DNA from: Phorcus lineatus
Taxonomy: Eukaryota; Mollusca; Gastropoda; Trochida; Trochidae
Length of the DNA: 64,000 nucleotides
NCBI GenBank assembly: GCA_921293015.1
Contig: OV121086.1
Location: forward strand, 28,072,254 to 28,136,253
Reading direction: 5' to 3'
Position 1 is the first letter of the stretch; every line of letters starts with the position of its first letter. The position numbers and the translations under genes were made by a program. Under the pieces are notes generated by a model. The model had not been told where the DNA came from, made no database searches, and was given only the letters and a program-made list of their open reading frames with translations. Of this stretch, positions 1 through 64,000 are shown piece by piece.

Positions 1-117
1 AAAACCACGCAACATGAAACAACCGAAATTGCCGCTGCAAGCTTCTGAACTTCAGCAAGTTAAGTTTGCCTCTCAACTCAGGTGTTTTTAACAAGAGTGG
101 GACGATTGAAGGGAATA

Positions 118-123
118 TTTATT
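118..123 (-). terminator. Candidate polyadenylation signal of CARD-SH2 gene
   Basis: AATAAA on the minus strand about 490 bases past the stop. It is the only plausible copy between the stop and the window edge, but the region is AT-rich, so it could be chance. Confidence 0.35.
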
Positions 124-159
124 GTCATAATTCTTCACATCACAGCTATTATATAAAAC

Positions 160-560
160 TTATCTTTAAGAAACACTCAGCAATATTAATAACATATTGT
201 TTAGCCTTTAAACGGACCTAAATGCAATATATGGTCATATGAACTTACAAAAATCGTACACATTCAATTCCAATGACAAATGCTCGCCGTCTTCAATAGC
301 CAAAAAAATCCATATCTATTCAAAGAAGCTGAAAGCACTCGTTAAGTTTAAATTAATTCTAGTCATATATAACACATCAAACACTGTCAACACGTAACTG
401 TCTTTGATGTCTTAAGATAAGTTTCCAAAATTACGTTTGACTAATCGACACGATTTTCGATCCGGTTTTTGATCATGATCTTGATCATTTTCAGCAAAAC
501 TCGGTACTTCTCACAAATGGCACCAATGATTAAGTTTTGTATATATGACTCCAACAACGT
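160..560. repeat. Diverged copy of a dispersed element
   Basis: This stretch of the putative 3' UTR/flank resembles 12660-13075 in the same orientation. Shared pieces include 'acctaaatg', 'ccaaaattacgttt' and 'atgattaagttttgtatat'. The terminal inverted repeats of the 12.6-kb copy are not present here. Confidence 0.5.
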
Positions 561-608
561 ATATGTGTCCCTTCAAGGCAACATAACACCCCTGAAAAAC
601 ATATATAG

Positions 609-804
609 TTAAACAATAACTCCAGTGACGGGTGTCTGCAGAAGAACGATATGCCGGTGCTGGTATCTGACCCCGTTGGCAAGGTGATGGTCCACCAGTT
701 CTTTCAGGGTAAATGCTTCTTTCTGATCCTTATACAGGAAGTACTTCATCCCGGCGTGGCTTCTCCGTTTCTTGATCAGGAACGTCATTAATGATCCACA
801 ATAC
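609..804 (-). CDS. CARD-SH2 gene, exon 7: end of SH2 and stop
   Basis: Joins in phase 2 and encodes YCGSLMTFLIKKRRSHAGMK and on through LYKDQKEAFTLKELVDHH and ANGVRYQHRHIVLLQTPV, ending in TAA at 609-611. The pattern matches SH2 strands C-F and helix B. The segment after the helix is close in layout to the N-terminal SH2 of PI3-kinase p85. The usual beta-D histidine is Tyr here. Confidence 0.85.
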
Positions 805-3800
805 CTGGCGAACAAATATAAGAATAAGACATATTTACGTTCGTGAAACAGAATTAACCAGATAAAAAGGTATACATTGTAGCTGGGTTATAGTCACGTT
901 AATGCAAACACGAGTTTAATATTTTGTTAAATGAACGCCATCATTACTTAATAGCCATTGAATTACATAGCACAAGGTAACCAAAGACTAGTAAGGCCAT
1001 ATGTATTTCCTTAAGTCCTTTATACCACATGGTCCCTTAACTGACGATATTCAACTTCCTTTCAAGATAGGGATAAGGTACAATTTATCAAACTTACACA
1101 TCCTTCTCACAAATATTTACAAAATTTATATCTGAATTAGATACAAAACAATAAAGTGATATCATACAGAAATGATAGAGAGAAATCTACAGGGTGATTA
1201 AAAAATATACACACTGCAGTGGGAAGAAACGCTTACTGTATAGATACATATTGCTAAACGTCTTTGTGGCTGACATGCTTTTGCGTATATGATAATTTCT
1301 TTCTGCCACTTAAAGTGACACAGAGTATGTTTTTAATTGTTTATGTCCCTTAAATAAGAACCAATTTACTGTCCTCAATTAAGTTCAAATCGCCTATATC
1401 TCCTAAATTCCAAAATTGTCCTATTTTTATGTTTTCAATGATAAATGAAAAATGGCCATATAAATGTTAGGAAGTCGAAATTCTACGTACATTTTACATG
1501 TGAGTCAAAAGTCCTTATTATTATTACAAATCCATATTTGTATTTGTGTCTGCTGTAAATAAGTTTCAAAAATTATGTTTGAGTCATTAACTATTTTAGT
1601 CTTATTTCTCGCCTTAACATAAGAGAAAACGTGGTTTTTGACCTTTTCATCAATAATGATATATGATTTAACGGAAATTGAATATAGTTTTGGTGAGATT
1701 ACTTTTTCGAAAAAATCGTTACTTATTCTATAGATGCATAATGAATTGATAAGAAAGAGAAAGATTTCAAATGTTTGGAAATGAAAACTTACATGACGGT
1801 AATTGCCGGTTTTCTTAATCCTTTGAAATACCAGATGAGATAAGTTCCATCCTTTTTATTCTTTATTGCCATTTCAACCTTTCACAAAAATGAAATGAAA
1901 TTGTTGAAAAAAGAAGACGTCCCTGGTGTTGCCAGTGACAGCGTTAAAATTGTGATACCACACAGACATATCCATGAAATTATTAAAAAGAAGATTGTAA
2001 ATCTTTAAATCTACTATATCAATTTCGTTTTAATTCATTATACAGCTGCTGAACAAACGTTTGTTACAATGTTCATAATTTCTTTTAAATTTCTTATTTT
2101 GAAATTGTCATCAGTTCTGTACAGTGCGTACTATTGACAGACCATACTTTTGTATCAGTATGTATATGGTATGTCAGAGACATTTCTGGCATGGCAAAAA
2201 AATTGGCAAAGGGTAAAATTCTTGAAAAAAGATTTATTCTATTCCTGCAATAAAATATAAATTAAACACTTTTCCGTCAAAATTTCGAAAAAATAGTTAA
2301 CAATTGTTTATGTAATGATCCAATAGGTTATTAACGAAAACTATTTTGAATTAAAAAATTGACCAGAAATCTCAAAGAAAATTAATATTGCAATTTTGAC
2401 CCCGGTGTCTCACAAAGGCTATTCATATTGTGTTTCAGTGGAATATGAATATAATATTTCAATATGTGATAGGAACATATCTCCTCGAGTAAAATCCCCA
2501 TAACTTTTGGCAGAAAGATGATTGAATAAGCTGAACATAAATAAACACCTATTTAAATTGAAATTTTATAATTTGAATTTTGAAACATGAAAGTTTGCAA
2601 GTAACATAAAGGAATATCGTTCAGCTGCTGTATTAAAAGAACAACCAGCAACAAAATTCGAATAACAAAGCAGTTGATGTTGATACTGATAGTTTTCTTT
2701 CACTCCTTCTTGCCGCATTTTCACATCTTTGAAACACGAACAATATGAATAAATAAATAATAACAATAGTATAAATGGCATATGGTATAATATGGCATAA
2801 TATGGCCCAAAACTTTGTTTGTAACCCTGTTAAACACACCTCATCCTCGGATATTCCAGGATGATATCCCGGCATTGAACCAAGCTCGTTGTCCACAGAG
2901 GACTGCATGAAGTCTATCTCTGGGTCGAATTCTCCTTGTCGATCAATGACCTCCTTTCATTCAAAGAAACATGATACCATATTGTTATAATGAAACAAAA
3001 CCATATGCATGTTTTATGGAAACTCTTTACTGCATTCCTGTTGACCCTACAATAGAAATTTGGTTACGTTTGTTAGGAGTTTTCGTGTTTTACAACTTAT
3101 TTTGTGTTCATGCACACCTTTTAACACCAGGTGTTTTTTCTGCTATCATTTTCTTATATCTTTGTCTGATATTGTCTATGGTTATCAAGAATCCCTTTTA
3201 TTTTATATAATACTTTTCTTTGTACTTCATGATCTTTTAATATCAAAATACTAAATGTTTCAGCTGCTGAAGAAAATCCTGTTCAGCTTTTTAAGGGTTC
3301 TCTCTTAAAATCAACATTTTATGTTAATCTTTTTTTCGTCCTTAATGATCTTTTGACATTAATATATCAATTTTTTCAGCTGCTGAACAAAAAACTGTTC
3401 AGCTTTATAAGGGTTCCCACTTAAAAATAATTTTTGTTTTGGATATTTTGAATTAATTCAGCAATTCTTTTGAAACATACTTCAGTGTCAAAACTTTTGG
3501 CTCAATTGAATATGTCAAGATACAAGGGTCAGATACCAACATACAATTCTTGCATTCCCAGAAAGAGACATTGAGTGAACAGTACATAACTTAGATTTCT
3601 TATTTCTACAAAAATATATTAATTGAACACATTTTCAGGAAGTTTTGGTGTTAAAATCAATACTGGTTCATTCCATGACAATTTTTATACACAAATAATT
3701 TTAAATGACGAACACCAAGAGATTTGAGCTTTTTCTGCACTGCCAAATTATTCGTGAAGCAGTATGAGTTTTTTTTTTATTACTTCATTCATTAAGAATA

Positions 3801-6800
3801 TACATATTTAAACATATATATCAATGTAGAAACATGAGATTTCAGCATAGTAGTAGACAAACAATGGACAGAGTATCTTTCAATTTTAAAAACAGAACTA
3901 TTCCAGGATCGAAATTATAATTTGTGGATGTACATGATAAATGTTTTTCAAAATGATGACATGTTGCATAATCGCTAAAAGAGAGAACAAATTGTGTCAT
4001 TATGACCGGTATTTTATACATTTTGAATAACTACATTGAATATATGCATAATTTTTGTCTATGTTATATATCTTGCCAATGATGCTTGCTAATTCATTTT
4101 TTTGTTTTGCTTTAAATATATTATAGTTGATGATTATCAATATCAGAAAAGAAATTCTATTTTCTTGGTATCCGAAGATAAAAGTTTGTTTTGATACTAA
4201 AAGATTATAATGAAACAAAAAACATGCATTTTTAATCGCTTTTATAGCCCACATGTGTCAATAAAGTATTTGTAGTTAGGATTTTGTGTATCAAACGGTT
4301 TTGGAGGGGTTTGGGGGTTGGTGTATTATCTTCCATTTATCTTCTGAGAGAGTACAAGATAAATCGTTTCCCCACTTTATTTTGTGTGATTTATGTTTTC
4401 AAGTTGCAATATATCGTAAAAGTATAGTATATAGTATATAATAGTATATTATTTAGGATGCTGATATCTGATCCCGAATTTGATGGTGATATTCGAATTG
4501 CCAACTTAAATTTAGAGAACGTTTTGAGGTAACAGAGGATCCGAAGGCAGCAGAGGGAATGACCTTTCACAGTTACTAGAAACCCTGGGAGACTATTTCA
4601 AGTCTATGATCACATATAAAATGATTGAAAACCCAGCGATGCAAACGAACCTGTAATCTTTATGGAAAGAGAAAAAGAATATCATGGTCATCTGTCCAAA
4701 GATAGTACAGGAAATCATCACTTCATGGTCGGAATCGACCAGTTGGATTACCTGACATTCTTGTAAAAACCACGAATGAAATCAAGAAGATGGTACAGGT
4801 TCAATGCTCATTACATTGGTTAATGCCTTGCTTCAATATCGTAGACACTGCAAACTGCTTGGTGTCGCCAATCACTAGCTACAGTTTCTTTGCAAAAATA
4901 AGCTCTTTGATACCCTGACTTCGACTGACGATACCAGGGGAAGAGGTTATATAGCTATGTACAGTTCTGCAGCTATCCACTCACATTAAACGCACTAGTG
5001 CACACCAATATTTCTTTAACACAACGAATGCACAGATACTGCATATTTCTCGATATTATTCAAGAACCTCACTCAAATAATCTACCTCGTAAGTTATTTA
5101 ACGAATATTTACGTATTCAGGTAGTAAGGTTGATTTTTAAAGACCGGAAGTATTTAATGTTACGTTACAATAAATCCGCATGAACTACGATATCGGAAAT
5201 ATTAAGATTTTGCTTATAACCAAAAAAGCGGAAACGGCAGCCGCTTTGGTCAATCTAATAGCAATGCTAAAGCTGTGTTATTTAGTCGGTTTATTTACAA
5301 CATTGCTTTCATAAAACATAATCCATTATTTGTTCTCAGTTCAGAGTTTAGGTAAATTAAACAGCTGCACATAATAAGTGTTCAGCCGCTTTCAAATGTC
5401 TTTAATTTATCCGTTTTGTGCACAGCTAACCTTAGATTTGTTATATGTCCCAGCCGACAGCGGCTCTGTAATTTTTTTCATTGTTGATTGCAGGTCAATT
5501 GTAAAGAATTTTAAGTATTTCATTGCATCGATAGAAAGCTTAAGTGATTGCATAAGTCCTCTTAAACCTTAAAATAGCCAATTTAAACCGTAAAAGCGTG
5601 CACTAGTGCCTTTAAGTTATGTAACATTCAAGGACGCATAGCTGGCAGTTTGGTATCCAAGGAACAAACCTTTGGCCGTCCTCTGGCTACTGACTCCAGT
5701 CCGCCAACATCAAGCATGTTGAGTGAGTAAGTGAGTGAGTTGGGGTTTAACGTGCTTTGAACAATATTTCAGTTACTAAACACGAGGATGACAAGCATCC
5801 AAAAGAGAGAGGACAGACCAGGAAGAAAGGGATCGACAGGGCGAGGGAAAAGACGGAAAGAAAGGCATAGTGAGAGATAGACAACAGGTTTTAGAAGGAC
5901 TCAAATTCAGTCTGGCGTCTACCCGTCGACCTGTCCAGCTTGGGTGTCCCTACCCGGGGCATGTAAGCTCCAGCTGGCATAGCTCTTGGGGTCTCTGAAG
6001 CATGTAGACCACCACACCACGATAAGGTATTGAGTTCAGTGGTGGTCAAGCATGTTGAGACGTGGTCTCCTAACCTCAAATGTTTGTTAGGATCAAGTCT
6101 CCCATCTTCCAGAGTCTACGACGGTGCAAGAAGAGGAACTGCACATATCTTACATTTCTTATGTGTTCAAAAAACAAGGCATATTTATGACTCGTCAAAG
6201 AGAGGAACTTATTTGTTCTGTTCCATCTATGCAAATAGACTGCCAGTGGGTGATCCAGGAGTACTTTCTCAAGAGAGAAGGAACCTCTGTGTGATAAATA
6301 ACTACTTTCATTCAGTCAGACAAAGTCTAGATGCTTCTGTTGACTGTTTAGGATTACTTGTTCATCACATTATTTATCGTTCATATTCTTTCTAAAACAT
6401 TAATGATCTTTTCTTCATATTGCTCAGGGTTTCTGGAATGAAAACGTCCATGTTCATGCTGTAAAGAATGCTAAAGCATCAAATCAAAATATTTCTTTAC
6501 TATTTTGTTGTTGTATCAAATAGGTGTTGCACAGTCCACATACGTTTCACCGGTGATACATAGTCTACAACCACTACAAAAACCCAGAGTATCACACGTG
6601 GAACAAATAAAATATCATAAACAAATAAACAAACATTAAAAATAGACACATCTGTGTTATAGTTAAAACGTAAGTGTATGAATTTCAAGTGGTTATACTT
6701 CTTGGACTGTTAGAAGTAGTGTTGGTTACTAGAGGGTTAAAACGGTTAAATCATTTAGGACAAATTTCAAAGTAGATGCGTCAAATGTAAATACCTTTGT

Positions 6801-9800
6801 CTTCTTGACTGTCTGTTTGGTTGATTGATTTGTTTTCTCTTTAGGCGCTGAGGAGGCTTTACTTTTCAATTTTGGTTTATCTCTCTTGTCTTTTTCTGCA
6901 TACAATCTACCTGAGTATTTATATTTACTTGTTGCTCCTGTCTCACGGGCCTGGACAATCGGGCGAGGCTTGAAAATGAAGTTGTCTTTGAAGTTTAATC
7001 CAAATTGGCGAGGTGTCTTCTCTTGCTCGACGGAGACGATCTCTGTTTGGATTTCCTTCGTCTGAAATAAGGTTATTCGTGAGTGATTAATATTGTTTAT
7101 CTATATTTGTTTGTCAGATCCAAATTCTTTAGAACAGTTGGCCTCCTCAAAGGACAGGCACATTTGACTCCTCGACGGCAAAAAAAATCGAAAACACAGC
7201 CATCTGCCTTTGGTTAAAGTATATTACAGTACTTATAATGTATCATCCAGTATTTTCAAAGAATTGAGCATTGATTCTTTTGGTCCAAGAAAGGGAACCT
7301 AGAGGAAATATATTTCTAAATTCCATACAGAATTTGCAAGTGAGAACGAGAAAATAAAAAAAAGTTGTAAGTGATATCGCAATTATATATTTTTTCAGTT
7401 GCACATTTTAATTACTATTCTATTTTCGTAAAGAAGAAATAATTATGTTGCCATCAACTAACACTTACCGCTTTCGTTTTGAGACAAATCTTAGGAGTGA
7501 TAGCATCATCGTAAAACTCTTCATCGTAAAGACGTGCATATCCTTCTCTATCTTCGTGGACATCGGAACGTTTCACAGTGTTATATCCATCCGGAGGAGC
7601 CTGTGGTGGTGATTGCTCATCACAGTTCATGACTTGTCCTGGTCGGGCCTCATCTGCCAAGGTGTCGAAATCAACCAATTGTGGGGGGTCTACACCAACA
7701 GAAAATCCATCATATGCTACCGGGCTCAAATAGTCATAAGAACTCTCTTCGTTTCTATCAGATTCTGTTCTGGCATTTTGCTTATTGGAAAATGCTTCTG
7801 ATTTTGAATTTTGTTCTCTTCCGCATGCAGAATCACGACAAGAATGACGACTGGCAAAAGGGCCGTCGGCCACGTCTTGTGGTTCCCGGTGTATGCTTTC
7901 ATAGTCACTTGTGCTTTCGTCTTGGCTTTCTAGAAGATGAGCTGCAATGAGATATTGGACGGACAACATATCATAAATTTTTAAACGCCTTTTCAACTTC
8001 AGCTAAAATACTCTAAGAACTTTGCTTTCAAGATAGCCTTCCTGTCATAAAATGGGTCAACATTTGAATGCTTTTATTTGAAATTCCATGTTATACTTTG
8101 CCTGATTTAAATCATCAATGAATGAAATCCAGTCATATTTCACTACCAACGTGCATGTTTGATATGATTGACAAAACATGCAATATCAAATGCAGGATGA
8201 TGACATTGCTGTGAATGTTGTTCGATAGTCATCTTATAAATGTACTGTCAAAGTATAGCATTCTCATATTTCCTTAAATATTATACATTGATTTGAATTA
8301 CGTCACAAAGCATGTTTTTATATCAATCATGAATTATGTATTCCTGTTCCAATGCTATGATACTAATCGTCATAACTCATTGAATGAAAAGTTTACCGAC
8401 GGAACGTTGTTTTGAATAGATTCAAAGTAATTTAAAATTTCTTTTCACATATAAAGATTGAGTGACATATTTCAATTTCTTTTAATGATTACTCCATATC
8501 ACTATCACAACAATGAATGCTCCCAAGGAATTGAGCTACTTCCGGTGATATGGCGTGACATGACGCAAAGAAACGTGGTTCATATTAATTTTCTATTTTG
8601 TTGCCTGCATTCAGCTCTGGAAGACGCACTCTTCAGGTGGCTTTTATTCAGTGATATGTTGATCTTGGTCATATATGTATTCAGTGTAAGAAGTGGCTGA
8701 AAATTTTGAAAGTTTGATGTTTTTTCATGATTTGGATTTTGCGTTTGACGAGTCTATTCTATTTTGTACGGGTATTTTAAATTTTAGGCTAATTGATGTA
8801 TCAATTGAAGAATATCACAATAGTTTGAGTGTTCCATTACGTTTCCTTTGAATTATTGTTCCTGTTTTATTTAATTCTAAAAGTAGACAACTTTTCTGCT
8901 GAATTATGCTAAATTTAGTGTCAGAAAACAAATACAGTGCAAGTTTCGGTGACAATTCTTTCATCGATTTTAAACATGGAAATATCAAGACCTGTAGAAT
9001 TAGTTTGACATTTTAAGAAATATATTGATGTCATCACAAGTCATTTGTTTTCAGTAACGTTTGTTATGGATATAACGGTGAAATGTTTAACTTAATTATT
9101 CATTACCTTTTGCCTTTTCAAACTCCTCAGCCAAAAATGCTAAGTCAATCCTTTTGTCTCTCAATGCCGTTAAAAGACCACTGAACCAATTTGGTTTCTG
9201 TGCCAGACAGTCCAGAAGAAAAACATTCGCCTTAAAGCGTCCTTTTTTGGCTTTTAGTTCCTCCTGGAATAATATCATGGGGGAAATAACACAAGCGAGA
9301 AATTGCTTTTTTATTATAACATCACAATATGTTTTACATAATGGGTAAAATTTCCCTTGATAATAAAGTTAATATTCCCAAAATCATAATGAGCCTAAGG
9401 CAATTAGCTAAATTATCGTCCAAGGTAGCCTTGGTACCATATTAAGGGATTATTAAGGGGTTAATAACCGAACCATAGCGATACAAATAATTTGCACCGA
9501 TTCGAATAAAGATAAACATGACAACCAGATAAACTTTTATAATGGTGATGGCACTTAAATCGAAAACATACAATAATTGCAACAAGAAAAGTAGACTATC
9601 AATTCAATTAACATATCTATACAATTCTAAAATGCCTTTCGAAATAGTTTTCCATTGCTAGCTAACGAACAATTAAGAGGGACAGTAGCACGTTTTTTGA
9701 CAAATTTCTTTCCTCAAAATTTCCCGAATAATCATTAGTTTATGCTAAATGTATTACCTTTGGAGGGTTACATCATCTCATTAATCAACCCGACCATCCG

Positions 9801-10181
9801 TAATCGTAAAGTAAATGATTAATTATGATCAAGCAAAAATCACTTCCGGTATAGAAATGGATTCTTAAAGCTTAACTTATCATGGTAAGTTTTAAACTGT
9901 TGATTTAATTTATTTTGTTTTAATTCCAAAACTTTCTGACAATTGGGAACATTTATTTTTGTTACCTTGAGATTACTTTCTGTAACTATAAAGAACGCGC
10001 TATTACCCTTTAATTTGATTCTCACCTCTTGGTTTGTATTAAGAAATATCCCTTGACTGCAGAGGACATCGTACAACGACTGAGGGTAAACATTATCACA
10101 GAACAATTTGGAAATTCTTGCCTTCAGGACGTGATAGAAGCGATGTTCGCCAATTAGTGGTGGTGTACCTCTTCCCGCCAT
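609..10181 (-). CDS. CARD - tyrosine-motif - SH2 adaptor protein (7 exons, 482 aa)
   Basis: Seven minus-strand exons join with consistent phases (0,1,0,0,0,2): 10181-10026, 9263-9107, 7941-7469, 7061-6795, 2953-2840, 1878-1793, 804-609. Each has an AG acceptor and GT donor, and the sum is 1449 nt, exactly 483 codons with a TAA stop. Residues 1-104 form a CARD whose second half (LLDCLAQKPNWFSGLLTALR) resembles MDA5 CARD2 and the MAVS CARD. Residues 105-351 are polar and tyrosine-rich, then basic. Residues about 379-476 form an SH2 domain (DGTYLIW at the FLVR strand, LKELVDHH in the last helix). No enzyme domain is seen, so an intracellular signalling adaptor is inferred, perhaps coupling CARD filaments (innate RNA-sensing type) to tyrosine-kinase pathways. 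I do not recall a described protein with this domain order. A related CARD lies upstream at 23.1-24.3 kb. ATG 10181 is chosen because the paralogue starts at the same place. Confidence 0.82.
805..2839. other. Introns 5 and 6 of CARD-SH2 gene (with exon 6 inside)
   Basis: AT-rich intron sequence outside exon 6. A short block near 1546-1610 ('ctgtaaataagtttcaaaaatta') belongs to the dispersed family seen at 430 and 51340. No further exon or RNA gene is seen. Confidence 0.5.
1793..1878 (-). CDS. CARD-SH2 gene, exon 6: SH2 helix A and FLVR strand
   Basis: Encodes VEMAIKNKKDGTYLIWYFKG and onward to ITV. In typical SH2 domains the strand reads DGTFLVRDS; here it reads DGTYLIWYF, so the invariant phosphate-binding arginine is tryptophan (W405). 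Acceptor GAAAG, donor GTAAGTTT, phase 2. Confidence 0.8.
2840..2953 (-). CDS. CARD-SH2 gene, exon 5: start of SH2
   Basis: Encodes an acidic lead (EVIDRQGEFDPEIDF) and then GYHPGISEDE, which aligns with the SH2 opening W-Y-H-G-x-I-S-R-E-E. The alpha-A arginine is replaced by Glu387. Two acceptor AGs lie 3 nt apart (exon start 2953 or 2950); both keep the frame, so a one-residue NAG variant is possible. Donor GTGTGT, phase 0. Confidence 0.75.
3255..3430. repeat. Two-copy direct repeat in intron 4
   Basis: A block beginning 'ttcagctgctgaa' and containing 'ttaagggttc' occurs near 3260-3308 and 3378-3426, about 117 bases apart. A partial copy is at 2043. No coding content is seen. Confidence 0.6.
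5724..6045 (+). mobile_element. SINE-like insertion with 14-bp target duplication
   Basis: The element starts 'tgagtaagtgagtgagttgg' and is flanked by exact 14-base direct repeats 'tcaagcatgttgag' at 5710-5723 and 6046-6059, the mark of LINE-mediated insertion. An inverted partial copy is at about 15150-15450. No open frame of note. It lies in intron 4 of the CARD-SH2 gene. Confidence 0.75.
6795..7061 (-). CDS. CARD-SH2 gene, exon 4: basic linker
   Basis: An 89-codon exon with no start codon of its own, open throughout between a TTTCAG acceptor and a GTATTT donor, phase 0 at both ends. It begins TKEIQTEIVSVEQEKTPRQF and becomes lysine-rich toward the end (KPKLKSKASSAPKEK). No domain is recognised. 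The basic tail could be a flexible linker, a localisation signal or a membrane/nucleic-acid contact; none of these is shown by the sequence. Confidence 0.75.
7469..7941 (-). CDS. CARD-SH2 gene, exon 3: tyrosine-motif linker
   Basis: Encodes about residues 105-262, polar and probably disordered. Tyrosines in acidic or signalling-like context: Y118 (YESI), Y173/Y175 (EESSYDYLSP, containing a YxxP), Y181 (YDGF), Y224 (YNTV), Y239 (YARL), Y243 (YDEE), Y248 (YDDA). Y224 and Y239 make a YxxV-11-YxxL pair with near-ITAM spacing. A short proline stretch (QSPPQAPPDG) lies before Y224. It resembles the linker of SLP-76/BLNK-type adaptors in composition, not in alignable sequence. Donor GTAAGTG, phase 0. 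Confidence 0.82.
7942..9106. other. Intron 2 of CARD-SH2 gene
   Basis: AT-rich, no exon or repeat recognised. Confidence 0.45.
9107..9263 (-). CDS. CARD-SH2 gene, exon 2: second half of CARD
   Basis: Follows a TTCCAG acceptor and ends before GTAATG in phase 1. It encodes helices 4-6 of the CARD. The motif K/RP-N-W-F-S/G-x-L-x-x-ALR is the most recognisable stretch and corresponds to KENWFSAFLNVLR in human MDA5 CARD2 and RPGWVEYFIAALR in MAVS (from memory). The exon closes with AFLAEEFEKAK, again CARD-like. Confidence 0.85.
9677..9760 (+). mobile_element. End of a TTAA-flanked MITE (GGGACAGTAGCACG family)
   Basis: TTAA at 9673-9676 is followed by 'gagggacagtagcacgtt', the terminal repeat also found at 20945, 28109 and 50419. 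The opposite end is not seen, so this is a truncated copy in intron 1. Confidence 0.55.
10026..10181 (-). CDS. CARD-SH2 gene, exon 1: first half of CARD
   Basis: Encodes 52 residues from MAGRGTPPLIGEHRFYHVL and ends in NTNQE at a GTGAG donor, phase 0. It aligns with the start of the second CARD in the window (FYDVL at the same offset), and both donors fall at the same point in the fold. The frame is open upstream to a TTGCAG acceptor at 10242-10245, so the transcript probably has an upstream exon and the first 20 open codons may be 5' UTR. A second possible acceptor, CTTCTAG, ends at 10223 and would join in phase 1. Confidence 0.82.
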
Positions 10182-10379
10182 AATTTTCACTTTCAGACTT
10201 CTTTCAAGCTTCCAGATAAAAGCTAGAAGTTTGAATCGTGTCTGCAATCAAATGAAATTAAAAAAGTACAGTTATATCGATGGTACATTGTAAAAGAAGG
10301 ATCAAACAAGACAGATTTTGTGAAAGCAAACTAAACATGTAACATATAATGTATATTCTTTAAAAATAACAAACTGAAG

Positions 10380-11490
10380 ATTGGTCTTCATATAAGTTCA
10401 TTTCCAACCGGTTTCACAACATAGTGATCATCAGGGTAACTTATACATTGTGTTGCTAATGATATAGCGTTAACAATGGCAAGGGACGCAATTCATGACG
10501 TCACATGCATACCACTAAAAATATATATAATATATGCGACGTCAACATGATTTCATATTAGCTACAGTTCAATTTAGGGGTATATCCATCACTAAAGAAT
10601 CATTCTTATATTTTCCTCAGCTCTTCATTATCTGTGCGCATTTTGTATATAGGACAGATTGTGAACTGGGGATTATAATTCTTTGCGCAGTCATCTATAT
10701 GTGCGCTAAGGTGTATTAACATCTATAGTTTGGTGTTTTAATCTGTTGTTTAGCACTCGGACTCTCGCCCTTAATGTATCCCCCCTTTGACCAATATACT
10801 CTTCGCAACAACCAGCGCATGTTATTACATATATTAGATTATTCTTAAAGGTGAATGAATTTACCTCCAAAATGTGTGTACATGTGCCGCAATTCGGCCT
10901 ATTGCATTTTGTGATACTTCCATTTAATTCAGGTTTTTGATCTTTAAAGCCCGCTTTTGATAACAGTTGTTTCAGGTTTTTGCTCTGCCGTTTACTGTTT
11001 CCCATGTGGTATGTTTTAGAGCGTGCTTTAGTTTTAGACACGAGATTAGCGCCTGTATACATAGTTTTTCACATTTGGATAGATATTTGGATTACAGGGG
11101 TTAAATGTTGTAACAATAGGTAAGGCTTCCGAATTGTTTTCCTGTTGTCTTTGTTTTAGAAGATATTCTCGGTTTAAGGAACCTTTTCTTTAATCTTTTC
11201 CAACTTTTTAAAAATTCGTTTTCGATTTCGTTCTCCAAACTTTTGGCCAACCTTACGGTATAATAGCTCTTCTAGGTATCCTTGTATAAGTGTGGCCTAA
11301 GTTGGCGCCATTTTCGTTCCCATGGCTGTCCCCTTTATTTGTTTGTAATAGTTTTCATTAAAATGAAAATTATTATTTGTAACGATAAATTTCACACTTT
11401 CTGTAATGAAATCTTTTGAAATCCTCTCAGGTAATTCATGGGAGTGTTTATCCAACCAATAAGGAATTGCTTCTATACCTAAGTCATGAG
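10380..11490 (-). mobile_element. Penelope-like retroelement fragment (RT and GIY-YIG ends)
   Basis: Read on the minus strand, 11480-11330 encodes a reverse-transcriptase piece with YKQIKGTAMGTKMAPT, typical of Penelope-like elements. Further on, 11062-10706 encodes CNRPNCGTC followed by YVITCAGCCEEYIGQ and TLRAR, the cysteine-rich lead and GIY-YIG endonuclease of this family. The element is old and broken. A second, inverted fragment adjoins it, and its outer end (10380-10510) recurs inverted at 14350-14500. Confidence 0.8.
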
Positions 11491-11995
11491 GCAGCCTTGC
11501 CTATTGTTACCACATTAAACCCCTGTAATACAAATATCTATCCAAATGTGAAAAACTATGTACAGGCGTACACGCTCTAAACGATACTAAAATTATAGAC
11601 AGCAAACGCCAGAGCAAAAACCTGAAACAACTGCTTTAAAGATCAAAAACCTGAATTAGGTGGAAGTATCACAAAATGCAATAGGCCAAAGTGCGGCACA
11701 TGTACACACATTTTGCGAAGAGTATATTAGTCAAACGGGGGATACATTAATGGCGAGAATCCGAGTGCATAAACAACAGATTAAAACACCAAACCATAGA
11801 TGTACATACCCCTTAGCGCACATATAGATGAATGCGCAAAGAATTGCAATCCCAAGTTCATATCCTATATACAAAATGCGCACAGATAATGAAGAGCTGA
11901 GGAAAATAAAAGAACGATTCGTTATTTTTGATGGATATACCCCTAATTTGTACTGTATATAATATGAAATCATGTTGACGTCGCATTTACTATAT
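11490..11995 (+). mobile_element. Inverted Penelope-like fragment, head to head with the previous one
   Basis: From 'ttgttaccacattaaacccc' to 'catgttgacgtcgcat' this is a shorter relative of 11130-10530 read in the other direction, so the two copies form a large imperfect palindrome. Cysteine and GIY-YIG-region traces (TSITKCNRPKCGTC) remain. It is a decayed fossil. Inverted partner copies are usual for Penelope-type elements. Confidence 0.7.
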
Positions 11996-11999
11996 ATAT

Positions 12000-12638
12000 A
12001 TATTTATTTATTTATTTATTACACACAGGAAAATAGGAAACTTGTTTTTCGAAGACCTCAAAATGTTCATTGAAAGACGTTAGCGCGCATGAATACATTG
12101 TGCGCAATAAAACACTGAAACTTTTGTCTGAAACATAGGCCACATTATACTTGTAAAAGAACCAAAGAGCCATACGTAACAGAAATATGAGTTTATATTT
12201 TTTCTTATTGTTTAACGTACGAAGATTTGATAAACAGTGACAGGCAAACAACTTGACAGATCAAAACGCAATTACAATATTCTCAGTCACTGAACACTTG
12301 ACGCGTCATCGCTAAATTTGTCGTGTCACTGCTAACGATAGATGAACAACGGCAGCTCGCTTTGAACGAAGTAACAACGAGTCTGTCAAACTAGATACAA
12401 GATATTACTGGTCATCAAGTCTCATTTTCTTGTTTTCTGGTTCAAAGAAGTTATCATTTCATGGGGTACAACCACATATTGGGGCTGAAAAGACGGACTG
12501 CAAGAGCTCGGTACTCCTGTTACTGGTTGTCTGATTGCTCTGGGTAGCGAGGTTGACAACAGAGTTGGAAGGGAGACTACTCTCATTTTGACATGATTCG
12601 ACAAGTGCGAGAGAACGGAAAGTAGATTGGTGACTTAA
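12000..12638. other. Non-coding stretch
   Basis: Starts with a short (TTTA)n/(AT)n run at 11990-12020. The rest shows no recognised gene; short open frames on the minus strand lack any family signature. Confidence 0.45.
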
Positions 12639-13089
12639 AGAGCCACTCCGTGATTTCATAACATATTATTTACATTTGATACGAACCTAAATGTCATATG
12701 TGGTGATATAAAATCAAAACATCTTCACTTTTCATGTCCAAATGACATATATTTGACAAATACTGGTTTTCCATGAAAATCTAAAAACAGCCTTATAAAT
12801 GCACATCCAATATACATGGATACTAGTTATATAACCTAACAAATACTATCAACTCCTCACTGCCCTCCTGGCTGTTTTAGGTAAGTCTCCAAAATTACGT
12901 TTAACTATTTGACGCGCGCCACTGTCCGGTTTTCGATCATAATTGCGACGTTCTACCTTCATATTGTCACAGTAAACAAACAATAAGCGTTAATATGTGT
13001 CTTTTTGGTAACAGTCCATACTTCGCGATCAAATGACACCATTGATTAAGTTTTGCATATATGACTCCAACAACTCACGGAGTGGCTCT
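12639..13089. mobile_element. MITE with 15-bp TIRs and TTAA target duplication
   Basis: Exact terminal inverted repeats AGAGCCACTCCGTGA (12639-12653) and its complement (13075-13089) are bounded by TTAA on both sides (12635-12638, 13090-13093). TTAA target sites are typical of piggyBac-type transposition. There is no transposase inside. The body is shared with 160-560. Confidence 0.75.
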
Positions 13090-13553
13090 TTAAAATATGA
13101 CTCGTCATTGTGTCGGTTCATCGACAGCGTACTGTAGTTTATGCACTCCACGGGATGTAAACAAAGCGCTAAAGGGAGATAACTCTGCCGCGACTGCTTC
13201 ATCGACGAAATTAACACTTAAGAATTACTATGATCACAAATAATACTTTTTCAAAAAATAACCTACGTCAATATTTTATTATTCACAAATTTAATGTGAT
13301 GTTTGATTGTGTTTTGTTGCTGATAACTGCTTGAATATAGGTGTGATGTTAATCTGAAATATTGAGGTGGCAACGGAAAGATCACTTTTACTCGATCGCT
13401 CGATTGTTAAAGTAGTTTGGCATTATGACGTCACTATCGTTGAATAACCTGTTTTGGTTACACAACATTCGTTGAATAACTTTCAACTGGTTACACAACA
13501 CTTGTTTCAAATAACCAAAATTATCTCAGTAAGATATTCAGAACACGTGTGTA

Positions 13554-13557
<4 letters not shown>

Positions 13558-13650
<93 letters not shown>
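13558..13650. repeat. (AT)n microsatellite
   Basis: About 92 bases of uninterrupted TA dinucleotides. Shorter (AT)n runs occur at about 14206-14228 and 14340-14366. Three telomere-like CCCTAA units lie at about 13737-13757. Confidence 0.95.
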
Positions 13651-14231
13651 CCATGGCAGGCCTCAAATCTGTGGCGGATTTCCAAATCTATGGCAGATTT
13701 TCAAATGCCTGACATTTGTAGCTTTTTTTTGGATTTAAACCCTAAACCCTAACCCAAAGATTAACCAAACCTTACGCTAGACAAAATACCCTAAAATCTG
13801 TCGACAGGAATCCAAGGGTTACAAAAGATAGTATTTCAATATCTTTGGGCTAAAAAAGACGGACTCACCGATGGCTAAAAAGATCCTACAAAATAAACAC
13901 AATTGATGTGGCATGAAGCCGCAAATGTCTCATTTACATGTAAGGTATTGTTTAATGTATTTTCGAAATTGGGATATGAATTCTTATTATTTGGTCGTTA
14001 TCCGTTTGCGATATCTCTCTGTGACTTCCCTAATTATTACGCTAGCGACTCAATTGGATCTTACGACGGGAACAGTTAGGTATTATGACGTAATCGCATA
14101 ATGACGTCACTTAGCATGACGTCATGAAACAGTCTAATAATCAAACAAGCCACAGATAAGGAAGACCGCCATAGATTAGAGACCCGCCACAGATATGAGT
14201 CCTACATATATATATATATATATATATTGAA

Positions 14232-14292
14232 AAATGTGAAGTCAGAAGTAAAAACAATCCATTTTACTTCTGACTTCATATTTTTCAGTATA
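14232..14292. repeat. Hairpin: inverted repeat between AT runs
   Basis: 'gaagtcagaagtaaaa' (14242-14257) is followed after a short loop by 'ttttacttctgacttc', giving a strong stem. It sits between two (AT)n tracts and is probably part of a small foldback element. Confidence 0.6.
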
Positions 14293-14349
14293 TAATACCT
14301 GGGAGCTGAAGATCAATTTCAAGATTGTGAACTTTTTTCATATATATAT

Positions 14350-14500
14350 ATATATATATATATATTAATGGTATGCATATGACGTCATGAATTACGTCCC
14401 TTGCCATTGTTAACGCTATACCATTAGCAACACAATGCATAAGTTACCCTGATGATCACTATGTTGTGAAACCGGTTGGTAATGAACTTATATGAAGACT
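14350..14500 (+). mobile_element. Penelope-associated terminal segment, inverted relative to 10380-10510
   Basis: 'gtatgcatatgacgtcatga' through 'tgatgatcactatgttgtga' is the reverse complement of the outer end of the Penelope-like copy at 10.4 kb. It is probably a detached end of the same family. No coding sequence. Confidence 0.65.
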
Positions 14501-15149
14501 CTTAAACAGACTTGTTACCAAGTCGAAATCACCACCCCTGGCCATACCTACATCAAGTGCCCTTTGATATATTTTATTCAAATATGTAATACCATGAGTT
14601 TTGGTCATACACCCATTAATAAAACACACCATTAAAACCTGTTTCGTAAGATTGTATTCGGTAATTTGACAACAACACTGCCGCGGTATGGGTCACTAGA
14701 CTGACCCAGTTACAAAAAATGGTGATTAAATACTAATTTCTTGATGATTCCTATTGACATTCAAACAGTTCAGACATTATTTAGTACCTTAATACAAAAA
14801 AAGAAAGACTGAAGTCATAAATGTATACCCTTACCTAATCTTCCTTGTGAGCTAAGTTTAGTTCAGTGGAAAGTTTGTAGTGTATTAATAGTCTCAATGC
14901 GGGGATACAAGGGAGATAATTCGGGTATGGCTGTTTGAGTGAGTGTGTTAGAATACCGTGCGTTTAACTAATCCATCCTTATCGGGGTGTTTTCTTTGAG
15001 ATGATGAATTATTTGCAGTTTTACTCATTGTCATTTCTTCATTTGTTCTTACTGTTTAAATAGATTCACTAGACAATCAAATTTGGTACATTGCGCTTAA
15101 TCAAAAACCCGTAATATGAAGTACACGTTCCTAAGAACACGTTCCTTTA

Positions 15150-15450
15150 TATACCTCATCGTGGTGTGTGCTAGTTTGCTGGCTTTAGAGATACCGAGAG
15201 CTATGCCAGCTACAGTTGATTTGCTCCTGATAGAGGCACTCAAGCTAGACAGGACGAACGGGTAGAATAAATATTTGAGTAGTTCTAAAACCTGCTGTCT
15301 GTCTCTCACTATGCCTTTCTTTAAGTTTTCCACTTATCCTTTCGATCCCTTTCTCCCTGATCTGTCCACACTCTTTCGGATATAATTTTAACCACATGTT
15401 GAAGTACTGAAATATTGTTGTAAACACGTGTAACATCAACTCACTCACTC
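15150..15450 (-). mobile_element. Partial inverted copy of the 5.7-kb SINE-like family
   Basis: Minus-strand sequence from the 'gagtgagtgag' end at about 15445 down to 'agctggcatagctct' near 15215 parallels 5724-5985. It is diverged, and no target duplication is seen. Confidence 0.55.
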
Positions 15451-15490
15451 GTTCTGATTTAGAAGCCATTGTAAGGACGAGTTTATGCAC

Positions 15491-15713
15491 ACCACAGGGG
15501 CGTGTATCGCTTAGAAATAGCTTTAGAAAGACATATATACCTATAGACCCTACCCTACTACTATATGCGTGTATCGCCTAGAAATAGCTTTAGAAAGACA
15601 TATATACCTATAGACCCTACCCTACTACTATATAAAAGGATAGTAGTAGGTTAGGGTCTATAGGTATATATGTCTTTCTAAAGCTATTTCTAAGCGATAC
15701 ACGCCCCTGTGGT
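15491..15713. mobile_element. Foldback MITE with internal duplication
   Basis: Left end 'accacaggggcgtgtatcgc' matches the complement of the right end. About 70 bases of each arm pair almost perfectly, and a 65-bp segment of the left arm is tandemly duplicated (about 15500-15564 and 15565-15632). No coding content and no clear target duplication. Confidence 0.8.
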
Positions 15714-16028
15714 TCATATTCATGTAACTTATTCATATAAACACTAATTCAAAATTGCTGTTTTCCCATTATAAATGATGGCCTTTTTTAATTTAATGTT
15801 TCGGACGAAGATCTTGTGACGTCAACTCTAGATTTAATATACAGCATTGTATATATTTGTTTTACTGTGTTGTTACATGTGCACATGGAGCGGTATCATT
15901 TTAGTGTCATAAAACGTTATGAATTTACTTTTGGGATCGTTCTTCAGATTTCATCATATATATGTAAAACTCTACCTCAATTTTTCGTTCATAGTATCCA
16001 TCTGTTTATTTTTTTAAATCCCAGAACT

Positions 16029-16143
16029 TAGAAATAGACAGAGAACTCGTAGCAGTACAATACTAAGAGATAAAAATACTATTTTTAGAATCATACATTT
16101 ATCTCCCAATAATATACTGCTACGACTTCTCTGTCTATCTTAT
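16029..16143. mobile_element. Small foldback MITE
   Basis: Arms of about 44 bases ('atagacagagaactcgtagc' and its near complement) surround a short AT-rich loop. Non-coding. Confidence 0.7.
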
Positions 16144-16379
16144 AGCACAATTAAATGGTTGAGGCATGAAATACATATACATTTCTTTGAATATATACAT
16201 TTTAAATATATAAATTATGAAATACATATACATGTCTTTGAATATGTACAATTTAACTATATAAATTATATTTGAAATGAATTGTCAACATAAAATGTCT
16301 ATAAAATGGTGTATGGATGAACTCCACAATATCTGTCGATATGGGTTCCACCTAACGTTTCTGATGTAAGCAGTTATAA

Positions 16380-17135
16380 TTAACGAAATTCCGAAAATCT
16401 ACGAGGCACTTCTGGGCGTTTGTCTCATTTTAATAACTCTTTTCTTCCATCAACTGTTAATGCTTGGAACGCGCTGGATACCACCATTAGAAATGCAGCT
16501 TCACTGGCACAATTTAAAACTTTGATTTCATGTGACAGGACTTTATCTCCTACATTTAAATATTATACATCTTATGGTCCAAGGCGAAGTCAAATTCTTC
16601 TCTGCCGCATGCGCCTCGGTTGCAGCGATCTCAATTCACATTTGTTTGATAGAGGGTTATCAGTAAATCGCGTCTGTTCTTGTGGAAACATTAGGAAGGA
16701 TCCTTTTTATTACTTCTTTAAATGCCTATTATATGATAGATTCCGATCAAATCAATACTTTTTTAAAAACGATATAACATTAAAATCTATCTTGAGCGGC
16801 GACAAATCCTTGTCACAGAGTGCTAACGAATCCCTAATAATATCTGTATATCATTTCATAAATGATACCAACCGATTTTTATAACTCTTTTATTAAATCT
16901 GTACCAAATGCAAAAGTAGACAATGCTTAATATGATTTTGAGTTTTGTAAAATAATTGAAAATATATATTTCCACCAATGTATTTGATATCTTAATCGTT
17001 TCTTGCTTGTTTCAGGAGAAGCATTTATATAGGCATTTGCTGCCTGTTTGCTAATCCTTTTTCCTTTTTGTATATATATATATATTCTGAATGTTGTGTA
17101 TTATATGTTTTATGGAAATAAAATACTGTTTAAAT
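16380..17135 (+). mobile_element. LINE (non-LTR retrotransposon) 3' fragment
   Basis: An open frame to 16884 encodes SENLRGTSGRLSHFNNSFLP, then TVNAWNALD, RRSQILLCRMRLGCSDLN and a C-x-C...C motif (VCSCGNIRKDPFYYFFKC). This is the region downstream of the reverse transcriptase in CR1/jockey-type LINE ORF2. The copy is 5'-truncated with no RT domain. An AATAAA at about 17120 marks the 3' end. Confidence 0.8.
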
Positions 17136-18540
17136 CAATTGTCATCAAATGTGGGAAACATTCTCTCTAAAACAACAAAGAAACACGTTGGCATTGCTCA
17201 TTGTCACGTGCAATTAAAGTTATGGTCATTGACGTCATTATCGGCACAATAAACGTTGATTTTCTTAATTATTCTGCTGTTCATGAGGCGTTCATTTTAT
17301 ATAAAACGTAAAATAATCATGCTTTAGAATAATCGTCGTGTTTAACTTACGAAATTGCATTAAAAACCGTTTTGATGAAGGAATACTTTAGAGTTATACA
17401 TTTCTGTGCATATAATGGGTGGTTATTTTCAGAAAGCACAATTTCAACACAATCCTGCCATTTTGTTGTTAGGTTTTAGCAAGCAAATAAATGTATTGAA
17501 GATGGAAAAGAAGGACAGGTAAGGCAAGGTAATTACTTCACACCTTGATTATGCATTATGCTAGTGTGCATTGAGTCTATATTGAATTAAATTGTTTCAG
17601 GTAAGTGAAGCAGTAACGTTGTTGTCAAACGGATTCGACATACATGATGTAGATACAGTACAACGTCGTACTGGACATCGCTCGGACGCTGAGTTACAAT
17701 ACAGATGTCCATTTAAGACGACTCTGAATGTTAAGTATTCAACAGCTACCATTCTCAAAAAAACTCAAATATTTTCATATCACTTTTCATATTATCAAAT
17801 GTTGCTCTTTCCAACTTCTGAATGACATTTTTATTGTGGCAATCATTAATAACATAACCTTCTAAAAATTCAAACTTTGGTAACACGTTTCAGATGAAGT
17901 CATTCTTTCATTTAAGGTCGAGATAGAAATGATATCAACTTAAAATCAACGTTAAACCAAGACTGGCCTGATTTACTTACATATTGTTATTCTTCCTCGA
18001 AGTTGATAGTTCTTAATTAAGCTCCAGGGGATGGAAGAAAAACAATTGGCGGAAGCCACCATTTCCTTTTGGAAAGAGGGCCCCGAGGTAATAGTCTATT
18101 AAGATCGTACTTGATTATTGCCAAAACAAATAAAACGATCATTTCACATTGTTGTTGTTGTGTGTTTTTATACAACTCTGTGAACCAGTTTTATGAAAAT
18201 AATACTCGAATGAACCTGACCACTATAAGTCTATCGGGATATCATGGTACTCCACGTGACCACACTATTTAAATATGGTTTGACAAAAGCATTTCACTGT
18301 GCTCTGAGCAATGAGTGCTTAATTCAAGTTATAACGTTATATGCAAAACGTTTTCGTATTTCAAGTTTTCTACAGATCCTCTTGCGTAATTTTTTTCAAT
18401 ACTAAGTATCACCTTTTTATTTTGTTTTCATCTATGTGATTTTATTTGAACTTTTTCAGACAACCCCGTCGGTCTTTCCAAACTGCAGTGGCTACAGGTC
18501 CATCCTTCATGTACATGAGTTTTGATAAGACGTAAAAAGA
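17136..18540. other. Non-coding stretch
   Basis: No recognised gene. A short open frame at 17592-17825 follows an acceptor-like TTTCAG but has no family signature. Isolated acceptor-like sites near 18450 are not supported by donors or conservation. Confidence 0.4.
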
Positions 18541-18544
18541 AACT

Positions 18545-18571
18545 CAAAAAAAAAAAAAAAAAAAAAAACTC
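18545..18571 (+). repeat. Poly(A) tract
   Basis: About 26 A residues inside 'aaactc...ctcatgg'. It could be the tail of an old retroposed sequence, but no body is recognised. Confidence 0.7.
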
Positions 18572-18769
18572 ATGGAAAGCATCATCAACCATAAGTAATA
18601 TTATATTAAGCTGTAATATTTCCCTTCCATTTCACTCTTTTTTTATCTTTCTTTTAAACAAAATCCGGTATACGACTCTGCTTCAACCATTCATCAAGGT
18701 AATCTCTATCATTATTTTGAACGCTCTCTTATTGTTTGACGTACAGTACATTACGATTATAATCCTTAC

Positions 18770-20155
18770 TTTATAATCCATTGTCATCTCCTCTTAAATC
18801 ATTGTAAAGATTGTCTTTGTTCAATATAATCCTCATATTCTAATCCATTGTCATCTCTTTTTATATCATTGTAAATGTTGTCTTTGTTCAATATAATCCT
18901 CATATTATAATCCATTGTCATCTCCTCTTAAATCATTGTAAAGATTGTCTTTGTTCAATATAATCCTCATATCATAATCCATTGTCATGTCCTTTTATAT
19001 AATTGTAAAGGTTGTCTTTGTTCAATATAATCCTCATATTATAATCCATTGCCATGTCCTTTTATATCATTGTAAAGGTTGTCTTTGTTCAATATAATCC
19101 TCATATTATAATCCATTGCCATGTCCTTTTATATCATTGTGAAGGTTGTCTTTGTACAATATAATCCTCACATTCTAATCCATTGTCATCTCCTCTATAT
19201 AATTGTAAAGGTTGTCTTTGTTCAATATAATCCTCATATTATAATCCATTGTCATCTCCTTTTATATAATTGTAAAGGTTGTCTTTGTTCAATATAATCC
19301 TCATATTATAATCCATTGCCATGTCCTTTTATATCATTGTGAAGGTTGTCTTTGTACAATATAATCCTCACATTCTAATCCATTGTCATCTCCTCTATAT
19401 AATTGTAAAGGTTGTCTTTGTTCAATATAATCCTCATATTATAATCCATTGCCATGTCCTTTTATATCATTGTGAAGGTTGTCTTTGTACAATATAATCC
19501 TCATATTATAATCCATTGCCATGTCCTTTTATATCATTGTGAAGGTTGTCTTTGTACAATATAATCCTCACATTCTAATCCATTGTCATCTCCTCTATAT
19601 AATTGTAAAGGTTGTCTTGATCAATATAATCCTCATATTATAATCCATTGTCATCTCTTTTTATATCATTGTAAATGTTGTCTTTGTACAATATAATCCT
19701 CATATTATAATCAATTGTCTCCTTTTATATCATTGTAAATATTGTCTTTGTACAATATAATCCTCACATTCTAATCCATTGTCATCTCCTCTATATAATT
19801 GTAAAGGTTGTCTTGATCAATATAATCCTCATATTATAATCCATTGTCATCTCTTTTTATATCATTGTAAATGTTGTCTTTGTACAATATAATCCTCATA
19901 TTATAATCAATTGTCTCCTTTTATATCATTGTAAATATTGTCTTTGTACAATATAATCCTCATATCATCATCCATTGCCATGTCCTTTTATATCATTGTA
20001 AATATTGTCTTTGTACAATGTAATCCTCATATCATAATCCATTGCCATGTCCTTTTATATCATTGTAAATGTTGTCTTTGTACAATATAATCCTCATATC
20101 ATCATCCATTGCCATGTCATTTTATATCATTGTAAATGTTGTCTTTGTACAATAC
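18770..20155. repeat. Minisatellite, ~67-bp unit, about 20 copies
   Basis: The unit reads roughly 'ccattgtcatctccttttat' then 'atcattgtaaaggttgtctt' then 'tgttcaatataatcctcata'. Units vary by substitutions and small deletions. Higher-order blocks recur, for example the multi-unit stretch near 19600-19760 is repeated at 19780-19930. No unique spacers, so it is not a CRISPR-like array. Confidence 0.92.
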
Positions 20156-20940
20156 TTCCAAAAGCCGATCCCGTGATACTTGCATGTTCATTTCTATACA
20201 ATTACATTATTCTAAATACTTTAATATGTAGATGCGTCATAAATAAAAACAGAGATTTATTGTTCAATCTTAAATGTTTGTTTATTGAGTAGTTGGTATA
20301 TATATAAATATATAAAACTATGAATATGATATCATAATCGGATATGTATTTGTATCATTCATATAACAGAAACTCGCCAACTAAAATACTATCGGAAAAT
20401 TGAGCAATACTATTGGCAAAAGGACCAAACAAAACAAGATGTACAAAACACGTATAAAAATAGAAAATTTATGGACACTCAATTGATTATCACCGGGAAA
20501 GATTATCATTGTTTTGAGCAAACTTTCATTGGTTGATGAACTTTGCTTTAACCAAATAGGTATACTGGCATGACATTTTATTCATTACAGTTTTATTTTA
20601 AGTATATCATCTAAACACTGCATATAATCTGGCGAATTATTTTATGTTTCAAAATATGTTTACATTCATCATCCTAGCACAACATAAATATTTCATATTC
20701 ACTGGCGTAACGCATTAACTATAATTTTGTTAACTGATTATCATCAAAAACGTTATACTGGCAAACATTCAGTATGCTCTTGCAGAACTATTAATCTTAG
20801 TATTTACTGTTTTTCACTGTTTACCAACCCTCAGTATACAGCCATTTCATATTCTATTGGACGTAACACTGGTAGATTGTAGAAAACAGATTAATGCAAC
20901 TGACTACCAATACCTTTGGTTTATATAAAGCTACATAAAT
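20156..20940. other. Non-coding AT-rich stretch
   Basis: No gene, RNA or repeat recognised. Confidence 0.4.
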
Positions 20941-20944
20941 TTAA

Positions 20945-21205
20945 GGGGTAGTAGCACGTTCTAGGTATTCAAAGTTATCTCATGAAACAATGATCGTGGT
21001 GTCCTGGTTACGCGACGTGGATACATCTCCCCTCCTCAAATGATTGAAAGGTGTTCACACCAAAATGACCGTCAGCAGTTTATACTTTCTTTTACGACTA
21101 CAGATACATGGGTGGAGAAATCAGTTCTTTGACCCTCTAAAGGTAATTCAGTTGCAATGAACATATCGGCAATTTGAATAAGAAAGAAAACATGCTACTG
21201 CCGCT
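20945..21205. mobile_element. TTAA-flanked MITE, GGGG(C/T)AGTAGCACG family
   Basis: TTAA (20941-20944) then 'ggggtagtagcacgtt'; the other end is 'aacatgctactgccgct' then TTAA (21206-21209). Non-coding. The same ends occur at 9677, 28109 and 50419, so this is a multi-copy piggyBac-type family in the region. Confidence 0.75.
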
Positions 21206-21429
21206 TTAATATAGTTATTACCCCCAAACAATGTCATCGTGCTAAATCAGGAATTTACTAAGTTTCTGCACTTTGCATATTCAATTTGTAAATATTACCC
21301 AAACTGTGATGTAAATATGCTTATGTTATAGCAACATCCCTACAATTTTGAATTTTAATCACAAAGAGTTATTTATTCTACATAATAATACGTTTAGTTG
21401 CTATATCTCATATCTATCAAGTTCAAGTT

Positions 21430-22470
21430 CTTTTATTCACTAAAACCACTCACAGTGGTACATAGTATATTACATAAATACTAATACAAAATTATGTAAC
21501 AACGAGGCAGAGTTATTATTGACATTTCTGTAATTGCTCAAATATACATTTTATAAACTTACTTAGCTTGTAGACAGTTGTACAATGTCTTTCTGCAAAT
21601 AGACTATGGAGTTTAAAGTAATTAGGTCTCGTACAACAATATTTTGGTAATAGTTTGTTTCTATTGTTTAATAAAGAAGTACATTCAAAAATATAATGAT
21701 ATTCATCACCCACCGCACCAGATTTACACAACAAACACTTTCTATCACTGCAATGAACATGATGCCAACGGCCAACTTCAACGGGAAGTTTATTATTACT
21801 TGTTCTAAATTTCAAAATAGGTTGTGAAACCTTTGTTGGTAACAAGATATAATCTTCAGGACCAAACATTGGTTTTATACAATCATATATTTTTCCTTTA
21901 GATGATAACGTCTTATCATATTGCCATTGTGTTATAAACTGGTCAGTTAAGATTTGTTCAACTTTACAGAGGAGCCAATTTTTATTAACATAATTTTGAT
22001 TATACCAAATGTCTGACAAACCACAACCATCTAGAATCGTTTTTACATATTGTAGCCAGGGTGGCTGGTATTCAGTACTATTTTCTACTGCTAGTAATTT
22101 AGAATACACTTTACATGAAAGTTTATTGCTGTTTTCCAAATTTAAAAGTTAACACCAAATGATAAAACTCTCTTTTTAATAATGATACTCATGGGCAATC
22201 GTCCCGTTTCGCCGTATATAATATAAGCTGGTGTACTTTTTCTTAAATAGAATACCTTTTTAATAAACAATCTATGGACTAATTCTAGCTTTTCAAAATC
22301 AATCATGACATGTGAGTATCGCTCAGACGAAGAAACTAGTCTTGCCGACATTTTGATACAATATCGCCAATTACAATCGATCATGATAACGTTCAGTCGT
22401 ACAAGAAAATTGTTCAGTTGGTTACGTGGTAAGAAAGATATTATCCTCTGCGAGGTGAACATGATAAACG
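21430..22470 (-). mobile_element. LINE ORF2 3' fragment
   Basis: Minus-strand frames 22462-22142 and 22139-21516 encode KKVFYLRKSTPAYIIYGETG and then VEVGRWHHVHCSDRKCLLCK...GDEYHYIFEC, the post-RT region with CxxC...H...C found in many mollusc LINEs. The two frames are separated by one frame break with a stop. The RT itself is absent (5' truncation). The 3' end carries AATAAA and an (ACTTGA)n-like tail at about 21420-21435. Confidence 0.82.
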
Positions 22471-23136
22471 AATAGAATCCTTGTCATATGAATTCATGAT
22501 GAATGTCATTTTAAACAAAATAATATATGGTAGTAATCATGATTGAAAGACAAGTTATTACAATCTTGTTTTTACAACTTAGTCACACTATAATCGATAT
22601 AAGTGGGTCACATGCAGATTCACAGCTGATGTGCAACTCTTGAGTCAGGCTTGACTCTTGGGGAATGTTCGAGACACTACTGGAGATTGTTGTAATAAGC
22701 TTCCATTAGTCTCCCTGAAATGTTAGGACTTCTTGTTAGTTCATGAGGATATATCTTCATTTCTAAACGGTAAGACTGTAAATTGATATTTTTAATTTCA
22801 TGGATTTTTTTATGTATTGTTTACATCTCTTTCGAGATAATTTTACTGGTCCTTACATAATCTACATCAATGGTTTGACTAGAACGAAGTTACCTTTCCC
22901 TTATTCGTTACTCCAAAGTTGTAACCAATCAGTTTAAAAGATCCAAATTGATAGTGAAACTACAGATATGTTTCAAACAAGCGAAATAACAAATTCATGC
23001 ATTTGGTTTTGATTTATTACCTTTGTTTAGTTAAAACAACAGTCACATCCCTAAAAACCTATAATTATCTTTCCCACAATTGTAATCGAACAATTGATGG
23101 TTTTACAACGTGTTTAAGACATTTGAATTTTCATAC
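22471..23136. other. Non-coding stretch downstream of the second CARD
   Basis: No exon that could follow the second CARD in phase 1 was recognised here. Confidence 0.4.
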
Positions 23137-23302
23137 CTCTTTCAATTTCAAAATTTTCAGCTAGGAAGTCGAGCCCACTGCCAGGATTCCTGAGCGCCCT
23201 GATGAGATACTTGAACCAATTCCTCTTGTTGGCCAGACAGTCGAGGAGAAACTCACAGGCTCTCCATCTTCCACTGGACGACTCTACTGCTTTGAGATTG
23301 TC
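23137..23302 (-). CDS. Second CARD, exon 2
   Basis: Follows a TTTCAG acceptor. Encodes DNLKAVESSSGRWRACEF and the W-F-K-Y-L-I-R-AL helix, ending LDFLAENFEIER plus one base (phase 1). It is two residues longer in the last loop than the downstream copy. Confidence 0.75.
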
Positions 23303-24314
23303 CTGAAATGATACATAGTTGGGAAGGATTTGTCCAAATTTGATAAACAACTTAAACTTATGAGATTGTCCTTCAAATAAATTGAAATTGACAAAGCTTG
23401 TCCTAATGTGACATACAACTTCAAATGGTTTATCCCTGAACTTGCCATAGCGTGTTCAAAAATGCTGTACAACTTGGTGAGCTTTTCCTGTGATGATAAA
23501 CAATTTTATTGAACTTTTTCTACAATGATTAACAACTTGGTGAGCTTATGCTAGAGTTATAATCAACTTTGAAGAGCTTGTCCTTAAACGTTAAATAAAT
23601 TGGAAGAGCTTGTCCTAGAATGATATTCAACTTGTCAGAGTTTGCCCTAGAAGAAGCTATACAATTTAGCGGATACATATTCTGTATTACTCTCTCATAA
23701 AAAGGTTTTACACATAACACTTGTGTTCTAATTATAAGAAGCTTTTGCAGTTTGCAAACAACATGTAGGTAGTGCATTTTCGTGTTACGTATGTCATATG
23801 ATAAGTGGAGTTGTGGATTTGTCTAAAACTGATGGGTCGGATCTTTTCAGGCGATGGATTTCTGATTCTTATGGTGTGGTGAGGTGAGGTGAGATGGGAT
23901 TTAACGCCGCTTTCAAGATTATTTTATCATGCCGCGGCTGCTAGTATTATTGCAGAAAAAAGCCCGCAACACCATTGTGTATATCTATTGCTGTGAAACC
24001 TGCAAGCATCGGCTGGAAATAGCGATCAATGGGTGTTACTGCAATGAAATTCAGTGTAGCATTGCACCCAAACCTTACTGCGTGGATGTTCACTTTCAGG
24101 TTAAAAGGAGGACCATGTATATTTAGTACGTCAAAAGACAGGTGTGTGTTCTCACCTGTTCTTCTTCAGTCAACAGTACCCGTCTATTATTGAGCAGTGT
24201 GTTCAGGTGTATTGGGTCAACATGGCGACAAAACGATTCGGCAATGTTCTGCTGTAGAACATCATAAAACGGCTGGCCGCCTATGAAGATAGGGATCTCT
24301 GGTGCCATCGCCAT
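23137..24314 (-). CDS. Second CARD module (two exons), MDA5/MAVS type
   Basis: Exons 24314-24156 (53 codons, starting MAMAPEIPIFIGGQPFYDVL) and 23302-23137 join in phase 0. The second ends in phase 1 at GTATG. Together they give a 108-residue CARD with FLLDCLANKRNWFKYLIRAL, the counterpart of LLDCLAQKPNWFSGLLTALR in the downstream gene. Intron position and both phases are identical to the first CARD, so the two are duplicates. No further exon is recognised before 10.2 kb. The phase-1 end could splice to exon 3 of the CARD-SH2 gene (7941, phase 1), giving an alternative N-terminus. It could instead splice to the CTTCTAG acceptor at 10223, giving tandem CARDs. Or the module may be a partial gene. 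Confidence 0.72.
23303..23650. repeat. Degenerate tandem array next to second-CARD exon 2
   Basis: Units of about 33-40 bases of the type 'gagcttgtcctaaaatgata' plus 'tacaacttgg' run upstream of the exon. The exon's own acceptor (TCATTTCAGGACAATCTC on the minus strand) is one of the units, so the array repeats the intron/exon border. Confidence 0.65.
23878..24046. mobile_element. SINE-type repeat (taacgcc core)
   Basis: 'gtgaggtgagatgggattta' plus 'acgccgctttcaaga' and 'gctagtattattgcag' match copies at 35072 and 63689. It lies inside the intron between the two exons of the second CARD. Confidence 0.7.
24156..24314 (-). CDS. Second CARD, exon 1
   Basis: Encodes helices 1-3 and ends LLTEEEQ before GTGAGAAC. 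The open frame continues upstream of the ATG through RDPQWSLLRNELTK to an acceptor-like TTTTAGGACAAG at 24372-24380, so an additional upstream exon may exist. MAMA is taken as the start by analogy with the downstream copy. Confidence 0.72.
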
Positions 24315-24360
24315 TTTAGTCAATTCATTTCGTAAAAGCGACCATTGAGGATCCCTGAGC

Positions 24361-24545
24361 AGACCTTGTCCTAAAAGGATATACAAATTGACAGTGTTTG
24401 CCATAAAATGATATACAAATTGACAGTGTTTGCCATAAAATGATATACAACTTTGCAGTGTTTGTCATAAAATGATATACAACTTGGCAGAGTCTGTCAT
24501 ACAAATTTGGCAGATCTTGTCCGAAAATGAATTATAACTTGGCAG
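24361..24545. repeat. Same ~33-bp array upstream of second-CARD exon 1
   Basis: Four to five units of 'ttgccataaaatgatataca' plus 'aattgacagtg' continue the family seen at 23303-23650. The unit nearest the exon carries TTTTAGGACAAG, again acceptor-like on the minus strand. Confidence 0.7.
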
Positions 24546-24566
24546 TGTACATGTTTGTCATTATAA

Positions 24567-24693
24567 GTTACCATGTGTCCCCGAGTTGGATATGGAGAAA
24601 TACCATGTTTTCGAGTTGAATATCTCACTAGAACAAGGCTCGAGTTTGATATTTGACTCGGACATCAATCTAAACTCGCGGACACATGGTAAC
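24567..24693. mobile_element. Small palindromic MITE
   Basis: Ends 'gttaccatgtgtccccgag' and 'ctcgcggacacatggtaac' are inverted repeats of 19 bases with one mismatch. The 127-bp body is non-coding. Confidence 0.7.
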
Positions 24694-26455
24694 GTATTTA
24701 TCTCGACGATTTTGGCGCGAAAACAGGCCAAAGGAAAATATTTGAGAAAAAACAACCATGGGCACTTCAACATTATCGCTAACTTAAACGATGTATAACA
24801 TACATAAAGATTACCCTATATATTAACATAGAAAGTTTATACAGTGTAACAATATGGTAAATCAATAGCGCTGTTTTGTATTGATGCTGTACCGCGTTTA
24901 TCGTACAGTCAGTTTTTTTGGCTTTTTGTTGATTTTGTATATGAAAATGATATCAAATAAAATATAAATAGTGAGGGCTTCTATAGCGTGGAACAGTTGC
25001 AAATTTCATAATTATGATATCGATTAAAATCATATTTCCATACTTTAATAGATTTAGACATTATGTTCTATTGTAATACAAAATCTCTGTTTCTGTGTCA
25101 TATTTGGAAATGCGGTGAAACCTAACGGTAACGACCAGAACAACGTATTTACTAGCGATTAAAAATGAAAGATAGTTTAAACCACAAATAATCATTATTA
25201 TACTTACACTTTGTTACACTATGTCTCAAAAAGCTTATTAGGGTACGGCATTAATTATCTCTTAAAGTTTCTTACATTACATGCATCTAAAATCGTCGCT
25301 TTGAATGACGTCGTATATTAATTGCAAATTAATGGTCACCAAAGTGCAATAAAAGATGGTAAATTTTGTTGGACACATACTTATTTTATAAATCTCCTTC
25401 ATATAACTAAACATTCTTTTACTTTTGAAAACAGCGATTTCATCACCTTTGGTGTTTGAACGGATATATAATTAAAAGGACTTTACTCCAATGAGTGACA
25501 TTTTGTTCATGATTTTATCCCAAAAATGACTAAACACGTTTAAATACAAGAATATGAATGTGATTTTTAACAATGTGTACATGTTGTGTTACATCAACCT
25601 TTTTTGATTAAATATGATCACACTTACCGGCAAATGCTGTGAATAGAAGATTGATACGCACGGTTAAATATATACTTGTTTACTTCACTTTACATAATAT
25701 GTTGACTATGTTTGCTAAGCAATCTTATGCCTTTTTTCAAAGAAACGCACCCATTACACCTGTACGTTATAACGCTGCAGGTAAAGTTAACTACAGGTAT
25801 AAGTGAACCGGGAAGTAGCAAGTCACCTGATAGTGTATTGACACAGCATTAAAATAAAATCGCGATGTCCTCTCGGAATTGAATTTATTCAGTGGCTGTT
25901 TTCGTTCACCTCGGAACTATGTATCTTTGCATTTTGATTTATACAACTCATACAGATCAATATATACGCATTCTACTCTATTGATTTCGATTCCATTTAA
26001 AGCGAATTCTTTTGAATAGTTATAGCATGTTAGGATACAATTCATACAATTTGAACAAAAGCGGTGGCATATCAAGGAATTCTGAAAAGGGGAGGGGATC
26101 ACCCCTCAGGGAGTCCCCCATTTTCACTAATCGTCGATTTTTTTTTAAAAGTCCCCCTAACCTCCTTAACCCTTCTCCTCGATCTGCCACTTTCAACGTT
26201 TACTGTAAGAGTAATCTAAATGTTTAAACAGTCCTACAACAGCATGTATCACTCGCTGCACACATGATAGAGTACCATGGGAAGTTGCAGCTTGTCTTCT
26301 ACTTACCGTGAAGTGATTAATGTCCGACCGACACAACTACCATGAACTAAAATGAGTTATTTTCAAACACTGGTATGCCCATCAAAGGGAGATAATTCAT
26401 GCCATATTATCTGGTACGAGATTTATCAGACTAGGAAGTTACCAGAATTTGCCTT
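24694..26455. other. Non-coding stretch
   Basis: AT-rich. No gene or repeat family recognised. Confidence 0.4.
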
Positions 26456-26458
26456 ACC

Positions 26459-26670
26459 CTCAGTCTCTTAAAAAGCATGTCTAGATTTGAAATGATAAAA
26501 CATATTGAGCTGGGGCTGCTATCATTTTTAATGAAATAACTTTTAAGAATTAATGTTGACCCTCAGTCTGTATCCTCTTAAAAAGCATGTCTAGATTTGA
26601 AATGATAAAACATATTGCTCTGGGGCTGCTATAACTTTTTAATGAAATATTTTTTAAGAATTAATTTTGA
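26459..26670. repeat. Two-copy tandem duplication, ~110 bp
   Basis: 'cttaaaaagcatgtctagat' followed by 'ttgaaatgataaaacatatt' occurs at about 26467 and 26576 with few differences, including 'ctggggctgctat'. Non-coding. Confidence 0.85.
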
Positions 26671-27595
26671 ATACTGATCATGTACTTTAAATTAATATCA
26701 TTACCCTTTTTAAATATATCAGTACCTTTACATTTTATATTATGATTGATTAAATATTAACATTAACTACTTACATGAGGTCCCGAACCCGATCTCAAAA
26801 CTTTTGTAAAGTCATGGGTCATTCTAAATTCATGTCAATTTTTAGTATTTTTTTCATTGCAACTGGAACATGTGACGACATAAATACATATGTTTTCTGC
26901 ACGTATGAATGAAAAAGACAAAATCTTAATTGTAATATTGAAATGTTGTTTATTGGAGTATTTCCATGAATTATGTCTCTAAATAGAAACGACAGTCTCA
27001 TTGATTTAACTGTACTCAACCGTTTTATTTATTTGGCCTCTCTAGTTTGCAGCGTGACCTTAACTGTGTTCATCCAAGAAATGGCTTCTTGTCTGAAGCA
27101 AATTAATGTTATTTTACATTCATCATTTTTCTTATCAGTAATGCTGACACTTTAATTTATTTTTATAGGAGTGATATACACTAATTAATTATTCTGATTC
27201 ATGAAAATTGTTAACTCTCAAATTTGAATTTATATTTTATTTATAGAAATGATTTAAATTCAATAATGTGTGTTAAGATCACAGTAAATTTGACGTAATA
27301 ATATTTTTCAACTATATACATGTGATTGAAAACATATTTTAAAAACTATACAAGCGTTATGAAAATCACAACCATGGACGTTTTAGATGATCTCATTTAT
27401 CAAGCATTATCCTTAAACTAAAGAGGTTCTGAGAAATTAATGTAAAGACAGGTGATTCACGTGAAAGAAGAAGTAGTCCTTTTTTAAGAAAAGAAAGATA
27501 TCTCACGAAAATGAAAATAAAAATTACCAAATACAAGGCAGTCTATAGAAGCAGTTTTGAAACAAAACGTACCATGATCGCGAACCCGTTAACCT
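26671..27595. other. Non-coding stretch
   Basis: AT-rich, nothing recognised on either strand. Confidence 0.4.
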
Positions 27596-27599
27596 TCGC

Positions 27600-27903
27600 C
27601 CGGCTACATCAGCGTACTTGAATCCGCTTAGGATACTTCCAAAAACCCTGATCTCCTTCTGGCCAAAAGCCTCGTATGATTAGCTATCTAACCAGTCTAA
27701 CTCGCATTCAGCGGCACAACCCGGATGGAAAAAGGCGTTGAGTTTAAGATAATAGCTTCATGATCCTTGGAAAACGACATTTCGTTGGCTGAAAAAATAA
27801 CTGGTGAGAATAGCCACGAATAGCCATAAGAAGGATTAGGCCCGAAAGAGATCAGGTTATTTGGAAGAAGCCTTAGCGGATTCAAATACGCTGATGTAGC
27901 CGG
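27600..27903. mobile_element. Foldback MITE with ~64-bp arms
   Basis: Left arm 'ccggctacatcagcgtactt' (from 27600) pairs with the right arm ending 'ctgatgtagccgg' at 27903, and both contain 'gaatccgctta'/'agcggattc'. The interior is non-coding. Confidence 0.8.
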
Positions 27904-27914
27904 ATGGTTTACCT

Positions 27915-28109
27915 TTTCGATTAAAAAGTGTTCACACTAAAATGAACAACCACTTTTCGCCTTATATTTGATATTCTCTTCTAAGACTACGGGTAATTTG
28001 GTTGAGAATTGAGGTATGAGACCCTCTGAAAATAATGTATTTGACATAAAAATATATTTATTGGGAAACTTTAAGAAAACACAATTTAAAAAAGCATGCT
28101 ACTGTCCCT
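27915..28109. mobile_element. TTAA-type MITE copy (AGTAGCATG family), left end missing
   Basis: The right end 'gcatgctactgtccc' is followed by TTAA (28110-28113). The interior 'gtgttcacactaaaatga' matches the copy at 20945. The left terminus abuts the foldback element at 27600-27903. Confidence 0.6.
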
Positions 28110-28454
28110 TTAAAGGTATCTGGTTCATAACACTGTATACTTGGTTCAATTAGATTTAAATGAGATTGGTATGAGTTTTTATACACCGCAAACCCGATTA
28201 TGTTTACATACAAAAATATTAAGTTAATGCTTAGATTCAATATTTCGGAGACATTTTCTTATGTGTATGTACAAGGGTTGGGAGGATTTGATGTCGCTCA
28301 GCACTGTAATCAGATATTTGTAGCATGATTTGCTACTGTAAATGGCAGTTATGAGAGAGTAACACATTTTCATGTTTGTTGATGGATAGACAAACATACG
28401 GAACACGGACTTTGAGTGATTGCTGAAGGAACCGGAAACCCTGTACATTGTGTG

Positions 28455-29265
28455 TGACCCTTATCGTGTCGTCCGGTTAATTTTCACGTCAGTGGAAAGC
28501 GTCGAGTGGATTTTCTTTGTTTTATATTGTTCAATTGTTTCAAAATCTATTATTTAGAAAGCGGATGTTCAAATTGGTATCTTAACTTAAACATTGACGG
28601 GTCTGTGAAAACAGATGACATTTGAAAGGGGTGAGTGGATTTGCTTTGTTTATATTGTTTGACTGTCTCAAAATCTATGGATTACACTTACATCCTTCAG
28701 TTTAGTATCTTAACTTTAACACCGTTTTGAATGGTCTGTGAATGTTCACGTCAGTGAAAAAAGTGCTTGGATTGATTTTGTATTATTGAAATGTTTCAAG
28801 ATCTATTATTTAAAAAAACAAATCTTCATTTTGGTATCTTAACTTAAAAACTGACGGGTCTGAGTATACAGATGCCAGTGGGTGGATTTTCTTGGTTTTA
28901 TATTTTTTAACTTTCTCAAAATCTATGGATTACATTAACATTCTTTAGTTAAGTATCTTAACTTTAACGCTGTTCTTTACATTCAAGTCAGTGGTGAGCG
29001 GTGAGTGTATTTTCTTTTTATATTACTGAACTGGCTCAAGATCTATGATCTAAAAACAAATCTTCACTGTGGTATCTTAACGTTAACACTGACGGGTCTG
29101 TGAATACAGATGCCAGTGGAAAGGCGTGAGTAGATTTTTCGGTTTTAAATCTTTTAACTGTTTCCAAATCTATTATGTATTTAAAAAATATTTCTTTTGG
29201 TATCTTAACTTTAACACTGTTCCAAAGGGTCTATGAATATACAGGTTAATCGAAATGGGTGAATG
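28455..29265. repeat. Tandem repeat, ~130-bp unit, about 6 copies
   Basis: Units carry 'cacgtcagtggaaagcg', 'tttcaaaatctat' and 'ggtatcttaactttaacac' in order. Divergence between units is substantial. Non-coding. Confidence 0.8.
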
Positions 29266-31690
29266 AGCTTAATTACGTCTAAATGGTATACTTGTATTTT
29301 GGCTCATCTCAAGGATTATTTAAAATTATATGCATGTATATAAGTATACACTGCTCCAAGGGAAAGACATGCTAAGAAGGACCATGGCTTGTCATACCAG
29401 TATGCAAAGTGCTCATTGTTAAACTGAATTGTTCATACGCATTTAACAATGAAATGTTAGGAAATATCGGAAATAAGTATAATGTAAGTAGTATGTAAGG
29501 TTCAGCAGAAGAACTTATTCTACTGTATCCGTTACGGTTTTAGTATCTATGATAAAAAAAATTAAAGGTAAAACATTTCATAAGATAGATTGAAATCAAA
29601 TCAAAAGTTTATCGTGTTTCCTGTTGACATTATATGTAAAACACGTCACTCAATAAAATGAACATGATATCTGACAAGTTTTGTAACATATATTATTTAT
29701 TTTCTGTTCATGAGTAATAAAATGAAATAATTTTGAATTATGTTTCAAATTAACCATTGAATAAAACTTCGGCAGTAAGTTACTGATTTCTCAAACCTTT
29801 TGGTGAACGACACTCAGCTCTCCTCAGCCCCCTTACACACATGCCCTTTAAAGCGATATAAATAGAATTATTTAACACAATTTTAATTTGATATTAAATA
29901 TTTATGACTTTCTCATGATATTTTAGTTACGAACAACCAAGTTTTAACAGCTCTTCTTTGTGCATATGCCTAAATTAATTAAAGAATATGCATAATAATA
30001 TTTATTATGTGCATTACAAAATTATAACTGGTAGATATAAGTGACTGCTTTGTGATACATGACTCATGAAATGTTTCAAGTAGCTTTTGAACTAGTTTTC
30101 AGGCTAGATGTTGGATTTAGGATGTATTTTGTATACAACAAAGACAAACTTCTGAAGGGTGTGAAGGATGTTTATAATAACGACAAACTCTTTTTAAAAG
30201 ATATTTGTTAACGTGACGGCCATTGTGCCACAGCTTTTAATGTGCAATATTTAGAATGATTTGAAATCCGACGAAATGAATCGAAGTGCAAATAAAGCAA
30301 TGAATACACTAAAATTTGCCTTTTGTCAATCTAGATATGACATTCATTTTCATTTGTCATATTTATCACGCGTAGGTAACACGAGGCTGCTGAGGGCAAA
30401 TAAAGAAGTGACAAACTCCAATTACGTTTCTCTGCATTGCGTATTTTATACTACTCAAACGAATCCAAGGTAATTTCGGGTCAGAATCTCTTAAGTCAAC
30501 TTATATGCCATCAGATCTATAAGAATTGAGAGCAAACTTATGATTCCATTTGATCAACAACTGGTAGTGGTTAATTCTCACGTTATTTAGGTCAATAATC
30601 CAATAGAAACTTGAAGGGTTTGACGTTTGTAATATGACATTTTTACATATTTCTGGGGCTGCAAGATGAGGCTTTCATAGATCTAACTCTCCCGAAGACA
30701 GCCAAACTTGACAGTGAATGTGATATTGTACATCTCCCTTAACATCATGCATAAATGTCCCCTGTAAGCATCGTTTAGAGAACTTATTACCTGCATGTTT
30801 GAAACCATGCTTTTACGTCGCCGTCGCATTTTGAAACCATGCCCTTGCGTTTTTCATGGACTTTCAATAATCGAGGGCGAAACCATAATATATTTCTAGT
30901 CCCCTCACAAGAATGGCTAAACGCTCCTGTATCCATCCAAAGCTCTCCCTCTGAAGGCAATTCTATGATGTCAACATCGATATATGGTTGAAAAGGTTTT
31001 GGGTGTTAAGCGGTTACATGGAAGCATGGCTTATAGAGGACATTCATACATGATGTTCAGGGAAATCCGCTCTAGTACATGCACGGGCAGGTTTGGCTGT
31101 ATTTGAGAGAATGATACTATAGAAACAAACCTCAAGTTTATATAGACAAATATACATAGAAAATTCTAGCTTTTTATTGATTTAAAATAAAACGAGCTTT
31201 AACTATTACCAGTTGGCTATCACATTGAAACATTAGTGAATGCGTTACCACTTATTATTGCTTAGGAAAATTATTTAAAAAACACATTCATTAGATAAAT
31301 ATATTTGGAATTATCAAATGATCAAATGGTTCATTCTTTAATTACAGAGCCAATTCTCTGGTTAACCTTTGGAAATCTTTGCTCATGTACGTAAACTTCA
31401 TGATGTGAGTTTGATCTTAACGATATGTTTCCTATTTCCAGGTTTCATCTAATATGACAGTCAATAAGACTGAAGGAGTGTTACAAGGGTGTGTCTGCAT
31501 TCTCGTTGCTTAAAAATGGTATGTTCTAATCTTCTGTGTTTGAAAATTAATTACAACGTGAAACAACTTAGTGTTAACCAATGGAATTTGTAGTTCACGG
31601 TGTATAAACTGGTTTTAACAACTGGAACTGTCAACTGTGAAATTTCAACTTATTTGAAACACGGAATATGTGCTTGTGATGCTTAAAGAA
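29266..31690. other. Upstream region of the GPCR gene
   Basis: No gene or repeat recognised. A possible 5' UTR exon lies at about 31442-31489, after an acceptor-like CCTATTTCCAG, but this is weak. Confidence 0.35.
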
Positions 31691-31700
31691 TAAATTCAAC

Positions 31701-32906
31701 ATGGATGTGGTGTACGATCGTTGTAGCCAGGAGGCATCAGAAATGGCAGTTAACTCTTCAAATATTCATGACATTTGTGTTGGAGTGTTAAAAATTGCAA
31801 ACAGAATCAGGCGGTACTACCCTAGTATCATGGACCAAGAGAAACGGGGACCTGTTGATCTCGCCGTTCCATTGATGGGTTATGCTACTCCTGTCGTCAA
31901 CATCTTTACCTTTATATTGAACACAATCATAGTTATCGTTCTTACTCGACGAAGGTCAAGGTCGCCAACAAATTTGATTCTCGTGTCGATTGCAATCTGT
32001 GATACAGTTACCAGTCTATGTCCGTTACCGCTTTACATCTATACATACACTTACAGCGGATACCAGACATACCCAAGCATGGTGTGGTGTGTCATGAACG
32101 TCTATATCGCTACCTTCATTCCAAAAGTTTTCCACACTATTTCACTATGGCTGACGGCGCTGCTGGCTTTCAACCGCCATTGCGGAGTGTCTCAAATAAA
32201 GTGCCAGACGTGGACGTGTGGCTATAAGGGCGTGACAGTTACAATGACCATCATTATAATACTTTCGATTCTGTGTCACAGCTTCGAGTTGTTCACCGTC
32301 CTCAAACCAATAACAGTCATAGACAAAAAGCCGTTTACATCAGAGGGACTCAATCTTGTGCATACCTGTTACCAGGAGACTGTCGCCATTCCCAATGTAC
32401 AATACTTCAGTTACATCTACACCTGGGTCAGACTGACTTTTGCCCAGGTCCTGCCCTGCCTCGTCATGGCGGTTTGCAATCTGCTAATTTGCAAGGTCAC
32501 TTACAGGAGCTATCGCTTCAGACGGACTCTCATCAGGGGTCATCGCATGTCCGAGATGGCCGAAACACGCCGGACAATACGTATCTCAGTGATGCTTTTG
32601 CTTATCACGTCAGTGACGTGTGTGTTGGAACTCATTGTGGACATTCTGTTGATTCTCAACTTCGTGCAGTATTACTCGCAGAGACTTATTGTTGATAGTG
32701 ATATAATGGGTCGACTTCTCTTAGTCAGCAATTTTCTTATTTTTCTTTCATTTCCAATGAATTTCTTTCTCATCTTAGTTCTAAGTCACACCTTCCGGCA
32801 GAACCTTGCCTCGTGCTTGCAATATCGACGAAAGAGGAGGATATCTCCACTCACTGGTAGTAACAATGAGAACAATGTCCACCTTGTATCAATAACGGCT
32901 TCATAA
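31701..32906 (+). CDS. Rhodopsin-class neuropeptide GPCR (SPR/myosuppressin-receptor-like)
   Basis: A single 401-codon frame from ATG 31701 to TAA. Seven hydrophobic segments start at about residues 54, 91, 131, 177, 238, 293 and 338. TM1 motif PLMGYATPVVNIFTFILNTI and RRRSRSPTNLILVSIAICDT after it are typical of the sex-peptide-receptor / myosuppressin (DMSR) group. D101 is the TM2 aspartate. C130 and C223 can form the conserved disulfide. N18 is a likely glycosylation site. The usual DRY is NRH (158-160), and the TM7 NPxxY is replaced by FPMNFFLIL (351-359), as in several peptide receptors of this group. The third loop and tail are basic. It acts at the plasma membrane; the ligand cannot be told from the sequence, but an FMRFamide- or myoinhibitory-like peptide is the family expectation. 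Intronless in its coding part. Confidence 0.85.
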   Translation: MDVVYDRCSQEASEMAVNSSNIHDICVGVLKIANRIRRYYPSIMDQEKRGPVDLAVPLMGYATPVVNIFTFILNTIIVIVLTRRRSRSPTNLILVSIAICDTVTSLCPLPLYIYTYTYSGYQTYPSMVWCVMNVYIATFIPKVFHTISLWLTALLAFNRHCGVSQIKCQTWTCGYKGVTVTMTIIIILSILCHSFELFTVLKPITVIDKKPFTSEGLNLVHTCYQETVAIPNVQYFSYIYTWVRLTFAQVLPCLVMAVCNLLICKVTYRSYRFRRTLIRGHRMSEMAETRRTIRISVMLLLITSVTCVLELIVDILLILNFVQYYSQRLIVDSDIMGRLLLVSNFLIFLSFPMNFFLILVLSHTFRQNLASCLQYRRKRRISPLTGSNNENNVHLVSITAS

Positions 32907-33315
32907 CGGAATTTAAGCGTCTGAATAATGTGCGCTACCGTTTGAACAAGGCATAAGCTTTTCAAAGAAAGGACAAAATAACCTAGTATCAAGGTGATAG
33001 TAACAATTGTGCGGATTTTAAGTTTAAGCATAATGTGTGCCACCGGTTTGGAAGTTTAGTTTACAGAGTAAAACAAATATATCTTTGCATTCTGAAAGTA
33101 ACAAATAAGATAATTTGTACCAAGTAGTATATCAGATTCTTGGAGAAGTGTTCTTCAATTATGATCACCACCGCATGTTATACTTAAAAAAGGAAGAGAA
33201 AGATATCTCCGAATCCTGCTTTAAAAAATTATAACCATTTGCACTTTGAATTTATAATTGCCTCATAGTAGCTAACATGATAACATATACTTTCAGAAGG
33301 AGGAGAAATATGATA

Positions 33316-34411
33316 CGAGGGTAAATCAAAAAGTTTGTAGATTGACAAGGTCATTCAACATAGCATCAACTGTAATCAATATATTTGGAACAACGATGTT
33401 CCAGCTTCATTATGTCATTCTTGTAGAACTCTGCGTCCTGGGTCTCAAGAAATCTCTCCACGACAGCAATCAGGCTGTTGTCAGCAAAAAAAAGGCCAAA
33501 ATAAATGTTTCTGCAGTTTAGGTAAGAAGAAGTCCGATGATGCCAAATTTTGGGAGTAGGGAGGATGTTGAAGAATTTTAAAGCCACAATCGCTCGCGGC
33601 AGTTACAGCAACATCTGCATGGACGGGAGCATTGTCCTGAAGGAGCAGCACCCCTGCACTGAGCTTCCCTCGCCGCTTGGCCTAGCATAATATACCTGTT
33701 GATAGTTTGGCCCTTCTCCAAGTTGTCTATCATGATGATACCCTAGCTATTAAAAGCAACGAGGCCATTACCTTTCCAGCAGATGAAACTTGCCTGAACT
33801 GTATCGGGGATGGGGAATTGCCATGCTTCCGCTATTTGCTCATACATCATCCTGGGTCACAAATCTTTTCAGGACAGTATCGCTGTCTCCCCTGAATCTA
33901 GCTAAAAGTGCCAAGGCATTTCTGTTTCTGGTCAACAGTTAACAATCTTTAACACCTATCTAGCAGAGAGCTTGGTAATGTGAAAAACTGTCAGTAAATA
34001 CAGTCTATACCGACCAAAACTAATGCCCAGTGTCTCAGCTATGTGTCGAATGGTCACACTTCTGTCTGCAAGCACCATGTCGTGAACAGCATCAACTTGA
34101 ACATTACTGGTGGAGGTTCTTGGCCGACCAGGCCTGGCATCATCTTCAACACGTGCACTCTGCCAGGTTTAATTCAGCAACCCTCTTGGCAACTGTGAAG
34201 TGTGCAAGGGAGTCACCATCCAATTTATCGACCATATCTTCATAGATTTCCTATGCAGACATTCCCTACCCATACAAATAAGTGATGACTGCATTCATTT
34301 TTCCAGTTTCACCCCTATGCTTTGTTTGGGATGTGACACCTCGAAAACTACTCTTTAAGTATGGGTGCAATATTTTGTCTCTAGCTTCAGAGCTTTATTT
34401 ATTTACCCTCG
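33316..34411 (-). mobile_element. Decayed mariner-type DNA transposon
   Basis: Ends 'cgagggtaaat' and 'atttaccctcg' are inverted repeats, with TA before the left end. Minus-strand translation shows LLLQDNAPVHADV (second catalytic Asp), then QHPPYSQNLASSDFFLPKLQ (third Asp of the DD34D triad) and, after a frameshift near 33490, FLETQDAEFYKND. The transposase is frameshifted and not functional. Length 1.1 kb against about 1.3 kb for intact mariners. Confidence 0.85.
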
Positions 34412-35060
34412 TTGTGCTATATTTCCTCTCACCCTGGTTGTAACGATGATAACTATGCACACTAAGTATAAACAACTGATTTAAAAGGTCGAGATATTCT
34501 CGTATGTGCAATTTTAGTGAGTTAACGTTTTGAACTATGGGTGCAAATATTACCAAGTAGTTAAAATTAATTAATAAACAGAAATTTCCATCTAAATATG
34601 TTTACGTCCAAGTCGTGATCGAACCAGAAAAAAATACGCCCCTTTCCATTTAAAGCAATAAAAGGATGCGGGCATGTCCTTCCTGTTATTGTTTTTATTT
34701 TTATTAATTATGGTTTTGATTACGTTGGTTTGGTAGTAACTGTTTGCTTAGTATACACAGAAAACGTTTGACTATTTTTAGACTCTGATTACGAATGGTG
34801 CGGATTTCATGGACCTGAATCCGTCCCTCAAATGCAAGTAGGAATGTTTGGCAAAATACAACGCTAGCAATGAAATTTATTGAATTAAGCTGAGATAACT
34901 GCTATCTGCTGATAGTTTGTGTATGTATAGGTTATCAGTAAATTCCTATAAACTTCTCTAAATCAAATATTGACTCAGAGCTTAACACCCAAACCTACCT
35001 TGATTACTTCCTTCTTGCAGCGACACCTCTCGGCTGATTTCACGCACCAGTGGTTATCAT
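34412..35060. other. Non-coding stretch
   Basis: Nothing recognised. Confidence 0.4.
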
Positions 35061-35071
35061 CAATGGTTTGA

Positions 35072-35218
35072 GGTGAGATGAGGTTATATGGGGTTTAACG
35101 CCACTTTCAAGAGTTTTTTTTACTTATATCGCGGCTGCTAGTATTATTGCAGGGCTATGCATTGCGGTGAAACCTGCGAGCAACGGCTTGAACTAGCGAA
35201 CAATGGTTGGTACCGCAC
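35072..35218. mobile_element. SINE-type repeat with 11-bp target duplication
   Basis: Same family as 23878 and 63689 ('gtttaacgccactttcaaga', 'gctagtattattgcaggg'). Flanked by 'caatggtttga' at 35061-35071 and 35219-35229. Confidence 0.75.
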
Positions 35219-35507
35219 CAATGGTTTGAAGAAACTGCCTAAACATATATTTTCGGTCTTTGTTATCTATCTTTATTTCTCCTAATTACTGATTTTGAAG
35301 AAAATGAATAATTACCTTTTACCTATTCATAAAATCTGTCTATTTTGCTACCTAAGTAAAATGGGAAAGATGTATCGTAATGCCGATAATTCTCCATTTA
35401 ATTTTCTGACATCTTGATTAACATTAATCTTATATCGGTTGTCATTTAAAAAATAAGATACATAAGAGTGTAAAGCAACTCAACTGATAACTGATCAACA
35501 GATAGAA

Positions 35508-35518
35508 GGGGGGGGGGG
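35508..35518 (+). repeat. G11 homopolymer
   Basis: Eleven consecutive G in otherwise AT-rich sequence. Confidence 0.9.
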
Positions 35519-36319
35519 ATGCATTAAAGATATATACAGACTTTATGTTCGAAACTGATATCAATCAAAATGAAGTATTTATTTTCTGTCATGCAAAATT
35601 CTTAAAATAAACAATAAGCCAACAGTAAATAAAGCCAGGTTTAATGGTGATTACGATTTCAAGTGAATTTGTTTGAGATACAAAGTACTTCGATATATTT
35701 CGATATCCGTCTGTACATTTTTTGTTGTAACATTCCGTCAAGAATAGCATGGGGATATATCTACCCGATTTGGGATGTATGCAACGCAAAAAATCTTAAA
35801 GATTTCAATCATACACAAAAAACACCATGCTATTTTGGGCCTGATGTAATGCAGACAGGAGAAAATGCCTATGTTACAATATCCTGAAAAAAGTTCCAAA
35901 CCTGCTACAAACTTAATGTCTATGTTTAATTTATAGCAAACGACATGCAAAATATTTTTGTTGTTGTTGTTGTTAAGATATCTAGTTTTTTTGTTCTGCT
36001 TGAAGAAAAATAACAGACACGCAGACATTATTTTAGACAGATAGATTCCTTATTTGACCAATAATTTCAAAGCATAAATGCACTGCGGATGATCGTAGGA
36101 ATGAGCGTGTTTTTTGATTGACAAATTTGACAATTTTCATGCGCCGCTAAATGTAAATGTAAATTGTTAATGATAATAGGACAATAGCAACAAGTTTAGT
36201 TTATTTTTCAAAATATACAAAATTCATATATACATAATATGATTTATTCATCAAAGTATACAAAGAATAAAAAAAATATTTGACAAATATAGTTTGGTAA
36301 ATCCATTAGATGTAAGTAG

Positions 36320-36475
36320 AATGAGCATATATCAGAAAGACATATATATCATTGTATACAGTGAAAATGTAAAAAGAACTTCCGAAGTGTGTAACATAGA
36401 TATCAGAAAGACATATATATCATTGTATAGAATGAAAATGTAAAAAAAAACTTCCAAAATGTGTAACATAGCCCG
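36320..36475. repeat. Two-copy tandem repeat, ~69 bp
   Basis: 'atatcagaaagacatatata' plus 'tcattgtata' and 'gtgtgtaacatag' occur twice in tandem. Non-coding. Confidence 0.8.
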
Positions 36476-37012
36476 ATAAAAATTAATTGATAAAACATTT
36501 ATGGAGTATTTCAATGTTAAAAAAATAAACCTGAGATAAAAGTCAGAGAGAAATGAATCGTTACACTAGTGTAAACAAGTCATATATATATCTAATGTAC
36601 ATATTATCCTAAATTGCAGAGTACGACAAATGCATCGTCAACTCAACAAAACCATGCTTACTTTCAGCCCTTTCTATCCCCCTTGATCGACCAAATATTT
36701 TCTTTATAATTGAATTATCTTGCCTAGTTCTTTTCATATAGCAAACAGCTGGAAATCAAAAGAAAGTTATCATATAACGCAAAATGGAGAATTTCAACCG
36801 TTTCTAAACTATATCAAGCTAATATTTAAGTGTTTTTAAATATTCATGAACACAAAATGTAATAGCTTGGGAGTTATTTCTTCAGCATAGAATCTAAGTT
36901 TCTTGTTTATGTAAACTTTGGTTAGACTTTCCAAAGATTCCCTTTTAATATAACAGTAACGTAATTAACAAAACGCAATATATTTCATTTCATTTCATCA
37001 GGCAAGTAAGTA

Positions 37013-37033
37013 GGGGGGGGGGGGGGGGGGGGG
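37013..37033 (+). repeat. G21 homopolymer
   Basis: Twenty-one consecutive G (C on the minus strand) about 350 bases beyond the likely poly(A) signal of the bark-like gene. Could form a quadruplex. Confidence 0.9.
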
Positions 37034-37388
37034 TCTCAGTTTGAATATACCCCCCTCTATTTAAAACTGAATAGGAGTTAAAGTAAGGATCAATATCAAC
37101 ATTTTCCTTCAGAAAAATATAAGTGAATGCGAGATAAGTTCATAGATGATTAAGTAGACAAAAGCAAAGAGTGGACTGTTGAAGTCTAACATTTTTGTAT
37201 TGATTGTTCAAATATTAAATTAATTAGAACCTTTGCGTGCATATCCTTTTCCTCGTAGGAAAGGGGATTTATCTCATTGTTGTGTAGTTCAACATTTAAC
37301 AGCTCCAAAGTAAACATTGTCACACAAATTTGATCTTAGAGTTTGAAGCTTCTCTGACGTCAGGACATGGATTAGGAGGTCTGTATAG

Positions 37389-37394
37389 TTTATT
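37389..37394 (-). terminator. Candidate polyadenylation signal of bark-like gene
   Basis: AATAAA on the minus strand about 290 bases past the stop codon. Confidence 0.5.
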
Positions 37395-37679
37395 CCACGT
37401 TGTCACAAGAGTCTTATACAGAGAACGTAGTCATATTTTGACAATGACAATAAGGCATATATGTTTAAAGTCTGGACGAGCTTTGGCATTTGACCATGCT
37501 TGCTTTTGCTCGCCGGATATCTCAGGACTGAACTTGTTTTTTAAAGCGTCAGTTCAGAGAGGTTATGTGCCACATGATTTGAGTACATCAATTTTAATCA
37601 ACGCATACAAGTGTATGTTACACAAAGCCTGTAGAGTTATAGAGATCATTGGTCTAACATTTAAATCTAATTTTAACAA

Positions 37680-39100
37680 CTATAAAGCATTTAAAATTAA
37701 AACGGTTCCTAGTGACAAGATAGTATGCAGGACTGCTGTTGATGCCTTTACAGCACCAGAAACCACAGATTTCGTTGTTTCCGCTATTGGTAATTGAGTC
37801 GTTGATGAAATTGGTTGCGTCGATGAGGTTGACGAAGTGAATGAACAAAGGGCAACATCCTCCTGGGTCACAATACTACAGAATGTCCCTTCCCATCCAG
37901 ACAAGCATTGACATAGGTTAGGACCAACGCAATTACCATGGGAACTACAGTTCCACACTCCAGAACAATCGAATTCCGAGCAGTCTGCACCAGTGAAGCC
38001 AAGCTTACACCAACAGCTTCCTGGGGCGACGCATCTTCCCATGTTGGCACAACCAGCATCCCCTGAACATGTGAAGTCCAGGTTGGTTAATACCGGAGAT
38101 AAAGAAACACTGAGAGAGGAGTTTGATTTATCTACCAATCGGGAAGAAGCCATGACTTCATTTTGTCCATCCCACCAGTTGTTTGACGCATTCAGAGTTA
38201 CCTCCCATGGGGCAAGAACTCTCAGGTCGAAAGGTGACGCTGGATTTTCAAAAATGTTGTACGAAAATGAACCATCAGTAAATTCAAGTAGTACTACAGC
38301 ATCGCTTGTGTTCGATTTCCTAATGCTATTGTAATCAAATTTCACCTTGTTAGTTGAAAAGGTTTTTACTTTTACAACACATTTTGCAGATATGTTTTCG
38401 AATCGGTTTGCTGACACGCTCAGGGTCTCGAATTCAGGTAACTCCATTGACACGAAACATTCATCTGTGACACCAGCATGAGCAACGTTGTCTTCAAAGA
38501 ACAGCGAAAAGGGGGATTCGAACAAGAACGAGATCTCACCACTTGAAGTAAAGTTGTTGCTTTGAACATGAAGCTCTCTCAGAAAGGGAAAATATGCTTG
38601 GCCAAACAGTCGCACATCCATGCTCCTCTTAATACCCTCAAAATGATTGTTTATGATATTTATCCATCCTTCGCTGTCATGGACAGACATATCCATTACC
38701 AGACCGATGTCCATACCACGGAAAACGTTATTATTGATGATCAGAAATCTGTTACCTGATGTGAATCCTGCCACCTTGAGACCAACAAGATTTTCCGTAA
38801 ATAACATTCCTTCAATATTACCCTTAATAAGAAAAGTTCTAACAGTCATTCCATTCCCTCTATTAAACCTCATAATGGCATTTCGGATGTTGAAATATTT
38901 TTCAACCTTTACAAAAATACCATCAGACTGTCCATGTTCAATCAATGTCCCTTTAAGATCTATATCAATGTAGTCTTCTTCCAGTGTTACCCCAGCTTCC
39001 ATCGTGTTGTTGATGTAGCAGTTTGATAACTTCACTGTTTGGGTGCTTATGACAAGACCCACCTTGGAGTCTAGGATAGAAACTCCTTCGAGATAGGACT
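37680..39100 (-). CDS. bark: bark-like exon 18: beta-helix D, two EGF-like modules, GPI-like tail
   Basis: A 473-codon last exon. The helix block closes with ASNNWWDGQNEV. Next comes CSGDAGCANMGRCVAPGSCW with CKLGFTGADC, then CSGVWNCSSHGNCVGPNLCQ with CLSGWEGTFC, which are two EGF-like modules. A Ser/Thr-rich stretch follows, then VVSGAVKASTAVLHTILSLG and a few apolar residues to the stop. A small-residue site (SGA) followed by a short hydrophobic end with no cytoplasmic tail resembles a GPI signal. Drosophila Bark is instead a transmembrane protein. Confidence 0.85.
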
Positions 39101-42100
39101 CTGAAATGATATTCAATTGAAAAACTCGTAAGAATTAAAATAAGATGCCACTGTAATGCAAAAAGGCATGATTGACTTCAATTAAAGGTAACAATCATAA
39201 TTTCCTATTTCATATCAGAAAAAAACATTAATGTTGAAAACATTGCACGTTTTTCTTTTTTCCTAAAATCACTCCATGTACGAATCCAATAGGAAATAAA
39301 GGCGGTGATAAAATATGCCAATGACTCGAAAGATCAGTCTTCACGTGATTTATCATGTAAGGTTTACGATTTATGACATTTGGAATTAAATGTTTCTAGC
39401 TATGCAATGAATTATCTGAACATGCGTTCCAAATCTGCTGCTCGTGCAGAAAGATAACAGCATTCTAATGCGTATCGTTTTCAGAAGAATTTAAACGTAT
39501 CCCTTTAATTTGTATAATGTGACTGACAATTCAAACAATGTTGAAAAGGCCTTTAAAACACGAGATGGCCTCAATAAAGACTAATTTATAAAAAGTCTGC
39601 AATGAGCAAATATCACTTTCAACCCATGACATTCACTAAAGTTATAATCACAAAGCAAGTCACTATATACCTTTATGATCTGACGTCACTGCGATGTTGT
39701 GATGACAGCTGACTCTGACGTCATCGCACATGGAGGTGTTGCTAGCTACAGTAGGTTGACACTGAGACAGTGCCCACATTGAACTCTTACATCCCAGATC
39801 CTCCACCATAGACGCGTTCCTGATATCTTCACTGCCGTTCCCAATCTCGGCTATGCCAGACCTATCAAAATTCTTATATTTTAAGAGAAAGTAACTGAGA
39901 GTCATGCATCATAACAAATTCTAGGCGTAATGACGTTTCCCGGTTAGTTTTGAACAGGAAAGTAAGGGATTATTCCCATTCATTCGATATGGAACTGATC
40001 ATTGGTATAATCATGATCCGTATGCTTAGGTATTGAAGATTGGGACAAACCCTTACTTTGTGTTCAGTAATTAATTACGCTCTAAATACAAGTATTAAGA
40101 ACTCTACATTACCATTCATAGAGAATACTAAACGATGTCCAGTTTATTAAAAAAATTATTAAACGAGTGAGTGGTTTGGTAATGGACGAGCAAAAGACTT
40201 GCCCTCATCGCCATCAAAATGATGACGCCATGATGACGAGTTACCCCTCTAACTACCTGCTAACATTCAGCCTGTGAAATTGCCGTTTACATTCGATACC
40301 TACACTCAGCCTTGAGACTCTATGATAATGAAAACAAAGCTAAAATCTATATTATAAGTTTTTAATTCCATTAATTTCGAAATCATTATCATCTTATTTA
40401 AATTAAAATCAAGATCTTAGACAATTTTCTTTTATTTATTGGCTGTCTAACAATATTTTAAAATACAAATAAGATTTACGTCGAAATCTTAAGTCACAAT
40501 ATACGCACGCGGAGCGGGAAGACTTGGACATCTTTTCGTTTCGGTCATGACGTTAAGAAAATAAGACATATGATGCCACCGCTTAAATTAAAATCCAGAA
40601 GACCACATGGTCAGCTTTAAATCTTGCCAATATGTGTAGTAATGGTAGCAATGGTAGTAAGCCGAAAGTCACCTTACGGATTTGTGCAAGGGCACCCATT
40701 TTATAGAAACAATGGAGGGCCATTAATTGGCTAATACTATCATATATTTCACCAAGAGAGAAGTCCTGAGATATTTGTAGAGGACACTGGTGTAGTGATT
40801 AGCATGCTGACCTATCACGCCAATGGCCCGGGTTCGAATCCTGGTGGAGGCATCAGATATTTGTAACATGGGCCATTTCGTATGCTGTGTCCCTGGGCAA
40901 GACACTTGATCCACACTGCACTCAGTCTAACCAGCTGTACAATTGGGTGCCTGAATTACGGGAAGGTATGGACCTACACGGTCGCGCGAAGCGCTTAATA
41001 GGCTGCATCGAAGTACTATTCCCTCAGGATCATAACATAACGTGCGCTTTGAGCATGCTCTGTCTTGGATAAATGCGCGGTACAAGAAAGCTATTACTAT
41101 TATTAAATTAATTTAAAAACATCTAGGAAAACTTACTACAAAAGTCATCATTTCAATAGTTGAAGAACAACTTACTCGTATCCCATAGCTCGACAGATCA
41201 ACTTTTCATCCGGGTAAAGAACTTGACAGACTCGAGTCCACGTTCCGTTGATACACATTTCTACTCGCCCTCCCTGACGTTCGTTGTGATCGACTAGTCG
41301 AACTGTACCTATATTCACGTCTGTAATAAGAACAACATTGACTAAGGATATCTGTATAGTAATAATACACCAAAATATCTAGAATTACCTTATGAAAAAA
41401 AGCAAGGGATGATTTCAAAAGACCTTTCGGAATGTCTTGTCAATGTAACATTGCTAGATAATTGTTATCACACCATCAGCAAAATTCTCGTACTTTTTCT
41501 GTTCGAGTCCCATGCGGGATTTGAACAAACACCATCAAAGTTAACCTGCTCGTCAATTCGCCTCACGTTAAATGTAAACATCGGTCCATTTTATGAATTT
41601 TTAATCGAAATTATATCGACTTATTAGCAAATAACAAACGTATCCTACCAAGCATTGAGGGGAAAACAACCCCAAACCACGGATAGTCGTCTGCCCTTTT
41701 GAAGACAATCTTCTCTGGACTCTCAGCTTGTGCTACAAGCGTGCCTGTAAATGAAGTGGTTATAGAGATTAGAGCAAGAATGAATGCTTTATATAAAAGT
41801 AAACCTCATTGTGTTGCAATTGCTAATGCTTTCACCCTGGAGTATTTTTTTCATATCCGTTACATTTAGATAAATATCCCACACTACTAAACCATAATCC
41901 CTAAACTCAACTCAGCAATGAAATGAACGAGGGCTCTGATTCGTTCTGTGAACAAGGGAGTTCTCTTAGTGCTATTACATTCATGATATGAAGGCGTGAT
42001 TACAGGGCGCAGTTTTATTGAAGTCGCTAAATGGAATTTGAAAAAAAATAGAGATAAAGATAGGCCTTTTATAATTAAAAGATACTGTACTTTAGAGAAA

Positions 42101-45100
42101 CAATAACATTTCCAAATTCACCTTAGGATAGCTCTTTGTATCCGAGAAAAAGTTTCAAAACCTAGGTATTTTAGAGAATAATTCTTCAATACTACGAAAT
42201 TGACATGAACATTACATATATGAATTTATGTTCTCTTGAAAAACATTCAATAAATAGTTCAAGGTACAACTAGTTTGACTGTCTTAAGGTTTGTTTAAAA
42301 CCCTCTTATCAAAATATACAGTGCTCTGCGAATAAAGTAAAGATCATACGACGATTTATGTCCAACCTTGACGGTGAAAATTCTTTAAAATTATTGGTAG
42401 AAATCTTAATGTAAAGTGACTTGATTTTCGAAGCTCTCTTAGTAATAAGATAGTCGACTGTCTCAACACTTATAGACCTTCGAAAATACTGCTCCAATTG
42501 TCCATTGATTTCCTCTGAGCTTTATTTACATTCTTTTTACAAAAGTTACAGTTTACCATTTTTTATATAAAAGATTGGGTACGCTTAAGCTGTTTTGGAT
42601 TGTGTTTAAAGTTTTATAAATTTGTTCATGTCACACTGACACTGTACCTCTCATTTTTAAAAATTATTTGTTCTTGCTTAAAAATATCAACACATTAGAT
42701 TTTGCTTTGCATTTACATAACCCTCAAGCAGCTATGACACTTACCGTCAACGTATATTCCAGTGCCCCGTTTAAACCTCAGTTCTACTCCGCTAGGTACG
42801 TGAAGCACGCCCCCGTTCCTAAAACAACGTAAACCTTTATATTTATACGTTTCTGTTAAAATGTAGTGTCTATTCCTTTAATCAAGAAAGTTTATGTCTT
42901 AGTTTTTCGATAAATCATGATAAATCATCATCCATAAGACAATGACATTATCATCCGTAAGATACCCAAAAAAACACTTGGTATATTTTGGTTATTAAAA
43001 GTAAATTAATACATAACTTAAAACTCCTGCATAAAAGATAAGAAGTGTCCTTGCTCATTAGATATCATTTGGTTGTTGCTTAACTTTTCCATATTTGGGA
43101 TCACATTTGAAGAGTACGCTTAGTGGACTTTTCCTGGTTTCTTCCGGGATTCGAGCCTATACCCTTAGAGTCAGGCAACACCGCCAGCACTGAGCGTACC
43201 ACTTGCTAACCAATTCTCCTAGCAGGTCTAGAAGATAGTGTGATCCCAAATATGGCAAAGGAACATTAGATGTGGTTTGCAATACATTGTTAAGTTGACG
43301 ACCAATTTGATAGGATTTATTTTTATCGGTGTAAGAACTCGTAACGATTTCATTAAAAGATGTATTTCAAGCATTCAAAGGTATACTTAATAAGTATACA
43401 AACCTTATGTAAATCGACCGATCGATGGTATACAACGATGAATCTTTGCCAAGGACGAGTTTGGTTTCAACCAAACCTCCACTTCCTTTACGATTGTCAG
43501 TCCAAAAATGATCCCTTGTATCCCCCTTCAGCATTCCCAGCTCTTCTGAGTCGTAATACGGAATGTAGAACACGAACCCTCTCGACATGTCTTCATCAAA
43601 GCTACAGATCCTCCCGGAGACATAATCATGTGACGATCCTCCCCAATAGTTCAGTCTTGCATCAATATCAACGTTTCTTCTAAAGACAGGGTATTCAAGT
43701 TCACATTTGGCTTCGGGATTCATAAAAACGTTGGATGACATTTTTACTTCATTCGATGACACCTTTATTGTTGTTGAGCAGTTATTTTGAATAAATCTGT
43801 TGTTTACCATGTCTACTCGTGAATAATAACTTCGAGAATTGTCTATTTCAATAATGGAAGGCGCTTCGTTATTTGACAGCGTGTTTCCAGAGATACTAAC
43901 AGAAGATTCAACACGAGGAGTATCGTCGTCTAGTTTGACCAACGACTGAGGGTACGTGTTTTCAGAAACGACATTATTTGATATTTCAAGTGAAAGCCTT
44001 TTGTCAAATCTTGAAACTATTTCTACAAAACTTGCATTGTTCTGAACAAGAGTATTGTTTCTAATATGAACAGAACTATCATTTTTTACACCATAAAAGC
44101 TGAAGTATATAATCTTTCCAGTATTAAATGAAAAAACGTTGTTTGATATTTCAAATGAACACGCATTTTTAAATTTAGGGCGAAATAGCATTACTCCCTT
44201 GTCATCATTGCTCCTCGATATAAAAGAGTTGATTAAAGAAAATGACAACTCGCCATTAGAATTTGCCGCCGTTGATTCAAACACACCATTATTCATTTCA
44301 AAAGTGCCATTTCTTATGGAAATAACAGCTCCTGTTCGCAGATATATCGTTTTATCATTTTCCTCGAAACGACAACTCTCAAAGGATATGTTAATCCTTC
44401 GGTTGATTCGAACTCCAACATTATTGTTAGATATGGCGCAGTTGCTAAGCTCAATTTGATCAACTTCTCCGTAAGCAGGGAAGTAAATTCCGGAATTCTT
44501 GTTATTTGTGGCGGTGATTCCTGATATCTTTGACGGTAGAGTTCCTGTTTGAAAAGTTATACCAGTCGAGAGCGAGAAGGAGGATTCTACGAAGTCGAAA
44601 CTAGTGACACCCCCTTCCACAGCAAGTCCCACCTCTGTGTCGTTGATGATGAAATGGTGAATCTCGACTTCATAGCCAATATCTGAAAGCAGTAAGATTA
44701 TTTTATTGTAACATGAAGAGGAATATATCAACGTCATAGCTATTATCTGACAGAAGCAAGATTATTTTCATTGCTACATGAACTGGTGAATACCAACTCC
44801 ATAGCTAATATCTGAAATCAATAAGACTTTTTTCATTGCACCATCGTGAAAGGTGAACATTAACTTCATAGCTATAATCTGATAGCAGCAAGATTATTTT
44901 CATTGCAACATGAAGTAATGAATACCAACTCCATAGCCAATATCTGAAATCAATAAGACCTTTTTCATTGCACCACCGTGAAAGGTGAATATCAACTTCA
45001 AAGCTATAATCTGAGAGCAGTACTTAAAACTATTTCCATTGCACAACCATGAATTGGGTAATAACAACTTAAAACTAATATCTGAAAGCAGTTAGATGGT

Positions 45101-48100
45101 TTTCAGTGCATCATCACAAAATGATGAATATCAACTACATAGCTAATACCTGAAAGAAAGTTAAATCAATCAATCCTCAATTTACTATATTGTCACATTT
45201 TATTTACAAACACTATTCACGGTTACAGCTTTTCTTTTCATATCCAATTTAAGATTGGTTAACTTGATAAATAACAAAATGTTACTCAAGCATTTACTTA
45301 ATTTCACGTTGTCCTGCCAAGCTACGAACTTCAGAAAAGATGTTTCCAAATTCTCTATATATAATTCACTAGACATGTCATTACTTATCAAATCAATGAC
45401 ATATTGATTATTAATAATCTAAAAACAATTCTGACCGTTGGAAAATACTTCAAAGACATTTTCTTAATTGATGAATCACTAATCCTATTTTCATATCGAT
45501 TCTGCATATTCGATTTCACATGGAAAACAACCACACCTTCACGTCTTGGTAGCGTTTTTCCTTTGCATTTCACATATGCAATTGTTTGGTTTGAGCAGTC
45601 CCGTGGACTCGTTGGACATTTAAGCAAGTTGTCTTCGGTGCCAGCACAGTTGAAGACTTCATCAATGATACCATTCAAGACAGTACCGATCGAGTCTGTG
45701 AGGATCTCATGTTTTTCATCTGTGCTGTTGATGATAAGGTGATAAAAGATTTCACGTGTGATACCATCTTTATCAAACAAATTAATTGGTATAATACGAG
45801 CGAAAGCGAGTTCTTCACAATTCCTTTGCAGATTTGATAAAGTTGGTGAAATTGAAGGTAGCTAACATTGGTAATTTATCAATTGAAAAATCTGACAGTG
45901 TGATACGATTGTGGCATTGGGAATGATATCATAACGACATAATTGCAAACTAGTGAGTTGTCATGAGAACAGAGATATTACACTAGTTCAATATTGCCAC
46001 ATAAATATAGCAATGCAGTTTCATAGAAATTGAGTTGATACAGTTTTTTCCACCTTAACTGAAACATGGTGGAACATTTACACAACTGGTACAGAAATAT
46101 AATTTCTTTTGGAGATTAACGATGATTTTAATAGTTTCCTTATTTTCACTGTTGTTACCTTTAACGAAGGGTTCACATTGCTTTAAATTCAAAATGGATT
46201 CGAACAGTTCATTTAAATGAACATAAATATAATGAGAATGATACGTTCACTCCAAATGATGTATAAACATTCTATCGAAATTTCTTTTCACTCAAAATGT
46301 TGAACTAGAAATGATGAACCTTTTCTTCTTCCTCAGATATAACAAATAAAATTCTCTGCTAACAGAGCTACTTGTGTGGGGAGAGAATGCCAATATAACA
46401 AATTGCGTTTTTCTTACTCATAACCAAGTCCCCTGCAGACCACTTTGGCGTTCTGCTGACCGAAACCCTCTCCACAAACCGGCCTCCAAACTCCTCCACT
46501 CTTCACCTCCACCCTTCCTTCCTTCCCTGGACATCCGCCAACCAGGCGCACCTCAGGGGTCAAGGTCGCACGATCTGGAAAATATGTTCTCGTCTAACCA
46601 ATGTGACAGAGGTATTTTTATCATAGCAAGTGTTTTGCTACCATGACTATTTTCTATATCTGAATGTATGTTATCGCTTAACCATTGTGGTAGATGTTTT
46701 TATTTTGTAATTAAAGTGTTTGGGTATTATGCTTTTTTCTCTCTCTGCAAGATATGTTATCGTTAAACTATTGTGACAGATGTTTTTATTTTGTAATTAA
46801 AGTGTTTGGGTATTATGCTTTTTTCTCTCTCTGCAAGATATGTTATCGTTAAACTATTGTGACAGATGTTTTAAATTTAAATATTGTGTTTTTATTTAAT
46901 AACTTTTCTCTCCATTTGAAGTTATTTTTGCGCACGTCAGGGGTTAAGGTTTTAGAGTAAGGCCTTTGCAATCTCATTAAATAACTGCTCTCAGCTAACC
47001 GGTCTCATTAACAATTTTCAAATAATTCTTCACTGCTTATTTCGACTAATAAGACAGAACTGACAAAAGGCAAAAAAAATTAGAATCAAGCTAATTCGTT
47101 TTAAGTAATACTGGATTTCACTGCTGCTAAATGTTTATAGTTCAAGGTATTAATAAGCAGAGCATGTGAATGTACTTTTCATTATGAATCAATTGTAATG
47201 CTAAACATATAAGTAAATCAACTTACAGATCATTTTACTTTCTATATTCTTTTTATTCTTTTAACCCTTATTATTATTATTTTGATTAAAGCCTAGTCCC
47301 CACTCGATGGTCTGACTGTGTACTTCCTACCAGGTGTGTGAATGATGTTTTGTGCACACAGTAAAGGCATTCTGATCGAAAAACGGACAATACCACACGT
47401 CAGTTCGTCAAAATATTTTTGTAAATTATCTAAAGCAATAAGAAGATAATATTCTAGTAAATAGTATTTGAAAGGTTATATAAGTAGTATTCATGTAAAT
47501 GGTATCTTTGCTTTTTTTCTAATCACAATTTAGGATGGATTTGATTTTATTAAAAACAATAATTCTGCTGTATATGACATTTTGGGATGAATAGGTGAGA
47601 TACTTTGAATGAATATCATCATCATTGGTATTTGACACGTATGAAAGCCCCATAATATGAAAATCACGTGATGTGTCTTCAACACCTCTTATGTTTTTAT
47701 AGAGCTTTTCGATCACTTATCGCAATAGTTATCCATCAATCAGAAAACTACTTTTGTTTTAATTTCTTTGGTTAATGAAGTTCATGTTTCTACTTACGCT
47801 TTGTTTCTGACAGCCTCATTCCAAACCAATTTTCGCCATCAATTTTCGCTTTCGCATATACAGGGTGACTCGAATTTCCAAGGATTCGCAGCTTACCTGA
47901 AAGAATACTCAAGTGATTATGTATTCCATACCTTTCCAGAATGTATTCAAAAATTATTTTTAAGATCTGATCACATCTGCCAAACATTCTATAGGAATGA
48001 AGAATCTGTTTTCGGCCATAATCAACAAAAGTTCCTGTTAAGTTAAAATCTAACTTAGATCAGAATTCATTCCAGGAATTGAAAAACATAGATAAATTTG

Positions 48101-51100
48101 GTTTCAATCCAATGTATTCGATATATATGTATTCCTCTGAATACTATTCATATAAGGTAACTGATTTTACTTACTTTACTTACGTTCCTAATTCTAACCA
48201 ATTTTTAAAAAATAACTGTTCTATTTTACCCCGATGAACCAACAGTGATAGAAAAATACATCCAAAATACTTACCATAAACTGTAAGGCTGGTAAACCTT
48301 GGGAAGAGAAGGGTCACACCAGCTTCCAATGTTAATGATTCCAGCCTCTCAACGCGAATATCTTCTGTGACAAAATAAGGGCTACCGTTGGCTCTTAGAG
48401 TCACATGACCGCCAATACTGCCACCAATGGTTCCATTTGGTGATAAAAATGGTGCACTTGACGACTCGGATTCCTCTTGCAGTGCCGTAAAGTTAGAGTA
48501 CAGGTAGAAAGGTTTGAATATTATCACTGGTAAGTCCTTGTTCTCGGTCGAGTCATAGATCCTGCTTGAAATAACATAATCATGTCGAGTGTCCCAGAAA
48601 TTATGACTGCAGTTGACTGTCATGTCTGCAAAGCAATGTCCTTTGAACTCCAAATTGACATACTGTCTGATGTCGTTGAAATGGTTCCTTTGAATAATAG
48701 AGTACGGATTCGTAAAGATAAGCCGACTTTTCTTAAACACGTTTTCTCTCACAGTGCAATAACCAACACCGGAGAAAGACTCCCTCTCCTGTACAGCATT
48801 GATAGATATGCTCTCCCCATTAGAGGGACTACCGATCATCGTGTCTAGCTCAATAGTACTGTCCCCAATCGTGTTATTGGTCATGTTAACGTTAGAAGCA
48901 GAAACGTTCACAAAGGCATATCTTACGATGTTGTCAATGACGTCAATGTCAGCTAAACCATCTTTTGACACAATCAGCTGTCGATAGGATGTAAGTTCGT
49001 TCCCCATAAACACAATGCTTGAATTCCCGATTGAATGAATCTCGACAAGATATTCTTGTCCACCATCAATGATATTGTTTCTTCTTCTAAAGATATTTCT
49101 CTTCAAATGGACAAATTCTGCATCACTATTTATGGTTAAGTTCAATTGTTGGAAAATGTTATCCGATACCACGATGCTAATGGTCGCTGTTGTGTTGTGA
49201 TGTGTCGTGTTGATGGACACACTTGGAGAACCAGAATATCCGATAAAGGTGTTGTTGACGACCACGACATCATGCGGGTTAAAGCTTCCTTCTCCAGAAG
49301 TTTTAAAATTCAGTGGTGATGCACCATCCTCTACGTCAAAACGAGAATCCCTAACTTCAAGCATACCTGGCATGGTTTTAGTTGATATTGGACAAACTGT
49401 TACACGTATTGGCGCTTTAACGTCAAGGCCACGTATCATCAGGTTTAATGCTGGACTCATTAATTCCATAAGATTACCATACCGCGATCGTCCTGTCACA
49501 GAAGAATGTTCAATTCTCAGGGATAAAGCCGTTGAATAAGATTCAAGAGAAAATGGTTCATAAGGTGCATTCAAATTAGAGTTGTTGATAGAAACGTTGA
49601 GGTGACCACTGGAGCTTGGATATAACGCCATTCCTACCTGTGTGTCGATTAAGGAGTTATTGATCTCCACTGTCACAGTTGAATTTTCCAAAACGTTCAC
49701 ATCCATCCAAGAATCGCAATTTGTGATTTGTACATCGTTTAAGATAAACTTGAAATCCTTTGACTTCTCTATGTAGAATGCTTGGGAACAGTCATTAATG
49801 AAAGTATGTGATAAGGTAATGGACATCGCGTTGTCCCCTTTCGTCTCGATTGATCTGAATGAGTACAGATTGGCATGGGTAATAGTGGATCCTGTGTATA
49901 AAAAAAATATTTTTAGAAAGGATCTTTCGAACAATTGCCGTATGGAAAAACACTACAATTTAAAAAGAATGTTTCTTTTTCAGTTTCTAAGTTAAGAGTC
50001 TGGGCCCTGTGTAATAAGTATACCCCTTTGAGGGATACATCGGACTTGTACCGATTACTAAACGAAAGTCATGGTATTTTCACCATAATGATAACTAAAA
50101 TGAGTGATTAAATACAATTTCCTTAACTAAAAGGTTTGATCTAAAAGATTCTGATCCCCTTTGTCAATTAGCCAGTGAATCTGATATTCATGAATTTCAG
50201 AAAAACACTTGTGCCCATAAGGTACATGAAATCAACTACCCGCCAACAGAGATTCTCACCAAATTCTTATTTACACAGGATAATTAATGAGCAAGAGTGA
50301 ATACTTTTTCAGGAAGTGGAGAACATACGTACTTCCCTTAGAGTAACGTCTGAGGACTGAGAACTTGGAACTGAATTTAGTCCTCTACCGTGAAGACCTC
50401 TTTCTTGATTCTTTATTAAAAGGGCCGTAGCACGTTAAATAACTATTAAGTTAAGTCATAACAAATTTTAAAACGAAAGTAGAATCTAATTAATCCTAAT
50501 TAACAAAAAAAAAATGAGGCTATGCAAATCAATTTCCCTAATTCAAATGACTATTAGGTGTTCACACAAAAAGGGATTGTCAGAGGTTTTTACTTGGTAC
50601 TTAAATTTTTCCTGTAAGACATCATATGATCGAGTTGTAATGAGATTTGATGATTTATTGGAGAAAATTGGAAGAAATTCAAAAAATTGTAAGTGCTACT
50701 GCCCCTTTAGATTAAACATAAACCGATCTATTTTGTGCAGGGGGAGACATTAAGGTGCAGCGTAAGATTTCAAGAAACATTTCAACGTATGTTTTACTTC
50801 ACCATTATCAAATTTGCTATTCAATGGTAATATGTAGTTACCCTGTGTAGATGCTCTAGGTAGAGAGCCAGGTTGTCGGGCTAAGACCATCGGGGTATGA
50901 CTAACATATAATCTCATCTTAATATCTCGCAATTGGAAAACAAATACCCGACGATCATGAATCTAACATTAAGTGAGTTTATAGCATTATAATGTCATCG
51001 TCATTATGACATCAAACATTGTAATGACATTAACTGTGACATCACAAATTTGTATTTCAATCTTCTCTGTACTGTAGCAGCTAGGTTTGGCGAACAAAAA

Positions 51101-54100
51101 GTATTACCTGCGCCAAGTATTCGTAGCCCATTCCACCTTTCAACTATGGGCTCAGGCCCCATCTCAAAGTCAAACATGAAATATTCTTCTCCAGTTTCAA
51201 CTCTATATTCAGGCTCCATCACAACCGAATTGGATTTCTCTCCAATGACAGCTAAAGAACCTGAGGTCAAAGGTTAAAATAGATATTTTTTGGAAAAAAT
51301 ACAGTAAACAGTAAAATTCGGCGTTATGTTGGCTGTAAATAAGCTTCCGAAATTACGTTTGAATCATTGACCAACAAATTCGACATTAACCTGTTTATTA
51401 TCGCTAAACTGAAGTGATAAGCATTGAGATGTTAATTTTCATAATGATAAAAGGATATTTAAAGTTCATTTCATTGGACTCCTCGTTACCAGTATTGAAT
51501 TCCATCAGTTTCTTTTGTAAATTTGGAACAGTCCACCCAAAACTGAAAACTTACAGATGCCAAGATGAATAATTGTTTTCAAGTATATTGGCTCCTTGGT
51601 TATATACAGGGATACATGAAATTCAAAAACACAAGCAATATACAAAAGGTAGACCACATATGTATTCAGGCACAAGAAATCCTTTTATCATTATGAAAAT
51701 TAACATCTCAATGCTTATCACTTCAGTTTAGCGATAATAAACAGGTTAAAGTCGAACTTGTTGGTCAATGATTCAAACGTAATTTCGGAAGCTTATTTAC
51801 AGCCAACATAACGTCGAATATAGGTTTGTAGCCTTTTTAATCTAATATATCCGTAAACGAGACGGGGAATTTCTAACTGTTAACAAGTATATTGCCCTTT
51901 TCCATTTCAATTTAAAAACAAGAAAATATCCGAATATGGCATCAAAGATTCAACTTCACAAAGTCGATTTTAACCTTATTAAGGTCTAATGGCATTTTAG
52001 CTCCTTTTCAAGCAAGGGACAAAGCTATGAAACATACGGTGTTATTTAAACACTTGAAATATAGCAATAAGCCATTTCAAAAATATTTCCCACAGACAAT
52101 ATAAAAATGCAGATTTCGTGTTTCATTTGGCGTTCACTATATGTTCCACACATCGTACTATGATCGCACTTACCTTCTACATGTATTCCTGTGCCAATCA
52201 TAAAAGTCAGGCTGACACCTTCCAGTATTGTCAGCTGCACACCTTCAGGAACATAGATGCTTTTCTTCACCAGCAGGCCCTGATGAGGCCCAATAACCTC
52301 GTTTTGATAGAGCCAACCTCCAACAGTACTTCCGTTCGGACTAAAGGCTACAGAATCCGATTTGACTTCATCCATTTCCGGTGATGTAAACACTGGATCG
52401 AGGCGTACAACATTGAGGTCAGAGTTGTTGAAGAAATCTCTAATTCGAGACCGAGGTTTTTCGGTTCCCCAATAATTAAAAGAAGCATTAATGATCTCAA
52501 TGTAGAGCTTGGAATGATCCTGTTCAACAGAGAGATCAAATTCTGCACCTGGGTTGATGAAGACGTTTCTGCTGAGACCGAGAGGAGATGCTGTCTTGAT
52601 GACCACTCGAGTGGTGCAGTTGATAAAGGTATTGCCTTCAAGATGTACCTTACCTCCCTTTATAATCAATCCTGCGTCAGTCCATGTTTCTGTCGTTGTG
52701 ATGGTGTTGTTGCTGATGTTGTAGGTTATATTGTTGTTTCCGTTCAGTTCCATTGAGATGCCTTTCTGAAAGATGTTCTGTTTGAGTGTTACGGCTGCTC
52801 GAACAGAGCTTTTGGTGCGACTATTAACCGAGATATGGTACCGATAGAATGGACTTCTGTCTTCAATATCAATAAACGTATTGTTCATAACGTTGATGAG
52901 AGCGTGTCCGTTGCCAACTTCAGGAAGATTGATTCGCATGCCACTTGCCCTGTTTTCTAGTATGTATGAATCTGTTATCAAAGTGCGATAGAGTTTGGGG
53001 GAATAACGAATGGCTAAACTCAATCCAAACTCCTTGTTACTTTTAAAAGTGGACTTCGAAACGGTAAGGTTAAGGGATGAATTTGACAAAGAACGATCAT
53101 AGGCAAGTTCCAGTCCTCTTGAATTGTCCTCAAAAAAACAATTATCCAAAACTATTGAAATCGAAAAACCAGTATCGTTTACATTAGAGATTCCATGACC
53201 TTGATTAAAGGAGAATACGGTTTCTTTGGCTACAAGAGTTACTGCTGCTTCAAATCCAAAACCATTTCCATTATTCAATATCCGGCAATTTTCTAAGACA
53301 ACCCATGATTTCGCAACATCCACGCCATTCAACATAATTCCCCCTTCGACATTCTCGTCAATCGTTGTACCGGAAATGACAATGCTTTCATCAACTGCAC
53401 CTTCTGTAAGGTGAATACCGACGTTGTTCTCGAACACACGACTGTTCCTGACGTCCATTGAGCCAAAGGATCCCATGAGTCCTGTCTTGGCGGCAGATAC
53501 AGTGCAATTGTCTAGAAGAATGGTACCTGGCAAATTTCAAGTATAACAGTTAGTGTCTGAACAGTCGAAGGCCCGAGGGGGTTCATTTCAATTTCTTACA
53601 ATATTTATCAGGTAGGATAAAGGGAAATTCTAAAGTTCGAAAATGCTGATAACGGGAATAACTTTACACGAGAAATACATTTGTAATCCAAGTTATATTT
53701 TCATCAGCAAAACAAGGTTGTTTTGCCTTAGTGATAGTGACAACCGCCTTAAGGAATATTTAGTCAAATCGTTGAGCTTGAGTTGAAACAGACACAAATG
53801 TCGAGGCGAAAAACAATTCGTTATTGCAAAATCAATATCTCTTAGGTAGGTAGGTAGGTCTATTAGGTGGATTTAAGGGCGACGTTGGGCCAAAAATTAC
53901 CTATATGCGCCTGGCATTTTAAAAAAAGTGGTTAAAATGAAATTAAAAATACGAAATAATTAAAATTATATGCTATCATATTTGCCCGTGTTCATGACAA
54001 AATCTAAAAGTGATCTTTGAACAATTCCAAACATAAGAGTTTCAACAAGAATAGATATCAAAGAGAAGACGTTGGATTTAGACATAACCACCTGTCTCAG

Positions 54101-57100
54101 GTCTTCACGGTGATAGTTATGACCTTCACATTCAAACAGAAAATGGAAGACTGTTTCCGGGCTATTTGTAAAACAGTTGATGAATAACATCTCTTGTCAC
54201 CAACAGAGGTTACCTACCTTGATTCTTAAGTACGAATCCCACCCATTGATTCGGTGCGTGAGCAAACGGAAGTGGCTGTCCAAAATCAGTTCCTGTCGCT
54301 TCGAGTGTACCTGAAATTAACGCAAATTAGGTTTGAAACTGCACTACTGGAAGAAGTATATATTAAGAGGTTTGTAAGATTACAACATAATTGTGGTTTA
54401 TTTACATTTGCATCTATAAGAACAAGTAGTTGTTACAAATGTGACCATGTCCCCCGCTGCAACCAAGAAATGAGCCAAAATCATGGACACACATCTACGG
54501 ATATGAGCTCTTCGTGTTTGATTCAATTGTTATCCTTGGAAGGCGCTCAATACTGAGATGGCCATACAGCAAAGACTCGGGATTATTGCAATTCTAAAAG
54601 TTAAGTTACAATGTGGCAATAAACTTGTAAAACTGTCTTGTACGATAAATATTTCATGAATAAACAAACAATATCATATCAGTGTTACCCGATTACATTA
54701 AGATCAAGTAAACGATGTAGACAAGTAAACAAAAAATACACTTAAGCACTTTAAAAACTGTTGTCGTGACTTTTAAAATGACCGTTATTCCTCCATTGTA
54801 GTATGATACCAAATACGTACGTACTGTACGTACGGAGATGAAAACTATGTCCCTTGCTCCGTTCTTCACCATTCAAAGATATTGCCATTTGAAATATGGT
54901 AGAATACGTTTCACCACTACAACTTACCAAATACAGTAATGCCTGCTCTCGATGAGTTAAAAACGACTTTAACGCCGTCGTGAATGCGGACCCTTGCTGT
55001 TTCCTCGATCTTAATCTCGGAGTTGATAATATATGGACTGCCTTCAATCATCCAATCTTGATTATCCTGAAACAGGTAATATAGCGTCAGTGTAACCTTC
55101 ATGACTATGGTATTCGCCCATTTACCGGGGACCCGCAGGTCTACAAACAGCTGGCTACAGATATATAGCAAGGAAAATATAAAAACAAGTTAATTGTGAA
55201 ACATCATCCTGTTTAACATGGAGGTGAGGTTTTCAAAAAGTCTCAAGGGGTAATAACCGAAGACAACAATTCACTTGCTATTAACTCCAAAGGTGCTACC
55301 AACAGATATACTATCAGTATCACTTGGAGCAAGGCACAGAACATTTGTTTTCTAATTTTGGTAACGGGACAAACCTACTTTTGCATGTGATTAAAAGAAG
55401 TGAAAAAAACGTAATATAAATTCATGTTACATAAAATAAGGACTGTTGTTTTCCCTATATACTTACATTTATATGATCACCAACTGTCGTGTAATTGACT
55501 CGATCCTGCTGTTCTAGTTCGCACCCATATAATTCTATCCGCAGATTTTCCCCAGACATCAGAGGTTGAATGGCCAAAAACCTCGCCTGAAATAAAACAA
55601 AAAGTAACACTAAAGATTACATCTTAAAGAAAAATTTTAATATATCATCAAATAATTTGAAATTCAAAATATTTCTATCTTTTCAACACATTTAAATAAA
55701 AACACCTATAGTGTGGAAACTCTTTCTCAATGTCATATATTTTCGTATTCTCAAAGTCCAGAAATAGATAAAATTATTAAATTTGCAGAAATTACAACAT
55801 AAGTAAAGTTTTCTTCATATAAGTATTTTTTAGTTAGAAATGAGATGGTTTACCCTCTGATTATAACATCATTTGCATAAAGTTATCAAATGTGAAAATT
55901 TTGACAATTAGAAGTCAACATGCCACAGCGCCGTTAAATTTGACATCTAAACTTCTAAGAACATTGTGACGAAATGAACCAAAAAATTTAAATGTTCATG
56001 AAAACGATTGTCAAATATTGTTTTCGCTTTTGTTAACTGGTTGTTATTTTTAAAATGATAAATACTCCTGGTCCCCACCTTTAAGGCTGGAAGAAATTCA
56101 TGAGTAGCAACACTTTCACTATCCACTGTACCAGGCAGTACTACAGACCCTGTGTCAGCAATATAGGTCGTCCATGTCAGTCTATCATTACTGTAAAACA
56201 GTGTGAAATTATTCACAGACCCCTGGACCGCATAACTGGTTACGTTGAACTGCGCAAGTAGGTCCACCAATAAGTACTGGTGTGCGGTTCCTGCAGTCGA
56301 AACCCAGCCATCTAAAAATAGACATTGTGGTGCAATGGTTGTGATGTGTGAAACTAATTATAAAAGAATTCAACAATTAACTGACAAAATCCATAAGTAT
56401 ATACTAAACATGTTATGATTTATTTTTCATAAAAGTATATCTTTTTTTCACAATTGCACTGCGGATATTGCGTATCTGTTGACCTTTAAGGAAGATTCAA
56501 CATCGAAAGAAGTGACTACGACCAAACAGCATTTGAAGATAATGGTGTCACATGTATTGCTAATTCAGGAATAAGGTTTAGTTACTAAATAGTACTTCAT
56601 AACTTAGTACTAAATTATAGTATTTACTTACTTCGTACTTATTTTTAAATGTGATTTGGCAGTTTTAATCGTCTATTTTGGGTCAACATTCAACATTCAA
56701 TTCTTTATCAATGCACCAAATTCCTGTCCTAGCAGTCCACGTGAGTGTACATTCCACTTACAATTGACCAAATACACATGCACATTGCTCTCCAATGGTA
56801 CAGAGTATGATGATATTAAACAGGCTAAATCTCAGCTTGTGATCGAAAACCGCCAATGACTCAAACGTATTTTAAGTTGTTACTTTAGAAAGGCTATTTG
56901 AACTCAGCCCAGGACTTCTGATAGTTTGGTTCTCAATCAAGCCATATACAAAATTTATTAAACATACTCAGGGTCATTTTCAAGAAAAGATTAACTTTGC
57001 TTTACATTCATCTTACGATAAGGTAACTCTGTTCATAGGGGCCTTCGTAGTATGCATAGGGACCAAAACAGCGATATGCACCGGTTTAAGAAAAATATGT

Positions 57101-59171
57101 ATGACATCAGTTATGTAACACTATAAGAATGATATCATTTTACATTAATCATTTCATTAATCATTTTATTGAGAGTATAAATATGTAAATATATATATAT
57201 CACAGACATAGCAAAGTACGTAATCCCCACATTGCGTCGTGCCTGCATGGCAGATATATTTTAAAGTCATGTTTGATATTGCGTATTTCCCTTGCCATTT
57301 GTCGATAGTTTGAACAGATGTCGTAAAGATATAGCAAAATTACCTACTCCCAACATTGAGTTGGGCGTAAGATTAAGTGTATTGTAAATTTTCATTTCTT
57401 GATTTACATTTTCATATTTCCCTCACCCTATTGACGAGTGTATATAAAATGTACTTATAAACGTTACATACTGCCCACGTTGAGTCTAGCCTGGCTAGCC
57501 GTGTAAGAAGAAGTTGATGATGACGCAGTAAGTTGATCATCATTTATACTCCCGTCTTCAAACCCAAGCGGACTATCACACGACTGTCCAAGTACACCTG
57601 AAATAAAGAGTTTTATTTAAGATTTCCAAGCATTGATTATGAAATATTGTCTCGAAACGTTACCTATCATTACGAAATAAAATAACAAAGCGGATCCTTT
57701 TTATGAATATATCTATTTATAAAATATATATCTATATCTAAAGGTGTTGGATAAATATATTTAACTGAGTTTGAAAAACATTTTTGTGAGGTATTTTACA
57801 TGTTGAAGTTCATATGGTTAGGACATATAAATATAAAGTTTTAAACGCTTTCAATACAAAAGTTGTAAATCAATAGATTTCTTTCCCTTAAAAGTTTGAA
57901 TCCATGTAAAAAAATAAAAATGTGCTATTTCTATTAACGTGATTTAAAAAAATAATTTTCTTGTCTACAGTTTGTTAATTAGGTTTTTCGGATAGAAAAT
58001 GACATTGAATTTTGGTATTAAAAACATATGACTCACTAAAAGGTTCTAAGATAATCCGGAGGCATTAATGTTATCTTTAAAAACGTACTAGAAATTCAAG
58101 TTGTTTGACATGAGAGCAGAAGTTATGACCACGTCACATGCGTATGTTATTTCGAAGAGAGATGTTCTAAGTGATTTGAAAGCACTTTCAATCGTAAAAT
58201 TATCATGATTTTGAAATAAGTTCAACTGAAAGCCGTCAGTAACGCACAGGTGAATTCAATGCCAAAGGCAGCAGAAAGGAGTTAATAAAAGCATGGCCTA
58301 CAAGATGGACCAGAAATCAGAGTCTGTTCGTAGTGTGAGATATCGCTTCAAATCCGCAGGTCTGATTAAAATCGACCGTGTTCCGAGGAATAAAAGTTTC
58401 AAAATATTGACTCTGTCGAGATTCGAACTCTATCTGTCTAGGCTATCCTCTCCACATCGGTCTGACCGCAGCCTCTGCAGTGTACGTCCTTACGTAAACT
58501 CAGCTAACCAATCACAATGCATGCGGCAAAAGCATTCGGTATCAGTAGCTAGGGCCAAGTAACTCCCGTTTACCATTCCTTAAACTTGATCGCCGATATC
58601 ATTATTTTAAACGCAATGATGTGATTGGTTCGCTAATGACTAGGTTTTGTCTGCGCTAAACTGGTGTCAGCACGTGTCAGCAGTGAGGCTGCCTTCAGAT
58701 CGATGTAGAGAGGATAGCCTAGACAGATAGAGTTCAAATCTCGATAGAGTCAATATTTCGAAACTTTTATTCCTGGGTACACGGTCGATTTTAATCAGAC
58801 TGACAAAAGCTGTTGACCCAAATGGGGATAAATCCAGATAAATCACGATACAAAAATGATTACACTCAAAGTTATTCAAAGCATTTTAAAGATGTGGGCT
58901 CTCACACGATATACCTCTTATAAGAGAGTTGCTATGCTATGATAATTTTGATAGATACAAATAGTTTCTGAGCCTGATTTCAAATCTCGAAACAATGGAA
59001 GTCATTTTACAACAAACATATAAAGCTGACTAATTGGCGACTGTAAGAGGCAGAGTGTGCGCAATTCTACACCCGCATTCTCGTACGGGTCTAAGAATTG
59101 ACTACCCTACCTGTCAGTGTTAAAGCTCCGTACAGGGTCACCAAGACAAAACTACTGTACTGTGACGGCAT
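37680..59171 (-). CDS. bark: Protein bark beetle/Anakonda-like: F5/8C, beta-helix, SRCR, EGF (18 exons, ~2514 aa)
   Basis: Eighteen minus-strand exons join with matching phases: 59171-59111, 57597-57472, 56311-56079, 55586-55467, 55066-54928, 54310-54218, 53526-52174, 51260-51108, 49891-48275, 47896-47798, 46574-46418, 45724-45537, 44682-43404, 42818-42745, 41744-41649, 41320-41176, 39861-39671, 39100-37680. The sum is 7545 nt, 2514 codons plus TAG. Order: signal peptide, discoidin, four beta-helix blocks (helices on exons 7, 9, 13, 18), SRCR before helices 3 and 4, two EGF-like modules, Ser/Thr stalk, hydrophobic tail. Each helix begins after a cap of the type SPYxV...I.V..G..L.I..GV.L.F and ends in an NYWG-like motif. 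Beta-helix plus SRCR repeats define Drosophila Bark/Anakonda, an extracellular organiser of tricellular junctions. The junction role here is inferred from family; discoidin, EGF and the GPI-like end are differences. Confidence 0.82.
39671..41320 (-). CDS. bark: bark-like exons 16-17: SRCR domain 2
   Basis: Exon 41320-41176 encodes GTVRLVDHNE, GRVEMCINGTWTRVCQVLYP and KLICRAMGYE. Exon 39861-39671 encodes ASMVEDLGCKSSMWALSQCQ then MCDDVRVSC. The join splits a Glu codon in phase 2. The pattern fits SRCR although the middle is diverged. The intron between them holds a tRNA-headed SINE. Confidence 0.82.
40760..41105 (+). mobile_element. tRNA-headed SINE
   Basis: 'gtgtagtgattagc' (A-box-like) and 'gggttcgaatcctgg' (B box) make the tRNA-like head at 40785-40850. 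A core follows, with 'gtgtccctgggcaagacact', and a tail 'gcgcggtacaagaaa' ending in (ATT)n. In an intron of the bark-like gene, opposite to its direction. Confidence 0.85.
41649..41744 (-). CDS. bark: bark-like exon 15: second half of cap D
   Basis: A 32-codon exon encoding GTLVAQAESPEKIVFKRADD then PWFGVVFPSMLG, equivalent to exons 6, 8 and 10. Acceptor TTTACAG, donor GTAGG, phase 1. Confidence 0.75.
42745..42818 (-). CDS. bark: bark-like exon 14: end of cap D, first part
   Basis: A 74-nt exon encoding RNGGVLHVPSGVELRFKRGT then GIYVDG, the same motif as the caps in exons 5, 7 and 9. Phase 2 in, 1 out. No start codon, so it is invisible as an independent frame. Confidence 0.78.
43089..43255. 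mobile_element. tRNA-like SINE piece inside perfect 17-bp inverted repeats
   Basis: 'ccatatttgggatcaca' (43089-43105) and its exact complement (43239-43255) enclose a minus-strand tRNA-like sequence with B box 'ggctcgaatcccgg' and a head containing 'tggttagcaagtgg'. Confidence 0.7.
43404..44682 (-). CDS. bark: bark-like exon 13: parallel beta-helix C
   Basis: Begins DIGYEVEIHHFIINDTEVGL and continues with many N-N-x turns (SNCAISNNNVGVRI, SISGNTLSNNEAPSI), closing with ARLNYWGGSSHDYV. It then starts cap D (LVLGKDSSLYTIDRSIYI). Donor AAG|GTTTGT in phase 2. Its 5' end is the unit of the tandem array at 44640-45165. Confidence 0.85.
44640..45165. repeat. Tandem array of the exon-13 acceptor boundary, 8 copies
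   Basis: On the minus strand each unit carries TCAGAT followed by a short exon-like stretch. The copies are at plus positions 44681 (the real site), 44745, 44810, 44877, 44942, 45009, 45080 and 45148, spaced 64-71 bases. The units repeat about 20 intronic bases, the AG, and about 40 bases of coding sequence similar to DIGYEVEIHHF. Confidence 0.8.
45537..46574 (-). CDS. bark: bark-like exons 11-12: SRCR domain 1
   Basis: Exon 46574-46418 encodes PEVRLVGGCPGKEGRVEVKS, VWRPVCGEGF and AKVVCRGLGY. Exon 45724-45537 encodes IIDEVFNCAGTEDNLLKCPT and then C...YVKC. Together they make a full SRCR with the expected cysteines. The phase-2 split at G-Y-(D/E) is the same as in SRCR 2. The exon 12 acceptor (CATCAACAG) is chosen by phase and domain length and is less certain than the others. 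Confidence 0.8.
46583..46885. repeat. Tandem repeat of the region upstream of exon 11, ~87-93 bp
   Basis: 'atgttatcgttaaactattg' plus 'tgacagatg' recurs at about 46583, 46669, 46756 and 46849; the last two units are nearly identical. On the minus strand each ends in an acceptor-like AG (TTGCAG in two). Confidence 0.75.
47798..47896 (-). CDS. bark: bark-like exon 10: second half of cap C
   Basis: A 33-codon exon encoding GKLRILGNSSHPVYAKAKID then WFGMRLSETK. It begins with GTAAG just inside the exon, so the true acceptor CTTTCAG is immediately followed by a donor-like string. Confidence 0.7.
48275..49891 (-). CDS. bark: bark-like exon 9: parallel beta-helix B and cap C
   Basis: A 539-codon exon and the longest helix block, with repeated NNT/NNS coil turns, closing with CSHNFWDTRHDYV. 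The next cap starts SPNGTIGGSIGG and GSPYFVTEDIRVERLESLTL. Acceptor ATACACAG, donor GTAAGTAT, phase 1. Confidence 0.85.
50419..50708. mobile_element. MITE of the AGTAGCACG family in bark-like intron 8
   Basis: Left end 'aagggccgtagcacgtt' after TTAA, right end 'gtgctactgcccctt', with an interior shared with 20945-21205 ('gtgttcacac'). Non-coding. Confidence 0.7.
51108..51260 (-). CDS. bark: bark-like exon 8: second half of cap B
   Basis: Encodes GSLAVIGEKSNSVVMEPEYR to NGLRILGAG, phase 1 in and out, the equivalent of exon 6. No SRCR follows this cap, unlike the third and fourth caps. Confidence 0.75.
51316..51819. mobile_element. Foldback element with 141-bp arms
   Basis: The arm 51316-51456 is an almost perfect reverse complement of 51679-51819, with a 222-bp centre. 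'aaattacgtttgaatcattg' in the arms links it to the dispersed family at 430, 1560 and 12895. It lies in intron 7 of the bark-like gene, between exons 8 and 7. Confidence 0.9.
52174..53526 (-). CDS. bark: bark-like exon 7: parallel beta-helix A and cap B
   Basis: A 451-codon exon of short N/S/G-rich coils (for example ILDNCTV-type, NNVGIHL, SGTTIDENVEGGIML), the PbH1 pattern. The helix block closes with NASFNYWG near 52480. The exon then runs into the next cap (SPNGSTVGGW, LLVKKSIYVPEGVQLTILEG). Several N-glycosylation sequons. Confidence 0.85.
53845..54195 (-). mobile_element. LINE 3' fragment with (CCTA)n tail
   Basis: Minus-strand frame 54190-53966 includes CFTNSPETVFHFLFECEGHN, the post-RT cysteine/histidine region of LINE ORF2. 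A 3' UTR follows, ending in CCTACCTACCTACC at about 53845-53860. 5'-truncated, inside intron 6 of the bark-like gene. Confidence 0.72.
54218..55066 (-). CDS. bark: bark-like exons 5-6: beta-helix cap A
   Basis: Exons 55066-54928 and 54310-54218. The first reads DWMIEGSPYIINSEIKIEE then VRIHDGVKVVFNSSRAGITV. The second reads GTLEATGTDF, then NQWVGFVLKNQG. The same two-part cap (ending in V-x-G, then G-x-L) recurs before each later helix, showing internal duplication. Confidence 0.8.
55467..57597 (-). CDS. bark: bark-like exons 2-4: F5/8C (discoidin) domain
   Basis: Exons 57597-57472, 56311-56079 and 55586-55467. Together they read C-x-x-PLGFEDGSINDDQLTASS, then ARLN, GWVSTAGTAHQYLLVDLL, SVNNFTLFYSNDRLTWTTYI and ARFLAIQPL...LRIELYGCE. 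These are the full set of discoidin landmarks, with the first and last cysteines that pair in this fold. Such domains bind glycans, lipids or matrix proteins. Drosophila Bark is not known to me to start with this domain. Confidence 0.85.
58361..58799. mobile_element. Foldback MITE with ~118-bp arms
   Basis: 'tctgattaaaatcgaccgtg' (58361) pairs with 'cacggtcgattttaatcaga' (ending 58799); the arms pair to about 58478/58682. Non-coding. In intron 1 of the bark-like gene. Confidence 0.88.
59111..59171 (-). CDS. bark: bark-like exon 1: start and signal peptide
   Basis: ATG at 59171 gives MPSQYSSFVLVTLYGALTLT, a short polar start then a hydrophobic core, and a GTAGGG donor in phase 1. The join to exon 2 gives TGVLGQSCDS, a reasonable cleavage region. 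It is too short to be found as a free-standing frame. Confidence 0.75.
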
Positions 59172-59855
59172 TCCTTTGATATGGAGGTATCTTCTTCTGT
59201 CCAGCGAATCCTTAACTCTACCTCCCTGTCAGTCTAAAACTTAGCTGTTTTTAATACAGCCATTCTTAACAAAATCTTGTTACGTCTGTCTTTGGAAAGA
59301 ATCCGGGATATTTAATCTATCCGTATGTTTACGTCGACATGAACCTGCATAACCACGTCGTTTCATTTATTTCTGAACATCCATACTTCCGTATCGCCCA
59401 AGGGGCATAACTGTCGTTGATATTTTAGATCTTGTAACCTTGCAAGACAGGTGACGCGCAATTTCAAGAGGAGTACGTGTTGTTGATTGTGAAACGACTT
59501 AGATGCACTCAGCAAAGATCATTTGCACAGTTTTGCACACAACAGTTTTAGAAATAGATTGCACAGACATGTGACATGACAATGGATTAAAAGATCTGAT
59601 TTCATTTTCACCTGCACCTGACGCCCAGGGAGTGGTTTAATTTTTGTCTATAATGTAGACTAGTATGTATCATCTATTTGTTTTTAAACATGCAGTGTTT
59701 GTCATTTGTATCATTTTTCTTTTTAAGCCTATACACAAGTAAGGTTGCTATGTGAAAAACACTTTTGATTATTTATTCCTCATTTCCAGTTTGTAACTTA
59801 TTTAGAACAAATAAATTTATTTTACCTCAAAGTTGTGTTAGTTTTCTTTACATAC
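59172..59855. promoter_or_regulatory. Upstream region of the bark-like gene
   Basis: The promoter must lie here or beyond, since the start codon is at 59171. The sequence shows no TATA box or initiator that I can assign with confidence. Confidence 0.3.
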
Positions 59856-59859
59856 ACCA

Positions 59860-60930
59860 GTAAGGTTGCTTTACTTATTAAAACACTGTTGATTTCTTCT
59901 TCTTCCCCTGCATGTAACATATTCACAACAAATAGCCGTTTTCAATATTAAGATATGCTATTGGTTTTATTATGATCCAACGCCGCTTATGGCTGAAATA
60001 TTATTGCGTTAAACAGTAACTCACTCACTCGCTCGCTATTTTTATACATATTATGATATTTAGATATCGAATACCGGTATAAGGGTGGTTCTTATCTTTT
60101 ATATTCAAGAAAAGGTTAGATGTTTATTTTGCTTAAATTGAGATGAATCATTGATAAAAAAAATTCCCGGAACTGTTTTTACCTGTATCAAGAGGAGTTC
60201 CCTTCTTGAATCCGTCCGGGTTGGTCACATATCCAAGAAGTACACACCTGTATGAATGATTTATATTCTATTTCAAAATATACCTACAAATTCATTTTCT
60301 ATCAACGAATTTAAGCTGTTCATTGCGTTTGGGATGTTCATATTGGGTGTGTACAAGGTTATCCACTTTTCCCAGAACTGATATACACTTGGAATAATTT
60401 GTGTTTTAACCATTATTTCGTGTCAGTTTTCTGCAGTTGAAATCATAATATTTAAGGACCACCCAGGTTTTCGATACTAAGATGTTCTATTGGTCAAATT
60501 ATGACCTCTATTATGATATTTGGTATACATGAGTGGTCATTAACTTTCGTGGTTTTGTTTTATGATATATAAAAAATGGGTAAGATATTTGTCTTGCTTA
60601 GCTTTGTATTCATCATGGATACAACTTTTTCCCGGAACTGTTTTTACCTGTTTCAAGAGGAATTCAGATCGGTCTGAGTCAGGGTTAGTCACATTTCAAA
60701 GAACTGCACACCTGTATGAAAGAGTTATATTATACTTCTAAATATAACCATTTATATAATATATTGATATATCATTTTCTGTCAACACAAATAAGTTATT
60801 TAGCTGTTAAATTCGTTTCGGATGGTAAGATTGGGAGGTGACAAGGTTATCCACTTTTCCCAGAACTGTTGTAAACTTTAAACAATTTGTATTTTAACCA
60901 TAATTTCATGTGAGTTTTCTGTTGCACAAT
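59860..60930. repeat. Tandem duplication, ~470-bp unit
   Basis: 'cccggaactgtttttacctg' followed by 'tcaagagga' occurs at about 60166 and 60637, and 'gatgttctattgg' and 'cacttttcccagaactg' recur at matching offsets. A partial third unit lies to the left, ending near a SINE piece with 'actcactcactcgctcgct' at 60020-60040. Non-coding. Confidence 0.75.
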
Positions 60931-63104
60931 CTGTACGTGTAGCAATCATGTAGAGCTGCTCAATATCTTGATTACACAATATTGGTTTGTTACTTGTTGA
61001 AATTTATCATAATACAAATCGACAGGTTGTGTTGGGTCACTCATTAAGTGCAACAAAACTAAAAAGAAATTCTCTTAAGTATCCCTGTTTACATAATTTA
61101 TGTGCGTGAGTGTTTAATTCGGATATAGGGGTGTCTAGATTAGTATAATAGATAACACATGCAAAAAATCATATTTCGTAGAAAAGGGATCTGTGAAAAC
61201 CTTATCTCCAGAGATATGATTTAATCCGATGGTATAGATACCGACTCGTGCAAAAATGTATCGGGAGAAGAGGTATAGTCCCGCCGACATACTTCTCTAC
61301 CAATCAAACACATCGTGAAATGAGCCAAGTTTCCACTTGATTTAACAGACGGGCTAGTAAGTAATGTGAATCTTGTCTATATCTTGTTATAGTTCATCCG
61401 TTTCCGAATCAGAAAATGATTGATAGTGATTAAACTGTGGACATAAACACCACTGTAGCATTCTACAAGATGATCGTAAAATAGATTATATATATTTTGT
61501 GTTTAGGTTTTGTATTTTAAATATACAACAGAAGTGTTAATATTTGTTCTATATATCTTTTAGGCCTTAAATGGCCAAGAATTTGTATCAAATGACACAG
61601 TAATAAGCTACTTACATTATTGTTCTTACAACGTACTACGCAAAGCAAGTCCACTTATCCGGTATCCGAAAAGATTGAAATATAGGCTAATATAAGAAAA
61701 TACATCGTATGATTAAAAGCATTGACAAATTCTACTTGTTCGTTTATGCGCTATTGTTGCAGCTATCTAAAGTCTCATCTGTTTGTTTGAGGTCTGTCAG
61801 AAAATCGAACATGTTGCCGTGAAAACTTTCGGGCGGGGGTATTTAAGCTGGAAAATATTTTATTCCATCTTGAATATTACACTCATTTGACAACAAAACA
61901 TATATAATTGTTTGTCCTATCAACTCTGTCATAAACTGTACAGAAGCGAGATACTTATTGTATCAAAACTTTCTGGTTCCTTGGCAATACTTCCATTATA
62001 TATCATATCCCCTTACAACACTGGAATCGGGATATAACACCCTGTCACAAAGGCCATGATACCCAGGTCTTTTAAAGGGGAAGTTTACAACTCAAATGCA
62101 TTTAACTAATTCTTTGACTTAAATAGAGCGATCTGCCAAAAAGGAAAATAACATTTCAGCTTTCAAAACCTCTTTAGAAAATAAATAATAAAACCAGAAA
62201 TTTCTGATTGGTGTTTATTCAATGCCAATATGCACGCTTGGTTTCAGTTACATACATTGTACTGTACACAGTTTTGTAAAAATATACATATCATATTATG
62301 TAATACACAGTTCATAATGACAACTTAAAACTTGATAATGTTTACTTGTTTTTCTTTACATTAGATATTGACAAGGTAATAGTAGCCCTAGTCAATTTTA
62401 TGGTCATGATATTTTTATCCCAAAATTATTCAAGTACTCTTATTCAAGCTAGAAATGGACAAACCCCTGTTATTATAATGCTTATGATATTTGGATCCCA
62501 AAGTCATCAAAATGAAAATTAACAAATAACTTGTCAGTATTAACACATAAATCTTCATAACAATAACAATATAGCACTATACATCAAGATAGATCTCTTT
62601 TGTAAAGAAGCTACAAAGGCATAAACAAGTATTCATTGATTCAATGTAGAACAATGTTAAGCAAAGATAACTCCTGAAACAAAATCTCAGTGTATTTTAT
62701 ATATAATACAAGAAGTCCAAGAACGACTCCGCCATTGGAAAAATCCTTCATTGGAATTGAAGAGACAGAACGGAATATCAACCATTCCTGATAGGGTTAT
62801 ATGAATCAGTTTCCAAGTATTTTGTCATTTCCTCAAAGTTCTAGTCTCCAATTTAAAAAATCAGGATTTATTTAAAACAAGTAATAAAAAGTAAACATTT
62901 TTTTGCTATGGTTACAACAGGATACATCCAGATTTTGAACTTTTTTATTTATATGTAATATTTGTTCAGCATCACGAAATATACATCCCGTGGCTCCTTG
63001 TAACTGACTTTAAGTGTACTTTATTTCCTTTAATAATTCAAAGAGCTATTTCAGCATATGTGCATCAACTCCCCCGACAAGAGCCAGACCCTCACACCCT
63101 GAGT
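60931..63104. other. Non-coding region and 3' UTR of the right-edge gene
   Basis: AT-rich. The right part (toward 63104) should be the 3' UTR of the polyproline gene, with AATAAA-like sites on the minus strand near 62866 and 62946. Nothing else recognised. Confidence 0.4.
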
Positions 63105-63223
63105 TTACATGGGTGGGGGTGGCGGTGGAGGAGGTGGAGGTGGTGGCGGAGGGGGAGGGGGTATTCCTCCAGAATCTGGTGCAGAAGTCCCAATGTCCGG
63201 TAGGGGCCCTGCTGGTGGTGCAT
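63105..63223 (-). CDS. Last exon of a proline-rich protein (partial gene)
   Basis: After a polypyrimidine tract and TTCTCCAG acceptor at 63224-63231, phase 1, the exon encodes APPAGPLPDIGTSAPDSGGI followed by 17 prolines, a Met and TAA. The end M-stop after polyproline is unusual. The family is not recognised. Polyproline tails commonly bind SH3, WW, EVH1 or profilin. The remaining exons lie beyond the right edge or in 63.3-64 kb, where none could be assigned. Confidence 0.55.
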
Positions 63224-63688
63224 CTGGAGAACAAAATATATACACAACTAAAGAAAGAATTAAACAAATTCTAATCATAATTTCATTTCGAAGACGTGCA
63301 GATGATTCACCAGGGCCTACTTTCATGAACCAAACTAAACCACTAACCAGACCAAAAGCAAATGGGTTATACGTGTAACAGAAGGGATGGCAATGTTGTT
63401 TGATTAAAAATTGATCAAAATGTTGAATCAAAAATACTTTATGGGTGTGATTGAAACATACGCAGTTTGACCAAAGAGAACACAACCCTGTGTGGAAACG
63501 GATGTTATTTGCATGTTTGGGACAATCATGTCACATCGGTTGAGGGACAGCCAATTGCTTTGCTCATATTGTTAATTGTTTTCATCTCCTTTGTGCAACC
63601 CATTTGCAATATACATAGCCAGTTCCTTAACTAAATTTAACTTTAATTCCCATTTCTTAACAAAGGTTAACATAAGGGATATACTGTA

Positions 63689-63850
63689 GGTGAGGTGACA
63701 TGATTTGGGGTTTAACGCCGCTTTCAAGAGCCTTCACTTATCCAGGCTGCTACTATTATTGCAGGGAGAACGCCCACAACATTGGATTCGAACCCCAGAC
63801 TTCTTGATTCAAAGCCGAAAGGGTTAACCACTGCGCTATTCCACCTACAG
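63689..63850 (-). mobile_element. tRNA-headed SINE (taacgcc family)
   Basis: On the minus strand, 'tagcgcagtggtta' (A-box-like) and 'gggttcgaatcca' (B box) form the head. The core continues to 'ggcgttaaaccccaaatcat'. Same family as 23878 and 35072, which lack the head. Confidence 0.82.
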
Positions 63851-64000
63851 GGATCTATTGTAACCTACTGTAAAGTAGTTTCAGGATGAAGATTAAAGAT
63901 AAAGAAGGATTAGAGATACATTTAAAACATTCAGGTAGATATTTGTAAAGACAAGTGTAATGACACTATGCGAAATTGAATCTGCTCATATAGACTATAA

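Follow-up and report, generated by a model that had tools for sequence, protein, structure and literature searches.

In the window analysed here, i.e. the whole stretch of 64,000 nucleotides from Phorcus lineatus, seven minus-strand exons running from position 10181 to 609 encode a predicted product of 482 amino acids with a CARD at its N-terminus, a long linker, and an SH2 domain at its C-terminus (Table 1). The frame was rebuilt independently and ends with a stop codon at 611-609; all six introns are GT-AG, and exons 1 to 7 are entered in phases 0, 0, 1, 0, 0, 0, and 2. The seven exons, compatible phases, and 482-residue frame described in an earlier note on this DNA were reproduced exactly, and the same structure recurs in two further complete copies (B and C; the window copy is A). 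The host, which had been called an invertebrate, is a mollusc, as shown also by two clusters of hemocyanin units in its genome.

Table 1. Features of the CARD-SH2 gene (copy A) and of the CARD-only paralogue D in the window.
Feature	Position	Strand	Remarks
Exon 1	10026..10181	-	Begins with the ATG at 10181; encodes the N-terminal half of the CARD (residues 1-52); ends in phase 0; conserved in B and C
Exon 2	9107..9263	-	Residues 53-104; second half of CARD; ends in phase 1 in all three copies as well as in paralogue D
Exon 3	7469..7941	-	Residues 105-262; acidic linker
Conserved linker block	7493..7588	-	Residues 223-254; Tyr 224, 239, 243, and 248 all invariant in A, B, and C
Exon 4	6795..7061	-	Residues 263-351; basic linker
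Intron 4	2954..6794	-	Enlarged in A: 3841 bp, as against 992 bp (B) and 750 bp (C)
Exon 5	2840..2953	-	Residues 352-389; opens the SH2 after a conserved pre-SH2 segment; identity to B/C 92/95%
Exon 6	1793..1878	-	Residues 390-417 and two bases; SH2 alphaA-betaC
Trp 405 codon (TGG)	1831..1833	-	Place of the FLVR arginine (betaB5) by alignments; Trp in A, B, and C
Exon 7	609..804	-	SH2 from betaD onwards, up to the C-terminus; residues 418-482, then stop
Paralogue D, exon 1	24156..24314	-	CARD-only paralogue, upstream of the CARD-SH2 gene
Paralogue D, exon 2	23137..23302	-	Phases match those of the CARD-SH2 gene

Copies B and C lie on the same chromosome, 23 and 40 kb outside the window, and encode proteins of 538 and 535 amino acids. 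Both keep all seven exons in the same order, with the phases of A, six GT-AG introns, and an unbroken frame. Their intron-3 donor is placed 6 nt later than that of A, which adds two codons at the end of exon 3, and the same exon carries 54 additional residues internally. Since exons, GT-AG introns, and frame are all retained in B and C, the CARD-SH2 gene can be taken as one real gene rather than as a chance join. The union of an N-terminal CARD and a C-terminal SH2 in one gene, as proposed earlier, is also supported by Pfam and profile searches in the three copies. Codon usage placed exons 3 and 5 above nearly all stop-free non-coding stretches and was unremarkable for exons 1, 2, 4, 6, and 7, for which 21-42% of such stretches score equally well; each true frame outscored both alternatives, which contain stops. 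This test is weak, its training frames being one GPCR and four of beta-helix/EGF type, and therefore the comparison of paralogues was relied on instead. Between copies, dN/dS was 0.24-0.41 for the CARD and 0.26-0.30 for the pre-SH2 segment plus SH2, with bootstrap upper limits below 1 in both cases, and 0.65-0.86 for the linker. Both the CARD and the SH2 ends of the gene are under purifying selection.

With full-length A, the Pfam scores were 23.3 bits for CARD_2 (cut-off 28.2) and 17.6 bits for CARD (cut-off 23.9), and the excised N-terminus reached 26.2 and 21.1 bits, again below the cut-offs; the CARD_2 score of the window copy ranged from 23.3 to 26.7 bits over the scans. CARD_2 was detected in all four CARDs scanned, including the joined CARD of paralogue D (39.1 bits, above the cut-off), which is identical to the window CARD at 45 of 103 aligned residues (44%). 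The marginal domain calls in A are backed by relatives that score better, namely D for CARD_2 and B for SH2. The window CARD alone found no CARD match among solved structures, whereas a profile of the four CARDs matched RIG-I (E=3.2e-4) and MDA5 (9e-4), followed later by MAVS (0.2) and BCL10 (0.24). Of the 20 sequences listed for this profile, 19 were RIG-I, MDA5, MAVS, or BCL10, and one was an unrelated ribosomal protein (0.11). Judged from these sequence comparisons, the CARD is RIG-I/MDA5/MAVS-like, in agreement with its initial description as MDA5/MAVS-type.

No convincing exons 3-7 for paralogue D were found between 10.2 and 23.1 kb. A further CARD-only paralogue, E, adjoins the full copies as D does, and an additional CARD exon at C11:28063488 carries a stop. 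A tandem CARD pair, made by splicing CARD-D or CARD-E onto the acceptor before exon 1, was rejected, as a stop precedes the ATG in both the D-A and the E-B combinations. The frame is open when CARD-D is joined to exon 3; therefore CARD-D could be an alternative first CARD.

The Pfam check of the 482-residue protein was only partly favourable to the SH2: the domain was absent from the list for full-length A, in which CARD_2 and CARD also stayed below threshold, whereas the excised C-terminus passed the cut-off of 21 with 21.3 and 22.1 bits. As full-length proteins, B scored 23.9 bits and C 20.1 bits, just under the cut-off. The match spans positions 2-77 of the 77 in the model, its whole-model score being above the curated cut-off for excised A and full-length B, and SH2 was detected in all three excised C-termini (best E 3.6e-6). 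An HMM built from 39 SH2 fragments of the same genome gave 21.0, 18.7, and 16.9 bits for B, C, and A, and no more than 7.4 bits for 3000 shuffles. Searches against solved structures were non-significant, p85 being the sole SH2 match of the single sequence (E 0.13) and the best match of a three-copy SH2 profile (E 0.12), with a polyketide synthase, an unrelated protein, close behind (0.13). Overall, an SH2 fold is supported by the profile comparisons.

Where an SH2 normally carries the FLVR arginine that grips phosphotyrosine, all three copies have Trp, as opposed to Arg in 40 of 40 other SH2 matches of the genome that cover the site (39 by column count and one more, out of 48 matches). A regular expression recognised 29 of the 39 fragments, all 29 with Arg, and the column count gave Arg in 39 of 39. 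When the copies were added at fixed length to the 39-fragment alignment, a later Arg slid under the FLVR column and betaC-betaD was dropped; since Trp 405 occupies the FLVR place in full alignments, this result was discarded as artefactual. By alignment, alphaA2 is E/K/E and betaD4 is T/K/T in A/B/C, so that three classical contacts are lost together. The sequence predicts the loss of the classical phosphotyrosine-binding mode only. Therefore, a CARD joined to an SH2 is supported, while the implied role of this SH2 as a normal reader of phosphotyrosine is not.

The linker had been called tyrosine-rich. As a whole it is not significantly enriched (11 Tyr in 247 residues, P=0.11, against a background frequency of 2.9%), nor are its tyrosines as a class more conserved than other residues (7/11 versus 136/236, P=0.47); Phe replaces Tyr 118 in C, and Asn replaces Tyr 173 in B. 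The most conserved part of the linker is the four-tyrosine block (GYNTVKR...EGYARLYDEEFYDD), with 25 of 30 columns at residues 225-254 invariant among A, B, and C. YESI, YLSP, YNTV, YARL, YDEE, and YDDA occur in the linker as sequence motifs only, and the enrichment of nine such patterns, at uncorrected P, is suggestive only.

On balance, we lean towards a functional molluscan gene in three tandem copies, whose product would be a cytosolic, soluble scaffold made up of an N-terminal RIG-I/MDA5/MAVS-type CARD, a flexible linker with a conserved tyrosine cluster, and a C-terminal pseudo-SH2. With its FLVR arginine lost, the protein is viewed as probably an unusual immune scaffold instead of a plain phosphotyrosine reader. 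In such a scheme, the CARD may be recruited to, or nucleated by, CARD oligomers of RLR or MAVS type, and this recruitment would cluster the linker. Tyr 224 and the island of Tyr 239, 243, and 248 might then become phosphorylated and bind SH2 proteins, and the pseudo-SH2 could dock a partner via a surface outside the classical phosphotyrosine pocket. Kinase signalling would therefore enter via the linker and not via the SH2.

A retained affinity of the SH2 for a phosphate ligand, either phosphotyrosine or phosphoinositide, is possible but unlikely; it would depend on an unusual basic surface. All three copies share K408, R411, K412, and K429-R432 without change, and these residues may lie near the former pocket; the altered alphaA2 and betaD4 residues speak against this possibility. 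SH2D5 is a PTB-SH2 protein, and to our knowledge SH2D5, TYK2, and RIN2 have no CARD. These three human proteins likewise have SH2 domains in which the FLVR arginine is replaced, in SH2D5 by Trp as in the mollusc copies, according to PMC7530234.

Similarly doubtful is a decoy or brake, in which a CARD with neither effector nor membrane anchor would cap RLR/MAVS-type CARD filaments, the SH2 being a structural tail only. A family of modulators would fit the tandem copies and the nearby CARD-only paralogues D and E. No C-terminal transmembrane anchor of the MAVS type was detected, the best 19-residue hydropathy being 1.14, 0.83, and 1.27 in A, B, and C, with peaks located in the SH2 (A and C) or the CARD (B). 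No TRAF6-like motif is common to the copies, one being present in B only, and a short TRAF2/3-like TNQE occurs within the CARD of all three. However, the pre-SH2 segment and SH2 are constrained as strongly as the CARD, and therefore the SH2 exceeds a mere tail.

That two adjacent genes, one with the CARD and one with the SH2, were joined on paper only is very improbable. Read-through of exon 4 stops at codon 22, 25, and 58 in A, B, and C, and intron 4 contains AATAAA/ATTAAA in A (8) and B (4); however, the phases are compatible in three copies, an in-frame stop directly precedes exon 5 in each, and intron 4 is short in B and C and free of these signals in C. A pseudogene array, to which the enlarged intron 4 of A and the stop in the extra CARD exon might point, is least credible of all in view of the three intact frames and the purifying selection on CARD and SH2.

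The favoured reading, a CARD scaffold with a pseudo-SH2, resembles several known systems in part. SLP-76, BLNK, and CLNK have an N-terminal interaction domain, linker tyrosines, and a C-terminal SH2, and the comparison with SLP-76/BLNK drawn in the earlier note holds for this overall layout. Likeness beyond the layout is not supported: the CARD takes the place of a SAM or short N-terminus, Pfam listed no SAM domain in the A, B, and C proteins, the FLVR Arg is lost, and BLNK gives a poorer alignment to the SH2 than p85 and GRB2 do. A separate SH2 of SLP-76/BLNK-like appearance, with its arginine kept, is found elsewhere in the genome (C13:17317521-17317703). RIG-I, MDA5, and MAVS share the CARD type; unlike them, the mollusc protein has an SH2, no helicase domain listed by Pfam, and no C-terminal transmembrane stretch. 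In oyster, CgRIG-I and CgMAVS are described as CARD proteins of the RLR pathway in PMC5557890. Amphimedon, a sponge, has proteins with a death fold and TRADD-N, some with a C-terminal SH2, which unites an SH2 with a member of the death superfamily in a single invertebrate chain; they differ in the TRADD-N after the death fold, and section 10 of PMC8195603 does not state this fold to be a CARD, and Pfam listed no TRADD-N in the mollusc protein.

Searches of a protein database that is not a eukaryote library returned nothing at E<=10 for full-length A (5685 candidates) or for the three-copy alignment (7996 candidates scored), and zero candidates for the SH2 alone. No CARD-SH2 protein was found in literature searches, in keeping with the claim that none had been described.

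One further scheme, which we consider rather improbable, reverses the first idea and makes the protein a natural single-chain link between filaments of RNA-sensor CARDs and tyrosine-kinase signalling: CARD oligomers would multiply single acidic hemITAM-like EGYARL motifs, to which Syk-type tandem SH2 kinases would bind, while the arginine-less but conserved pseudo-SH2 would hold a constitutive partner.

The retention of an SH2 in three paralogues without the phosphotyrosine arginine raises the question of other functions of this fold. A CARD-SH2 protein would also be a natural counterpart of engineered death-fold/SH2 chimeras, in which a DED rather than a CARD is artificially joined to an SH2 or PTB domain so as to redirect tyrosine-kinase signals to apoptosis (as cited in PMC2575513). 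In vertebrates, as outlined in PMC11647625, CARD and tyrosine-kinase signalling meet via several separate proteins (Syk, 3BP2, CARD9), an SH2 adaptor working with a CARD protein downstream of the hemITAM kinase pathway of Dectin-1. The mollusc protein, with an RLR/MAVS-type CARD and an SH2 fold on one chain and maintained by selection in three tandem copies, would offer a much shorter signalling route.

The CARD-SH2 gene of the window (copy A) was rebuilt from the sequence on the minus strand, and its seven exons join with compatible phases and GT-AG boundaries at 6/6 introns into the single 482-residue frame that the earlier note had proposed. Around the start codon, position -3 is A and position +4 is G; 69 bases upstream of this codon, the frame has a stop. 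An acceptor-like GATTGCAG is kept just 5' of the ATG in all three full copies, which suggests a 5' untranslated exon for the gene.

When the 482-residue protein was compared with the whole genome of 958 Mb, in which the window is C11:28072254-28136253, all 27 matches were found on C11 at 28.02-28.10 Mb; these are copy A, its full paralogues B and C, and divergent CARD exons (D, E, and F).

Full and CARD-only members of the C11 array
Feature	Coordinates	Strand	Description
Copy A	window 10181 (start codon) to 609 (end of stop)	minus	window gene, seven exons
Copy B	C11:28049290-28042386	same as A	all seven exons in order
Copy C	C11:28032328-28024224	same as A	all seven exons in order
CARD paralogue D	window 24314-24156 + 23302-23137		two exons, divergent CARD, CARD-only
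CARD paralogue E	C11:28059311-28058317		two exons, divergent CARD, CARD-only
CARD set F	C11:28063488 and 28059476		damaged, contains stop

Spliced copies B (538 residues) and C (535 residues) have no internal stops, GT-AG boundaries at 6/6 introns each, and 79% identity each to copy A; the sole exon boundary that differs is the intron-3 donor, which is 6 nt later in B and C. Intron 4, the gap that might have divided two genes, spans 3.8 kb in A, and the same intron measures 992 bp (B) and 750 bp (C) in the other copies; it has therefore been enlarged locally in A. Where the introns can be aligned, they show 69-81% identity, and the three copies are therefore probably old paralogues rather than alleles.

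By the Nei-Gojobori method, dN/dS for the pairs A-B, A-C, and B-C was 0.32, 0.41, and 0.24 in the CARD, 0.71, 0.86, and 0.65 in the linker, and 0.30, 0.26, and 0.27 in the pre-SH2 + SH2 part. Bootstrap upper limits were below 1 for the CARD and SH2 (highest 0.97 for CARD A-C and 0.87 for SH2 core A-B), and those of the linker exceeded 1 in each pair. Therefore, each of the three genes has kept both of its ends. The linker had been described as tyrosine-rich, a description that is not supported for the linker as a whole: the excess of tyrosine (11 of 247 residues) is not significant (P=0.11), and the conserved fraction is no higher for its tyrosines (7/11) than for its remaining residues (136/236, P=0.47). 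The best-conserved 30-residue stretch of the linker is residues 225-254 (25/30 columns), and Y224 with the REGYARLYxEEFYDD island is intact in A, B, and C. A duplicate of this tyrosine island (YARLYDEETYDNIITPQICLKMK) is found in copy B downstream of the first, between exons 3 and 4 (C11:28045865-28045797). EDREGYARL resembles the hemITAM of Dectin-1 and CLEC-2, a likeness drawn post hoc.

The window CARD alone scores below the Pfam cut-off, and no CARD was found with it among solved structures. A profile of four CARDs (A, B, C, and D) matched RIG-I (E=3.2e-4) and MDA5 (9e-4), followed by an unrelated ribosomal protein (0.11), MAVS (0.2), and BCL10 (0.24). Because of this profile match, the CARD_2 match in 4/4 CARDs, and the score of D (39.1 bits, cut-off 28.2), assignment to the RIG-I/MDA5/MAVS type is well supported at the sequence level, in agreement with the MDA5/MAVS-type CARD first proposed. 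D and the CARD of A share 45 of 103 aligned residues, the exon split, and the phases. CARD_2 was placed at 23 sites in the genome at E<=1, five in the C11 array; of the 18 outside, the 14 compared are alignable with the array, in a comparison without shuffle control. At C15:25.42-25.47 Mb, four CARD_2 half-domains are clustered, with matches starting at profile positions 28-34, and it appears as if they were divided by the same intron as in the CARD-SH2 gene.

D ends ~13 kb upstream of A and E ends ~9 kb upstream of B. Since the two intervals have many aligned tracts in common, a unit of CARD-only + CARD-SH2 genes seems to have been duplicated. When D is spliced to exon 3 of A, the frame is open; D and E may each encode a protein with a CARD alone or serve as an alternative first CARD.

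Elsewhere in the genome, an SH2 at C13:17317521-17317703 with VYNLPIR and YLIR has its arginine intact; VYNLPIR resembles VYNIPVR in the BLNK chain, and this SH2 is perhaps the SLP-76/BLNK relative of this genome. Sixteen hemocyanin units of Pfam Haemocyan_bet_s, a family not known outside molluscs, are located on C12 in two clusters, eight each at 7.646-7.661 Mb and 16.558-16.572 Mb, and mark this genome as that of a mollusc. The window also contains retroelement-like fragments at 10706-11500, which include a GIY-YIG-like stretch and by eye resemble Penelope elements (the frame at 10706-11068 has no Pfam match), a minisatellite at 18758-20154 (21 copies of a 67-bp unit, with a higher-order period of 200 bp), and a 401-aa open frame at 31701-32906 with a Srw-type GPCR family match (46.7 bits). 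Minus-strand frames at 37680-56357 match right-handed beta-helix, EGF, and F5/8 type C, with SRCR below the cut-off, and resemble the large bark-beetle type protein.

No CARD-SH2 protein is described in the excerpts of open-licence PubMed Central literature searched. Section 10 of PMC8195603 describes a sponge architecture of death-fold + TRADD-N + SH2, and engineered DED-SH2 chimeras are cited in PMC2575513. As far as these searches go, CARD-SH2 brings known modules together in a new way.

A proposed working of the protein starts from its domain order, the three constrained copies, the kinship of the CARD, and the replacement of the FLVR arginine of SH2 by Trp 405 in A and by Trp in B and C. 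Alternatively, the SH2 may have been rewired and still bind phosphate, or the protein may act as a decoy. In the working proposed here, the CARD would be recruited to RLR/MAVS-type CARD assemblies, the linker may be phosphorylated by Src- or Syk-type kinases, and the pseudo-SH2 would be a docking module that does not use phosphotyrosine.
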